Source: Trametes villosa
Taxonomy: Eukaryota > Basidiomycota > Agaricomycetes > Polyporales > Polyporaceae
DNA: 64,000 bases
Reading direction: 5' to 3'
NCBI GenBank assembly: GCA_002964805.2
Contig: PUDQ02000015.1
Coordinates: 124,001-188,000, forward strand
Part shown: positions 1 to 64,000 of the stretch, one piece after another
Numbering within the stretch: the stretch's first letter is position 1
Layout: each line of letters begins with the position of its first letter
Position numbers and translations under genes: made by a program
The notes under the pieces: model-generated
What the model was told of the DNA's origin: nothing
The model's database searches: none
What the model saw: the letters and a program-made list of their open reading frames with translations, nothing else

Positions 1-3000
1 CTCCGCGGCGAGGTCCTCGAGCATGCGGCTCTCAAGGAAGACCTCCATGTTGACCGCGAGGTACTCCTGCAGGAGGCGCACCAGCGGCCGCGCGTGGTAG
101 TGTGTGGCGTCGGCGAGGACGGAACAGACGTTGTTGATCCAGACGCGCTTCATGATCACCCAGGAGCAGATCAACATGAGCCGGTCGATGTGCAATTCGT
201 TCTGTTACGTCGTCAGCGTACAGATTTGACCAGTGAGAGCGAGAGACATACCGCTGCAGCCATGACCTGGAACATGAAATCGATCAACTCGTCCACGGAC
301 CGCACGTCCGCAACGACATCGAAGATCTCCTTGTCCCCGCCGCAGCAGAGGTACTTTAGCACCGGCTCCATCGCGCGCCACTCCAGGTGCTTCAGGTCGA
401 CGACCAACGTACCCTCTGGCGTCCACCGCTTCGCCGTCCAGTCCTTGTCGTCGAAGAACGCAGCGAAGAACGGCGAGCGCGCGCGGAGGATGACCGAGTG
501 GCAGTGCACCTCGCGCTCGGCGAGCTGCAGGACGACGTCTCCCGAAAGTGGACGCAGGGCGCGCGTATCGTCAGCTTGGTTCAGGGTGAAGAGCCGCTGC
601 ATGTCGCGCGAGAGTGTCGCCTTCGGGGTACGCTTGACGGGAGCATCCAGGACGTCCGACAGCACGGGGAGGTTGAGGACCGAAGCGAGGGACTGCAGCT
701 CGGTCTTGATCTGCAGGGGCTTGGCCTTCACCTGCTCGAGCTGGCGCAGAACAGCGTGCCCGATCCGGTGATCCCACAGCGCCAAGGGCTCGTCCGCGTA
801 CAAGTAGACGAACAGGATGAGCACCGAGAGAGGATGGCACCCGGTGAACGTAAGGCGGTCCTTGCGGGATGCAGACTTGATGGCATGGCCCTGCACAGTG
901 AGACTCGATCGAGGATCGCGCACCGTCTTGCCTTCGGCCAGGACTTGACACAACACCGTAGACCGGGCGGCGAGGATCGCGCGATGGGCCGGGAGATCGA
1001 TGCCGGAAGACTGGACGTGAACGAGAAGGTCCGCTCCGAAAGGCATGTTCTCCTGGTCAAGCAAAGGCGCTGCTTCTGTGTCTTTGCGAGCTTCCATGAG
1101 ACGGATTATCACCTGGCAGAGGGCCTTCAGCTGCCGGATATCACTCTGCACGGCTGCATCCTCTTCCTCCTCGTCCGATTCTATATCTACGGCGGGAACG
1201 GCGTCAGGGGACGCATCAATGGGACTACCAGATGATTCGACGACGACATCGTCCTCGGCGCTCTGCAGGTGGAAGTAGGGCTGGATTGTCGCCAGATCCT
1301 GTGGAAGGCGATGCCCGACGACCTTCACTTCGTCGGGTACCCAGTCAGAACGTAGCGCTGCAAACGCCCCGGTGGCGTTCGCGCAGACCTGCGTGACGCG
1401 CTGGATATACGGGATCCGCTGGAAGCGGAACGTCTTGGCCGAGGTGCTCTGGCCGGCCTTCAGGTTGCGCGAGCGCACGAAGACGTGTCCCGACTCGGTG
1501 CAGATGATGATCGAGCCGTCCACGCCGAGAGCGACATCCTGTGTTAACGAGGGTTAGCGCCTCGTGACGACATGTAGTAGCGTGTACGTACGCGGACAGC
1601 GCTGAACTGCTTGCGGAGCGCCCAGACACGTTGTGGCTGCACCACGAAGCGGGACTTGGTGGCATTTGCTCCGGCCTCCGGCGGAGGAGGGAGGGAGAAG
1701 GTGAACACTTCTCCGCTAGACGAAAGCGCGGCGAAGGTGTCTTCACAACTCGTGATCTTGTCGATGCTGGCGCTGTTCCGAGTGGCGGCCTGTGGCGGCC
1801 GGTATGCGACGAACTCGGAAGGGAAGGAGTAGGCAGGGAAGCTAAAGCGCACCGATTAGGACCAGGAGATGTACGTAGCTCAAGAGATAGACCTACTTGA
1901 CTTTGAAGTGGCCGTCGTTCCACAAGCAAATGACTTCTTGAGTGTCCACCAGGCATGCTAGAGCGGAATCCTGTTGAACGTTAGGCGCAGGTAGTTGGCA
2001 AAAAGTGAGCGAACGTACGGTTATGGAGACAGAAGTCACAGGCTTCGTGATCTTGGTGACAACGCGAGGCTGGATCTGCACCGGATGAGCTGAGTGGTCG
2101 TATCCTACACGTCCAGGGTCAGTATATGCGCATTCCAAGATAGTACTTTGCGCACCAAGTTGCCCATTATTCGTGCCCCATGTGAACACCTCGTCGGCGG
2201 TCCAACACACGGACGCGGTCTTGCAGGCAGCAACGCCAAGTACGGTCCTATTCTTGATCGCGCCTGCAATCTTCCTTGGGGTTGTCTGGATAGGTTCATC
2301 GCTCCGGATTCCAGGGGCAGTCTCCACCACATAGCCCAGTTGTGAGAACCGGTTCAGCCCCCAACTGTAGACGTCTCCGTTGGTCGTCAGGATGAGCGTA
2401 TGGTCCTGCCCACAGGCCACGGATTTGACGGTCTGGTTGAACCCGGGCAAGGGAATCGGCATGTATTGGGTGTGTTGACCGGGACCCAGTCTATGCGCGC
2501 ATTGAGCGTAGGAAAGCGGAAGGTTGTTCAAGGAACATACCGTCCGCCACTCCCGAAACCGCATACACGAAGGTTGCCCCTCGGCTCGTCCGTCACGATC
2601 ACTGCACGAAGGTCAGGCGCACGCTCATCGCTACTGGTGGAAATACGCACCGGTATGCAATCTCGACATCACAATCTGCCTGACGCGAACGGGAGTGAAC
2701 CGAGTGTCGAGGGTCTCCGTCTCCGGCACGGGAGCTATGCGCAGGGAAAGTAGCTCGGGGTATGTTCTGTCGTCTCCGTCTCCGACACCGAGCGCGGCGT
2801 TTCGATTCGAGCCCCAGGTGTAGAGTTCGTCCCCGCGTTCGTCTGTGTCCTTCTCCGGCTTCGTCCCCTCGATGGTGGAGTTGTAAAGATCGAAGGGGGT
2901 GTACCCCTCCGTATCTCGCAGAGAAGTATCGATGTCTTGCCTTTGCAGCAGAAGCAGCGCAGTCGCCAGATTCCCGTGGTAGAGCGCGCGGTGCAGGGGC

Positions 3001-3314
3001 GTCCAGTGACTCTCCGCGTCGGCGACGTTGACGTTGATAGTCGGGTGCGCGAGCAGCATCCGGACGTACTCCGGCGCGGCGGCGTCCTGCGCGGACGCCG
3101 CGAGGTGCAGCACGGTCCGTCCAAGGTAGTCGCGCGCGTTCACATCGACAGACGGGGAGGCACTCAGCGGGCTGGGGCGCGACCAGGACTTGCCGCCGCT
3201 GGTGCTGGGGCCGGAGTGTTGGCTCCGGCCGGGGTCCAGCAGGCGCTGGAAGGCCTGCTGGTTGCGTTGGTGGAAGTGGGCATGGAGGGCGGTCATGCAG
3301 CGGGGGGCGGGCAC
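1..3314 (-). CDS. Ankyrin-RCC1-BTB protein, IBTK-like (3' end beyond window)
   Basis: Spliced model on the minus strand: 3314-2651, 2601-2541, 2490-2019, 1970-1897, 1841-1592, 1538-252 and 201-1, all in phase (about 1003 codons so far, open at the left edge). Ankyrin repeats lie near residues 55-150 (GRTVLHLAAS, WTPLHRALYHGN). RCC1-type blades follow at about 160-490 (DELYTWGSNRNAALG, VFTWGTNNGQLG, SCEDTFAALSSSGEVFTF). Two BTB/POZ domains follow (first DLLVHVQSSGIDLPAHRAIL, second DVVLQLAEREVHCHSVIL), and the last visible residues look like the helical BACK-type extension. This order is that of inhibitor of Bruton tyrosine kinase and related Cul3 adaptor proteins, so a role as a Cul3 ubiquitin-ligase substrate adaptor is inferred. 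The start could be either ATG 3314 or ATG 3296 (MTALHAHF). All introns are 48-55 nt with GT-AG ends. Confidence 0.87.
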
Positions 3315-4075
3315 GAACAGCGACCAGGAGTCCTAGCGACTCCCTTGCAGGTCGGGCTGTTCGTAGGGCGTTGCGCGGGGTGCGGGGCGCAACGATAAGA
3401 CGGGCTAGAAGTACAGCAGACGGTGCGCGCGGGCTGTCGAGAGCGGCTGCAGAGTGCGCGGCGACGGTTTGCGAGGAGATGGTGGTTGAAAAGCAAAGGG
3501 GAATAAGTTAGGGCCGAAGGGGATTGGCGGCGGAGGACGAGCAGAGTGATTCAGGTCTGCGCCGTCATCGGCCCCGTCTTCCTCGACGCCGTAGCACGTG
3601 CGCATTCTCCGCATCCCAGACGCTCGTAAGCGCCCGTCCGCCGCCACCGAGAACGGTGAAGATAACGAACGTTCACACCGCGCTCTCCATTCTCATCGTC
3701 GAGCGTACACGTTTCATGCCCTTCTCAGCCTCTTTCTTGACCCGCTGGGGTCATCTGCCTCCCAGGGCTCCCCGGCGTACCACGCGCTACCGGTCGTCTC
3801 TGTGGACGGCGATAAGGGCGCGCGACCAAGATGGTCCTCGCAGATCCCCACATGGTCTACGTGATACGATGGCATCCTGCCAACTAGGCTCGTGAACCAG
3901 CCTCACGTTCGCCTGCCAACCAGCGCGCTCGTAACAGGTGAAGCCTCGGACATTAGTCGCAGCGTAAGAAGCTAGAGATACGCGCTGTTAGAAGGGTCCA
4001 GATAGCCCTTGTGTGGACGGGCATACCTGTCACATAGCAGGCCATACGGGAAGTACAAGAGGAGAAGCACCGGGA
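3315..4075. other. Intergenic stretch between two minus-strand genes
   Basis: This holds the 5' flank of the IBTK-like gene and the 3' flank of the EngB-type GTPase gene. Open frames here have no recognisable domain and no consistent splice structure. I see no RNA gene or repeat. Confidence 0.5.
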
Positions 4076-5054
4076 CTATGATTGTCGGTGCACCTTCATC
4101 TCCACCCGTCCGAGCCCGCACGCTTCCTCGATGCTCTGCCTGACCAGGTCGACGCCAAAGTGCTGGCTCTCCAGCGCAGAGGTGACGATGGGCGGCAGAC
4201 ACGTCGGCGCCGTCTCGAAGATGTCCCGCTGTATGCTCTTGATCGCCTCCGCGACCTGGCCCCCGCGGAGCGCGTCCGCCTTCGTGATAATGCCCTGAAC
4301 AGTGAACTTCAAGCCACTTGACGCGCGGCACTGCTCGTCGAGCGAGCTCAGCATCATGCGGTCCACCTCGTTTAGGCCGTGTTTGGCGTGGAAGAGGATG
4401 TACACGCGTCGTAGCCTGTAGTTCGCTTCAGTCAGTACAGAGAACGATTAATGGGGTGGCGGGACGTACTCTGCGCGGTTTTGCACGTAATGGTCAAACA
4501 ACGCGCCCCACTCGGGACGGCCGCGTGATCCATAGCCTGGCGCGTCGACCAGGACGAGATGTCCAGGAGGTGGCCCAACCCGATAAAAGTTAAGCGTCTG
4601 TGTACGGCCCTATCAATAAGACTTCAGCTAGGCAATCTCGAGTATGACACCAGCAGACCCTACAGGTTTCTTGCTAGTGTGTAGCAGATTCCGTCGCCCC
4701 AAGACGGCGTTCAGCAGCGTCGACTTGCCGACATTTGCGCGCCCTACCAGACCAGACGCATGTCAGTCAATCGCATGATATAATCGGCAAGAATAGCGAC
4801 CGACCGGTGACTATAACCTGTGCGGTACTCGCGAGTCAAACATCCGCACTTCCGCGTGACGGTCAGAATTTACTTACCTCGGGTAAGCCACTCAGACGCG
4901 GGATTGAGGCAGGGGAACCCGCTGCGGCGAGGAACTCGGCGGATTTGGAATCCGACCACACTTTCGAGGCTGTGGCCGCCGAGGATGCGTGTCGCCGCGC
5001 AGACTGAAGAGAAAGTGATAGACTGCGGACAGCGCGAGTCGCTGCGTACGACAT
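4076..5054 (-). CDS. EngB/GTPBP8-type GTPase, probably mitochondrial
   Basis: Five exons fit in phase: 5054-4878, 4817-4805 (only 13 nt), 4743-4664, 4609-4470 and 4415-4076, giving 249 residues. The G-domain motifs are complete: G1 GRANVGKSTLL, the switch I segment SKKPGRTQTLNFY, G3 DAPGYGSRG, G4 TKAD and G5 SAL. SKKPGRTQ and DAPGYG are diagnostic of the EngB/YihA family, whose members assist bacterial or organellar ribosome assembly. The N-terminus, MSYAATRAVRSLSLSLQSAR, is rich in Arg and Ser without acidic residues, as in a mitochondrial presequence. The likely role is mitochondrial large-subunit biogenesis (yeast Mrx8, human GTPBP8 type). An alternative in-frame ATG lies at 5084, which would add ten basic residues. 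The tiny exon encodes VIVTG, just before the P-loop. Confidence 0.9.
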
Positions 5055-5916
5055 CATAGGCCTACGCCTAGGCTTAGGACTCAAGTCAAGACTTCCGAGT
5101 GTACAGCCTCAGAAATAAAAAGCAAAGTTACTATCCGCAGCGGTGGACGAGTGCGATCCGAGAGCTTGGCAATGGCATGGATGACGGAACAACGAAAGCC
5201 ATCGGCCCGGCGCTTGCGCTTGTGGGTCCATCGTAGGCGCCCGAGCGGATATCCGCTGTTCGGCTAGCGCCGTCTCATCTGCGTTTCGATCCTGACCACC
5301 ATGTCCCGAGAGCGTCGGGGTTCTGCTATGGTCTTACTGCCCAAGGTTTCTGCGGATGCGAGCGGGCGACGGGCCAACCTGTTCTGTGGCCCGCTGGAAT
5401 GCTCTCTGAGCCGGATCGCAACGACTGGCGAGCCGATACCCATCCCCACTGCGCGGTAGTCGGTGCAGGGGAGGGCAGCAGGACGGTGACGCACTCCACC
5501 GCCGATCACATCCGCGCGGATGCGCTGCCCACGCGCCCGCGCAGAGCAGCACTCGTGCAGCGGCTCGGGTGTGCTGGCCCGCGCGCACATCCACGCGCCG
5601 TCTTCTCTGGAGACTTCGGCGCCCGGATGTGCGGAAGAGCTGCGCGGTGTATAAGGCGCGCGCAGTTGCGCTCGTCCTTCGTCACCTTGGCACTCTGAAC
5701 CACCACCAGCACCCTTCAACTCTTCAACGCACCCGCAGTCACATCCACTCCCTCTGTGGCGTTTTCGTGCCCAAAACCTCGAGGCGCATCCTTCTCTCGT
5801 TAACTGCCCACCGACCCACCCCGTGTGCACAGCGCCCCTTTACGCTCTAACTGCGTCGGTATCCACGCGCACAACCCACCCATTCATCCACCACCCTTCA
5901 CATTCTTCATCACGCC
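5055..5916. other. Bidirectional promoter region
   Basis: This lies between the divergent EngB-type gene (minus) and the small PP1-motif gene (plus). A TATA-like stretch TATAAGG is at about 5651-5657, some 260 bp before the plus-strand ATG at 5917, followed by a C/T-rich leader as in fungal 5' UTRs. I see no coding sequence. Confidence 0.5.
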
Positions 5917-6512
5917 ATGTCCACATCGGCATCACCCGCTACCTCCGTCTCCCTAGGGCCCAAGCTCCGCAGCTGCTTCAAACGCAACTCACTCCCGCCC
6001 CCCGCCTCGCCCTCCATGTCTATGCCGCCCAAGAGCTGTCTGAAGCGCAACTCCCTTCCGCCCTCGCCCCGCCCGCTCTTCCTCGACGGCCCGCGCAGCG
6101 CGAGCCCCGCGCCCGTCTTCGAGGACGACGAGGACGACCAGTCGTTCGCGACGACCGACTCGGACGCCGCCTCGCAGGACACCGCGTACAGCGCCAGCGC
6201 GGGCACCGGCGCGCGCCCGCGTGCGAAGTCCGTCAGCTTCTCGGAGGAGGACGACGTGTTCGTGTTCTACCCCATCACGGACCCGCTGCACTTGCAGGCC
6301 CGCAAGCAGGTTGCGCGCCTCTTCAGTACGTCCTTCCTCCCTGATGACATTGCGTGGCTGCGGCTGACATCATGCTTGTCTTTTCAGAGGCGTGCGCAGA
6401 GGCTCTGAAGATCGACCACCCGCCTCCCCAGTCCGACACGCCCTGGCGTCACAGTCACTCCGGCTACGCGGAGTGCGTGCTGCTCGAGGTGCGCGAGGAG
6501 CCCGAGCGGTGA
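5917..6512 (+). CDS. Small fungal protein with duplicated SCxKRNSLPP motif and RVxF-like site
   Basis: Exons 5917-6325 and 6388-6512 give 177 residues; the intron is 62 nt (GTACGT...TTTTCAG). The N-terminus carries two near repeats, LRSCFKRNSLPPPASP and KSCLKRNSLPPSPRP, about 20 residues apart. An acidic stretch (FEDDEDDQ) follows, then KSVSFSEEDDVFVFYP. KSVSF fits the RVxF consensus for docking to protein phosphatase 1. The C-terminus (ACAEALKIDHPPPQSDTPW, ending CVLLEVREEPER) is not recognised. The gene at 14127-16458 has the same two N-terminal elements in the same order. PP1 binding is inferred from the motif only. The protein is otherwise mostly disordered. Confidence 0.7.
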
Positions 6513-6975
6513 CAAGTGCTCCGGGCCATCCGCCCAGCCCTGCGCACGGCCGCAGCGCGGCTTGCCCTTCTCCTCCCCTCTATCTCACACACCATATCAT
6601 ATCATCATATTATACATACGCCTTTGGGGAGCTACATGGACATTGCCCCGACTCTGCCTGTAGCATCTGTAACGACACTTCCGAGCGCCTTGTACTTGTA
6701 TCCTCCCCAAAACATTTGTATCGAGTATTCGAGTGTGGAGGCATATACCAATCCATTCCAAACGACTTGAGAAACATCGCGTGAATATATACATGAGACC
6801 TGATCAGGAGAGGGAAAGCATAGGTGATGCGGAGGCATCTCTAGACGGTCACGGTGCCAGAACGGGTACATATGACAGGCCAACGGACATGAGACGAACA
6901 CTTCGAACGCACATCTATACTGGCAACTTCGATACCGCCCACGGCAGCTCCGGAAGACGGCTACCGCGGAGGCCT
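6513..6975. other. Shared 3' intergenic region of convergent genes
   Basis: This sits between the convergent ends of the small PP1-motif gene and the metal ATPase. An AT-rich simple stretch around 6593-6615 (ATATCATATCATCATAT) is a plausible polyadenylation region. I see no gene. Confidence 0.5.
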
Positions 6976-9900
6976 TCAGGCAGCCGGATTGCGCACGGAC
7001 GGCTTGAACCACTTGAGCTGCACCGCGACGAGGACGACGGGCAGCACGCTCACGAGCTCGCCCAGGCCCGCATACGCCGGCGGCACGCGCGCGTGCACGA
7101 ACGCGCCCGCCGCGAACAGGATCGCAACGAGGTTGTACACGCCCGACCACACGAAGTTGAGCGTGATCCGGCGCGCGACCGCGTCGCTCAGCTCGAGCAG
7201 CGTGAGGATCCCTACGAGCGACGGGTGCGTGAGCACCACGTCCGCGGCGGCGGCGGCTGCGACGCCCGCGCCCTCCCCAGTGTGGAGATGCACCCCAACC
7301 GCGGCCTGCGCGAGCGCCACGGCGTCGTTCGTGCCGTCGCCGCAGAACAGCACCGTGTCGCCCTGCGCCGCGAGCGCCAGGAGGTATGCTTGCTTGTCCG
7401 TGGGGAGGCAGCCTGCGCGCACGCGCTCGGCGGGGATCCCGAGCTCCGCGGCCGCGCTGTGCACCGCGGCGGGGTGGTCGCCGCTGAGGATCGAGACGCG
7501 GATGTTGCGCGCGGTGAGGGCGCGCACGACCGAGAGCGCCTCGGGGCGAAGCATGTCGGAGAGCCCGAACGCGGCAATGAGGCGGCTGCCGTGGACGACG
7601 CAGAACGTAGTGAGGCCTTTGGCGAGCAGCGGCTGGACGGTGGGGTGCGCCTCGAGTCCCAGCCACATGGCGCTTCCGCCGCGCAGAGGCTGGCCGAGGA
7701 GGCTAGCTTGGACGCCCTTTCCGACGACCATCTCGACGTTCTCGACGATCGACCCAGCGTCCGCACTGTCAACCGCAGAAGTTCCCAAGTCCGCCGCTAC
7801 CGCGCGGGCTACCGGGTGGCGGCTGGAGGCGACGAGCGCAGCCACGACGGGGGCGACCTTGAACGCCGCACTGTCATCCTCCATGAAGCGAGCAGCCACG
7901 GATAGCCGCCCCTGGGTGACCGTCCCGGTCTTGTCGAGGACGACGTGCGTGACCTTGCGCGCCTGCTCGATCGTCGTCGCCGCCTTGAACACGAGCCCGA
8001 GCTTCGCGCCGACGCCGCCGGCGATGAGGATGACCATCGGCACCGCAAGCCCGATCGCGCACGGGCACGAGATCGCGAGGACCGAGACGGCGTACGTGAG
8101 CGCCGTCACGGCGGCCACACCCGCAGGCTGATGGCGCACCGCGATGCCGACGGCGAGCCAGACGACGAAGGTGATGGTGGAGAGGAGGAGCACAACGGGG
8201 ACGAACCAGCCGCAGATCCAGTCGACCGCCTCTTGGACGCGGGCGCGCGAGAAGCGCGCGTGGTCGACCATACCCGCGATGTCGCTGATCGTGTTCTCGC
8301 CCGGGAGGCGGGATACCTTCACCACGAGCGTGCTCGGGCCGTTCAGGGTGCCTGCGATGACGAGGGCACCGACACCCTTCTCGACGGGGCGCGACTCGCC
8401 CGTCATCATGGACTCGTCTACGGTACTGGTGCCGGATACGACCACGCCGTCGGTGATGATGGCGGAGTCGGGGAGAACCTTGAACTGGTCGTCATAGTGC
8501 AGAAGCCGGACGTCGATATCCTCCTCGGCGCCACCAGGGAGGACGACGCGCGCGCTGCGTTCTTGGAGGGACCGGATGGAGATGGCTTCGATGGCGCGTT
8601 GACGTGCGATGGCGCTGACGACCTGTCCGACCATGATGAGGGTGACGAGGAGCGTGCTGGTCTCAAAGAATTGCCCAGTGGAGAGCGGACGCCCGAGCAT
8701 GTCGAACGCGAACGCTACAACGGAGTAGATGTACGCCGTCGTTGTGCTCAGGACGATGAGTAGCTCCGTCTCGACCAAGCGCGAGAACATCAGGCTCCTG
8801 AACGAGCTCAGGTAGAATGGGCCGGTGATGACGGTCTGGACGATGGTAGCCAGCACGAGGGACGCGATGGAGTACGCGCGCGGGTGCGGAGGAAGCGGCG
8901 CCCAGGTCATGACGAGTACGGGGATCGTGAGGACGACAGACAAGGCCGTGCGAAGGAGAAGTGACCGGATGTGCTTCGCTCCTGCCATGATCGAGGGGTC
9001 CTGAGGTTCTGGCGCCAACGTAGGCGAGAACGATTCGTACGCCTCCAGCACATTGCGGGCGCCGATGGTGAGCGGGTCATAGATGACGAGAATGGTATCC
9101 TTGTCGGACTGAACGACAGCCTCCACACCAGTGGGCAGAGTGGCCGACAAGAGTTTCTCCTGGAGCGGGCGAGCGACAGTGAGCAGCAGATCCCGAGTGG
9201 AACCTGCCTTGACGACCTCGGCCGAGAACCCAGAGCGTTTCTCGATGAGCTGAACGAGAGAGGTGAGCTCGGTCGTGCTAGTGTCGAAGTCGAATTCGGC
9301 GCGGCAAAGGACGAGGCTTGTCTTGGCGTTCCGAATGGCTACGATCCCGCGCAGAGTGCGTATGAGCTTGTTCTCGCACCCCGTGCACGTCATGCCCTTG
9401 ATAGCCAACACGGCGTGCTCGACCGTACCCCGGGGCTTCTCAGCCATGTCGATCGCGACATGTTCCTGCTTCTCATCTTGCACACCACCTGCCTTGTCGT
9501 CTTCGTCGGATTCCCCAGCACAGCAATCGTCTTGGCAGCAGGAGTCGACGGAAGCCCGGGACTTCGCCGCCACCGACTGGACTTCAGCGTGCCCGCGGTA
9601 TGGTAGGCTGCGGATGCTGACGGGCGGCTTGCCACAGTCGCTCTTCCCACAGCAAGAGTCGACGGAGGGCCTGCGGGAGCTCTCGTCCGACGAGCGGCCA
9701 CGGGATACGAGACGCGCGCTTTGCCTGCTCGAGGTAGACCGGGCGGCAGCCTTGCCACCTACACGCGTGTTGCAGCAGGAGTTCAGGCCGCGAGCGAGGA
9801 GGGCCCTGCAAACACATCCGAACGCGGCCAGGGTGTCGTTGTAGCGGCTGCGCGCAATTGAGCGGTGCTCGCCGCAGGCCTCCTTGGGAGGCATGGAGGG

Positions 9901-10830
9901 CGAATGGGAATGCGTCGTCGTGTTTCTCTTGCGAAGTCCGGAAGGCTCTCCGGTCTTGGCGGGTACGGAGGAAGTCGGGATGGCCTGGGGCTTCTCCTCG
10001 GTGCTTGCATCATCCTTATCGCAGCAGGTGCAGTCCGAGGTGGCGGCTATATACGTGAATCGGTCAGCGAGGAAAGGTGATAGTGAGTGAAGACCAGAAC
10101 AGTGGGAGTGACCCCCACCGAGACAAACGACTCCCGCTCAGAACGATGCTGCCGGCTAGTCCCGGGCACTCGCCATTCAGCCGCATGGTTTATATGCTCT
10201 ACACCACGCGGGCTGCTCTAATATGCACCTCGTACGAGGACCTGGTCGCGCGTGAATCAATGAACACCGCTACGCTGGCTGCGGTAGTTGGCGCAAGAGA
10301 TGCTTATGAGTTCTCACAGAGTGGCCAGAAGCTAGCTCGCTAATCCAAGTAGCCACGCATTCAGGTAGCCGCGGTGCCGCCTGAATGTGTGCCCACTGAG
10401 CAGCCGCGATGGCCTGTATACAACGACCCAGAGAAGGTTATCATCCAGGCGGAAGTGAATGAACATACAATGAGCGTCGTTATCATCACAGGTCGTGGAG
10501 AGATCGCCACTTCGTGCAGCGCTGTTGTTGGGGCTGAGGGAGGCTTGAGCGTGGAGGTGGTTGTCGTCGTCGGCGCATATAACCCGGGCAAGCTGATCGA
10601 AGCATGTGTCTGGGGACAAGTGAGGAGGAAGGGGGAGGGTACGGAAACTGAGCGGGCGGGAGAGCGTGGAAGGAGGCGGGGGACTGACCATCGCACCCAC
10701 AGCTCGATTCGCAGCATCCAGCCTCTCCAGGTCCTGGGTTGTCCTGTGAGTCGACCTTGGGGTCCGTGAGCTGGGTCTTCACGCTCTGAGCGTCGATATC
10801 GCTGGCGCAATCGTCGCAGCAGCCTCCCAT
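6976..10830 (-). CDS. Cys-rich heavy-metal-exporting P1B ATPase (CrpA/Pca1-like)
   Basis: The main exon is 10046-6976 and the probable first exon 10830-10689, together 1070 residues in phase. It is a P1B-type ATPase moving Cu+ or Cd2+ across a membrane. The N-terminal 150 residues carry clustered cysteines: GGCCDDC, GCCESSCGC, DCTCCD, NSCCN, and a near repeat SVDSCCGKSDCGK / SVDSCCQDDCC. A single HMA domain follows with GMTCTGC. The pump core has MTGES (actuator), SCPCAIG (CPC ion motif in the membrane), DKTGT (phosphorylated Asp), SRHPVA (HP motif) and GDGTND. Multiple CC clusters before the HMA domain are typical of the fungal CrpA/Crp1/Pca1 branch, not of the Golgi copper pump Ccc2, so a plasma-membrane detoxifying exporter is inferred. 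The 642-nt first intron is unusually long and could hide another exon, and translation might start inside the main exon. Confidence 0.9.
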
Positions 10831-13800
10831 GGTGGGAATCGTCGTGCTGGTGGTGGTAAGAGGTCAAGAGGCAAGCGGGAATACTCGGACGACTCGTGCT
10901 GGCTCGCGAGAATACGCACGGCTTCGCGCGCATATATAGGGTTCTGCCTGCCCGCATTACTTACGTGTCAGCCGCGGCTGACCTAGAATGCAGCAGCATC
11001 GCGGGCGCCGCGCACGGACCACGAGCCAGCGGCGCAAAGTGTACGCCCCTGCACGCACATCTCGGCGAATTCATAGCCCTCGTCGCTGAATTGTTCAATA
11101 TCGTGCCACTGGAAATTAACGTACATCTGCAGGGTCTGCAGGCCTTGTAAATCCACCGCGGCCCACCTGGCACCCAGAGGGCAGGGGCACCGCTGGCGGC
11201 GCGGACGGGCACGGCGGAAATCGAAGCATACACGCACCCCGGGCGGCTGAACCCGGCTGCTCCGGCCGGCGCTGAGTCAGGCCAGCGGCAACGTGTGCAG
11301 CGGCGTTGAGGACATGTCTAGCGGCGTCGACGAGCAGGAATGTATCGGATTACTAGCATAGTCTGGCATATTTCGGAGATCTGTTTCGCGTGTGGGATTG
11401 CATTGACCTGAGTATGGAGAGGAACCCAGAGGTGCGTGAAGCGGCGAGCAAGCGAAACATCCGGAAGCGAACTCCAGAAATTGAGGAGAAAACAGTAGAT
11501 GGCCTGGGGAGTAGTAGAACCTAGTAGAACGAAGATGGTGGTGGTGGTGGCGGTGAAGGAGGAGGATGAGAGACACGAGGACGTTTTTGACTTTGAGGGC
11601 GACCCGTCACCGGTGCGGTACTCAGTACGCATCGGGAGCGCCGGCATGGGCCACTTTTTCATCGTGCTTGTCTCTTCATCCCCGACTACAATCACGCTCT
11701 TGACATGCTGCAACGACTACCCCTCGGATTCTACTGTGAACCGTGGATATTATCTCGTGCTTTCGAAATATTAGCAGCAGACAAACAGGAGCCGAAGTAC
11801 GCGCATGGTCATGAACCGGCGGCCTTCCTCGCACTCAAGACACGGTCTCATCCTCAAGTTTTCGTACGTATGAACTCGCTGCACACATCAAACACGATCC
11901 TTTTTAATAATTTTATTGCAGCAGAGATGGTACAGAAGCGTGCACAAACTCTCCGCCCATCGAAGGGAGGACGCGGGGTATAACCTGGCCTTTGGTGCGT
12001 CGTAGATGACATACGTCCGCCCTGCCCTTTTGGGTCTTCGAAGGTCGCAGGCATGCCGCCGCCGGTTGCCCCAGCGGCGGCCAAAACTCCCCCCGAGGCC
12101 GGGGCCGCGCAGGCCCCAGCCCCACCAACGTCCGAGAGCAAGCCACCACTCCCGCCCATATGAAGCCATACTACAACCAGTACGCGAAACTCTTAGGTGC
12201 ATGTTGATGCACAAGCCGAGCTTGAGGTACGTTGATGCCTTGAGGTGTGCTCACGTCGCCTAGAAATGTCGCCAGAAGCTGCTGCAGTGCCCAAGGCTGT
12301 CCACATAGCGGGACAGACTTGGGCGTGCAAGTAAGCCAGACCACAAGCCATACTGCCTAGACGCCGTTGTGGCGTTGCCGTCGACCAGAGAGAAAGAAGC
12401 TGTGAGCTGACAAAAGTCGTTGTCAGTGCTGCCTAGAAGGTGTTGCCGAGGTCTTCAGGCCTGAAACGTCGTCAGGCCGCTTCACGCCGATGTCGAGTAC
12501 GCTGTGGCGTAGGCGGAGGTGGCGTCAGCCACAATGCTCGTTCACGGCCTGCAGCGAGCACGTACCTCAGTGCATCTTACACGCTGACACCCCCGCAGGG
12601 GCGCTACCAGCAAGCAGACCAGAGAGCCGAGCCGAGGGGAGACGAGGGAGCTGGGGAGAGAGAGGTATGTCGCGCTCCGGCGCCCTTTATACGCAGGACG
12701 GAGTGGCGGACAAGGACCGCTCGAACTCCGCCCGGGGCTTCTCGACGGATCGGGGAGGAGGCGAACATGCTGCAGCAGCCCTTCCCAAAACGGCGCGCCT
12801 CCTCCTCCGGCACACACAGGCGCGGGAGGGCACAACAGCTGCCGGCGGTGGCACAGCTGGGCGATGGCGGTGGCACACCGCCCGCCTCCCGCATCCATTA
12901 TACTCTCCTTGTGATGCCCAGGGACGCGCCGCGCCGCGACGCCTTATTCTCGCGCCCATGCATAACAACGCGCCCAAGTACTAGTCCTCTCCGTCGCTCG
13001 CCACGGCGACAGGCGAAACGCCTCTCCTCAATACGGCAGGCTTGTATTATGACTCGCCGCGCCCAATCCGTGCGCGCATGAGAAACGGCGTTACGGGACC
13101 CACAGAACGCCCTCCGCGCCGGCGCGCGCGGCCTATCGATGGGCGTACACGGTGCCTGCCGCCTCCTTCCTCTCTCGGGCGGGCCCATTCAGTCTGGGCT
13201 GCCTCCCGCGCGGCGCGTGCATCAGCATCACCGGGAGGACAGCCCGGACGGAGCAGGTGTCCGCCATGTGGTGGTCGGATCGTCGCTGGAGGAATAGGAA
13301 GGCGGGCACGGGCGCTGCTGGGCGGAAGGCGTGCTGTGCGTGGGCGCCCGGGAAGAGGGGGCTCTGCTCGAGGTTGGGGCAGGGGATTTCGATTAGCGTT
13401 GGTGGCGTACATGAGCGAGCTCTACCGACTATCATCTGTAGCTACCACAATCAACGATGCAGAGGCTATTCACCATCGTATGCAGTCCAGTCCCAATCAT
13501 AGCGTACAGCGCAACGAGAATAGCACACAGATCTCAGACCACTTACCCCTGTAGTACGCACAATCATTTCCGGCACACAAACCATTCACAGCTTCCAGCT
13601 TCCAGCGCCCAGCACGACTCAAACAGATGCAAAACGTCTAGTGTATTCACGAGGATGTACAACGCACACAGAGAGGGCCGTTCCGTCTATGGCTATGGCT
13701 ACTAGCGAGGAATGCACATGTCAAATGCAGAGATGTCCGAAAGGCGCCGCCCCTCCCCGCACTGGGCGTGCGGCGAGGGAGGCGAGGGAGTATAAGTGGT

Positions 13801-14126
13801 TGCGGGTGTAGTAGGATATGCTAGCTAGGCCGGGGAATGATGAGGGTGGGGGTGAGGATGTAACAACATGCGGGGGCAGGAATTCCGAGGCATAAAAGAC
13901 GCGAACGAGGCGTCGTTCCAAGATTGAGGCTGACTGATAATCGTATAAGGTATGGATGATAAGATATACGACAGGAAGATGGTAGTACGAGAAGACGGAA
14001 GAAACGATGCGCAATAGTAGTATGGGTGTGGGTAATAGGGGAGGAGGCGTGATGAGGCGCGCGAGCCTGCAGAATAAACGAGTGTCCCAGCGAGCGGCAG
14101 AAGCGAATAAAAGGGAAGAAGACCGC
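10831..14126. other. Gene-poor stretch of 3.3 kb
   Basis: No frame here shows a recognisable domain or a coherent exon chain. The left end is the promoter of the metal ATPase. A short GGT/GGTGGC simple repeat lies near 11534-11556. The segment 12250-12560 repeatedly uses words such as GCCTAGA and GCTGCAGTGC but does not resolve into a repeat family. Open frames around 12440-13550 occur in several frames at once, as expected in GC-rich non-coding DNA. Confidence 0.45.
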
Positions 14127-16458
14127 TCATGACATTCGTCTCCTGCTCAGGCTCGGCGCGAGCGCACCAGCACCCCCGACGACGCCCACCTGCGCTTGCG
14201 CGCCAAGGCCGAGGCCCGCGCGCGCGCTCGCGTCCCACGACGCACGCAGGCTCTCCAGCGTGAGCATCGGCGAGTCCTTCGGGGTATCCAGGACGTTCGC
14301 GCCGTCGGCCAGACCCAGAGCCGCGAGCGTCTCCGCGACGGTCGTCGGGCCAGAAACACCGTCGTCTTCCGCATCAGCGGCGACCTCGCCGTACGCAGGG
14401 TCGAGTGCGAACGGGGAAGGCGGGTTCAGCGCAGGGCTCGGCAGCGCCTCGAGCATAATCTTCTTCTTCAGCGCGAGGCTCATCGCGAGCGGCGTCGACG
14501 GCAGTGAGTCCCCGCCCTGTCTCGTCAGGACGGACAGCGGCAGAGTCGAGAGCCGCGGTATTGACGGCACGTCGACGTCCGCGCGCGCGGCCTCCGCGGG
14601 TGGGGGTTGCGGGTGCGATGACGGCACAGGCGCTGCGGCGGATATATCAGAGATTGTATCAAGCGGCAACAGCGGCTGATGCTGGGAGGTGGGCGACGGG
14701 TAGAGCACCGACAGCGGCGGCGTCTGCCCGGGGCCGGGGGACAGCGCTGCGGGGGAGTCCGCGGTCTGGACGTGCGCGGGGATGGGCAGAGGCAGAGAGG
14801 TCGTCTCGGCGAGCGAGACGGGCGGGAAGTACGAGCCCGGGTCCTGGGTGTGTATACGCGGGACGTATCCTGTCTGCTCGAACTCGAGGTCGAGGTCGGG
14901 CGACCCGAGCTTGATCTCCTCGAGCCGCGCCTGGGCATCTAGGTCGTCGTCTAGTGGCGGAGAGTGCAGCGAGCTCCCGAGGGTGCTCGTGCTGGGCGCA
15001 TCGCTCTCGGCATCGGTGTCCGACGCGTAGGTGTCGGTGGTGTCGGTCTCATTGTCCGACTCCGAGGCGGATGCGTGGCTGTTCTGAGGGAGAGGCAGGG
15101 CGAGCGTCGGCGGGGACATAGTGGGCGATGTCGAGGGCTGGCCAGATGTGGGGTGAGGAGTAGAAGAAAAGGAATCCGACGGGCTGCCCGCTTGCTGGCC
15201 AGCGTCACTTGACCGCGGATCACTTCCGTTGTTCGTCGACGATGACGCTGACAACAGGGCGCTTCCTACTGCAGGGACGTCTGAATGTGCGTCCGCTGCG
15301 GCGTGGGACGGAGCCAGTGATTCGCTCTCCGGGGCGGCGTTTACGGGCAAGAATGTCATATTAAACGTCTTCTTCGGGCGGACGGGCCCGCTGGTATGCA
15401 CCACTGGCGGCGGCGGTGCCGGGATCGGATCCTGGACGGGCAGCAGAGGCATGAACGCAAAGTTCATTCTCGGGCGCACTGGGGTGGGGGGCGACGCGGG
15501 CGGGGGCACGGCGGGCTCTATCTTGAATTCTGGAGGTTCGCTCGGGGGCGGCGGCGCAGGTTTCCTCTCGGGCGACGCGGTGGGCGTCGGCGTTTGCTGA
15601 TGCGGCTCCGGATCGGACGGCGCGGAATCGGGGGGAGGGGTCTGGGGGAGCAGGGGAAGGAGTCGGATGGGGACGGCCTCGAGGTAGGGCAGGATTTCGG
15701 GGTCCGCGTGCTGGGGTTGCGAGCGGTTCTTCCACTTGGAAGGCGTGTACGATGGGCCCGTCGCGAATCGCGAGACGGGGAAGGGAGGCTTATTTGAAGG
15801 GCCTGCGGCGGAGGGCGTGGAGGTAGTGAAGGGCTGGCGTGAAGTGGGAGGAGGAGGCGAGTACGGAAGGGAGATGCGCAGCTGCTTAAGCTCGAGAATA
15901 TCTCTGCACGAACAGCCGGCGCGCGGTCAGTAAAGGCCCAGAGCGAATGAGAGGGAATATAAAGATGAACGACTCGCAAACGGCGCGTTCGGCATGGCGG
16001 CGGCCGGCGAGAGAATATGATCGTGGCGGGCAGTTGGTTACTGCCCGAAAGTACGCCCGTCATCATGACGTCGTTCCTTTCTCGGAAAAAAGACAGAACA
16101 CACCCGCTGACCGGCCGGCACATGTGCCAAAACAGGCACCGCCCGGGGAGGGGGCGAGCAGGAGGAGCATCGCTGGCGGGCAGAGGTACAGAGGGGCAGG
16201 CACGTACTGGTAGGAGAGCTTCGGCGTGACGGCAGCGGGGCTCCGGTCCCACTCATCCGCGTAGTAGATTTCCTCCAGGTCGGCCTGCGAGCAGAACGAC
16301 ACGGTCTTGCGCCCGCCACTGCCGACAGATGAGCCGCCGTCGCTGTGCAGCGCGGGGGACGTGCGCCCCGACCCGCATGGGCTGGAGGCGGCACTGAGGT
16401 CGGGTGTGATCGGGGGAGTGATCTTGAGACAGCTCTTCAGGCCAGGTCGTGTGCGCAT
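14127..16458 (-). CDS. Large disordered protein with SCLK and KTVSF (RVxF-like) motifs
   Basis: Exon 1 is 16458-16208 and exon 2 is 15903-14127, giving 675 residues in phase with a 304-nt intron. The N-terminus reads RTRPGLKSCLKITPP and, about 45 residues later, RKTVSFCSQADLEEIYYADEWDR. The pair SCLK plus [KR]xVSF is shared with the small gene at 5917-6512, and KTVSF fits the PP1-docking RVxF consensus. The rest is Pro/Ser-rich and disordered, with an internal repeat in which PVRPRMNFAFMPLLPV and PVRPKKTFNMTFLPV lie about 30 residues apart. I do not recognise a catalytic domain. A regulatory or targeting subunit for a phosphatase is a reasonable guess but only motif-based. A CCAAT box in gene orientation lies at 16802-16806, about 345 bp upstream of the ATG. 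Confidence 0.68.
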
Positions 16459-19400
16459 GATGACAATCGCGCCGCAGCTGCTGGGTGGCTGGTGGGTGTC
16501 GTGAGTGTTCTAGGCCGTCGAGCAGTCGTCAGAGGAGGCGGCAGAGGAGGAGAGGGAGCGGGAGCGGAAGGGGCGAGGGCGAGGTGGTGGCAGGGGCTCA
16601 GTGTTATGAGACGGTGAGCAGCATTGGATCTGGGGTGCGCCTCGTCGTGGATTGGACGGTGACTCGGCGCGATCGAGTGCGCCTGGCACGGGCTCCCTTG
16701 CGCCTGGAAAAATACTCCTTCCCGCCACGTGCAGCCGTGGATTCCCGGAACGGCTCTCCACCCCGCTCGGCCGTTCCTTCTCCCCTCCGCCTCGCCCTCC
16801 GATTGGCCGAAGCCCCGCCCCCGCCCTTGCGCCCGTCACGAGGCCACCGCGCCCTCGCCGTCGTCATCCCCCGACGCCTGGACCGCCGAGGCCTTTGTGC
16901 TCGCCGTCTCCGTCGCTGAGCACGAAGTCGCAGCGGCTGCAGCCCGCTCCGCTACGATGAGCTTACTTGCCCTTCTCTGAGTTCTCTTGACGCCGCCTGC
17001 CCCACTGCCGCGCTCTGCTGACCGCTCACGCGCTCACGAGCCTGAAACGACCGGCCTTGACGTACTCACCATCGCAAAATGTTCCTGTCCCTCGCTCACG
17101 CGCCCCCTGCGAGCTAGTCGGCCTTCCCTTGGCCATGTCGTCGGCCCTGTGCCTTCGCACGCTACGTTATTAAATCAACTTGCCCCGACGCTACCATGCT
17201 CCGCCCGACGGCAGGCGCGAACCCGCACACGACCATGGGAGCAACGATCACTGATCTCTTCAGTACGTAGCGAGCACGGATGCAAAGCTTAACGTATCCG
17301 GATCTCGTCGCGCACCGCCGTGCTAGCGGCCCAGTTTCAGTCCAGCTCAGGCAGAACGGCGCGGAGAGGGGCGTGGAAGAGAGCTGAAAGCCATGTAAAG
17401 GTGCGTTCCCATCCTCACTTATGAACTTTGAGCTCACTTTACGCCTTACGGTCAGCGCATGTTGTCGGCTAGCGGGCCTGCCATGATGTCCTGCGCCCGT
17501 TGACACACCAGTGACTCAACATTGGACATGTCCGCAATCCACATGCCCCTACGCTGCCGCTCTGTTTCTCGCAGCAACCTGTAGCAATTGCTCGGTGCAT
17601 CTGCGAAACGCATACATCTTTCTCTTCTATGCTTTTTGGAGGTGTGTATCCGCCAGACGAGGTGCGTCTGTACGTCTTCGCAGGTTCTGAACGCCTTCTT
17701 GCATACGTACCGCCTCTCGAGCGGCCTCTTCCCTCGGCCCCATGCAGATCCCCTTACATCTGTGCAATCGAACGCCACTACGTAAGTCTCCATGCGCTGG
17801 GGTCATCGTGGTATGTCACCCTGCGCAACCAACCACCCCCTGCTGAGCTCAAGAGTGCGTCTTTGGGCTACTTCGGTCCTCCCCGCTTCCCCGCGCAGCG
17901 CTAGTAGCGGTCACGGAAGCAGAGCTGAACGGCACGCATTCCCGGGCCGCAGTAAGCATCTTCCGCGCGCTGTCGTCCAAGTCATACATCAACGCAGCAT
18001 CGTCGCGCTCAGCGACGGGGGGTCTCTATACAGTAATTCCTCAGAATCGCCGCGCAAAGTCCTCGGCGCGCCCACCAGGCTGACAGGAGGAGCGGGCCGG
18101 CGGAAGTCTCCCTGCGCTCGGCCAGCACGGAGGCGCGCAGCCACACTCACCTGTGGCCAGAACTTCCGTGCTGACAGCAACGGAGTGCTTCCGTGTTTCA
18201 TCCATGCAAAAGTGGAGGCGCATGCGCCGGCGGAGGTAGAGTATCATAGCGACATGATGCCCCGCCTCGACAGAGACCCAGGTGCGTGGTGTATCGTGCT
18301 CTCACCGTTAGCCCCGCGAACCTCGAGACCATCGCTCGCCCCGTGCTTCGGGGCGGGAGCTTGTCCTGGGGAGGAAGCGGGCGTGGGTAGCCCTCCTGCT
18401 AAGTACGGGAAGACCGGGCGTCCTCGGACGCTTCGAGCTCAAGTTAGCGCGAAGGCTTCGTACTGACGAGGTAGCGCCTCGGTTCGCGTCCTTCTCCCGC
18501 ACCAAAGCCTATCCCGCCTCTCCTCTCCTCTTCACCCTGCCCCGCACTCTGGTAAAGCAGAGCCGAGAGCGTGAAGGGGAGAGGCGTTGAATATTGACGG
18601 CGGGGATCAGCGCTATGATGAGCTGTGCTATGCATAACTCATCTCCAGTTCCATCATGAGAGCGATCATCCACGTCAGTACGGGGAAAGATCCTCTGCAG
18701 CCGCAGGCTTGCAGCCACCTCAGCCTCGCCGGACATTATGGGAGGATCAGCTGCGAACACGTCAGTTCCGCCTATATATCATGGCTGGCTATATACGCTA
18801 AGTGTACCCACGTCAATCAGCGCGCCGCGCACACTCCTGGCTTGGGCCGCAACATACCTATATTGGGGCTACTGCGCGCGGGGCGTTGTGTCATCTGCCT
18901 CCTTTTCGGTGCTGGTCAGGCTCGTGTGTCTAACACTGACGTACAGCGGCTGCGCACGTATACGACGAGTACGCGCGCAGTCACTAGCATGCCGGGCCGT
19001 ACTTCGCAACACCTCCTCGAAAATCCGACATTTCTCAGCAGCTGCGCAAGTCGGTTCCGCGCGCAGCCACGCACGCCGCGGCCGCCTTCCGCAGAGGAAA
19101 GAGCAACGCGTTCTGTAAGTCGCAACTGCGGTTCCTGCGAGGGTACACACGAGCCTGCCCACCAGTTCGCGTCCTTGCGAGCTGCGCGCCTCGGCCTTGG
19201 CGCGCCATATGCCTCTCGGTTCGACGCCGCTCCAGAACGCCTCGAGCCCGAACGGGCAGCGCGGTGTCCCGATTCCGCGTCCTTCTACGAACGTCAGAAC
19301 ATTGCGGTACATCGTCGGTATCTGCATGCTGCATTCCAAGTACCCGCGCGAGCCTGCCCCGCCGCGACACGCTCTGGGGCGCTCGGTGCGGATCCTCGAT

Positions 19401-21518
19401 TCTCCCTGGCGGTGGGCGCCACGCGGTCGGGTGAGCGACTGACGTATATGTTTGTAGGTCCAGCTCGGGCGCAGGCGTGCAAGGTATTCGGGTCCACCGT
19501 ATGACACCCGGGCGCCCCGTGTCGGAGACGTGCCCGCGTTTGTTGACGTGGTCGCGTCTACAGCGGCGGTGTTGCCGAAGGATACTCCGTGTCCTTGTTA
19601 TGTTCGCTTCCGCTCGCCGGACTCGGACTCGGCGGCGGAGGCGGAGTCGGTCGCGACGTAGCCGCAGACTCACGCGCGCGCGAAAACCTGGATCGATGTC
19701 CGGATCCGCGTGAGTCTGGGGACGTCTCGCGGGTATGCGCGCCACATGCACTCCCTCTGGATACGCATACGTGTACTTCAAGAAGTGCGTGTTCGTATAT
19801 ACTGAGGCGATCCCGCCCCTGAATTCCATGTGCATATTCCTTGCAATTGGTGATGTTAACTTCGGGATACGTATACGGCGGCCTTGCGGCTTCCATGGCG
19901 CAGGCGATATACGCATCAGGGTCCTTGACGTGCACAGGAGTCGACACGACGCGCCTCATGCATGTCTGCCGTCTACTACATAGCTACTCCACGTATCCGG
20001 GTCCCGACGGTGGTACCACGTACCCGACTTCCCGCGAGCCCGCGCGCGCAGCGAGATAGCTGTCAGCACCTACGTACCCGGGCGCGCGCGCGGCGCCTTC
20101 AACGTCAATCGCGAGGCTCGTGCCAGAACGCGCTGCTACTCGGCATTCGCGTTTCTGCGGCGCAGCGTGCAGCATGCTTCTGTCCTTTCGCGCGGAAGGT
20201 TCTGCGACCGCCGGTGCGCATGGGTGTACTTACGTGCCTGCGGCTGCTTCCATTCCGCGCGCCCTGCGGGGTGTCCAGGCCGGTGTCCTTCCTTGACTTA
20301 CAGGGCTTCTGGATATCCCGCGGAGCGCCGTCGAGCATATGCCCGGCGGACTGAACCTTGTACACGTCAAATTGGCTGAATACATACTCCTACAGCACCA
20401 CGCAGTGCACGACACAGGCAATGAAGCATGCAGGGGGATATTCAGAATACGTCGCGGGCGCGGGGACACGCGGTACTCGAGGAGCGCACACGTAGGAACC
20501 ATTGAGTACTGAGTTCAGGCTAGGGGGAGGAGTGCGTTTATTGCGCGACTACGTGTACGAGCTAGCAGCTCCAGCGCCAGAAACCAGTCCATGGGGTACA
20601 CTACACTATAAACGTCTCCGTACACCACGAACGTTAACGCTAACGCTGACCACGCCTCACATAAACCGGATATCCAGACAGTCGCGTCTTCAATTGAGAC
20701 GCGGAGCAAACGCATTCAAAGCAAGCAGAAAGGAAAGGGGGAAGACTACACGTTGTTGCGAGAGCAGCAGCAGTAACAAGGAGAGTGCGTATTTGTCAGC
20801 GGATTAGAATCGAATCGGCGCGGCGCGGGCGAGAGCAAGCAGGAGGCGATCGAGTGCGGTAGCGTACGGGTACACATGTCGGCTGGGCCGCGGAGTCAAG
20901 CAGACCGAGACCAGGGTCGAGGCGGGGAAGGGAAGGGATGCAGTGATTGTGCACGGGAACAATTGGGCGGAAAGCAGAGATGTGCGTGAAGGGAAACAGT
21001 GCGGCGTGCGTGCGTGTAATGTCAACTATTGCTAAATCGTACGTACGAGTAAATGTGGGAAGGGCACGGGCATGGGCGCGTGCGCGGGCGATGCGAAGGA
21101 AGAGCGACGTTCGGCCTGGAGACCGGATTACGGCGGGAGCGAGCGTAAGGTAGCGGGGCACGTTGCAGGGGCGGAGACGGAGACGGGCGAATGAGCCGTT
21201 GCGCGAATGTCGCGAAGCGAGGCTGGCGAGACCGTGGCGGCTCCGCTGAGGCCAGAGGGAGCGCGGTCGCGCGCGTGTCCAACCCGGGGTCCGTGGTCCC
21301 GGCCGCGGCGGCGAGGCGCGGTGTGATGGATCTATGGATACATTGGGTGCGCCCGCGTTGGCGTTGGCGCGTCGAGGTCGAGTCGTGCGGATGATACAAC
21401 GGGGCGCGGTCGCCCGTAGAGCGGTGGTGGACCAGCGCAGCTATGGCGCGAGGGCGGTCGAGTATGTACTGCCGCGAAGCCGGCGGGGTTCGACAAGTCG
21501 GGGGAAGGCGGCACGGAT
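16459..21518. other. Gene-poor, CpG-rich stretch of 5 kb
   Basis: Apart from the promoter of the gene at 16458, I find no gene. From about 18.6 to 20.5 kb long open frames overlap in several frames on both strands, which suggests base composition rather than coding. Words such as GTATACG, TACGTAC and CGTATCCGGG recur at 19.4-20.1 kb. Some minus-strand segments (for example around 19.28-19.35 kb and 19.80-19.95 kb) read like protein (MQIPTMYRNVLTFVEGRG; TYPEVNITNCKEYAHG), but I could not link them into a gene. They may be remnants of a decayed element. Confidence 0.4.
16802..16806 (-). promoter_or_regulatory. CCAAT box
   Basis: ATTGG on the plus strand, that is CCAAT in the direction of the gene starting at 16458. 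Distance and orientation suit a Hap/NF-Y site; function is inferred. Confidence 0.35.
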
Positions 21519-22779
21519 TCACCTGTCGCGCATGCTCGTTGCGGACATGACGGACAAGTGGCCGTTGTCCTTGGCGCGACCGACGGCAGACCAATACGGC
21601 TCCTGCTTTCGCTGAAGCCCCTGCAGGAGGTTCACGATAACGGCACGTATCCTGGGCGAGTATCGTGCGAGGACCTCTGGAGAAGGGTATTCCGCGAGCA
21701 GCCCTTCCAGGACTGTCCGGAGAGTGCTAGGCAAGTCGTAGAGATCGCTGTGAAATCGGAGGCGATAAGTGGAATGTTCGACAAGACCCAAGAGCGCAAA
21801 TTGTGGTGCAATAAGGAAGGGTGAATGCAATGTATTGTGAAACACAGACAAGTAGTATGGGAAAGAAGAACAGATGGGGAAAGTAACAATAGGAAGCGGC
21901 GAAGCTGGGAATAGACAGGAGGAACCCGTGCCGCGTGCCCGTCCGGCGCAGCGGACGCCGGATAAGGCTCGGGAGCAGAGGCCTGACTCAGGGCGAGAAG
22001 GGGATCGGGAAGGAATGAAGCGAGCAGAAGGGACCCGCCGCAGTCCGACCACTCCGGAGGGAAGGCCGGCCAAGGACAGCGTCGGGTGACGTGAGCTGCG
22101 CGGTCGACGTGCCGCGCACCGTGGTGCGGCGCCAGTGCGCAGGCGCAGACGATAGGCAGCACGAGCCCGAACGGGGACAAGACGTGGAGAAAGTGTTGTG
22201 GCGGATGTGGCAAGGGAAGCAGCACCGGTATATGTCCGAAAAAGGCAGGGAGGGACAGGGGGCGTGCAGAAAATAACCGAAGCTTGTACGGCGGGAGACG
22301 GGAACTCACCTCATGTCGATGCCTACACGCCAGAACGCATGCACAGTCGAGTGGAACTGGCTGCCGACGAGGACGAAGGCGTCGCTCACTTGCTCCTCGC
22401 TTCCCGACCCGTGTGCCCAGAGCGCGATAACCTCTTGGAGCTGCTTCGTGAGACTGAGGAGACGCGACACGGCGCGGTGCACCTCGGACTCTGAACGCGA
22501 CGGGTGTGGTGAAGGGAGGGAGCTTGTCGAGGAGGAGGGGGAGATGGGGGATGGTGAGGGCGGTATTGAGGAGGAAGAGGATGTGGTGCAGGTAGAGTCC
22601 GCGGAAGCTGGCCGGCGGGAAGTCTGCAGGAACGAATTAGAGAGAGCACATATGCGGTGGACGCGACGCGGTCTCACATTGACACTGATGTGGGAGGGGC
22701 GGGGCAGCTTGCGGGGCCATGATACAGGCGTGATGGGCTGTCCGACGACGAAGCTGCTGGGGTGGATGTGGACCTGCAT
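21519..22779 (-). pseudogene. Bud6/AIP3 N-terminal module, apparently truncated
   Basis: Exons 22779-22678, 22623-22310 and 21747-21523 join in phase (641 nt); reading on gives a TGA at 21521-21519, so about 214 residues. Residues from about 85 on match the Bud6/AIP3 N-terminal region: LTKQLQEVIALWAHGSGSEE, VSDAFVLVGSQFHSTVHAFW, IDMSDLYDLPSTLRTVLE, then YSPRIRAVIVNLLQGLQRKQ. In full-length Bud6, a polarity factor that helps formins nucleate actin, a linker, an FLQ..RQVKK-type segment and a long coiled-coil core follow. I find none of these downstream to about 17 kb. A splice donor (GACAG|GTGAAT) does exist at 21523-21522, so a longer protein cannot be excluded. The second intron (562 nt) is about ten times longer than most introns in this window. 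Confidence 0.6.
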
Positions 22780-25700
22780 GATGACCAGCGTCGAGGAGGA
22801 GATAGGCAGTGGGGCGAGGAGGGCGGACTAGGGAGGGAGGGTGCGATAGGATATAAGTACGCGGCGGCTATGATATAAGGAGACCGGGTGCGATGGGTTC
22901 GAGACTAAGGAGGGAACGGAGTCCGTCAAGACCGGGGACTAAGGCCCTTCTAGCGCCTTATGCGGGCGGACTCATATAGTAATCGGCTTCGACGCTGCCG
23001 CTGGTGTTGCCGCCACAACGCTTCCCGCTTCTCCTTACCTAATCTCCACCGCCCACCGGATTCAGCGCCTCCGCACATGGCACCCCGCGCGATCTCGCGC
23101 CGCCGATCCGTTTCACGCTAGCCACCCTCCAGCGTCCTCCGGCCGAGCACTCCTCCGGCATCGCAGCAGCACCCCGCTCTCCCGACAGTCCTCCAAGCCC
23201 GCCTGCGCACGGTGGGGGGGCTTCACGGCGGCCCCACGCTGGACAGCGGCCTGCTGCGCTCGGCACGCTGCCCAAATTGACTGCATTCCACGCCTGCGCC
23301 TTTCCAGAACGCGGGCTGCTTTCTCCCGACGACCAGCAAGTGCGCACGCTATCGAGGGATCTCATCATCCGCCCAGGGCGCCCGCCAGCTGAGCTCGGGT
23401 GTCACCTTGCGGCGCGCACGTTGCCGCGCCCGCACACGGGCCCACCGGACTTTCCCTCCCACGCGCCCCCGGCGTCGCGCGCGCCTTCCCCGCAATTGGG
23501 CCTTCGTCCCTGACCCCGAGCGCCCATAATGCTCCTGCACCGCACTCACTCCTCCTCCTCGCCCCGGAGGACCATGTGCACGCGAGGGTCTTATCGTGTG
23601 TAGCCCTCTATCCTCCATTGAATACCAGACAACGCTCACTGGCCTTTCGAAGCCGAGTAGAAGATGGTAGACCAGATATCACGAGCAGGAGCCCCTACGA
23701 AGGCCCCTCGAGCAGGGAAGCCATCAACATCATGATACAGCCTCTCACACCGTCTTGAGTCGGTGTCTGTACAACCTCTATGCCGCGGTATTGGTCTATC
23801 CGGATTGGGCTCAGCTGAGTCGACGTGACTTTGGTAGGTACGTAATGCCTATACCCGCCTCCTCACTGCCCGGACACCCGTCTCACATTTCGAGCTACGA
23901 ACCCCGATAACGCCTGGACGCGGTACAACCACTCCAACCCCCGAGGCCGGCCAGTCCCCCTATTGCGAATACAACACCGCGCGCCCGCTCAGCACAACAC
24001 AGACCGGGCAACACATCGCACCTCCTCGTACATCGTGGGCAAGGTTCGAGCCCCCAAGTCCGCTTTGACTTGGCCCCACTGGCCGAACGCCGCGCTAGCT
24101 GCCCTTTCGTCGACCGGCGCGGCACACGGCGGCGCATCCGCGCCCACGCTGTCTGCTTGCGCGGTCCGGCTTCGAATGCGCGGCACCGGGGGAGGCCGCA
24201 TGGCCGCGCGCGCCCACGCCTGCCAGACGGTCACGGGCGCGTGTCGCGGGACGCAGCGGCGCGTTTGTCAGGCGTGGCAGCTGATATGACGACGCGGCTT
24301 CGCTTCCCTGCCAGGCGTGCAGCGTAAATGCAGATGACCCGCAGCCGCTGCCGCGTCGTGCGCCGCGACTCGGAGCAGTCCTGCGGCGGCGGCGCAATAG
24401 CCATGGTGACGAAATCGGGTGCTTACTACTTGGCTCCCTCGTCTCCGAGTTTTGTGCGACATGAGCTCCCGGCATGTTGTAAGATCCCTGCAGGGGGTTT
24501 GTCATGTATGGTTATTTCCGAACACCGAGGACTGCTGTAGGGACCCACCTGCGTACACCTGCGTGGGTCGAAGATCCTGATCACTCTCGTAAAGTCCGCA
24601 ACCTTGAAATCCTGTGTGTAACATGTAAGAACTCGGTCAGCAATAGCACCGGAGGCATTTGCGTGTACGGCATACTAGCCGGCTGGACGACCATTTGCTG
24701 GCAGACATGCAAGCTAGTCCGTGTGCGGGCATATACCATCGCGCGCACGTTGATGTCGCCGCGCGGCATCTTTGCGTCTTTGACTACGAACCTCCTCAAA
24801 CGCTGCACCCTCCGCCGCAGCCGCCGGTATCCCCGAACTGAGCGCATCAACCCCGGCTGGATTGCAAATCTACCAAACCTGCCACGCAAAGCTGAGCGCG
24901 TTCGGGCGGGCTCGCGCTGGGCGCCCCAGAGTGAACGCCGCGTCGTTCGGGCGCGTCGTCAACGCGTCACGCACGTCCTGGACGTGAAGCTCCGAGCCCG
25001 GTGTCGCGCGGCGTGCTCTCAAGCTAGAAGCTATGGCCGCCCCGGCGTGCCCGCGGATATGCGGTCGCGGACGCGGACGCGCACGGACATACAGTGCGCC
25101 GCGCAACACGCGACCCTGCGTAGGGTCCGCAATTCAACTCGGATGAGCGACGATCCTGGGTACGCGCTCTTGCCGCAGTTGCACATTGCAACCCGGCGCA
25201 AGGAGGTGGGGGAAAGGGGGCAGCGAACGCCGGCGTGCACATCCATGTGGGCCTGGGCTCCGAGCTTTCGCCTCGCAGGGACGCAGGGGCGCGGCGGCGG
25301 GCTCGAATTGGCTCGCTTGCGGCGCGCACCGACGCGAGTTGCGACCCTTGTCCCGAAATAGGATCCCGCCGCCGCCGCATGCAGTACGGGCTGCGCAGGG
25401 AGGCGCGCCCGTCCGGATTGCTCGGCCCCGGGCCTCGTTGCGCGCGTACGAGGCCGCCTTCGCGACGCGCCGTCGCGTACGACGCGTCAAGCGACCCAAG
25501 CCCGCCGCGCGCTGGAGACAATTGACTCTTGAGCGGCGTCGTGCGCGCAGCGCTTGCGGCTTGCGTTGGGGGTTACAGCTTCCGCGCCGGCCCGTCCTGA
25601 CATAAGAAACGGCGTGTCGGGGAAATTGCCGCCACATAAGGCCGAGCCGGGCGGGAAGCGTTCGTGAGAGGCCAGGGTGGAACGCCCGAGTCGTCGCGGG

Positions 25701-27267
25701 ACGTACGGTTCCCTCACGGAATGTCGAACGTCGAACGTGCGCTCACCGAGGTCGGTGCGCCGTTGCGCGGCTCGACGGGTCGGCGGAGAAGCGTCTGGTT
25801 GTGTGCTAGAAGCAGCGACGCGTTCTACGACGCGTTCTGGCGCGTACGGCTAGGCGTCAACGCGACATGAGGCGAGCCTTGGTCCCGATGGTCGTCTGAG
25901 CTCCGGAGACCGGTCGGAGGGCGAGCATCGTACGACCGAACGTGAAGACAAGCCAAGCTAGACGAAGCCTTGTTCCGAACGCCAGTTGGGAACGTCCAAA
26001 AGCGACTCGCATGAGAAACCGTGGAAGAGAATCAAGAGACGACTGGCTCGGGAATCGCGAGCTGGAGTCGTTTGAGCAGTATGCGTCCTCTGAGGAGAGT
26101 AAGCAGTCGTAGGAGCGAGTTCCAGTTTTCGAGTCTACGCTGTACGGTCGTGAAGACCAACTTGAACAAGTGCGCGAACAGGCGCTTACCACTTTGCGAC
26201 CTCTTGCGGCATAGGCGCCCGTATGCGCCTCTATTACCTCTTCGAGAGGTTTTGATGCGCCCTCCCGACGCGCGTCTAAACGTTGCATTGCGGGCGTCTC
26301 CCGATTTGGCGACGCTCGCTGCGCGGTGCGGAGCCTTCGTCGTCGCCTGCTCTATACTCTCATCTTCTGTCTGCAGCTCTTGCCATCTTGTTACTGCATT
26401 CATCAAATTCTGAAGCTGGCGAATCTATCAACGCGCAGACCCTGTCGCACACTCCGACATCAGTCGGCCCGCTCGCTCGCTCTGGTGACCGCTGCTACTA
26501 CCATTCGCGCTCTCAGCTAGACTAGTTACTCCATCATTACGGCACTGAGACGCAAGAATTACGCTCCGACGTTTGAGAGGAAGCCTCCGTAACCTCTGGT
26601 CGCACACGGTGCGCTGGTACAATCAAACAATCTTTGGGCAGTCTTGGTGAGTGCCGCACTCGATCTTCTGCACCTGCTTCGCGCGATGGCAGTCCTATCA
26701 ATGATACACCCATATCTACCGCATTGCTATCTTGTCCTGCGCCTCATCGTTGGCAGTGGATTGCAGTCAGTAGCGCGTTTTCTAAATCTGCAATGAGGCG
26801 GCGCGGTACTAGGTGCAGAGCGCTCATGCGCGTCCGAGCAGTATAGCCTTGTACGTACTCTCTGTTGGAGGAGGCAGTCCTCTAAATGACAGATCTGAAT
26901 GAGCGGAGAAGAACACTGCTTTGCTTGTCCTTCCATATCCCTTGCCTCTTACCCGAGAACGTCTCCATTAGCATCCATCGGATTGTAACGGTTTGTGAAA
27001 GTGCTGCATTGCTGACTTACTGCACGCTTGTATAGACTCTTCAAGCTTCACGACATTCTAGATTGCCAGAGCAGGACGATATAACGACAGGAAGGTTCTC
27101 GCATTGTGGTGTAGTACGCTTCCTCGTGATGAATGGATTTGGGCCACTCATGACGGCCGGTTGACAGTCCCTAGTAGCCGTGTCTTGACCGCATTCATTT
27201 CCGTCCAAGCTGTGTAGACTCCACAGAGGAATCAGCCAATACCGACACTCGGCTACCACTTCACGTC
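22780..27267. other. Gene-poor stretch of 4.5 kb
   Basis: This lies between the divergent Bud6-like gene and the VPS9 gene. It is GC- and CpG-rich, with long open frames on both strands at 24.5-25.6 kb that lack recognisable domains. The part from about 26.4 kb to 27.27 kb has lower GC and is the promoter side of the VPS9 gene. I see no RNA gene or terminal repeat. Confidence 0.4.
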
Positions 27268-30200
27268 ATGTCCAGGCGCGATGCTCTCTTCCCCACAGGC
27301 TCGATCGGTCGCTCTGGGCTGAGCATCCAGCGCAACACCTCCCATGAAAGCCTGACTGCCCATCCTCTCCTTTCCCCGACCCCGGGGACCCCTCCATCGG
27401 CATCCACATCCTCCGCGACCGTCACCTCCACAACCGATGCCTCTGCGGCTTCCGCACCGGCGCCGCGGTACGTACCATACACCCCTAGACAACGGGGCGC
27501 CCCCTCCCCAGCGACGACGACCACAACGACGGGCGCATCCATGCAGCCCGCCGCGCCGCCGGATCGCGATGCAGCCAACAGGCTACAGCTGATGAACTTG
27601 AAGGCAGCGGCGCAGAAGGACGGGCTGGACGCCGCGAGCACAGGCTGGCTGATTCTGGAGAGGTTCGCGCTGGAGGCGGAGCGGCTCCCGGAGTGGAATG
27701 ACCTCTGGACGGCCGTCGTAGACGGCAAGGTCAGTCCTATATCGTCTCTTGAGAGAGCTGCTTGGCAAGCTCACGAATCGCCCGAACTGTGCCGCAGGCC
27801 ACGCTCCTGCTACCACGCGATCAACACCCGGCGAATGTGCCCATCACCCCGGAGTTCATCAAGGACCACGTCGCGTTCTGCGACGCAATCGCGGCATCCA
27901 ACACGACCAGTGTCACAACTCTATCAGGGCTTCGGGGATCAATCATAGAGTATGTGCTTGATGTTCTTGGTGCGCGCTCAGCAGGGGGTACTAATTGCCT
28001 CCTGGGTCTCCCGCGGCGCGTTCAGACATGTGTTGACTTTCCGCTCGACGCTATCGCCGACCTCCAAGCCGTTCCAGGCATTATTGAGCCCGTCCACACG
28101 GGCATCAGGGTATGCGGCCCTCGCGCCGCTCCCGCGACCGCTCTCGTCCTCCCCATCCCCCTCCCCAGTGCATGGCCACCACCCGCACCATTCAGTCAGA
28201 ACCGCCCATCCATACCCTTCCTTCGGAGTACACGCGCACGTCGCTAACCTCCCCCTTCCGCCCCGACCGGCCCCGCATCCGAAAGGTCCCCCATTACCTC
28301 CGCGACCCGGAGCGCGACCGGGCGTCTCCCCGCAGGCTGCTGCGAGCGCGAGTACTGGCGCTAGGCTTTCGAATCCTTTCGCGTCGCTCTTTGGCCGCGC
28401 GAATGTGAGCACGCCGACTCCCCCGGCCAGCCCGACGACGGGCCCTCTAGCGTTGCCAGCAGAGACCGCATCGACTTCCCCTGGGTTATCGACCTCACCT
28501 ACCTCCATCTCATCGATCCCTAGCAATGAGCACGCTACCCCTCACACCGTACCGGCGTACATCATCGGTGGGCGCATCCAGCGCGCGCAATCGCTGGGTG
28601 GGATCGCTAGTGCGCTGAAAGGGGAGCTGGAGGACGTTATGGCGGGCGAGGGTGTGCCACTATGGGCTAGGGAGAAGGTCATTGACTGGTCACATTGGCT
28701 CGCGCCGGTCGTCCCGGGAAAGCCTGCGCCTGTGGTAGGCACAAGACGTGTTAGCGGCCTCGGCCCTACCGCTAGCCCCGGGCGGAAGGCGTCGGAGAAC
28801 CAGACGTGGGAGATCGCGGGCGATTTGACCGCTGCTGTGGTTGAGGGCGGCACCGAGGAAGTCGCCCGGAGGATCCAGGAGTTCTGGTACGAGCTGGAGG
28901 AAGAGGTCGGCAAGCGGTGGGCGGAGGACGTCGCGCGAGAGAGCCAGAAGGGGCGGCGGTGGCGCAGGCATGCGAAGACCGGAAGTGGGAGCGAACCGGA
29001 GAGCGAGCGAGACAAGGACGAGAAGGATACGGTGGCCGGCGAGCAACAGGAGAAGGAGGGTAATACCGACGAAGAGCGGGATAGCCCGAAGACACTGCAC
29101 GTGAACCGGGTCATGGAGGTTGTGGAGAGAGCTATTTGCTCGCTTTTTTATGACAGGTTGGTGCATCGAGCTACCTTCCGTCATGGGCCTCCTACTGATG
29201 AGTCCTTTGACAGGCTCTTCCTACCACCTGGTTCGGACGATGTGTCTCATGACGAGGCATTATCCAGTCGTATCGCAGCAGTCAACCTGCTCGACCTCGG
29301 ACTGGGCCACCTTGGCGTCGAGGTTGGGCGGGCTACACGGGAGGTTAACGCACTGGTCAAGGCTTGCGGACAGAGTAAGCCACTCATGTTATCGGCACGA
29401 TGCCGCACATATTCACAAGCGCTTCTCCAACAGCTCTAATGCAGCTTGACTCTGTATGCCGCTCCCCGGCCGACAAGGCGGCGGTTTTAGTATCGGTGCA
29501 CAAGATCCTTGTCGGTAAGCGCATACGTGCAAGCTGTCTCTATTTTAGTGACGTACTCTCCTGTCAGATGGCCTCTCGAAACTCCCCCCTTTGCATCTCA
29601 GGGCCGAAGACGAGATGGCGGACGAGAAGACCCCGATGGCCAGCTCGTTCGGGCGCCACAGCGGACCAGAGGATGAAGCGTCAGACAGAGCCGTCTCACC
29701 TCCACCTACCGTCGTCGTTTCACCCGACAGCGAGACCCCAGAGGCTGAGCTACGACCCATGAGCGTCAGGGACCGCCCAGGGATGCTCACTCCTGACGAT
29801 GCCTCTGCCAACTCCGACTCGATACGAACGCCGTCCCCCATCCTCACTGTCTCTCCGCCGCCCGAGACACCCTCGCGCCCATTGTCGCCCGTCACGACGC
29901 CAACCCCTGTGTCCGGCGACATCATCCTCCCGCTGATGATATTCGCGGTGGTGAAAGCGAACCCCCCTCACCTCGTCTCGCACCTGCTCTTCACGCAGCG
30001 CTTCAGGCGCGAGCGCGCCGCCGGGGGCGAGGAGGGCTACTGTCTGATCAACCTCATGGCCGTTGCCGAGTTCCTGGAGAACGTCGACCTCGCCGCGCTG
30101 GGCCTGGGAGAAAGCGAGAAGATGGTGATTAGGTGCGTAGACGCCGCCGCTCACGGATGCGGGCACTCGCTTGCCTCCTTGCTGTGCTGCTTCGTTTCCA

Positions 30201-31303
30201 TCGTTATTCGTGGACGCTCGCGTGGCGGGGGCCAGGCCTCGCTCCGTCCACGACTTTCCTGCCCCCGTTTTCTCCTCCATACCACGTTCACGAGTGCTAA
30301 TGACCGCCGCCGACAGCACCGCCGAGCTCTCGCCCATCCCCATCAACCGCACTGGCTCGGAATCGGGCTCTCCGCGCGTGCCGCAGGCCAGCCTGCGCGG
30401 GCGCGTCGAGCAGCAAGTAGACGCGCTCGCCGGCTCCGCGAACAAGGTGCTCACGGGCGTCGTCGACACCTCCTTCGGCGTCCTGCGCTCGCTCCTCCCC
30501 GGGCAGACGTCGGACACGAACCCGGAGAGCGTCGCGACGCCGCCGATCGACGCGGACCAGGGCGCGGCGCCGTGGAACATCGCGCAGCCGCGCTTTGGCC
30601 TCCTGCGGCGCGACACGCACTTCTCGATCGCGAGCATCGCAGCGTCGCTCCCCGGGCGCTCGAAGTCCATGCCGACCGAGGAGGCGGGGCAGCAGATGGT
30701 GGACGTGCCGTCGCGCCCGGGCTCGGTCCGCTCGATGCTGCCGGAGGACGGGACGCCGTCGGAGACGTCGGACGAGGAGGACGAAGATGATGAGGAAGAG
30801 GACGACGAGGAAGAGGAGGGGCACGATACCAGGAGCATCCGGAGCTTCGAGAGCATGATGAGCCAGCGTAGCAGGCAGGCGCGGAAGCGGAAGGCTGCGT
30901 CTGCGAGCGGTCGAAAAACGCTTGCAGATCGTCTGGCGAGCGTTCCTGGGCTGTCGCGGCTGTCTCAGTCGGGACCCGGTGACCCGTCCAAGGTCCGTAC
31001 ACGATAACTAGTAAATCTAGGCGATATCTAACAGAGGTGTAGCAAATGTCTCCAACAGGCTCCCGCCGTTCTTCGCTAATGGTCCCTCCACACGTAGCGA
31101 GCGGATCCAAGCATGTCGAGTCGCCATCACCCACATCATCGCGGCCACAGTCTCCTATAGCCATCCGGATAGCGCCCCCTAACAGCCGTTTCCTACACTG
31201 CACCGAGGACGACATCAAGGTATCCGAAGTCGGAGAGCTCCTGAAGGAATATAAACGACTCGTGGAAGCTGTAAGAGCTGTGGGTGGGTTCCAGGAAGAA
31301 TAG
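27268..31303 (+). CDS. VPS9-domain Rab5-type guanine nucleotide exchange factor
   Basis: Seven exons fit in phase: 27268-27729, 27798-27949, 28026-29374, 29434-29514, 29568-30132, 30317-30978 and 31059-31303, giving 1171 residues. The VPS9 signature is split over exons 3-5. It runs from WEIAGDLTA...NRVMEVVERAICSLFYDRL through LLDLGLGHLGVE to the hallmark block DIILPLMIFAVVKANPPHLV, then EGYCLINLMAVAEFLENVDL. VPS9 domains load GTP on Rab5/Vps21 GTPases and drive endosome fusion and vacuolar sorting. The N-terminal part is Ser/Thr/Pro-rich. The long C-terminal tail has a strongly acidic run (about 25 Asp/Glu) at 30767-30822. The donor of exon 6 (G|GTGACC at 30979) was chosen because it is the only one keeping phase with exon 7 and is the weakest junction. 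Confidence 0.88.
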
Positions 31304-33035
31304 CGGCTTGTGCTACGAGTTGGACGGTGCGGTGTGCTTTCCTCGAGTCTCCGATTGTCCCCGGATAGCGCACATGATGGATGTACATAGTGGAACGAGT
31401 AGTGAGCATGGAAGGTCAAAGATCGACAATGATATCGGAACGTAATATGCGACATACCGGTATTGCGGGCGCCTACTTGAAGGAACGAGTCATGCGGAGT
31501 GCGTGCATGCAATCTGGCGCGAGCATCCAGAGTAAAGCAGCGGCAGGTGAGTGGTGTGCACGGGCGAGCCGCGTTGGACGCCACAGAAAACGATTGAGCA
31601 AGGGAGGGATTGCCGGGGAAGGTGGACGGATGGCCGGCCTCGAGGATGGGCACGGGACGCGAGAGTCCTGGCGACAGCCGGAAGCGCTGGGTTCTCTGCT
31701 TGCTTGTCTTGCAGGACGGGGGACAATGGTCAGATGCAGCGGGCAACGGTACGGACGGGAAATAACTTACTCATTGAAGGTGAAGATGTACTTCATCGTG
31801 CTCTGGAACACGTCTTCGTCGATAGCGTGGGATCGGTGAGCGACGGGGCCTCCGAGTCTGGTAGGGAATTGATTACTACAATGTTCGTGTGAGCACCCGG
31901 TATGACGGGTACCGCAGAGCAGACTTACCACAGGGCTGGTTGATTTCCTCAATAACTCCGAGAAGAACAGCTTCTGAGCGAGGTTCGACTCAGTCCCCGC
32001 GGCTCTTCACGTCTGGCGAGTGTTCCCGGAGGTGTTTTCTCTTGCTCATGAGTACTGCGCACCACGTGCTGTAGTGTGCACCGACCGATTTATGAAAGGG
32101 CTAGAGAGAAGGGGGGTGGGATCATCGCGCGACGGCTTCTCCGACGGGTTCAACCCGTTAAATTGGCTATGTGTGCCGCTGGGAGCCCATGCACCGCCGC
32201 AACGCTGTCAGATCTTGGGGTAGAGAAGGCATCTACGCGACAAGAAAATATGCGGCAGGCAGATCCATGCAGCGCAGCAAAATGATACATGCCGAACCAG
32301 TGATAATTGACACGTTTGCCCGATAGCGAGACAATGACGCCAGGAGCCAAGGGCAGCGATACGAGCGGTGGCTTGAGCCCCAAGCTCACGCTACGCGGCC
32401 ATCGTCTAGCAGATCGTAATATGGTGGCCGAAGCTGGTCTGCGAATCATCGAGGGCAGAACTAGCGGTGCGTCGGTGCGAGAGAGCCGCGTACAGAGCCT
32501 GGCGAGCGCTAGCGAGCGTACCAACGTCGGGCGGTGGCAGTGTTACGGGGACCGGCGATTGGCCAGGACAGCCGGCGTCTGTCCCCTGGCACGCTGTACG
32601 GTCACTACCGCCGTCCGAGTACTGAGTACAGTCGCCCTGGGAGGCTTCGAACGCTCACCCGGGCCAAGGCCTCCATCTTCACAGGTTCTACACACTCTTC
32701 GCGTGCTAGCGCTTGTCTCTCTGGATCCGGAGGTCCAAATCACCGAGGCATGCTATGGGCGGCCTAGTACTCTCTGAATAGGACTCGGACAGACGGCCCA
32801 CGCATCGGATCTTCTTGTCCTCATATCCCACGGTTGCCTCATCATATATCATATGGAAGCTCATACCCCAGCCTTCGCAGGACCAGACGCCTGAAGGCCC
32901 CCGGGCGCATGTTAACCCAACATCCCAAGACCACTGCGTCCCCTCTGCTTTCCTCATTTCCTCATCGAATCTCCCGCTTCCACCTCTCGCTATCTCTTTC
33001 CTCGGTTCGCTCACGAATAACGAGGTGTCTCCGCA
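31304..33035. other. Intergenic stretch of 1.7 kb
   Basis: 3' flank of the VPS9 gene and 5' flank of the MLKL-like gene. No open frame shows a domain, splice chain or similarity to other parts of the window. Confidence 0.45.
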
Positions 33036-36000
33036 ATGGCATCTCTGGAGCACCTCTTGATGCTCTTGCGGTTTGCAAACACTGTATCAGCCGAAATCCC
33101 CGTTCCTGGACTTAGCGTTGCACTCGAGCTTGTGCTCAACATTGCCGAGAAGGCCAAGGTATGTGCACTAATAGCTCTTACGCATTCCATGCCTCGAAGC
33201 AGCATTTAAAACAGGAAATCAAAGACACTCGGGATGGCTGCCGATCGCTCGCAGAACGAGCCGCCCGATTCACTCTTGGAATTTATGATCAATTGGAACG
33301 GGACGATAGCATCACCCAGGCAATCACGACAAAGGAGCGCGTTGATAAGTTTCTCGGGTAAGCGCCTACCTTTCCTGCGCTTTCCCATTTTTGACGGTCG
33401 ATCCTACGATGCGTAGGATATTACGCGACATCGAGAATCTCATGAAACGTCGTCGCAAGATGCGATTCTTGAGTTTCCTGCGTCGGCACGAGCACATCGG
33501 CGCGGAGGTTGAGAAGCTCGCCATTCAACTTGAAGACGCGATCAAGTTGTTTGGGGTAATATTTCCGGTCGTGTACGCCGTGTCATCGATCCGAGTCGAC
33601 TCACCACGGATTATTGCCCAGGTGCAGGCCGCAATAAACACCGAGCAGACTATGGAGGCGATGTTCGTTCGCCTCCTCGAGCACGTTGAGAACTCTGCTC
33701 GTGTCGGGGACACACTCATCGGGGAGGTGAGGGGGATTCGGACCAGCGTCTTCGGTTTGGCACAGCGCCTCGATGGTAGTGCGACATTCGACGGCACTGT
33801 AAGTGACTCCTGCATGCACCTCATTGTCTTAAGCTGATATGAGAATATCCAGTTTCGACTGTTCGCTCAAGAGAACCTCCACTTCGTGGAACCTGTCGGT
33901 GTGGTGGCGACGAGGCTCGCCCCGGTGACCCGAATATATCGCAACCCCGGGCCGACCAATCAAGTGGACGTGCAGCGGCGACCACGACGCGTTACCCGCC
34001 ACCGCGCAGTCGTGGAAGCTGCTGGTGATCTGTCGGGTACGCGGGTCATCGTGCACATGTACCCTCGCCAAGACGATCGGCGGTTCGTGGAGGCTATCCA
34101 GCTCGCCCGGCAAGCCCAGTGAGAACAGGGGTCTTTCTTCTCTGGGTAACTCTGGGGCTGACATGCCCAGGGATTCGTACCTTCTGAGGGTGTTGGGATA
34201 CTCCCGTCCGGGAAGAGATCCGGGTGTAGCTTCGTTCATCGTCACCGAAGGTGCGCCCAGAGTGTTCACGACCCGGTCATCAGTAGTACTATCGTCTGAG
34301 TTTTCCGGATACAGATTACACCCCCGCAATGGTCTACCTCATCTCATTACCAGGAATCGACAAGCTCCGGCTGCAGTTGCAGATGGTGCATGTCGTTCAC
34401 ATAGTATCAGCGTGAAGTCAGCTTATTCGTCCCATTCAGGCGGCAGATATCTGTGTATGCAACTTCACTTGAGCCACCGTTCTCACAATAACGAACGCTT
34501 GCCCGGGTACTTCGCAGATGGCTGTTGAATACCTGGAAATGCACAACCTAAGTCACTTGCTGAAATTGGAAGAAGTCTTCTGGGTAAGTTGATTGCCAAA
34601 AAAATCCGCTGGATTCCGCTCAGGCGCGACTTGACCAATCATTCGTCTCAGGATAAATTTGATCGAAACTACGTTCTTACATCAGGCGAGATGGTGCTTG
34701 ATCACCGACATGACGGCCGCGTCAAGTGGGTTGGAGCCCCCCGAACCGGTGATTCGGACTTGCACGCAGATGAGGTGGGTTGCTGACTCTCCTGCATATG
34801 CACCAACTCTCACCATGGATGTGCGTAGGCCGTGTTGAGGGTGGCCGCTGACCGGGAAGATTTAGTGAAAGACTATCCACTCGGTACAGTCCCGCCCACG
34901 AACTCTACACGCGCCTACTGACCTTCTGTCTAGATTCTCGCACAGTTATTCATGCCGCAAGTCCACACGTCGTAGCACGCATTTGGCTATCTTGGTTTCT
35001 ATTTCCAAGTGCGCTAGGCACCACTTTGCTTGGCTCGGGTTGCCTTCAAGGATGCCCCGTTTGGGAAATCACTAGTCGTCCATCTCGCCATGCGCTCGGA
35101 GTATGGCTGGGACGAAGAAAGGGTGCCGATGGTTGGGTAACACTGACTGCACGAGCTTCCGGGCTCGGAATCGCAATAGGGAGGTACACGAACACACGTC
35201 CGGTTTCAGTCCCATGGCAAGGCCCGGGTAGTCGCCCGTCACATGGATCGGCGGAGTTCCAGGCTGCAAACTTGACAGATGAGGGCGGAGAATACCTGCT
35301 GCACGAGAAGATATCCAAGTCTGAGTGGGTGAATGTCCCTGACGGAGACCTTGGCGAGATGCGCGTCAATATCACGCTAGGTTATAGTGGGGTAAGGTGG
35401 AAAAGGCGAGCGTGATATTTATATTCCACATAGTCGGATCAGTAGCGACTAATTTCTGAACTCTCTTGCGCAGATATCAGTTCTCCTGCGTCCCTGTGGG
35501 CACAACCCTTCTCTTTGAGCAACAGCTATTTGTGCAAGGTCACCCCGACAACGTGTCGAGACTGGTCCATTCGGCGCCAGACCTCTCCCTAGTTTGGAAT
35601 GTGATTGGTCTTGGTACGCCTGTTTTTCAGCCAGAATTTCTTCCGATGCGATGATTACAACTCTGTAGTTACGGAGCGAAAGTACTACACAGAGACCACC
35701 GCATCCATGACCTCCCCACACGTTGTGGGCCAAGTCCCGCCCCCCTTATGGTTCTTTCTCTACGACGATCATGGCGACAGCGCGACTCAGGACCCATCTA
35801 TTCCATACGGCTTCTGGTCATTGGAGAAGGACCCCACGTCCATTCCGGACGACGTCGTCTTCGACCCGACACCGCGGCTTGAACATATAGAAACTGGCTG
35901 CGCAGTTCCCCTGTTGACATGGTCACAGACGCTTGGAGATCTCACGTTCATCACACAAACAAAGTGCACGCCGGCTTCGCTTCATCATGCTACTTCGAGG

Positions 36001-36333
36001 ACTGCACTGATACCGCATACTCGTTACAGGATGTGCAGTTTATTCAGGGAGATGGGTGAGGACGATCTGCTCGCTGTCAAGATACTCCAGCAACACCTTG
36101 CAGCTCCCTGCAATGCTAGGTATGAGAGTTACTGGCAAGGCTATGCGACGTCTGACCCTAACTGCAATAGTAGCCGGGGAAGCTCTGCAGAGGAATCGAG
36201 CGACGACGGATGTGCAGCCATCGGGCCGTGGACGGACAAAGAAGGCGAAGATCAATCGGATTCAGAGTACTTCGATGCCGTCGAGTACCGTGGCGAGCAA
36301 GAGGGCGTTTTGGAGAACGGGCATTCTGCTTGA
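33036..36333 (+). CDS. Protein with MLKL/HeLo-like N-terminal helical domain and divergent C-terminal region
   Basis: The start is ATG 33036. First exons: 33036-33158, 33215-33357, 33417-33548, 33615-33798, 33853-34118 and 34171 onward. At 33549-33614 a 66-nt segment flanked by GT and AG keeps the frame and is probably an intron. The first 160 residues resemble the four-helix N-terminal domain of MLKL and fungal HeLo-type proteins: ANTVSAEIPVPGLSVALELV, then GCRSLAERAARFTLGIYDQL. A part resembling a strand-rich or degenerate kinase-like region follows (VVEAAGDLSG..VIVHMYPRQDDRRFVEAIQLARQ, then LLRVLGYSRPG..FIVTEGAPRV). Later short exons read AVEYLEMHNLSHLLKLEEVFW and DKFDRNYVLTSGEMVLDH. The last exon begins near 35640, contains WFFLYDDHGD and PYGFWSLEKDPTSIPDD, and ends in an acidic tail. 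No kinase catalytic residues are visible. Internal exon borders between 34.3 and 35.6 kb are only approximate. Confidence 0.65.
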
Positions 36334-37519
36334 CGCGACGCCACCGCCACGGCATGGCGGGAGTGAAGGTGCGCCTTTCATTCAGTTTAACATGGCCCAT
36401 GAATCCGCCATGCTCTCGTCTCACATTACCCTCCTAGCCGGAGGGTACAGGCTGCCGGTACGCCAGAGCTATGACCACGCCGACTAGTGTCTTCCGGAGT
36501 CTAAACAGTCTCTCGCCATTTCTGCATGCAGTTTCTTGATGTATCTCTGTACCCCTTTGATTTGATTACTCACGTATAGGCATAGTCGCGTCGTTGTTTC
36601 TAATCAAGAGTATACCTCGTACGTCAAGCGAGTGCATACCCCCCGTAGCGCACCCTTCAACCGCCCATGCACTAGGAGCGCGCACCCCGTTAGGCAAGTC
36701 GCTCGAGTAGGATTCCTCCCACCGGCGGATGGGGAGAGTGATGCGTCCCCGTCAATTCATGTCACACGCTCCCACGTAGCGTACACCACAGACATCGGTG
36801 AGAAGCAACATCGTAGGCAGCGCCCATGGTTGCAGCCGTTCTCATACGCGTACCTCACCCAAAGCAGCTCGTAGACGGCTCGTAGTTTACGACAGAAGAC
36901 GCACTGACGAGATCACGATCTATGGGTTAGTGAACCACGCGCCGCGATGGATGCCCGAGTCGAAGCTGGCCGCGAGCACCACTGCTTTGCGACCCTCTGG
37001 TCAGTGCCCCTCCGAAAAGGTGCGCACGCGTGCGCTTGAGGCAGAAGAATCCCCTTCGCGCAGAGGGATTGTGTCGAGCATGCTTATGACGTTGTTCACG
37101 AGCGTGTTCGTATGTGATGTACCTGCTCGCGGGATCAGCCCCGGACGCATGATGGAAAAACACTGGCAGTGGGCGGACACTGACTAGATGCCCTGGGGTA
37201 TTGGCCTTTGGTCCACGCGGTGCCATCGAGCGGATGCAGCACAGGCACTGATACGAACGCGACCGGCCTGCCGCGAGCCGAGAAGCGCTAGCGCATGCGC
37301 TGTGACCGCGGACGCAGAACGAGACGTCTCGGAGTACAGTGGGTGTCGGGCAGGGAGGATCTCTTCTGCTTGACACGGTTGAATGTGTTTCTGTTAAAGG
37401 CTGCCGGAGGGGTACCGCATTCCTGATAATACAACGGCGGAGGGTAATGATACATCAATATAGAGGGGTAAACCGCCGTTAGGGCTGCAGGTAAATAAAA
37501 GAAGGGATGTAAGTTGCGG
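36334..37519. other. Intergenic stretch of 1.2 kb
   Basis: 3' region between the MLKL-like gene and the convergent unknown gene ending at 37520. A plus-strand frame at 36.80-37.19 kb (about 129 codons) has no recognisable domain and no match elsewhere in the window; it is left uncalled. Confidence 0.4.
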
Positions 37520-38629
37520 TTATGACGCCGTAACCACAGGTGGCGGGTCTCGTCTCGCCTTGCGAGGATCCTGGACTTCAATATCCCGCAGTAGGCTTTG
37601 GACTTCCGCCTGGAAGGACTCCTGATGAACGCCAACAGAAAGCGATATCAGTTTGTGCGGCTACGGGGGAATCCAAAAAGGATTGCACACGAACATTGCG
37701 GCTGTGATCGCTGACGAGGGGTATGACTTGCCGCCATGCCCACTTGAATTCATCCATCATACGTTCTCGCACGTCATCTTTAGATGTGAGGAATCTCGCG
37801 ACCCGGACCTGGTGCAGAGACGTATGTCAGCGCGGCCTCGGCACCCAAGAGATCGGCGGCGCGTCTACCTGGGCGTCCTTGTTGCGGATTGCGTGGAAGT
37901 CGCCGATGCTTGCTGGGAACTGCTGGTCACGGCGGCGTTGTATTGCCTCCTCCCGTTCCCTGTGCATGTTTCGCTCTCTAGCAATTGGGGCAATTCTAGA
38001 GAGGTACGCGTGGTTGAGGCGGTCTAGGTTGCTGTCGAACGCATTGGTTGAATCGAAATTCAGCCGGCTGCGCCTATAAAAATTCTGCGCGACGTCAGTA
38101 ATTTCCCGATAACGAGAGACAGCGAGGATATAGGACCACTGCTCCGGTGTAGAGTGACCCGCACTTGCTTCGCAAGCGACTTGACCCGCGCAGAAGATAA
38201 AATCAAAAGAAGAACAGTCGATCATACCTCTGCCCCGGGGACTTCAATGTCCGGCTTGGACTGTGCAAGGTCGACCATGTCGTCGTAGTAGTCTTGCGCC
38301 TGCCAGTGGTACAACGTCCGGACGTCTTGTATATGCTGCTTCTGCATCTCCTGCATGCGCTCTTTCAGTGAGGCCGACGTCTCATGTGCCACATTCGCCT
38401 TCTTGATCGCATCGAGCCTGGGGAGTAGGTTCAAGCGGGCGCTTTTGCAGCAAATGTTTGTGCTCACATACCCTGGAAAGAAGGTCCCGTTGAGTTCCAT
38501 GATATCCTCGACGAACTGCCGCCTTTGGATCGCATCTCGCAACTCGCGCAACTCCTCGGGTGACGCGTCCTTCGCGCGCGCCGCGATAGCGTGTAGGTTG
38601 CGCTGGGTGAGGGGTATCGCTCCAGACAT
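37520..38629 (-). CDS. Unknown helical, charged protein
   Basis: Minus-strand exon chain from ATG 38629 (MSGAIPLTQRNLHAIAARAK) to TAA at 37522-37520. Segments: the N-terminal helical part to about 38222 (DASPEELRELRDAIQRRQFVE, then ASLKERMQEMQKQHIQDV), a second exon near 38090-37850 (YRRSRLNFDSTNAFDSNLDRL, PIARERNMHREREEAIQRR), a third near 37810-37700 (DDVRERMMDEFKWAWRQVIP), and a last one reading AEVQSLLRDIEVQDPRKARR. Residues are strongly charged with heptad-like spacing, suggesting coiled coils. I do not recognise the family. Exact exon borders are uncertain; a short intron interrupts the first segment near 38470 (donor GTATGTG, acceptor CCCCAG). Confidence 0.55.
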
Positions 38630-41384
38630 ATTGCGGATGCTAGTTCTTGCGCTGTTCTTGCGGGACGCTTTCAACGGGCTCTGGAGCCCTGAATTACAAC
38701 TTGGACAGGATACGTCCCGTCGAGAGGATAAGTAAGTGGTGGTCAAAGCGAGTTCGAATTCGATTCCGAGTCCAGACATCAAGTTGAAACAGTACCTCGC
38801 GGTCCAGGCGCCAACTTTCTAAATCAGTACACTAACGCCGCGCGCCGCGCAGCTACGTCACTCGCGCACTCACTTGATCACGCACTCACCGCTCACTCAA
38901 TGGTCAGATATGTCACAACTATGCGTTCGAGTCTTCTCAGTACCCCCTTCGGATCTGGTGGACCATCAGGACCATCCGTAGCCTCTTCGAGTTGCTGGGG
39001 AGGTTGCCAAAGAGGCAACTCCGGCCGCTCATACTACAGCTGTTCACGAGCTTAGAGCGCAAATGGATGATCGGGCGAGTGGACAAGCTTTTGCATCGAC
39101 TTGACCACAAAGGACACAGGCGTAGGCATCCTGTACGCTCCTGTACGCCATGCGGTCGATCGTTGGGATCAGCGCACGGTCATTGAGGAGGAAGTGATTA
39201 ATGATTTCCCATACTAGATCTCGTTCGGGGCCGTCGCATTCGAGGAGGGGAGACGTTTGTCCTGGTGCTCGGTGGCTCGGCTGGGGATGCTGCCGTTTAG
39301 CTGACACCTCGTATGTTCAGGGTCAACGCTAGCGCGACTCGTGACGATGGGCCCGGGCAGCTCACGGTGGAATGGACAAGGAGGGGCAATGCTCACATAG
39401 TATTAGGGCGCCGCGGCCTAGCGGGCCTCGAGTACACCGTGGAAGGTTAATGAACATTGAATATGAAGCCCTCCCGCGATACTGATCAGCTTCGTGCCCA
39501 ATCCCGGTTGTGGCTAGTTGTAGTGGTAGTGGCGCGTGGGCCATAGTATGAGCGCTAAGAGGCGCCTCGGCTCCGATCAACTCGAACTACTAACCTGAGC
39601 CTACTGAGACCGTGGTTCAACGCATCCACCGACATCGTATACCTCCTCGTGACCATGAGGCCCTAGGAATCTAGCTGTCTTTGGCAATACTTGAGCACAG
39701 TGTGCTGTACGCTGGGGATACATCACGGTCTCGTTAACGTCACGGTCTCACCTGTCGCTATGAAACTTAGGCTCATCACCTTCAACGCCTCGCTGGTAAC
39801 TCCTCTACCAATCGAACGACGGGGAAAAGATAATGGCTTGTGGCAGGGGGAACCCGTAAAAGATGTCAGTGTTTGATCGTTAAGCATATCCTCGTAAATA
39901 TTGAACTGACCCGCGAGTTGCAGTGATTCCTTCCCAGGTCGCTACATGGTACGGAGGCCTTACTTAGGGAGTTATCGACGGTTGTACGCTCTCAACACAC
40001 TTGCGGGCGCACCCCGGAGGACAACTCGGCGCATCGCGGCGGTGAATACTGCAGCTCATCAACAATTCTGCGGGTAAGCACCGTAAACATCGCGAGACCA
40101 ACCGATGCCGCTGTGCACACCTACCGTGTCGTTCCGCGTCCATGAAAGATCATGCCGCGAGAAGTAGGCCAATACGCAGAGTTAGCTTGATTGCTCAATC
40201 ATCAGTTCCCTGGCGGCTGAGCGACGAAGTGCACTCTGTGGTTCCGCAACCGATGCCGTCATCTAGATGCCTGACCATCGGTCGAGCTTTCCCATGTCAA
40301 TCTGAGTTCTCTGGATGCGTACATTTCCTCTTTTTGTCTCGCTATTCCATACGGTGTAAAGGGCCGTGTTGAATATGCGGGGCAAACCCGTCCGTGTGGG
40401 CGATAGAGCCCAAGCTCAGGAATGGACTGAACATTGATGATCTCGGTCCCGTCTCCTTCGTAGACGTCACGCAGCACCTTTCAGCCCCTTCGATCCTCAC
40501 ACTGCCCCTCCATGCTACGGGTACCCGCGTCGCAACCAAGTGAGTAGGACGGGGCCGCACTATGGAGTGGGCAGGGCAAGGAATGGAGGAGGTGGCATGT
40601 CAGGCGCAGATATCGGCGGACAGTCACTTCGATGACCCGATCGCGAGACCATTGTACACCCTTTGTACGCTGTTCAGCCTGCAGAGACTGTCATATACGC
40701 TGGTGGTGTCGGTGGTCCGCAGGTGTAGCTGGACCGTCTGAAACAGTACCGCAGACCGTTTGTGACAGCCCGGATCGTCGATGGAAGTTGAAGCGTACAT
40801 CACATCTAGGAGGCCCGGGTCCTGGCTCTTCTCTCGCGCTGCTTGAGTCTTGAGTTTGTACAGCCGAACGCTTGTATATGGCTGCTGATTGGACACAAAC
40901 TGGCTTTCTGACGACTGTAGTCAAGATGTGCTGGTGGGAGAAGAGAAGTATTGATGATGCGCGCTCGACTGCACGTCAATTCGTCGGAGCCGCGCGCTTT
41001 CTGCAGCTATACGAGTCTTCTAGCTGACGCGTCTTCCCACAGTGATCACTCTCGTTATGCCTCTCATATGAGGTATTGTATCCAGCCCGTCTGGTCGGAA
41101 ACCGTCGACCTACCCCGCTGTGTACTCGCCCCGTGCTTCGTCGGTCTCGTCGACTGTTCGACATCGCTTCGATCGGGCCGCTTCCAACGGGGATCTGCGC
41201 GGCGTCGCGCAGTGGCAATGCCTTTCATTACCGCACTTGTTCCCCGGCTCCCCGGATTTGCCTGAGGAACACACAGTACACGAGGAGGATATCTGACCTT
41301 CCTCAGCGCTCCCGCGCCCTCCGATCTCTTCGCTGGTTCAACCCTCTTGCGCTCGACCAGACTTCTCCCGCGTCGCATCGTGCA
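38630..41384. other. Gene-poor stretch of 2.8 kb with weak coding-like remnants
   Basis: Two minus-strand frames look protein-like, at 40896-40624 (MSNQQPYTSVRLYKLKTQAA) and about 40500-40259 (LRDVYEGDGTEIINVQSIPE). They could be exons of an unrecognised or decayed gene, but I could not build a start-to-stop model. The last 270 bp (41115-41384) have a diverged copy at 45.88-46.15 kb and belong to the promoter of the 41657 gene. Confidence 0.35.
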
Positions 41385-41498
41385 CGATATCTACTCGCGA
41401 CTTCGATATCTACTTGCTGCTACGATATCCTCTGGCTGTTTCGATATCCACCTCCAGCTTCGATATCATGCATACACCAGGATATCGTCCTTCAAGAA
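41385..41498 (+). promoter_or_regulatory. Six-copy 19-bp array of GATATC palindromes upstream of the 41657 gene
   Basis: GATATC occurs at 41386, 41405, 41424, 41443, 41462 and 41481, an exact 19-bp period. Five of the six units start with CGATATC (the last with GGATATC), whereas the remaining 12 bases of each unit vary (first unit CGATATCTACTCGCGACTT). A constant 6-7 bp core at fixed spacing with free spacers is what a multi-site operator looks like, not a simple minisatellite. GATATC contains GATA on both strands, so a GATA-type zinc finger is a candidate binder; this is inference. A TATA-like TATAAAT follows at 41504-41510. Confidence 0.75.
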
Positions 41499-41503
41499 TC
41501 ACG

Positions 41504-41510
41504 TATAAAT
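41504..41510 (+). promoter_or_regulatory. TATA-like box of the 41657 gene
   Basis: TATAAAT, 147 bp upstream of the ATG and 18 bp after the last GATATC. The diverged copy of this promoter also has a TATA-like ATATAAG at a similar distance (about 46.27 kb, ATG 46426). Confidence 0.45.
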
Positions 41511-41656
41511 TTGATAGGTCGATGGCTCGCCATTCACCCCAACATCCTTCTGGACCTACTTCCCCCTGCGGTTTGCTCATAAAGGTGCCGTGTTTTGTCT
41601 TTCTGCGTCAGCAGAGGCGAGCATCTCATCCCCTCCGTCTAGCTCCTTGACCGGAC

Positions 41657-43167
41657 ATGCCTCAGGACCTAGAGCCCCGCGACCCGTTCCTCAGTTACGA
41701 CACTGTCGATAGTCGCTTCCCCCGCGCAACCGGGACCGCGGAGGATCAAGAATTGCCATCGGCTCTCGTCTACCAGAATGGTGGTGCGTTCCCTGACAGC
41801 GCACGGAGCCCTGACCTCAGCCTTGTCGATACGGTATGGGCTCTGCAATTAATCACTCGTACTATCATGCTCACCTCTTTCATGCCGCGCAGTCGAACAT
41901 GACGGATGTGTCCGGCACGTTCTTGAACAGAGGAAACACGCCTACAGCCGAGGAGATCACGAACTTGATGCTTCAGTCCGAGGGAGTCACCGCGGATTTT
42001 TTGTCGCTATTGGTGAGTTTTGAGTTGTGGTGGTTGCTTCCGCTTTTCGCTAACTAGTTACTAGCCGCCCAATTCTGAAGACGCGATGCGTGTGGATGGT
42101 TTGCCTCGGCGGATCCTCGCTGTAAGTCTTCGGACCCCTGGCGTGTGGGAAGGCTTTCACTCACAGTCGACGTACAGGACTCATACCCAGCGCCGCAGGT
42201 TGACCTGTCGGTAGCCCGCTCCTCCGGCTACGTGACAACACACCCCGCCACGGGAACTCAAGCCACTTCATCAATCGGGTCGGCTCCTGTGTCCACTTCC
42301 GAAGCTCGTGGCGAGCTTCCCGTGCCTCATCAGCAGCATGCTTCTGCTACTACATGCCTCGACAGTCCTTCCACGCGACAAGACCACCCCAATGCCGTAC
42401 CTTCGGATGGTGAAATGGACATCCAGTCGTTTAGGGACGCCAACCAGAGCCAGTGGGCCATCCCTCAGGAGCTGTACCAGGGCAACAGCCGGAGCGCTCC
42501 GAAGGACGGCAAGTTCCCAGCTATGCCCGTCGACGTAGCCGCACAGGACGCTCTGCGTCCGGAGTCTCTCATAGAAGCGCTCAACCACCCCCTGGTGTCA
42601 GCGTTCCCGGACCCGGAGGCTAAGCGAAGAAGCAAGAGGTTTACTATCCGTTTTGCTGTAAGTGCCGCTCGCCCGAGTTCCCCCAGGTTGTCATGATAAA
42701 GGATACTGAATTTGCCCCAGTTCCAGGGCCGACATGAATGCAACGCAGCGACTCAATTCCTCGAGTACGCGTCTGGCAATCAGGACTCCCGGTTCGTCGA
42801 ATCCGCTAGGACGCACTCCAAAGCCCCCGTATCGGTGGCGAAGGCCGTGCCCCTTGTGCGGATCAAGGTTGTTGAGCTAGTTGCCCGGGAACTGCACAAG
42901 TTCCTGGTCAGTCTACCTTTTCATCTCATGCGCCACGCTTATCTTGCTGACCTTACCTTTCAGAGTGAATTGGAGACGGCGGCCAGGGCCCCTCCCGCGC
43001 AGCAGACTGGTGAATACCCTGCCAAGAGGCCGCCGCCGCCGCTACAGTTCAAAGGCCGCGACGTCAAGTATGAGCATATACAGATCGTCTCCATCTTCCG
43101 ACCTACGGCCGCGTCCATGCAGGCGATGCTCGTGATCCGCCCCGACTGTTACCACTTCTACGAATGA
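41657..43167 (+). CDS. Unknown protein under the GATATC-array promoter
   Basis: Six exons in phase: 41657-41833, 41893-42012, 42065-42121, 42178-42657, 42721-42906 and 42964-43167, giving 407 residues. The fourth exon could also start at 42199 (CCGCAG acceptor). There is no signal peptide, membrane segment or domain that I recognise. The middle is Ser/Thr/Pro-rich. A basic segment (FPDPEAKRRSKRFTIRFAFQ) precedes a better structured C-terminal half (ATQFLEYASGNQDSRFVE, KAVPLVRIKVVELVARELHK, then VKYEHIQIVSIFRPTAASMQ). A second, truncated copy lies at 46426-47170, with similar promoter, TATA position and start (MPQDLEPRDPF against MPYSEFRPSSP). Coding status is supported by phase-consistent splicing and by the copy. 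Function unknown. Confidence 0.65.
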
Positions 43168-45099
43168 TTACCCCGAGTCTGCTGCTCGGCGCGGACGGTG
43201 CGCTCTCACATCGATCTCGGTCCCAATGATAGCGCTGACTAGACTCCCAGCTCGCCCCGAGGATGGAGCGTGTGTAGTAGCAGTTCCTATAACACAAGCT
43301 GCCTTCCCCTTTCTCGCTCGTGACCCGCCTTCACCGCACGTCTTGTACTATACAGATCTCTGGCCACGGTCGGTTCGGAATTTTTCGCCCTGTACAGTAG
43401 CTCGCGCCTCATAATTGCATTCACATTTGCCTCTCCAGAGCTCCGAGTATGCGCTGTCACGCACTACATTGACAATATCATGGGCATTGCGCATACACTC
43501 TGTGGTGTATCGGGTTGTTGATCTTTCACCATCGTCACTCTTTGTCTTTACACTCCTCTCCCGAGCCGTTACGATGTTCGCTCCGCTCGTGCCGCACTCT
43601 ATTGCATGATCTCAACTACTCTACTACAAGCGACAGGCTGTCATCCTCCATCTCTGGATGGTGAACCAGTTGACGCTCTCCTGGCCTCCCAAGGACGAAG
43701 TCGAGACCATCAGGACGCCGGCAGGTAGGAACGGCGGTATCACCATGGAAGCCCACGCATACGATCTTGTTATATTCGTGGCGTGTAGCTCTGTGGCATC
43801 TGCATCGCCGTCGCAGTAGAGTCCACGTCGAGTATAGTAACGCCCACGATTGTTTATACTTGGTGGCGGCTGGTGGTGTGCGGGAACTGGCCCGACCGTC
43901 TGGCGCAACGGTGTCGCGACCGAACTCTGGCCGGCAGCCCGGCGCCTCTCGGGAGATTGGGAAGGAACGCTGCCGCGATGCAACGGCTTGTCTTATTGTT
44001 CCCTGTGGGCGCAAGCATTCAGTCCTGACTCGAGGCACCAGGAGCGAGCGACTATGACAAACACATGACAAAGTGCGATCATCGCAGGAAAGGCCACGCG
44101 CTAGTGTGCTCGGTCGCCGGGCACACCATCTTCGGGAAGCGATGTCGACGATGGGAATTCGCAGGAACATTTCTCGAAAACACGCCCTCATGCTGGAGGA
44201 CTCAGGATAGCTACTTACTGGCGGTGTGGCGTCGCTCGTTGGCGCGGTCGTCGACAACTGTGGTTAAGACCACGGCGGGTGGGGGTGGCGGCTAGTAGTA
44301 GTTACTCACGTCGTCATGACATCCCTTGCCCAATTCCGGCGCAGTGTGGGGAAGCCGAAGCGAGCATGCCGCTAACTACGCGTTGAAGCAGCGCACGCAA
44401 GAATTTAGCCAGGATAGAAATTGGGAATAGAGATACTGACATGCATCTTGAACGCCACGAAAAATATCGGGTTTGACGATCATGTTAGCCTCGTGCGTCG
44501 TATCCCTTGATGGCAGTCTAGCATACCTTCGTACCGGGAAGCTTGAAAGTGTGCCCGGAGGGTAAGAGACGGCTTGGCCAGCAAAAGGAAGATACGGCGG
44601 GTCTCGCTGCGAGACTGCTTGAGCGATGTGGGGACTTGGGGAGTTTCGAACCCAACATATGGTGTAGTTCCCTGTAAAGGGTGCCTATTAGTCGTTAAAG
44701 ATCTTATATGCCTGCCAAGGTCTGTCACGATGACGATGTTTAGACACTTCAAATGTATATGTCGCTTCTACATGCTCTACGTACACCGGGTGTAGCCGCC
44801 TCATTCGCCTTCTTCGTCGAACATAGCCTGGGCAGAGAGCCGGGTGCGCACGCTCGCGAAAGAGACTCATGAACACATACCAAAGTGAGAGTCTTCGTTT
44901 GAAGTCCAATACAACCTCGACAATCGCCGCCGATAGACCGCGTCGCGCAACTCGCGTTGCTGTTCAGGTTGTGTTCAGGAGACTAGAACCCAAAGGCGCG
45001 CTGCGGCGACATCGTGTACGTTGCACCTATCAGAAGGCATTGTCGTCAGAAACCCTATGGAATAACGCTCGGTATGGTGACATAGCTACTAGTCATGAG
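43168..45099. other. Stretch of 1.9 kb without a clear gene
   Basis: 3' flank of the 41657 gene. On the minus strand at about 43990-43616 two overlapping frames look partly protein-like (for example GDTAVPTCRRPDGLDFVLGR), possibly the tail of a decayed gene. Nothing could be assembled or named. A tRNA-like TTCGAA stretch near 44650 does not fold as a tRNA. Confidence 0.35.
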
Positions 45100-45445
45100 T
45101 GCAGGAGAGCGCGTCCTTGCCGGGGGGAGTCAGGCGATGGTGGCAGCACGAGCGTGATGATATTTAGGCGCGCGTCAGCTCTCGCTGCTACCACCAGCTT
45201 CGCCGCCCACATCCCGCCAAACTGAGCAGCCACGCGAGGACGTGTAGTCGTTGAGACGATCGCAGGGGAAGTCTACACTGAGCTTTAGTCAAAGGTGCGC
45301 ACATCGTCGTCCACTCCGCTGCCCGCCGTTCAAGCTAGTACGCCCAGGAAATGCCCAAAGCAGGTCGGAACTTCATAGCACGCGCGATGGAAGGCGCGTC
45401 TCGCCCTCGCTTCGTGCGGAGAACATTGCTAGATATTCTGTACCA
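45100..45445 (+). pseudogene. Decayed copy of the CWC27 promoter and first exons
   Basis: This matches 51490-51785 along its length: the inverted GGTGGTGGTAGCAGCGAG-type sequence, the CTTCGCCGCCCACA leader, the first coding exon and the second (GCCCAAAGC..GTCGGAACTTCATAGCAC). Compared with the intact gene the ATG has become ACG, and the Trp codon in ELWSK has become TAG (GAGCTTTAGTCAAAG). The copy ends soon after the second exon. It therefore cannot make the protein. Confidence 0.85.
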
Positions 45446-45519
45446 CCCACACCAATATCGACCATCAGGTATGTCGCCGAATTCGCCGGGGATCGCTACT
45501 CATACCTCCCCCTTCCATT

Positions 45520-45760
45520 ACCGCGCGGCTCGGGCGACAGGACCTCGTTGCAGCCCTGCTGGTGCCGGTCGGGTTGCGGATAGTCGAACAGGATCTCATC
45601 TACGCGCGGGAGGCTGCCGACATCCTCGAGTTGCTTGTATGCTGTTCCGTCGCTACAGTGACTGCGTGTGGAAAGGAGAACAGAAGGACCGGCGCCGGCC
45701 TGCAAGGATTCCGCGAGCAGTGCTCTATTCTGCGGCCGCGAGACTGGTACGAGGACTAAC
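45520..45760 (+). pseudogene. Fragment copied from the NTF2-like gene
   Basis: The sequence follows the fifth exon of the gene at 54879-57660 (57261-57521): GGACCTCGTTGCAGCCCTGC, GGATCTCATCTACGCGCGGG, GCGAGCAG..ATTCTGCGGCC. The reading frame still shows DLIYAREAADILELL and ILRPRDW. It lies in the same orientation as its source and directly follows the CWC27 fragment, but has no start, no upstream exons and no splice sites. Confidence 0.8.
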
Positions 45761-45767
45761 TGAGGCC

Positions 45768-45855
45768 CGCTCAAGGATCTGCTACCGACGTGTTTCGTTA
45801 TTGGGGGCGCGGAGATGATACTCGACCCGGTGCGTACGCTGTGCGACCGGATTTT
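45768..45855 (+). pseudogene. Fragment copied from the alpha/beta hydrolase gene
   Basis: GCTCAAGGATCTGCTACCGA and GCGGAGATGATACTCGACCC match 59463-59550 of the hydrolase gene (GLLKGLPPTCIIIGGAEMIL, DPVRTLRDR). Fewer than 15 bases separate it from the NTF2-like fragment, whereas the sources are 1.9 kb apart. Only about 30 codons are kept. Confidence 0.8.
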
Positions 45856-45879
45856 GATTGGGCAAAGTCTACTACAGTC

Positions 45880-47180
45880 GGCCCTCACTCCGTTTGACTG
45901 CAGAGAGATATCCGCCTTTCCCGCCGTGTACTCCTCCGGCAGGCTGAACGACACGCGAGCATCGCTACGACTGCGCTATATCCAACGGGAGTCTGCGCAT
46001 GAACGTCGCGCCCTGGTGACGACCTTCATTTCCGCACTTCGTTCCTGGCGTGCCTCTGGCCTCCCGGACTGGGGGAAATATCCGACCTACTACCTCAACG
46101 CCCCCGGACCCACCGGTCATTTGGTTGATCTTCTCCCGGTTTTGCATCAGGGATGATATACACTAACAGCCTCGATATCTTAATGTAAAGCATACGCCAG
46201 GATAGCAGCCTTCACGAAATTAACATGCGTGGCACCGAGGGCGGAGTGCAACTCAGTGCACGGCGAGCGACATATAAGTATGGGGGCGTTGGCAGCTCGC
46301 CATCTACACCAGCCTCAATCTACACCTACTTCCGCCTCCACTGTACCTATAAAGGTGCAGTGCTCTACCGTTCTACGTCGGCATATGCGAGTATCTCATG
46401 TCCTTCATCTAGCTTCTTGACCAGACATGCCTTACTCGGAGTTCCGCCCCTCGTCCCCGACTGACCGTACCATCAACTTTTTTTACCCTCTCGAAACCGG
46501 GCCCGCGGAAGATCGAGAAGCGTTATCAACCCCGGTCTACAGCGTACCGAGCACTGACTACTATGATATCATGGTATGGTATCAACCTTGAATTGATTAC
46601 TCGTACTCCCGTGCTCACTCTTTCAAGTGCAACGCGCAGTGGGACGATGTTCACAGCCCGTGCGCTACGTGGCTGGAGGCGATGCTCAACGGGACATATA
46701 CGGTTGCCTCAGAGGAGTTTGATGAATGGCCCGTGTACATGTTGGGAGCATCATCGGTGAGTTTCGGGGCATAGTGGTTGCTGCCGCTTTGGCCTAACTA
46801 GTAGCTAGGAACAGCCCAATTCTGAGAGCACAATGCTTGTGAATGGGGAAAACTCTCCTCGCAACCCCGCAGTAAGCTGCCAGACTCGCGACCTGTGGCG
46901 AGGCTTTCGCTCACAGTACATATAGCACGTATGTTCAGTGCAGGCCGGCCAGTCGGCAGCGCGCTCGTCCGGTCCCGCGGCGACCCATGGACCTGCCACG
47001 AGTGATCAAGCCACTTCTGACGGGTCGGCTCCTGTGTCCACTTCCGAATCTCGCAGCGAGCTTCCCGTGTCTCTTCAACGGCATGCTTCTGATATGTGCC
47101 TCGACGGTTCTCCCGCGCGACGGGACCGCCCTGATGTCGTACCTTCGGATGGAAAAATGGCCCGACCGCGCCAGTGGTCG
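45880..47180 (+). pseudogene. Truncated second copy of the 41657 gene with its promoter
   Basis: Homology to 41115-42420 covers the upstream region, the GATATC array, the TATA region and the first four exons. The start is ATG 46426 (MPYSEFRPSSPTDR against MPQDLEPRDPF). The block SAPVSTSESRSELPVSLQRH matches SAPVSTSEARGELPVPHQQH. The copy stops in the middle of exon 4 after VPSDGKM and runs straight into P450 sequence near 47170-47190, so the C-terminal half is missing. Early exons are quite diverged; whether a short protein is still made is unclear. Confidence 0.75.
46155..46206 (+). promoter_or_regulatory. Reduced GATATC array in the duplicated promoter
   Basis: GATATA at 46155, GATATC at 46174 (19 bp apart) and GATAGC at 46201 (19 plus an 8-bp insertion). 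These correspond to the last three units of the array at 41385-41498. Shared flanks such as GCATACGCCAGGATAG against GCATACACCAGGATAT confirm the relationship. Confidence 0.6.
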
Positions 47181-47830
47181 TATAGTACGGGCACGGCACC
47201 GGCATGCTGAAGTCGGACTTCTACGGCGCCTGCCTATCTATACGCCGCATCATCTTCACGACCCGCTCGCGTCGGAGCATGCACGCCTTCGCAAGATTGC
47301 CTCGCATGCCTTCTCGCAGAAGAGCGCCCTTTAGCTTGAGCCACACGTGCGCCAACATTTCGCGCCGCAGTCCAGGCAGCGGGGCAAGCTCTGCTCGGGC
47401 GGCGCGAAGGGCCTTTCGGGCGGCGAGGGTGAGGGCGGCTGGCAAGTGCGCGAAGGTCGGGTCTCGTGCGACTGCCTACCCTGGTATATTTACCTCGCCT
47501 TCCATATCATCTGTGCATATCTGACGTGTTGTATGATCATCAAGCCTAACCACACCTTTGCCCTGAAAGAGACTTCGCGTTCGGTGTGCCGTTCGGCATG
47601 ATTTCGCACCCATTGCGGTCCTACAGGAGGTGGATGTCGTACAGCCATGTGTCGACTGGATACCAGCGGCGCCACCGTGCCCAGGCAATGGCAAGACCGC
47701 CCATCGACGCGGAGTATTCGCCGCAGTCGTTGAAGAACTGGATCGTTGGTACGCTCTCGACTTTGAATCCGCTGTTCTGGCGGTACGCTGCCATTGCCAC
47801 CCCCACGTTCTCTTCGATGTGCCCCTTGTG
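47180..47830. pseudogene. P450 (CYP53-like) fragment, part of it inverted
   Basis: 47190-47605 (plus) matches exon 2 and the start of exon 3 of the P450 at 60736: LKSDFYGACLSIRRIIFTTR, HAFSQKSAL, RVSCDCLPWYIYLAF, then the exon 3 start (GTGCCGTTCGGCATGATTTCG). A TAG follows QKSAL and the region has frame breaks. From about 47820 back to 47640 the minus strand reads VAMAAYRQNSGFKVESVPTI and NDCGEYSASMGG, which matches exon 3 (EAMATYGREGGFRVESVPAI, NGRGEYSASIGV). So the next piece of the same gene is present but inverted. I-helix, ExxR and heme-binding parts are absent. Confidence 0.85.
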
Positions 47831-47874
47831 AGGCTGTGCTGCACATCACGACACTTCCCGCCGGAATTGATCCG

Positions 47875-48276
47875 GGCGCAGTGTGGCCTCCGTCAACGGT
47901 ACTTAGCACCAGCCTCAGCCCGGATGTGACCGTGTCCTTCTCTCCTCGGGCGGCTTCTCCAACATCTTCGCGACGCCTCCATTTCAAACCAATGTGGTCA
48001 ACACGTTCCTGAAGAAGGTGGAGAACACCAACTCCGATTTTTTCAACACCCCGGGGCGCGCGGTCCCCGATATCGCCGGCGAGGTGCACGGTTTCCGGGT
48101 CTCCGTGAACGGGCATATCAAACCCATGGCGGGTGCCGGCGCCGTGGGCCCATCCTTTGCTAGCCTCGTAGCGTTTCTGAACGACGCGCTTCTCAAGGAG
48201 AGCGGCAGTCCAGTCGGACTCCTCGATCCCTTCCTGTACTCTGCTGGCATCGCCGGAGCCTTGAACCACTCGCCTC
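47875..48276 (+). pseudogene. Sedolisin (S53 peptidase) C-terminal fragment without catalytic Ser
   Basis: Reads as the C-terminal part of a fungal sedolisin: SGGFSN(I)FATPPFQTNVV, FLKKVENTNSDFFNTPGRAV, PDIAGEVHGFRVSVNG, FASLVAFLNDALLKESGSPV, GLLDPFLYSAG. In active family members the SxxxGxxxYxxxDxxxxSGTSxSxP-type Ser lies just before PTFAS. Here the aligned stretch is GAGAVGPSFAS, with Gly in place of Ser. One base is missing just before SGGFSN, so the upstream frame is shifted. The N-terminal Glu/Asp catalytic region and prodomain are not in the window. No intact sedolisin gene is in the window. Confidence 0.75.
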
Positions 48277-48429
48277 AGGTAAAACACCGGATGTGGCACG
48301 GACGGCTTACCGATACTGATAGATGGGATGCCACGATAGGTCTGCACGAAATGTCCGAGTACCACATCGGACAAATCACACTGGCACGAAAGTCTGGATT
48401 CGAAGAATCACCTCTCCACGCAAGACTCT

Positions 48430-48560
48430 TCGCTACTGCGAACAGACCACACACACCACTACGAACATATCACCCAGGGCGCCGCGAACAGACCACACAC
48501 GCCGCTCAAGCTACGAGCAGAGTGACAGACCACACAGGCACCGCTGCGAACAAACCACAG
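48430..48560 (+). repeat. Short imperfect tandem repeat
   Basis: Units around GCGAACAGACCACACAC occur near 48438, 48484 and, more diverged, 48531 and 48545. They lie between the sedolisin fragment and the fucosyltransferase-like gene. Function unknown. Confidence 0.4.
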
Positions 48561-48737
48561 GCCATGCTGCAAACCTACCGCTATACGGTAGAGCCTTTGA
48601 ACAGGCCGAGAACAGATTACTCGAAGCACCTCGCGCAGCAACTGTCATTGTACATAGATATGGGCTAGCGAGCGGTCGCTCGGCCCCAGTTTTCTGCCGC
48701 CATCCTCGTCTTTAGGACCCTTATCCGTCGTGACGAC

Positions 48738-50510
48738 ATGCTCTCCGAGAACTACACGCTGCTCCGATTGCTCGAGCAAGTGGACTATCGGTATCCCGTC
48801 AAAAACCGCCGCCTGAGCTTTTTTATCGGCGGCTTCACACTCGTCCTGTTGGGCTTCGTGCTCGTGCCGAGGTGGTCCAGCCATGCAGCCCTGACACCGC
48901 TACGCACGGACGTGTCTGACCGGACATTGTGGCACGCGCCCTCGCCCCACATCCTCCCCCCACTATACTCCGCATACCATCTTGCGGAGCTACGATTGCC
49001 TCAGCAGGACTGGAGTCGGACGCAGCCTGCGCCGGACGAGAAATTCTTCTTTGTCGCCGGACACACGAGAGGTACGTTGGTGCATGCAGTGCGATACGTC
49101 TTTTAGACATCGAAGTGATTGCTAACGGTCAAATCTCATAGCACTTGGGTGGGGGAACGCCGTGCAGGAGCACATACTAAACGCCTACTTGGCATACAAG
49201 TCCGGTAGAATGTAGGCTTCCAGAGGGCCCCGTCATCCGCGGCTATGAGAGGCTGAACAACAGCGCAGATTTGTGTTCGATAACTACACCTGGAACGCTG
49301 ATGGATCTGTCTACTCCGACTCCGATGGCACCGGCATGATCCCCTCACAAATCCCATACTCTGTCCTACTACATGGTACGTCGCGAGTTCATTAAGATTA
49401 CCGGCGAGTGGCCGAGCCTCATTATCGGTGAACAGGTCCCATTGTGGGCGATCCCTTCCCGTATGGCGACCGCGCGCCCCGTGCCGTGACCAATGATTAC
49501 TTCGACCGCCTTTGTCCAACCAAAGTCAACATCGCAAGAAAGACCATCCACAGCACACTCTCCGATGTGAATTCGGTCCAAGAGATAACGGATAGATGGA
49601 TCTCCACCCTTCAGGGCATGAACGACCCCTGCGTGCAGTCTGCACCGGGCTCAGGGCCTATATACACTCATTACGAGTAAGTCCCCCGCGCTCGTATCGG
49701 ACAGTTTCACTCACCTGCACACAGTGTTTGGGGCGTCCGAAGGGCGCTATTGGTAGCCTGGCCAGACCTGATACGCTCCCCTTTCATCACTCACTTCGCA
49801 TTCTCACCTCTGGTCGAGCTCGCGTTCGACATGAACCGCGATCTCTTCATCTCCTCCGACTCCGCCCTCCCCCACCTCTCCAGCACCCCATACTCGACCA
49901 ACGCCGAGCGGTACTCCCTAATCCCCGGGCTCATGGTCCTCCACGTCCGCAAGGGCGACTACGCGACGCACTGCCACTACCTCGCGCTGTCGTCCGAGAA
50001 CTTCGTGAGCGTGAACTCGTTCCCCGAACTCGAGGACCAGTTCACCGTTCCCCCGCATAAGAAGCACGGGAAAAACACGCCCGAGAACATCGAGCTCTAC
50101 CGCAAGCGTTGTCTGCCAACCATTCAGGAGATCGCAGCGAAGGTCGAGCAGGTGCGCGCGTCGAGCGCGGCGCACGGTGTGCGCCGGCTGTATGTCATGA
50201 CGAACGGCCACCCGGAGTACGTGCGCAACCTCAAGGACGCCCTGTGGAGCCTCGGCGGCTGGGACTTGGTCGCGAGCAGCAGGGACCTCGTACTCAACTG
50301 GGAGCAGAAGTACGTGTCGCAAGCGGTGGACATGCTTGTTGCGCAGCGTGCGCAAATACTTGTCGGCAACGGGGTGAGTTGAGATTTCTCCACTTTGTCT
50401 GGGTTCCCAACGCTGATGCACCATGTTTGCAGTTCTCGACTTTGACATCGAACGCGGTGATGATGCGCCTGGCAAACGGTTTCCCCACAGAGGGCACACG
50501 TTTCTGGTAG
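48738..50510 (+). CDS. O-fucosyltransferase-like type II membrane glycosyltransferase
   Basis: Six exons in phase: 48738-49071, 49142-49211, 49269-49375, 49436-49676, 49725-50373 and 50433-50510, giving 492 residues. A short cytoplasmic N-terminus is followed by one membrane anchor (about residues 34-51, FFIGGFTLVLLGFVLVPR) and a Pro-rich stem, so the enzyme should sit in Golgi or ER. The lumenal part begins FFFVAGHTRALGWGNAVQEH and has the conserved blocks GLMVLHVRKGDYATHCHYLA, FVSVNSFPELEDQF and LYVMTNGHPEYVRNL. The block RDLVLNWEQKYVSQAVDMLV follows, then ILVGNGFSTLTSNAVMMRLA. HVRKGDY with the later NGFSTLTS segment is the layout of GDP-fucose protein O-fucosyltransferase-like proteins common in agaricomycetes. 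Donor and acceptor specificity cannot be read from the sequence. The gene looks intact, unlike its left neighbours. Confidence 0.8.
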
Positions 50511-50936
50511 CATGGGGGCACATGTCACTCCGAACATCCTATACACCGCGGGTGTGGAAGTAGAACGCCCGAGCCCACAGCGCCAACGTCAAAATCAAGC
50601 AACGACGCGATCACAAGCATGGACGAAGCGCGTCGGGGATCACAGATACTGGTGTAGCGCGCGATATGGGACGTGCTGGTTCGAGTCTCTCCTTTCAGAC
50701 AGCTCCGGATTCCTCTAAGCTCCTCTAGATTCGATTTGTATCCGTCTCCTACACACCGACATATACATAGACTCACGCGGCTCAGACTCAGTTGCCTCTC
50801 CCATTTTCGCTTGCTCACTCTATTTTGAATAATTTAGATTTCCACCCCTAGTACTCCCCTCCCTGTAGACGCTTACCAGCTGTATACACCCAGCGAAGCA
50901 CTAAAGTCTGAGGCCTTGCTTGTCCGCATTCTTCCA
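50511..50936. other. Intergenic stretch between convergent genes
   Basis: 3' flanks of the fucosyltransferase-like gene and of the minus-strand ORF ending at 50937. A GTTCGAGTC stretch near 50678 is not part of a foldable tRNA. Nothing else is seen. Confidence 0.45.
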
Positions 50937-51495
50937 CTAGCTCGCGTCCGCCCAGTACCTGCAATTGTCGCCGTAGTGTGCCTTCACGTCGATGTGGATA
51001 TCGTATAAACCGTGTTCGTTGACTGCGTTGCTGAATCCGCCCGCGACCGTAAGCCGGTAGTCTTTGCGAGCTGCGGGGGGAGAGCCGGCCAGCGGAAGGT
51101 GTGGCGCGGGGGCGGAAAGAATAAGTACCTGCCCGCCCTGCTGGGTTCCATCGCCGCCGACGGCCGTGATATTGACAAACTCGCGATTCGCCTGACAGTC
51201 GAGCGCGAAGTACAGGTGGTCATCAGGTGCAAGGAGAGGTACATATAAGCGCGGTGCACCACAAGCACAACAGAAATCGTGATGTCGAAGAACCTCATTG
51301 TCTTGCAGAAAGGTCATTTCGTGGCCCTCAGCAAAGTACCTGGCCTCCTTGCCTAGGGGGCTGCTGACTGCATCAAGGGCGCGGACTCGCGCAGGGAATT
51401 GAGACGTGATATCATCCTTCGAAGGGTTCGAATCTAGACCAAAGCGCGACGGAGGTATTGCAGCTTTTCCTGGAATCGCGGCCTGTATGCTGGGG
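50937..51495 (-). pseudogene. 5'-truncated unknown ORF
   Basis: The minus-strand frame is open from about 51540 to a stop at 50937 and reads like real protein: AIPPSRFGLDSNPSKDDITS, QFPARVRALDAVSSPLGKEA, RYFAEGHEMTFLQDNEVLRH, YVPLLAPDDHLYFALDCQAN. The first ATG in frame is at 51317, well inside the coding-looking part, and no start is found upstream. The open part meets, near 51490, the point where the sequence shared with the 45.1-kb CWC27 copy begins. It may be a gene cut by that junction, or one whose first exon I cannot see. Family not recognised. Confidence 0.45.
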
Positions 51496-51611
51496 CGGGA
51501 GTGCAGGTGGTGGTAGCAGCGAGAGCGTGTAAGCGCGCGCTAGCTATAACTCTCGCTACGACCACCAGCTGGTCCAGCTTCGCCGCCCACACCTCTCACA
51601 ACTGAGCAGCC

Positions 51612-53697
51612 ATGGCGCTCCCAACGCGCGGACGCGTCGTCGTTGAGACAACCGCAGGAGAAGTGGATATTGAGCTATGGTCAAAGGTGCGCACATCGCC
51701 GCTCGCAACATTGCCCGCCGCTCGAGCTACGTCCAGGAAACGCCCAAAGCATGTCGGAACTTCATAGCACTTGCGATGGAAGGTACGCCCAGCCGTTCGC
51801 ATTCGCAGAGAAGATTTCTCAGGGTTGAGCCAGGCTACTACGATGGTGTCATATTCCACCGGTGCGCGCATCCATGACCTTGCGCCACGGGATGAAGGCT
51901 CACGAAGTTGTGCAGGATTGTTCCGGGCTTCTTGGTCCAGACGGGCGACCGGACAGGAACAGGTGGTGGAGGAGAGTCATTCTACGGAGGTGCGTGAACT
52001 GCTTGCGGCCCTCTTAGCCTGTCCTCACGCGTCGTTGCTGCATGCAGAGCCGTTCGAGGATGAGATTCATCCACGCTTGCGCTTCATGCACCGTGGTCTG
52101 GTAGCTATGGCGAACAACGGCACCAAGAACTCAAACGACTCCCAGTTCTTCATTACGCTCGGTAAGTCTTGCGTTAACTCCGCGAGGGAGACTGCTAAGA
52201 CCAGGGTACCCCGCTGTAGACCGCGCGGACGAGCTAAATGGCAAGCACACCCTATTCGGACGCGTCATAGGAGACACTATCTACAGTAAGTTATTTGCTA
52301 TGAATAATATATGCGCTGCCTAACGTGTGGCAGATGTCCTGAAAATCGGCGAGATGGGTACGCCCCTACTCTAACTTCTTGTGCACGCAGTGTCTTAGGT
52401 TCCTCCGCTAGAGATTGACGCCAACGAACGGCCGCTATAGTGAGCATGCCATCTTCTGTCGCGTTACACATACTAACCGGTGTATCTGCACAGTCCGCCC
52501 AAGATTAAGCGGATACGTATCGTCGACAATCCCTTCCCAGACATCATACCCCGCATAACTGCGGAGGAGAAGCGCGCCCAGCAGCGGGCGCGCGAGCAGG
52601 CGCAGCGCGAGCGGGAGGATGAGCAACGTCGGCGGGGCGGCAAGAAGTGCGTCCTGCGCGTCAGGATGCAACAACGTTTTTGACATGGGTGCTCACAACA
52701 CTTGCGTTAGGGATGTGAAGCTACTGAGTTTTGGCGCCGAGGAGGAGGCGGAAGAAGAACCGGTGGTGTTCAAGAAGAAACCTATCGTCCGCCCGGACCG
52801 TAAGTCGCGCTACATGACCACCGACGCGCTAGGACGGAGGTGCTGAATGGACACGACAGTGATTGATAGCTCTGAGCTTCCCGCGACGCTTTCGGCTGCG
52901 GTTCCAGAGCCTCTAACGCCAAAGACGAAAGAGAAGGAGAAGCTTCCCAAACGAGACCGCGTCGAGGAGCCAGAGAGTTGGCCGGTAAGTCGATCTACGT
53001 GTATAGCGCCAGCACTCCTTCCTGACGAGGAATCGCAGGTCGAGAAGAAAGCTAAGAAAGACGAGAGTGATATCGCTAAGATCCGCGAACAGCACGAGCG
53101 CGAGAAGGCAGCACAAAGGTGCGCTGTCCTTCGTCAGTTCGGTCTACTGCGGGCTAACCTCTCCGACATAGCAACTCGCGACAGTCCCAGATCGAGAAGA
53201 TGGAGGCGGAGATCCGGAAGCTCTCGCGGCGTGAGGAGGAGAGCGACGATGAGCCCGCGAAGAAGAAGCCGAAGCGATCGCTGCTCGAGGAGGAGATGTC
53301 CAAGTACACGAAGGCGCGCGGCGCGCACAAGAAGGGCAAGGGCAAGAAGGACGAGGGCGACGTGCTCGCCGCGCTTAGCAGCTTCCGCAGCAAGCTCAAG
53401 AGCACTGCGCGTGAGGACTCGCCGCCGCCGAAAGAGCAGCAGCACGATGGTGCAGAGGAGGGCGAGCATAAGCCCGTGGAGGAAGATGAGGGCATGGAGG
53501 TGGACAATGATACGGGCTTCTTGGGGCACGCGCTGCACTTCCCGAAGGGGAACGAGGAGGAGGTCGAGAAAGCGGAGCGAGACTACGAGGTCATCGACCC
53601 AAGACAGCGGGGTGCGCGCGCGAAGGAGGAAGAGCGCGAGCGGAAGCGTGCTCTCATGGCGAAGGACATCACACAGGGACGAGGGTCCCGGAGGTAG
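51612..53697 (+). CDS. CWC27: Spliceosomal cyclophilin-domain protein CWC27
   Basis: Start ATG 51612 (MALPTRGRVVVETTAGEVDI); the coding sequence is spread over about ten short exons and ends at TAG 53695-53697. The cyclophilin domain is assembled from [46 protein letters not shown], then MANNGTKNSNDSQFFITL and NGKHTLFGRVIGDTIY. Linker YPPKIKRIRIVDNPFPDIIP is followed by Arg/Glu-rich coiled coil, the LLSFGAEEEAEEE element, and the C-terminal LGHALHF...RDYEVIDPRQ block. LSFGxEAEEE plus DYEVIDPR are hallmarks of Cwc27 (SDCCAG10/NY-CO-10), a component of activated spliceosomes. The FHR and QFFIT active-site elements are kept. Several introns are tiny, and the domain is cut unusually finely. The long last exon is 53163 or so to 53697. 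It is convergent with CDC8, 95 bp away. Confidence 0.88.
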
Positions 53698-53792
53698 CTG
53701 TTTTGTCTGATCTTTCCCTGCTCTGCCCATGTATTCCGTAGCTACTTGTACATTGCTGGATAACTTCCCCGCGTGCATGACTCTCGCCACCG

Positions 53793-54594
53793 CTAGATAT
53801 ACAGATGCGAATTCCTGACGCGCTCGTCGAGCTCCTCCCATAGCCGCTGGAGTGGCCGCTCCGTGCCATCCGCGTGCGGGCGGATGCGCATCCAGAGCTC
53901 CTCCGCGACCGCGTCCTGCGCCTGGTCCGCGTCGACGGCGAACCAGCGCGAGCCGTCGCCCATCTCGACGCCGATGCGCTCGAACACGTGCTGCACGCGC
54001 TCCTGCATGTCCGCGCGCTCGTAGCGCTCGTCCCCAAAACCGCCGCGCGAGCGTGCCTGCTCGGGGGAGACGTCGAGGAAGAGCGTGAGGTCCGGCGCGG
54101 GGAGGCCGATGTCGGGCGCGCGGCACCACTCGTAGGACATGCCTGGCTGGTTCTTCGCGGCGGAGAAGGCGATGCCGGAAAAGGCGTAGCGGTCGCAGAT
54201 GACGGTCGTGCCGGCGTTGAGCGACTCGATGATAGATGGTCTACGCGCGGTTAGCAGCGAGAATGTGAGGGTGTTTGAGCAGACTCACGCGAGCTCCCAG
54301 CGGTTCGCGGAGAAGAGGAGGTGGACGGCGTGGTCGTCCATCTCGGACTGCGAGCGGAGGTACGCGTCGATCATCTTGCCGATTGGCGTGGTGCGGTCTT
54401 CCAATGCGTCCTCGCCGTCAGTATACGCTTCGCATGGATAATGGGGAGCACTATGCACCGGGGAATTTGACGAGTCTCACGGGACGCCCTTCAGCTTTGA
54501 AGCGCTGCTCGAGCAGAGCCGTCTGGGTGCTCTTGCCTGACCTGTCGAGGCCCTCGATGACAATGAGTGCTCCGCGTGTTTTCCTCTCTGGCAT
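53793..54594 (-). CDS. CDC8: Thymidylate kinase (dTMP kinase)
   Basis: Exons 54594-54459, 54397-54289 and 54240-53793 give 230 residues in phase. It phosphorylates dTMP to dTDP. The P-loop is EGLDRSGKSTQ, the dTMP-binding DR(Y/F) motif is ICDRYAFSGIAFS, and KFPDRTTPIGKMI forms across the first intron. The LID region has Arg residues (EQARSRGGFGDERYER). Length matches fungal Cdc8. The first intron was set at 54398-54458 because a nearer AG would leave only 31 nt. The gene is divergent from the NTF2-like gene with 284 bp between start codons, so they probably share a promoter. Confidence 0.93.
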
Positions 54595-54878
54595 GTTGAC
54601 TAGAAAGGGGTAAATGGGAGGAGGAGGACAAGGCAGACGGAAGAGAGATGGAGAGAGACGCGTACGCGATCGACGAGGACGCGTCCCACATTCCGCTCCG
54701 TTCGGAGCGCCTGCCTCTACTCAACTCAATTAATTGCAGCAGCGGCAGCAGTACGTCTCTGCTTCGTACCACCATCACAGACTACTGCCCTCATCATGGC
54801 GCGCTGCAGCACTTGAAAGGGACCACTATCATTGACACAGTTTGGCTCCTACGAGTTGACACCTATGCTTCCCTGACG

Positions 54879-57660
54879 ATGTCTTTCAGCGCACGCTTGC
54901 CACCTTCAAGAGGCTCGGGACGGCCTCGCGGGGGGGATCGCGCTCGGTATGCAGCTGGTGCAGCGGCAAAGACTGAAGACGCGCAGCCGAACGAGCTTCT
55001 GAGCAAGCGCAGTGTAGCTGCACCCCCAGTCATTCGCACCTCCGCACCTATTCCTCGCAGCCGCGGTGCTCGGGGTGGAAGAAGCCGAGGTGCCCCTTCA
55101 GTCCCCCGCGGCAGAGGTGGCCCTCCCCCAGTACTACCCACTCCGCGCGCGAGTATAGGCGATGGTAGTTATCACGGTCATGCGGGACGCGCGCCCTCTG
55201 GAACGTGGGGAGGTCCTTCGAGGCCTGGCGCCGAGTTTGGTACGAGTGGGCGAAAGGACCAGGACAGCGTCCAGACACATCCCTATCCCACACCGCGCCG
55301 TTCCTATGGTCCCTACCAACAGCGCGACCTCCCAGGACCCTCGGGCACACTGGTACGTTCATCTCCCTAACATTGCAGCGTTGCTCCGCCGGTTCTGAAC
55401 CTGACCTCACCCTGCAGCATCGCGCGGAGCGCTCAAACAACGCGAACCCGCACGAGCCCTCCGGCGTGGAATACGAGAGCCTGTCCGCGATCCTCAATCA
55501 GAAGCATGCGCTCGATGCTGCGGCCGCATCAGGTCTGGCCCCGAATAGTCGTGGCTGGAGTGACCCTGACCGCACCGCCGTCCCTCCGCGGACCCTGCCT
55601 CCGCGACCCCGTGGTCATCTTCCGTTTTCGAACCTACGGGAGGCCCCTCCCCATCTCAATGGCTCTTCGCGCGACCGTGCTTTTGCTCCAATTGTGCGCG
55701 AACCCGAGCGGGTTATTTCTGCCTCAGGTAGATCTGCCATGCCGAGTCTTCCTAGCACGGGGGACGGTAGTGCGCCCTCGACGAACGCGGCATCTGGTTC
55801 GCGTCCTTATCCCAGACCGGTAATTCCGGTGAAGCCGCTTGTCTCGGCATCCGACCTTCACCTGTCAGACCTCAGCAACCCGGCAGCTTCTGCGAGGACC
55901 GTCCGTGGCGATCTACCTCCTCCGTCAAAGCGTCGCAGAGTCTCCCCACCTAGCACTTCTCGTACACAAAGCAGTTCATTGGCGCGGGATACCCCTTCAG
56001 CACGTCCCGATGTGCCCTCGCCGGCAACATCGCGTTCTTCCAGCGTCTCCCAACCGCTGGCAGCACAAGCAGAAGCTACGACAGCGATTCCCCAGGGTGT
56101 CAAACGCGAACGCAGTCCGTCTCCTGTTATTGACGCCTCTTCTCCGCACCTTGTCACCGAGGGCTGTGTTCGCATCGCGCCTCTACCTACAGAGTGCCAG
56201 ACCGGGCGCCCGGGATTCAAGGCGGCGCGGAAGGCCTGGACGGCACAAGAGGTGAAGAAGCTTCGTGATCGTGGCGTGCAGCCCACGCGTGGATTCGTGC
56301 GGTAAGTATTTCTGGCGCACTTAGAGCATGTCGGAATGGGTTGACTCATAGAGGGGTGCGAGCTTAGGGAGGATGGGTTGGTGATAGACTGGTAAGTCTT
56401 GGTAATCTCATATGCCCGAGCATCATTCTCAAGCCGTTTTCAGGAAGAGCAAGGTTCCCGTTATGTCCGATACCCTCCGCCCTCCGACCGTTGCCTCCGT
56501 TCCAGCGGGGGTTGCTGCCCTCCCTCCGCGACCGGACCCATCCAGCTCAAAGAAGCAGGAGCAGCCAGTGACTTCGACCGGCGGCGAGGCCACTACCAGT
56601 TTGCATACACCAGAGTCAGAAGGTGCAGCGGTGCAGCCCGATCCTACCTCCTCCACTGCTAGCCAACGCCCCGCGCGATCCATTAGGTGGAAGAACATTC
56701 CGGCGCCTGGAGAAACCATATGGGAGCGTGTCCTCCCGCCAGCCCGCCCAGTCCCCGCTGCTCCCCAACAAGACAACGCAGCTTCTAATGCTCGAAGCGG
56801 GCAGTCTTCGCCTGTCGTTGAGCCCGCTACGACTAGTCTATCCGCGGCGGACGTCATCGATCTCACCGAGGGCGATATGACCGAAGTGGATATCATCGAC
56901 CTCACAGAAGAACCTCACGGGCAACCTGAAGGGCACGCGGAATTGTCGCTTTCCCCGACACCACCCCAGTCTACTCCGTCGCCGGAGCCTGCAGTTAACC
57001 GCGAGACTGAACCTCGAGCGCCGGAAGGCGAGGACGAGATGCAAGCGGCTGCACTCCACTTTCTGCAACGGTTCGTCTACGCAGATTGAAAGCTAGCGTT
57101 ACCAGGTCTTCTGGCGATTTGTACTTATATGAACTTTCAGGTACGTCGCGGCGTTTGCCACAGACCGCGCGGATCTGGCAAGTGCCTACTCTCGTGCTGC
57201 GACATTCTCGGCCCATGTGCTTCCATTGCCTACCGCCTCCCGCGACGCTGCTGCAAAAACCTCTCCAGCTCATCACCGCGGGCGACTCGACATCATCGCG
57301 GCCCTGCTCGATCTGCCGGACGAAGAGTTGCCGCCTGAATCGTGGAAGATCGAGTGGGATCTTATCTACGCGCGAGAGGCCGGCGACATCCTTCTCGTTT
57401 GCTACACTACGTCCAGCATGCCCGTGCGTGGGAAGGGGAAAAGAAGGGCCAACACGGGCCCACACGGACTCTGCGAGCAGCGCTTCATTCTGCGGCCACA
57501 GGAGTGGGACGAAGAGGACCGGTGAGCTTCATGCGTAGACATGCACGGGAAAGTGGAGTATTGACGAGGCCGCGTCCAACCTCATTCCAGGTCGACTCCG
57601 GGCGTGTGGCCGCTGGTCGCGGTAGCCCACCAGATGCTTTTCAGGCCGCTGCCGCCGTGA
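54879..57660 (+). CDS. Disordered RG-rich protein with tandem SUMO-interaction motifs and C-terminal NTF2-like domain
   Basis: Six exons in phase: 54879-55352, 55418-56301, 56368-56391 (24-nt microexon encoding REDGLVIDW across its borders), 56444-57070, 57141-57521 and 57591-57660, giving 819 residues. The N-terminal half is disordered with an RG-rich part (RSRGARGGRSRGAPSVPRGR). Near residue 600 two hydrophobic-acidic motifs occur 14 residues apart, VIDLTEGD and IIDLTEE, which are textbook SUMO-interaction motifs. The C-terminal 200 residues fit an NTF2-like fold (ALHFLQRYVAAFATDRADLA, SAYSRAATFSAHVLPLP, then WDLIYAREAGDILLVCY and FILRPQEW), as in mRNA export or scaffold proteins. No leucine-rich repeats or RNA-binding fold are seen, so this is not a standard Mex67. 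A fragment of exon 5 has been copied to 45.5 kb. Confidence 0.75.
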
Positions 57661-58331
57661 CACCGCTCGCGAAGTTGGCCCTTTGGTTGTGTAAGTAGGA
57701 ACCTTCTGGAGAATCACGCGCACCAGGCTTTCGCGATTGGAAAGGGCTTGGCTGGGTACCCGGTGTCTCGTCTCTTGCTCTCGTCCACATATTCTCCGCG
57801 TCAATCATTTTCTCTCGATGGCGTTCAGGGGGGCTAAGTATACTCAGAGCGCCACTCATAGCCGCGTCTACCGGGCCCAACTTTGTTAGCAGCTACTACA
57901 TACGTGTGTGACTGCCGGCGATCACGCACCATTCAGTACACTGTGCATGTACAGACACTCGGGATCTCGGCTCTCCTTTGCCCCTCGATATCGCTCCGAC
58001 ATGTAACGACAGCGCGCTGGAGGGCGTCAGTATCAGAATCGAATTCGATCCCAGGGTGAGTTGTTACCTGCCGTACGATCATCATCTGAATCTGAAGGAA
58101 AGGCTTCCAATTTGCTATATCGACGCCACCCGCTCTTGGGCGCACTCATCATGGTTCTTTTCCTGCATGACAATGCAATTTGAATAACTCATCGAGTTTC
58201 ACAGGTCATCTCCTCCTTCTAATGTCGTCCGCCAGACGCCCCCCCCCCCTCCGCCAGGGCGCCCCGTGAGTCCTTCAAATACGGCTTCACAGGACTACCC
58301 CGCCACATCCTACTAGAGGGGGCATTTCAAC
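57661..58331. other. Intergenic stretch
   Basis: Lies between two plus-strand genes. It holds a run of 11 C at 58239-58249 just before the hydrolase gene. Short open frames here have no domain. Confidence 0.45.
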
Positions 58332-59690
58332 ATGGCGTACTTCCGATTCCGCCACCAGCCATTCCGGACCTTCTACTACCTCTATATCGCGCTCTCCCTC
58401 CTCATCCGGGTGCCCTACTGGACAATACGCTATGCTCTACCCTCCACGCGTCCCGTGCTCAGCTGGTCCCTCGGGCGCGTCATCCTCGTCAAGTGCTGTC
58501 GACTCGGCATGCACGCTCTCTTCGGCACGACGCTCAGCCCGATGTGCTTCGACCCCGTCGCCATCGAGAAGTCTGGCAAGGGCGAACAGGTCGGACTCGT
58601 CTGGACAGAGCCCGCGCCCGACCTAGTCGTGCTGGACGAGATCAAGGAGGCCGCGCGCATAAACGACATCAAGCCCGAGCGTACCGCTGGCTACTGGCTA
58701 GGCAAGCGCGGCCCCGATGGTAAGGTTGGGCGGAAAGCGGGGCTCGACGAGAAGGTCATATACGGTCTCCACGGTGAGTGTGCCTTGGGCTTAAGCCCCG
58801 CCATTTGGGCGAATGCTGACTTGCCCCCGCTTCGTAGGCGGCGGCTTCATCGTGAGTTTCTCACATGCTGCACACGCGCAACCCTTCTAGCCTGCTCATC
58901 TGTACCCTTCCTTTCGCATAGGTGGGCTCAGGTCATCCGGACTTCGCGACCGGCATCATCTACCGCAAGATGTTCGACTACGCGCCGAAGGGGTACAAGC
59001 GCACCTTCATGTGCGAGTACCGGCTCTCCTGGAGCGACCCCCTGCCTACCCAAGGCGCCTTCCCCGCTGCGCTCTTTGACGCGCTCGCCGGCTACCAGTA
59101 CCTCGTGCGCGACCTAGGGTTCAAGCCCGCCAACATCCTCGTCATGGGGGAGTCCGCGGGCGCGAACCTCGCTCTCCAGCTCACGCGCTACCTCTCCCAA
59201 GTCGCGCTCCCCACCCTCGGTGCTGGCACGGATCCTGGCGCCGCACGGCCGCGCGGGCAGCTCCTCCTCTCGCCCGTGGCAGACTGGGGGCACACGCAGG
59301 AGGCCCGGGTCGTCGTTCGCGCGCAATTGGGACAACGACCTGGTGCACGACTTCTTCGCCGGCTTCCCGACGAAGTCGCTCGTGGGGCGCCTCCCGGAGG
59401 CGGCCGCCTGGGAGAACTCGTGGATATCGCCGGGGTCGACGCGCATCCCGCGACCGGAAGGCCTGCTCAAGGGTCTGCCGCCGACGTGTATCATCATCGG
59501 GGGGGCGGAGATGATCCTAGATCCGGTGCGTACGCTGCGCGACCGGATTGTCGCGGACAACGGCGAGGGCGCGCTCACGTACCTCGAGATACCGAACGCG
59601 ACCCACGTCCCGATGTCCAGTCCATGGCACGAGCCGGAGAGTACTCAGGGGTACGAGGCGTCGCGGGAGTTTCTCCAGTCGCTCGAGTGA
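58332..59690 (+). CDS. Alpha/beta hydrolase (HSL/lipase-esterase type) with likely frameshift
   Basis: Exons 58332-58773, 58838-58851 (14 nt) and 58922-59690. The N-terminus has a membrane segment (FRTFYYLYIALSLLIRVPYW), so the enzyme is probably membrane-anchored. The oxyanion motif HGGGFI is formed only when the 14-nt exon is included. The nucleophile elbow is VMGESAGANLAL, the acid is in ILDPVRTLRDR and the histidine in NATHVPM. At about 59303-59310 (GGAGGCCCGGG) the frame changes: upstream reads QLLLSPVADWGHTQE, and one frame over, PGSSFARNWDNDLVHDFFAG continues the family. Removing one base restores the frame, and no intron fits. This is either a sequencing error or a recent null mutation. 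Substrate unknown. A C-terminal piece has been copied to 45.8 kb. Confidence 0.8.
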
Positions 59691-60735
59691 CGGAGGGTAG
59701 GTCGGCTACCGCTTTGGGCTTGTATGCTGCTGCCGCTCTCCCTGGTGCCTTACCCCTGTTGCCAATGCCACTTTGGTCTCTCACAGGAACTTGCCCGCTC
59801 CATTGAATCGTGCGCTATATCGAACGTGTATTCCTGCAGGGATGTGACAACACATACTCTATGAGATAATATGCTTGCTTTCTTGACGCCGTCGGCGCAC
59901 ACCAGCAAACCTGACTGGGTTGCCGTTCACCGCCGATGGCAGTCTTTCCTCAAAGGCTTCAGAACAGGTCGCGTAGCCTACGCTTTCTTAACACTGTGCG
60001 TTGTTTCACTTAGCATCATCTATTACTCGTGAATGACAATACTCATTAGACAACCACTGCTCCCAGGCCAAAGCCGGATGCAACATATACCACTGCACGA
60101 CGTGCGAAGTCTTGCGGGTCGGGAAGCCGCCTGCGGACGCCGACTCCATTAAACTACCAATGGGAACTTACCGTCATAGTGAAGAACAAGGTCACGAGCC
60201 AGGTGGTGGGTGCTTGGTGCCGGAGAAGGATGGATCGGCTTCCTGAACATTCTCCTCTTCACTGTCTTCGGGAGTTATTTCTGACTTGTTTTATTATTTC
60301 AGAGGGGATGTCGCCCGCTTCGGCAACGCCGTAGCCATTGCCGACATGTGCTGCCGGGTGCACAAGACGTATACGATGTCATGAGAAGGCGCGAGCCGTA
60401 TGCGCCCTTTTACGCTTAACCGAGGTATTCTACTTCCACTCTGCTTGGCATCTGTACACGTTAAGCTGAGGGCTTGAAAATCAGGAGGGTATGGTTGCCT
60501 CAGAACAGGCCAAACCGTGCGCGACACCTAGTGAGCAACAGCCTCCCTGCGCGACCGTCCGATGGGTGCTTCGCGTAGCGCTATGTGGTGGGCCCTAATG
60601 TCAAGCACGTAATCCACGAATCGTACACACAATCCCCAGGGACTCGCAGGGAACAAACCTTCTTCACCAGGCAGTATAAGATGTCCTATCCCGCACCCTG
60701 CCCACCGTACAACTCACAAACACTCATAGTCCACA
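59691..60735. other. Intergenic stretch of 1 kb with P450 promoter
   Basis: 3' flank of the hydrolase gene and promoter of the P450. A TATA-like TATAAG sits at about 60675-60680, about 60 bp before the P450 ATG. No gene or repeat is recognised in 59.82-60.6 kb. Confidence 0.45.
60675..60680 (+). promoter_or_regulatory. TATA-like box of the P450 gene
   Basis: TATAAG about 60 bp upstream of the ATG at 60736. Confidence 0.4.
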
Positions 60736-62648
60736 ATGGCTCTTCTCGAGATACTCTCCTCTCTGGGCCTCCCTTCGTGGGTTGCGATATTGTCGACCGC
60801 AGTCGTCCTCGCGCACGTCGTACCCTATGTACTCGACCCGCTTGGAATGCGCGCGTACCCGGGGCCATTCTGGGCTCAGCTCACCGACCTTTGGTTGGGT
60901 AAAGTTGCGACGGACGGACACCGCTCCGAGAAGGTCCACGAGCTGCATGAGAAATACGGTAAGCTCACAATACCTTCTCCGTTTGTAGGATGGCCTCCTC
61001 ACACCGCCCCCCTACAAGGCACATTCGTCCGCCTCGCGCCGAACCACCTCTCCATCGCAGACCCCGCCGCGTTGACGGCTGTATACGGCCACGGGACTGG
61101 GACACTCAAGTCAGACTTCTACGACGCCTTCCTGTCCATCCGCCGCACCATCTTCACGACCCGCTCGCGCCAGGAGCATGCACGCTTCCGCAAAATCGTC
61201 TCACATGTCTTCTCGCAGAAGAGCGTGCTGGAGTTTAAGCCTCACGTACGCCTGCACCTCACCCAGCTCTTCAGGCAGTGGGACAGACTTTGCGAGAGCG
61301 GCGCCAAGGGGCTTTCTGGCGACGATGGGGGAAACGGCTGGCGCGGGCGCGAGGGTCGGGTTTGGTGCGACTGTCTGCCTTGGTATAATTACCTCGCCTT
61401 CGATATCATTGGTACGTATCCAACGGCTTCCACGGTGGTCAATCCTAACCGTACCTTCCAACCGAAGGCGACCTCGCGTTCGGCGCACCGTTCGGGATGC
61501 TCGTGTCCTGCAAGGATTCCGCACCAATCGCGGTCTCGCAAGAAGAGGCGATGGCGACGTACGGCCGGGAAGGCGGGTTCAGAGTTGAAAGCGTGCCGGC
61601 AATCCAGGTTCTCAACGGCCGCGGCGAATACTCCGCGTCCATAGGCGTTCTCCCCGTGTCCTGGCGTCCCTTCGTCAAGCGTTTGCCCTGGTACTACAAG
61701 GGGGACCAGTCTGTCCAGCGCCTCGCGGGCATCGCTGTTGCCGCCGTCGCGCGTCGTCTGGCCGAGCCCGACAGCGACCGCCGAGACCTGCTCGCCTACC
61801 TACAGGAGGCAGTCGATGAGGATGGCAACCTCATGGGTCACGAGGAGCTCACGGCTGAAGCGCTTACATTGCTCATCGCCGGTTCGGACACGACCTCTAA
61901 GTAAGCATTGGGACTCTTTCAAGCTCGTCGTGCTGACCCAATTATATACAGCTCATTCTGTGCGATCACCTACTACCTCGCAAAATCCCAGCAGGTGCAG
62001 GAGACGCTCCAACAGGAGCTTGACAACGCACTCGCTGGAGAAGCCGACGAAGTGGCGCCGTTTGAGCAGATCAAGGGACTCCCTTACCTCGACGCAGTGG
62101 TGAGCGAGGCGATGCGTGTCCATTCGACATCCGGCATCGGCCTTCCGCGTGTCGTCCCCTCTGGTGGGCTCGAGGTCTGCGGCAAGTTCTTCCCCGAGGG
62201 CGCCGTGCTGTCGGTACCGACCTACACCATCCACCGCGACAAGGCCGTCTGGGGCGAAGATGTAGAGGAGTTCAGACCCGAGCGCTGGTTCGAGCGGGAT
62301 AAGGCTGCAATGCATAAGACATTTAACCCTTTCTCATTTGGCCCTAGGTCAGTCATTCTTCATTGAGAGCCGCGCTGTGCCGAATATACCCTTGACGAAT
62401 TGTTCGTTGTGGAACAGGAGCTGCGTTGGCCGGAACCTCGCTCACCTGGAGCTCCTCACGGTGGTCGCCTCAGTATTCCGCCGGTACCACTTCGTGCTCG
62501 AGAACCCCACTGTGCCGGTACGCGCCTCTTTCACCATAGTGTCAGACCGAGCTGATGCATTTGTATCGTTTTGAAGCTGCGGACTAACGAGGGTTTCATC
62601 CGCAAGCCTCTCACATGCGTCGTAGGCATGCAGCGCAGGAATGTGTGA
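60736..62648 (+). CDS. Cytochrome P450, CYP53-like (benzoate 4-monooxygenase type)
   Basis: Six exons in phase: 60736-60958, 61019-61411, 61468-61900, 61952-62347, 62418-62517 and 62577-62648, giving 538 residues. It has an N-terminal membrane anchor (SWVAILSTAVVLAHVVPYVL) and Pro-rich hinge (YPGPFW). The I-helix motif is AGSDTTSN, the K-helix ExxR is EAMR, PERF-type FRPERWF is present, and the heme loop FSFGPRSCVGR is created by splicing between exons 4 and 5. Sequences such as YGHGTGTLKSDFYDAFLSIR and DLAFGAPFGML are typical of CYP53 benzoate para-hydroxylases, ER-bound enzymes that detoxify benzoate and related plant or lignin aromatics. The last exon (LRTNEGFIRKPLTCVVGM) was found because the family ends in a GFxRKP block. 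Without that splice the protein would stop at 62574. A rearranged partial copy lies at 47.18-47.83 kb. Confidence 0.9.
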
Positions 62649-62980
62649 GCGACGTCGACAGTGTGGTGTTCAGCTTCCGTTATTGTCGTAGCCGACCGGA
62701 ATCCAACATCAACGTATTTCTATATTGCAGGTATTGTCACTATCAGACCGCTCTAAGTCGCGGCATAGAGAACTCATTAGGGCTGAATATCACCCCACGG
62801 CAACTGTAACTGACTTGGTGAAGCGACCGTTGTTCTTTGCAGGCTCCTCCCGCGAGAACCACATGCGTTCCTCGTCTGTAGGGACCTCAACCCACGCACC
62901 ATCAGTCTGTCAGCCTCTCGGAAGATCGAATGGAGCCAGGAGGACATAAACTCACCAGCTAATCCTGAAACACTACAACC
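62649..62980. other. Short 3' intergenic region of convergent genes
   Basis: Between the P450 stop and the stop of the minus-strand F-box-like gene. I see nothing else in it. Confidence 0.5.
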
Positions 62981-64000
62981 CTACAGACAGGCAATATCCG
63001 CCACTGTCGACTCGAGCCACTCCTTGAAGAACAGTCCGCGGAGGTTACCACATTGTCCAGACGCGTATGAGCGCGGTACGAGCTCGACGCCCGTGATCGG
63101 TGTGTACTTGGACGCGCGCACCTCTCGCTCCAGCCACTCCTTCGCCGCCTCCATGCTCTCCTCAAAGTAGACGATCTCGATCGTCGGCGCTGTGGGCAGC
63201 TCCTCCATAAACTTGAGCTGGCATAGAGAGAGCTCTACGAGACGGGTGTGGTACTCGCGAAGGCGACGTACGCCCGAGCAAGCGCGCACGAGCTCGCGAC
63301 GATGGTCTATGCCCCAGGACAAGTCCGCGGAGACGAGCTCGCGGAGGCCCGGGGCACACGCCAAGCGCGCCCACGGCTTGGGGCCGGTAACATCGCTGAA
63401 CCAGAGGGACTGCACACTGGCGGGAATGATGTCAATCAGGTAGCATGCACCCTAGCGCATGTCGCGTGTGCCCATAAAGGCGAGGGAGCGCACGGAAGAG
63501 CATAGGTGCAGTATGTGTCGGATGTGTGGGAAGGAGTCGGACCAGGGGCAGCGGCGGCCGTGGTTGTCGACGCGCTCAGTGTCGTCGCCCTGTGGCCCGA
63601 TCCAGAGCTTGAGCACCGCGGAGGCAAGTCTTGGTTCGACGGGGAACGGGCTATCGATACTCTCCTGCAGGCTATGTTCGAAGCGTTCTACAGATGTGGG
63701 GGTGGGGAGGATCACTGTTTCGAAGAGCATAGGGGTGATCCAGGACCGCACAGCGCGGCAGACCAGACACAGCTTCGCGCTTTCGGACGAGTGGCCGCCT
63801 GAAGAAGCAATCTCGAAGACTGTGCATATATACCCAAGCGTCAGTTATAACACAGGCAGCAAGCAGCGGGAGGCGTTAGTTACCCTACAATTACCCAATC
63901 TACGTCAACATCACGATGCAAGTTAGGACAGAGAACCGGACACTCACAATTCGTATGATCTCCACTGGAAGTGTATGTTTCTCTATTGCCGCAGACGTTG
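62981..64000 (-). pseudogene. F-box-like protein gene with internal stop (5' end beyond window)
   Basis: The minus-strand frame enters at the right edge with HTLPVEIIRI, the start of an F-box-like motif. After an intron of roughly 130 nt (donor GTGAGTG near 63950, acceptor near 63815-63825) it continues with IASSGGHSSESAKLCLVCRA, VRSWITPMLFETVILPTP, FPHIRHILHLCSSVRSLAFM. At 63452-63454 the same frame has TAG. Immediately after, still in frame, it goes on for 150 codons with YLIDIIPASVQSLWFSDVTG, WARLACAPGLRELVSADLSW and others, to the stop at 62981-62983. F-box proteins with this LETVILP-type N-terminus and divergent leucine-rich C-terminus form a large family in agaricomycetes, acting in SCF ubiquitin ligases. 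No intron that would remove the TAG is evident, so the gene is probably broken. Confidence 0.65.

What the first reader, a model, noticed from the sequence alone, without database searches (positions are those of the whole stretch)
45100..48280. Collinear mosaic of broken gene copies next to their sources
Within 3.2 kb I find fragments of the CWC27 promoter and 5' exons (source 51.5-51.8 kb), the NTF2-like gene exon 5 (57.3-57.5 kb), the alpha/beta hydrolase (59.46-59.55 kb) and the P450 (61.1-61.7 kb). They are in the same order and orientation as the sources, but with 1.9-5.5 kb gaps between source pieces reduced to tens of bases. A truncated copy of the 41.66-kb gene sits between the hydrolase and P450 pieces, and a sedolisin piece of unknown source follows. 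Two readings fit. One is an old tandem duplication of an approximately 10-kb block that has shrunk by repeated deletion. The other is a capture process of the Helitron or Pack-TYPE kind. Collinearity favours the first; the abrupt chimeric joins leave the second open. I found no clear Helitron or inverted-repeat termini.
Basis: seen in the sequence. Interest (0 to 1): 0.85.

Follow-up and report, generated by a model that had tools for sequence, protein, structure and literature searches.

The report
Shrunken relic of duplicated gene block
A few thousand bases of this polypore fungus genome look like the decayed leftovers of a neighbouring stretch of genes that was copied next to itself and then whittled away by deletions; it is an unusually readable fossil of an ordinary process rather than a new kind of element.

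Summary
In detail: the five named fragments match their nearby sources far beyond chance. The mosaic extends upstream: two more decayed pieces lie at 44040-45026, from a ubiquitin-conjugating-enzyme gene (source 65125-65872, just outside the window) and from the gene at 38.4 kb. The sedolisin piece is the broken left end of a block with a fuller relative on contig C64; that block has shrunk collinearly too. A roughly 165-bp inversion hides that the P450 and sedolisin pieces were joined end to end.

Best reading: a tandem duplication of about 14 kb, from inside the sedolisin to inside the P450. The P450'|sedolisin' join is its junction, and the left copy shrank to about 2.7 kb. The two upstream pieces have the geometry of an older, ~27.5-kb duplication. 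P450' and hydrolase' show no codon constraint since splitting from their sources. The fragment of the 41.66-kb gene is out of register and is the weak point. Template-switching repair is the main rival; Helitron or Pack-TYPE capture is not supported. No relative's DNA was available to decide. Known kind, legible example; the fungus is close to Trametes.

The parts
44040..44695 (-). UBC6': decayed piece of a ubiquitin-conjugating-enzyme gene (the name UBC6 is recalled); source 65125-65872 in window coordinates (C15:189125-189872), minus-strand gene, same relative orientation
   Evidence: blastn 3.5e-27 for 44261-44695 and 8e-5 for 44040-44148; alignment 67% over 643 ungapped columns, introns included; 0/100 shuffles; source exon matches UQ_con weakly, 26.8 bits against a cut-off of 27
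44798..45026 (-). K': decayed piece of the minus-strand gene K (ORF 38225-38818); source 38388-38603
   Evidence: blastn 4.1e-11; 66% over 214 columns; 0/100 shuffles
45100..45430 (+). CWC27': promoter, exon 1, intron 1, exon 2 and start of intron 2 of the cyclophilin-type gene at 51.6 kb; start-codon stretch missing, in-frame stop
   Evidence: blastn 1.4e-39; alignment 51468-51819; source ORF matches Pro_isomerase 9.5e-10
45495..45755 (+). NTF2': piece of the NTF2-like gene, source 57250-57515
   Evidence: blastn 2.1e-18; alignment; source ORF matches NXF_NTF2 weakly, 2e-4, below cut-off
45763..45855 (+). hydrolase': piece of the alpha/beta hydrolase gene, source 59459-59551
   Evidence: 85% over 93 bp, no gap; source ORF matches Abhydrolase_3 4.6e-12
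45911..47162 (+). A': truncated copy of gene A (41.66 kb) with promoter, exons 1-3, three introns and part of exon 4; out of register with its neighbours
   Evidence: source 41105-42420, 69% over 1207 ungapped columns; one TAG inside
47162..47639 (+). P450', forward part, source 61058-61556
   Evidence: 76% over 477 columns
47626..47798 (-). inverted stretch of about 165 bp: sedolisin bit 47626-47678 (C64:504838-504786) and P450' part 47681-47798 (61664-61547); flipping it makes P450' 61058-61664 run into the sedolisin at C64:504786. Its left edge overlaps the forward P450' match, so the exact breakpoint is ambiguous
47798..48331 (+). sedolisin': 5'-truncated sedolisin-like gene, relative C64:504832-505363
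   Evidence: 76% over 539 bp; C64 exon matches Peptidase_S8 weakly, 21.3 bits against a cut-off of 21.8
48335..50551 (+). O-fucosyltransferase-like gene with its upstream, relative C64:505932-508041; codon-position pattern of a constrained gene
   Evidence: 79%; O-FucT 24.5 bits against a cut-off of 31.5; differences 24/229, 15/230, 56/230 at codon positions 1-3
50893..51510 (-). relic of a glucanase-like gene (name recalled from its C64 translation; the one exon tried had no Pfam hit): pieces 50893-51238 and 51266-51510; 1.4 kb of the C64 relative is missing between them
   Evidence: C64:508851-509241 and 510638-510902
41105..42420 (+). source of A' within gene A (41657-43167)
38388..38603 (-). 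source of K' within gene K
51468..51819 (+). source of CWC27'
57250..57515 (+). source of NTF2'
59459..59551 (+). source of hydrolase'
61058..61664 (+). source of P450'

Best explanation
The mosaic is the shrunken left copy of a local tandem duplication. A stretch of about 14 kb, from inside the sedolisin gene (now about 47.7 kb) to inside the P450 gene (61.66 kb), was duplicated head to tail. That joined a 3'-cut P450 (P450') to a 5'-cut sedolisin (sedolisin'). The right copy is the present O-fucosyltransferase, CWC27, thymidylate kinase, NTF2-like, hydrolase and P450 genes. The redundant left copy lost most of its length by deletions, leaving CWC27', NTF2', hydrolase' and P450' in order; later an inversion of about 165 bp flipped the junction itself. 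An older tandem duplication of about 27.5 kb (38.39-65.87 kb) would explain the neighbouring UBC6'|K' pair. Shown: the homologies with their order and strand; truncation on both sides of the P450'|sedolisin' join; flat codon-position changes on P450' and hydrolase'; greater decay of UBC6'; collinear shrinkage of the sedolisin-glucanase block against C64. Inferred: that the joins are duplication junctions and that deletions, not jumps, made the gaps. A' needs one extra step: filler copied from gene A when a break was repaired, or a third tandem unit.
For: Seven of seven local pieces on the source strand after undoing the inversion; CWC27', NTF2', hydrolase', P450' in source order. P450'|sedolisin' has the duplication-junction geometry, and the sequence runs on from sedolisin' to the P450 source gene. 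UBC6 is the most downstream and K the most upstream local source, and UBC6' directly precedes K'. DNA-mediated: introns kept in CWC27', UBC6' and A'. P450' branch 16/166, 22/164, 20/164 at codon positions 1-3, source branch 4, 5, 27 (17 sites where all three differ are not counted). Neighbouring block shrunk collinearly relative to C64: 569 bp to about 4 bp, 1.4 kb to about 28 bp. Weak hint that hydrolase' runs on into its gap: 45856-45910 scores 72 against a best of 67 in 100 shuffles.
Against: A' is out of register, and no trace of A remains between hydrolase and P450 in the right copy (41/100 shuffles reach the score). No remnants of deleted genes in the spacers tested. The 5' part of the sedolisin, expected at the left end of the left copy, is gone. 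The order of all seven pieces is not in itself unusual: two descents or fewer arise in about a quarter of random orders (hand count). Pieces differ in decay, so more than one event is needed. No outgroup genome was available. Collinear loss relative to C64 assumes C64 keeps the older layout.
Confidence: 0.6

Rival explanations
1. Templated filler: a break or stalled fork near the sedolisin gene was repaired by replicative template switching (MMBIR/FoSTeS-like), copying short pieces of neighbouring genes one after another. The mosaic was born broken, in one or two events.
For: Pieces nearly abut; A' is out of order; no remnants of the missing stretches; P450' and hydrolase' show no constraint since the split, as expected of fragments born dead (also expected of redundant whole copies).
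Against: All seven on one strand and four in source order. Two age classes (59/191 against 72/472, p 8e-6, a comparison chosen after seeing the counts) argue against one event. Microhomology not beyond chance at the two joins tested: 6 bases, 438 of 5000 random pairs; 4 bases, 3951 of 5000. In PMC8421209 (passages) 138 of 155 and 135 of 148 resolvable junctions had at least 1 bp, but decay of 12% or more on the copy side would hide that here.
Confidence: 0.25
2. Several independent small local duplications and fillers at one fragile spot, without any large tandem unit.
For: Unequal decay of the pieces; A' out of register.
Against: Order of four pieces and the two junction-like pairs would be coincidence.
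Confidence: 0.1
3. Capture by a Helitron or Pack-TYPE transposon.
For: Chimeric joins of gene pieces that keep introns.
Against: Seven of seven local sources within 38.4-65.9 kb and on one strand; Helitron-like 3' ends 4 (+ strand, shuffles mean 4.2) and 0 (- strand, mean 4.1); only 12-15 nt inverted repeats; no Pfam hit in 10 ORFs of 43.6-48.4 kb; no second copy of the mosaic returned, though those searches would miss short shared ends.
Confidence: 0.03
4. Assembly misjoin.
For: Abrupt joins; 140-contig assembly.
Against: Pieces differ from their sources by about 15-34% of aligned bases; a misjoin would be nearly identical.
Confidence: 0.02

Closest known systems
Tandem duplication followed by random loss (duplication-random loss model, PMC5745709; outline and abstract seen)
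   Same: Tandem copy of several genes, one copy of each decays, non-coding remnants persist
   Different: That work concerns mitochondrial genomes; here a nuclear locus, with more than one round and one piece out of register
Partial and chimeric gene duplicates (PMC3449122, PMC5460883; listing and start of abstract only)
   Same: Breakpoints inside genes leave truncated genes joined at the duplication junction
   Different: Here old, dead and largely deleted
MMBIR templated insertions (PMC8421209; passages)
   Same: Local templates, several pieces joined
   Different: One strand, mostly ordered pieces; passages describe insertions templated within about 100 bp, here sources lie kilobases away; no microhomology signal left
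Helitrons of basidiomycetes (PMC4289320; passages)
   Same: Can carry gene pieces
   Different: No ends, hairpin excess or dispersed copies seen here; [quoted passage not shown]

Membership tests
Decayed tandem duplication | Copy beside its source in direct orientation | tested here: met
   direct only after undoing an inversion of about 165 bp
Decayed tandem duplication | Collinear order of pieces | tested here: inconclusive
   CWC27', NTF2', hydrolase', P450' in order; A' is not
Decayed tandem duplication | Junction joining the downstream end of the unit to its upstream start | tested here: met
   geometry of P450'|sedolisin' and UBC6'|K'; exact original breakpoints cannot be proved
Decayed tandem duplication | Introns retained (DNA-mediated copy) | tested here: met
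Decayed tandem duplication | Remnants of the genes between the kept pieces | tested here: not met
   none found in the spacers tested; removal by deletion would give the same result
Decayed tandem duplication | Unduplicated or less decayed state in relatives | not testable with these tools
   no relatives held for this genome
Helitron | 5'TC / 3'CTRR ends with subterminal hairpin | tested here: not met
   no excess over shuffles in 43100-48400; the 5' end was not tested apart
Helitron | Other copies sharing ends | tested here: inconclusive
   no second mosaic returned, but short ends would be missed
Pack-TYPE (TIR) element | Terminal inverted repeats bounding the mosaic | tested here: not met
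   three inverted pairs of 12-15 nt in 43100-48400, none bounding the mosaic
MMBIR/FoSTeS templated insertion | Microhomology at joins | tested here: inconclusive
   2 joins tested: 6 bases (438/5000 by chance) and 4 bases (3951/5000); old joins
Retrocopy | Introns absent | tested here: not met
   introns present in CWC27', UBC6', A'

The most novel reading that the evidence does not exclude
Two or three nested rounds of tandem duplication and differential loss have re-ordered genes on a nuclear chromosome: gene A, now upstream at 41.66 kb, once lay between the hydrolase and the P450, and the mosaic preserves its old position. A tandem triplication of K-sedolisin-O-FucT-glucanase-CWC27-TMPK-NTF2-hydrolase-A-P450-UBC6 would place every piece in register with deletions only, and would make this a readable nuclear case of duplication-random loss.
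Probability: 0.25. Interest if true: 0.5.

Novelty: new member of a known kind. Interest (0 to 1): 0.35.

Why it matters
It lets one read, piece by piece, how a redundant multi-gene block is erased in a fungal genome: which joins came first (the inversion postdates the P450'|sedolisin' join), that at least two copies show no codon constraint since they split off, and that a neighbouring block with a fuller relative on C64 shrank in the same collinear way. If gene A moved by this route, it would be a nuclear counterpart of a gene-order mechanism best known from mitochondria. It also warns that a row of gene fragments beside their intact sources is not by itself evidence of transposon capture.

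Tried and rejected
Transposon capture: disfavoured on ends, copies and locality. Retrocopying: rejected, introns retained. Assembly artefact: rejected on divergence. Foreign source for the sedolisin: resolved to C64, with weaker paralogs on C140. Second intact block elsewhere: none returned. Microhomology at joins: no signal. Remnants of deleted genes in spacers: 38830-41000 against 51500-61700 (85/100 shuffles reach the score), 43170-44039 against 59000-66000 (29/100), 59695-60730 against 40000-43300 (41/100), 62700-65120 against 38000-43300 (29/100). The gap 45431-45494 against the CWC27-NTF2 interval gave 1/100, a hint only. An earlier idea that the glucanase'|CWC27 border was a new junction was dropped, because the C64 similarity runs to 51510 (weak over its last ~75 bp).

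Flawed steps: one search used gap costs that let scores grow with length and is not relied on; one search repeats most of its tests with stricter costs. Two tests (44696-44797 and 45027-45099) matched themselves in the target and are void. One search used a wrong frame for the hydrolase piece; one search uses the right one. One search used a jump cost low enough to add short chance segments; only segments also seen by blastn, and the limits of the inversion, are used. The whole-genome searches for UBC6 DNA and K protein returned only the query itself and so also missed UBC6' and K'; they cannot exclude other equally diverged copies. Notebook entry 3 overstates the relatives of gene A: the answer has 11 places at E<=1e-3 besides A and A', 9 of all 23 listed on C56.

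Unsettled: the age of A'. A/A' introns differ at 37/163 and all non-coding at 197/659, against non-coding 40/208 in CWC27' and 123/360 in UBC6'.
Full report
What is there. Blastn of 44-49.5 kb against the window returns the five named fragments at the stated places. A more sensitive self-comparison of C15:44001-228000 gave 29 pairs at E<=1e-3, 9 of which are the mosaic, and adds two upstream pieces. In order along the window: UBC6' (44040-44695, source 65125-65872, just beyond the window), K' (44798-45026, source 38388-38603), CWC27' (45100-45430, source 51468-51819), NTF2' (45495-45755, source 57250-57515), hydrolase' (45763-45855, source 59459-59551), A' (45911-47162, source 41105-42420), P450' (47162 to about 47798, source 61058-61664), sedolisin' (from 47798). 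For each of the seven local pieces 0 of 100 dinucleotide shuffles reach the observed score. Blast E-values here are optimistic: 11 hits at E<=1e-3 against the reversed sequence, best 8.5e-7.

Sources. Where whole-genome searches returned rivals, the nearby gene scored best. CWC27' and A' had no rival listed at DNA level. UBC6 DNA and K protein returned only themselves, but those searches also missed UBC6' and K', so other equally diverged copies are not excluded. The ORF around exon 4 of gene A matches 23 places at E<=1, itself and A' included: 11 others at E<=1e-3, and 9 of the 23 lie on contig C56. Gene A has no relative at E<=1e-3 in the protein database. The sedolisin piece is the left end of a block related to C64:504786-510902.

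The hidden inversion. 47681-47798 matches the P450 in reverse (61664-61547), 47626-47678 matches the sedolisin in reverse (C64:504838-504786), and 47798 onwards matches the sedolisin forwards from C64:504832. Flipping this stretch of about 165 bp makes P450 61058-61664 run straight into sedolisin 504786 onwards. The P450'|sedolisin' join therefore predates the inversion. From sedolisin' rightwards the chromosome runs on to the P450 source gene. A 3'-cut downstream gene joined to a 5'-cut upstream gene on one strand is what a tandem-duplication junction looks like. The unit would be 13.9 kb; its left copy now spans 2.7 kb, of which 1322 bp match the unit and about 1.25 kb is A'.

UBC6'|K'. UBC6 is the most downstream and K the most upstream local source, and the two decayed pieces lie side by side in that order: the same geometry for a unit of 27.5 kb. 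102 unassigned bases lie between them.

Decay. With the C82 P450 and C32 hydrolase as outgroups, changes on the P450' branch number 16/166, 22/164 and 20/164 at codon positions 1-3, and on the source branch 4, 5 and 27 of the same totals. (In the two stretches taken apart the copy counts are 5, 17, 12 and 11, 5, 8; sites where all three differ, 17 in all, are left out.) Hydrolase' has 4, 3 and 3 of 31 each, its source 0, 0 and 3. So these copies show no constraint since the split. Differences at positions 1+2 are similar for CWC27', hydrolase' and P450' (7/73, 7/62, 58/337; p 0.17) but about twice as frequent for UBC6' (59/191; p 8e-6, a comparison chosen after seeing the counts), which points to two layers. 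NTF2' (34/165) and K' (45/144) are less informative because the constraint on their sources is unknown. Sedolisin' against C64 gives 61/352 at positions 1+2 and 55/175 at position 3, the level of P450'.

Shrinkage with a fuller relative. Against C64 the window lacks the 5' part of the sedolisin, 569 bp after position 505363 (about 4 bp remain), part of the stretch beyond the O-fucosyltransferase gene, and 1.4 kb of the glucanase-like gene (about 28 bp remain), always keeping order and strand. That the C64 layout is the older one is an inference, and this is an argument by analogy.

What does not fit. A' lies between hydrolase' and P450', whereas A lies at 41.66 kb. Either A' was copied in when that deletion was repaired, or the array once had three units with A between hydrolase and P450. 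No trace of A is left in the right copy there, and spacers where other remnants might be expected are blank. Joins carry no microhomology beyond chance in the two tested. The order of all seven pieces is unremarkable by itself (hand count, about one random order in four); the weight lies on strand, on the order of four pieces and on the two junction-like pairs. For these reasons template-switching repair stays a serious rival at about a quarter.

Known kind. Duplication followed by loss is a standard model (PMC5745709, outline and abstract). Partial or chimeric duplicates are described (PMC3449122, PMC5460883: listing and start of abstract), and small segmental duplications are frequent and quickly eliminated in Drosophila (PMC6380325, abstract). 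Paper searches listed 6, 11 and 7 papers; no title among them describes such a nuclear case in a polypore, and of these papers I opened only PMC5745709. The best named relative of the thymidylate kinase is that of Trametes polyzona (87%; two unnamed proteins rank higher; 120 of 657 hits listed).

Noticed in passing
41657-43167 (gene A) and contig C56: Gene A belongs to a dispersed family (11 other places at E<=1e-3 besides A'; 9 of 23 listed places on C56) without relatives in the protein database. Between A and A', exons 1-2 differ more (55/150, 47/107) than introns (37/163), as fast or diversifying evolution would give.
   Followed up: partly
59302: The hydrolase gene, taken as source, lacks 2 bases relative to its C32 relative, so its reading frame seems to change there: a recent break or an assembly error.
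   Followed up: no
51505-51575: Palindrome in the promoter of CWC27 whose centre appears flipped in the copy at 45158-45193.
   Followed up: no
57987-59847 and 60522-62660: Hydrolase and P450 each have a dispersed relative that includes promoter or flanking DNA (C32, minus; C82) at about 72-75% identity, so gene-sized dispersed DNA duplications seem common here.
   Followed up: partly
C15:118241-119463 and C15:122907-124119 (left of, and just into, the window): Another local direct repeat of about 1.2 kb at 63% identity.
   Followed up: no
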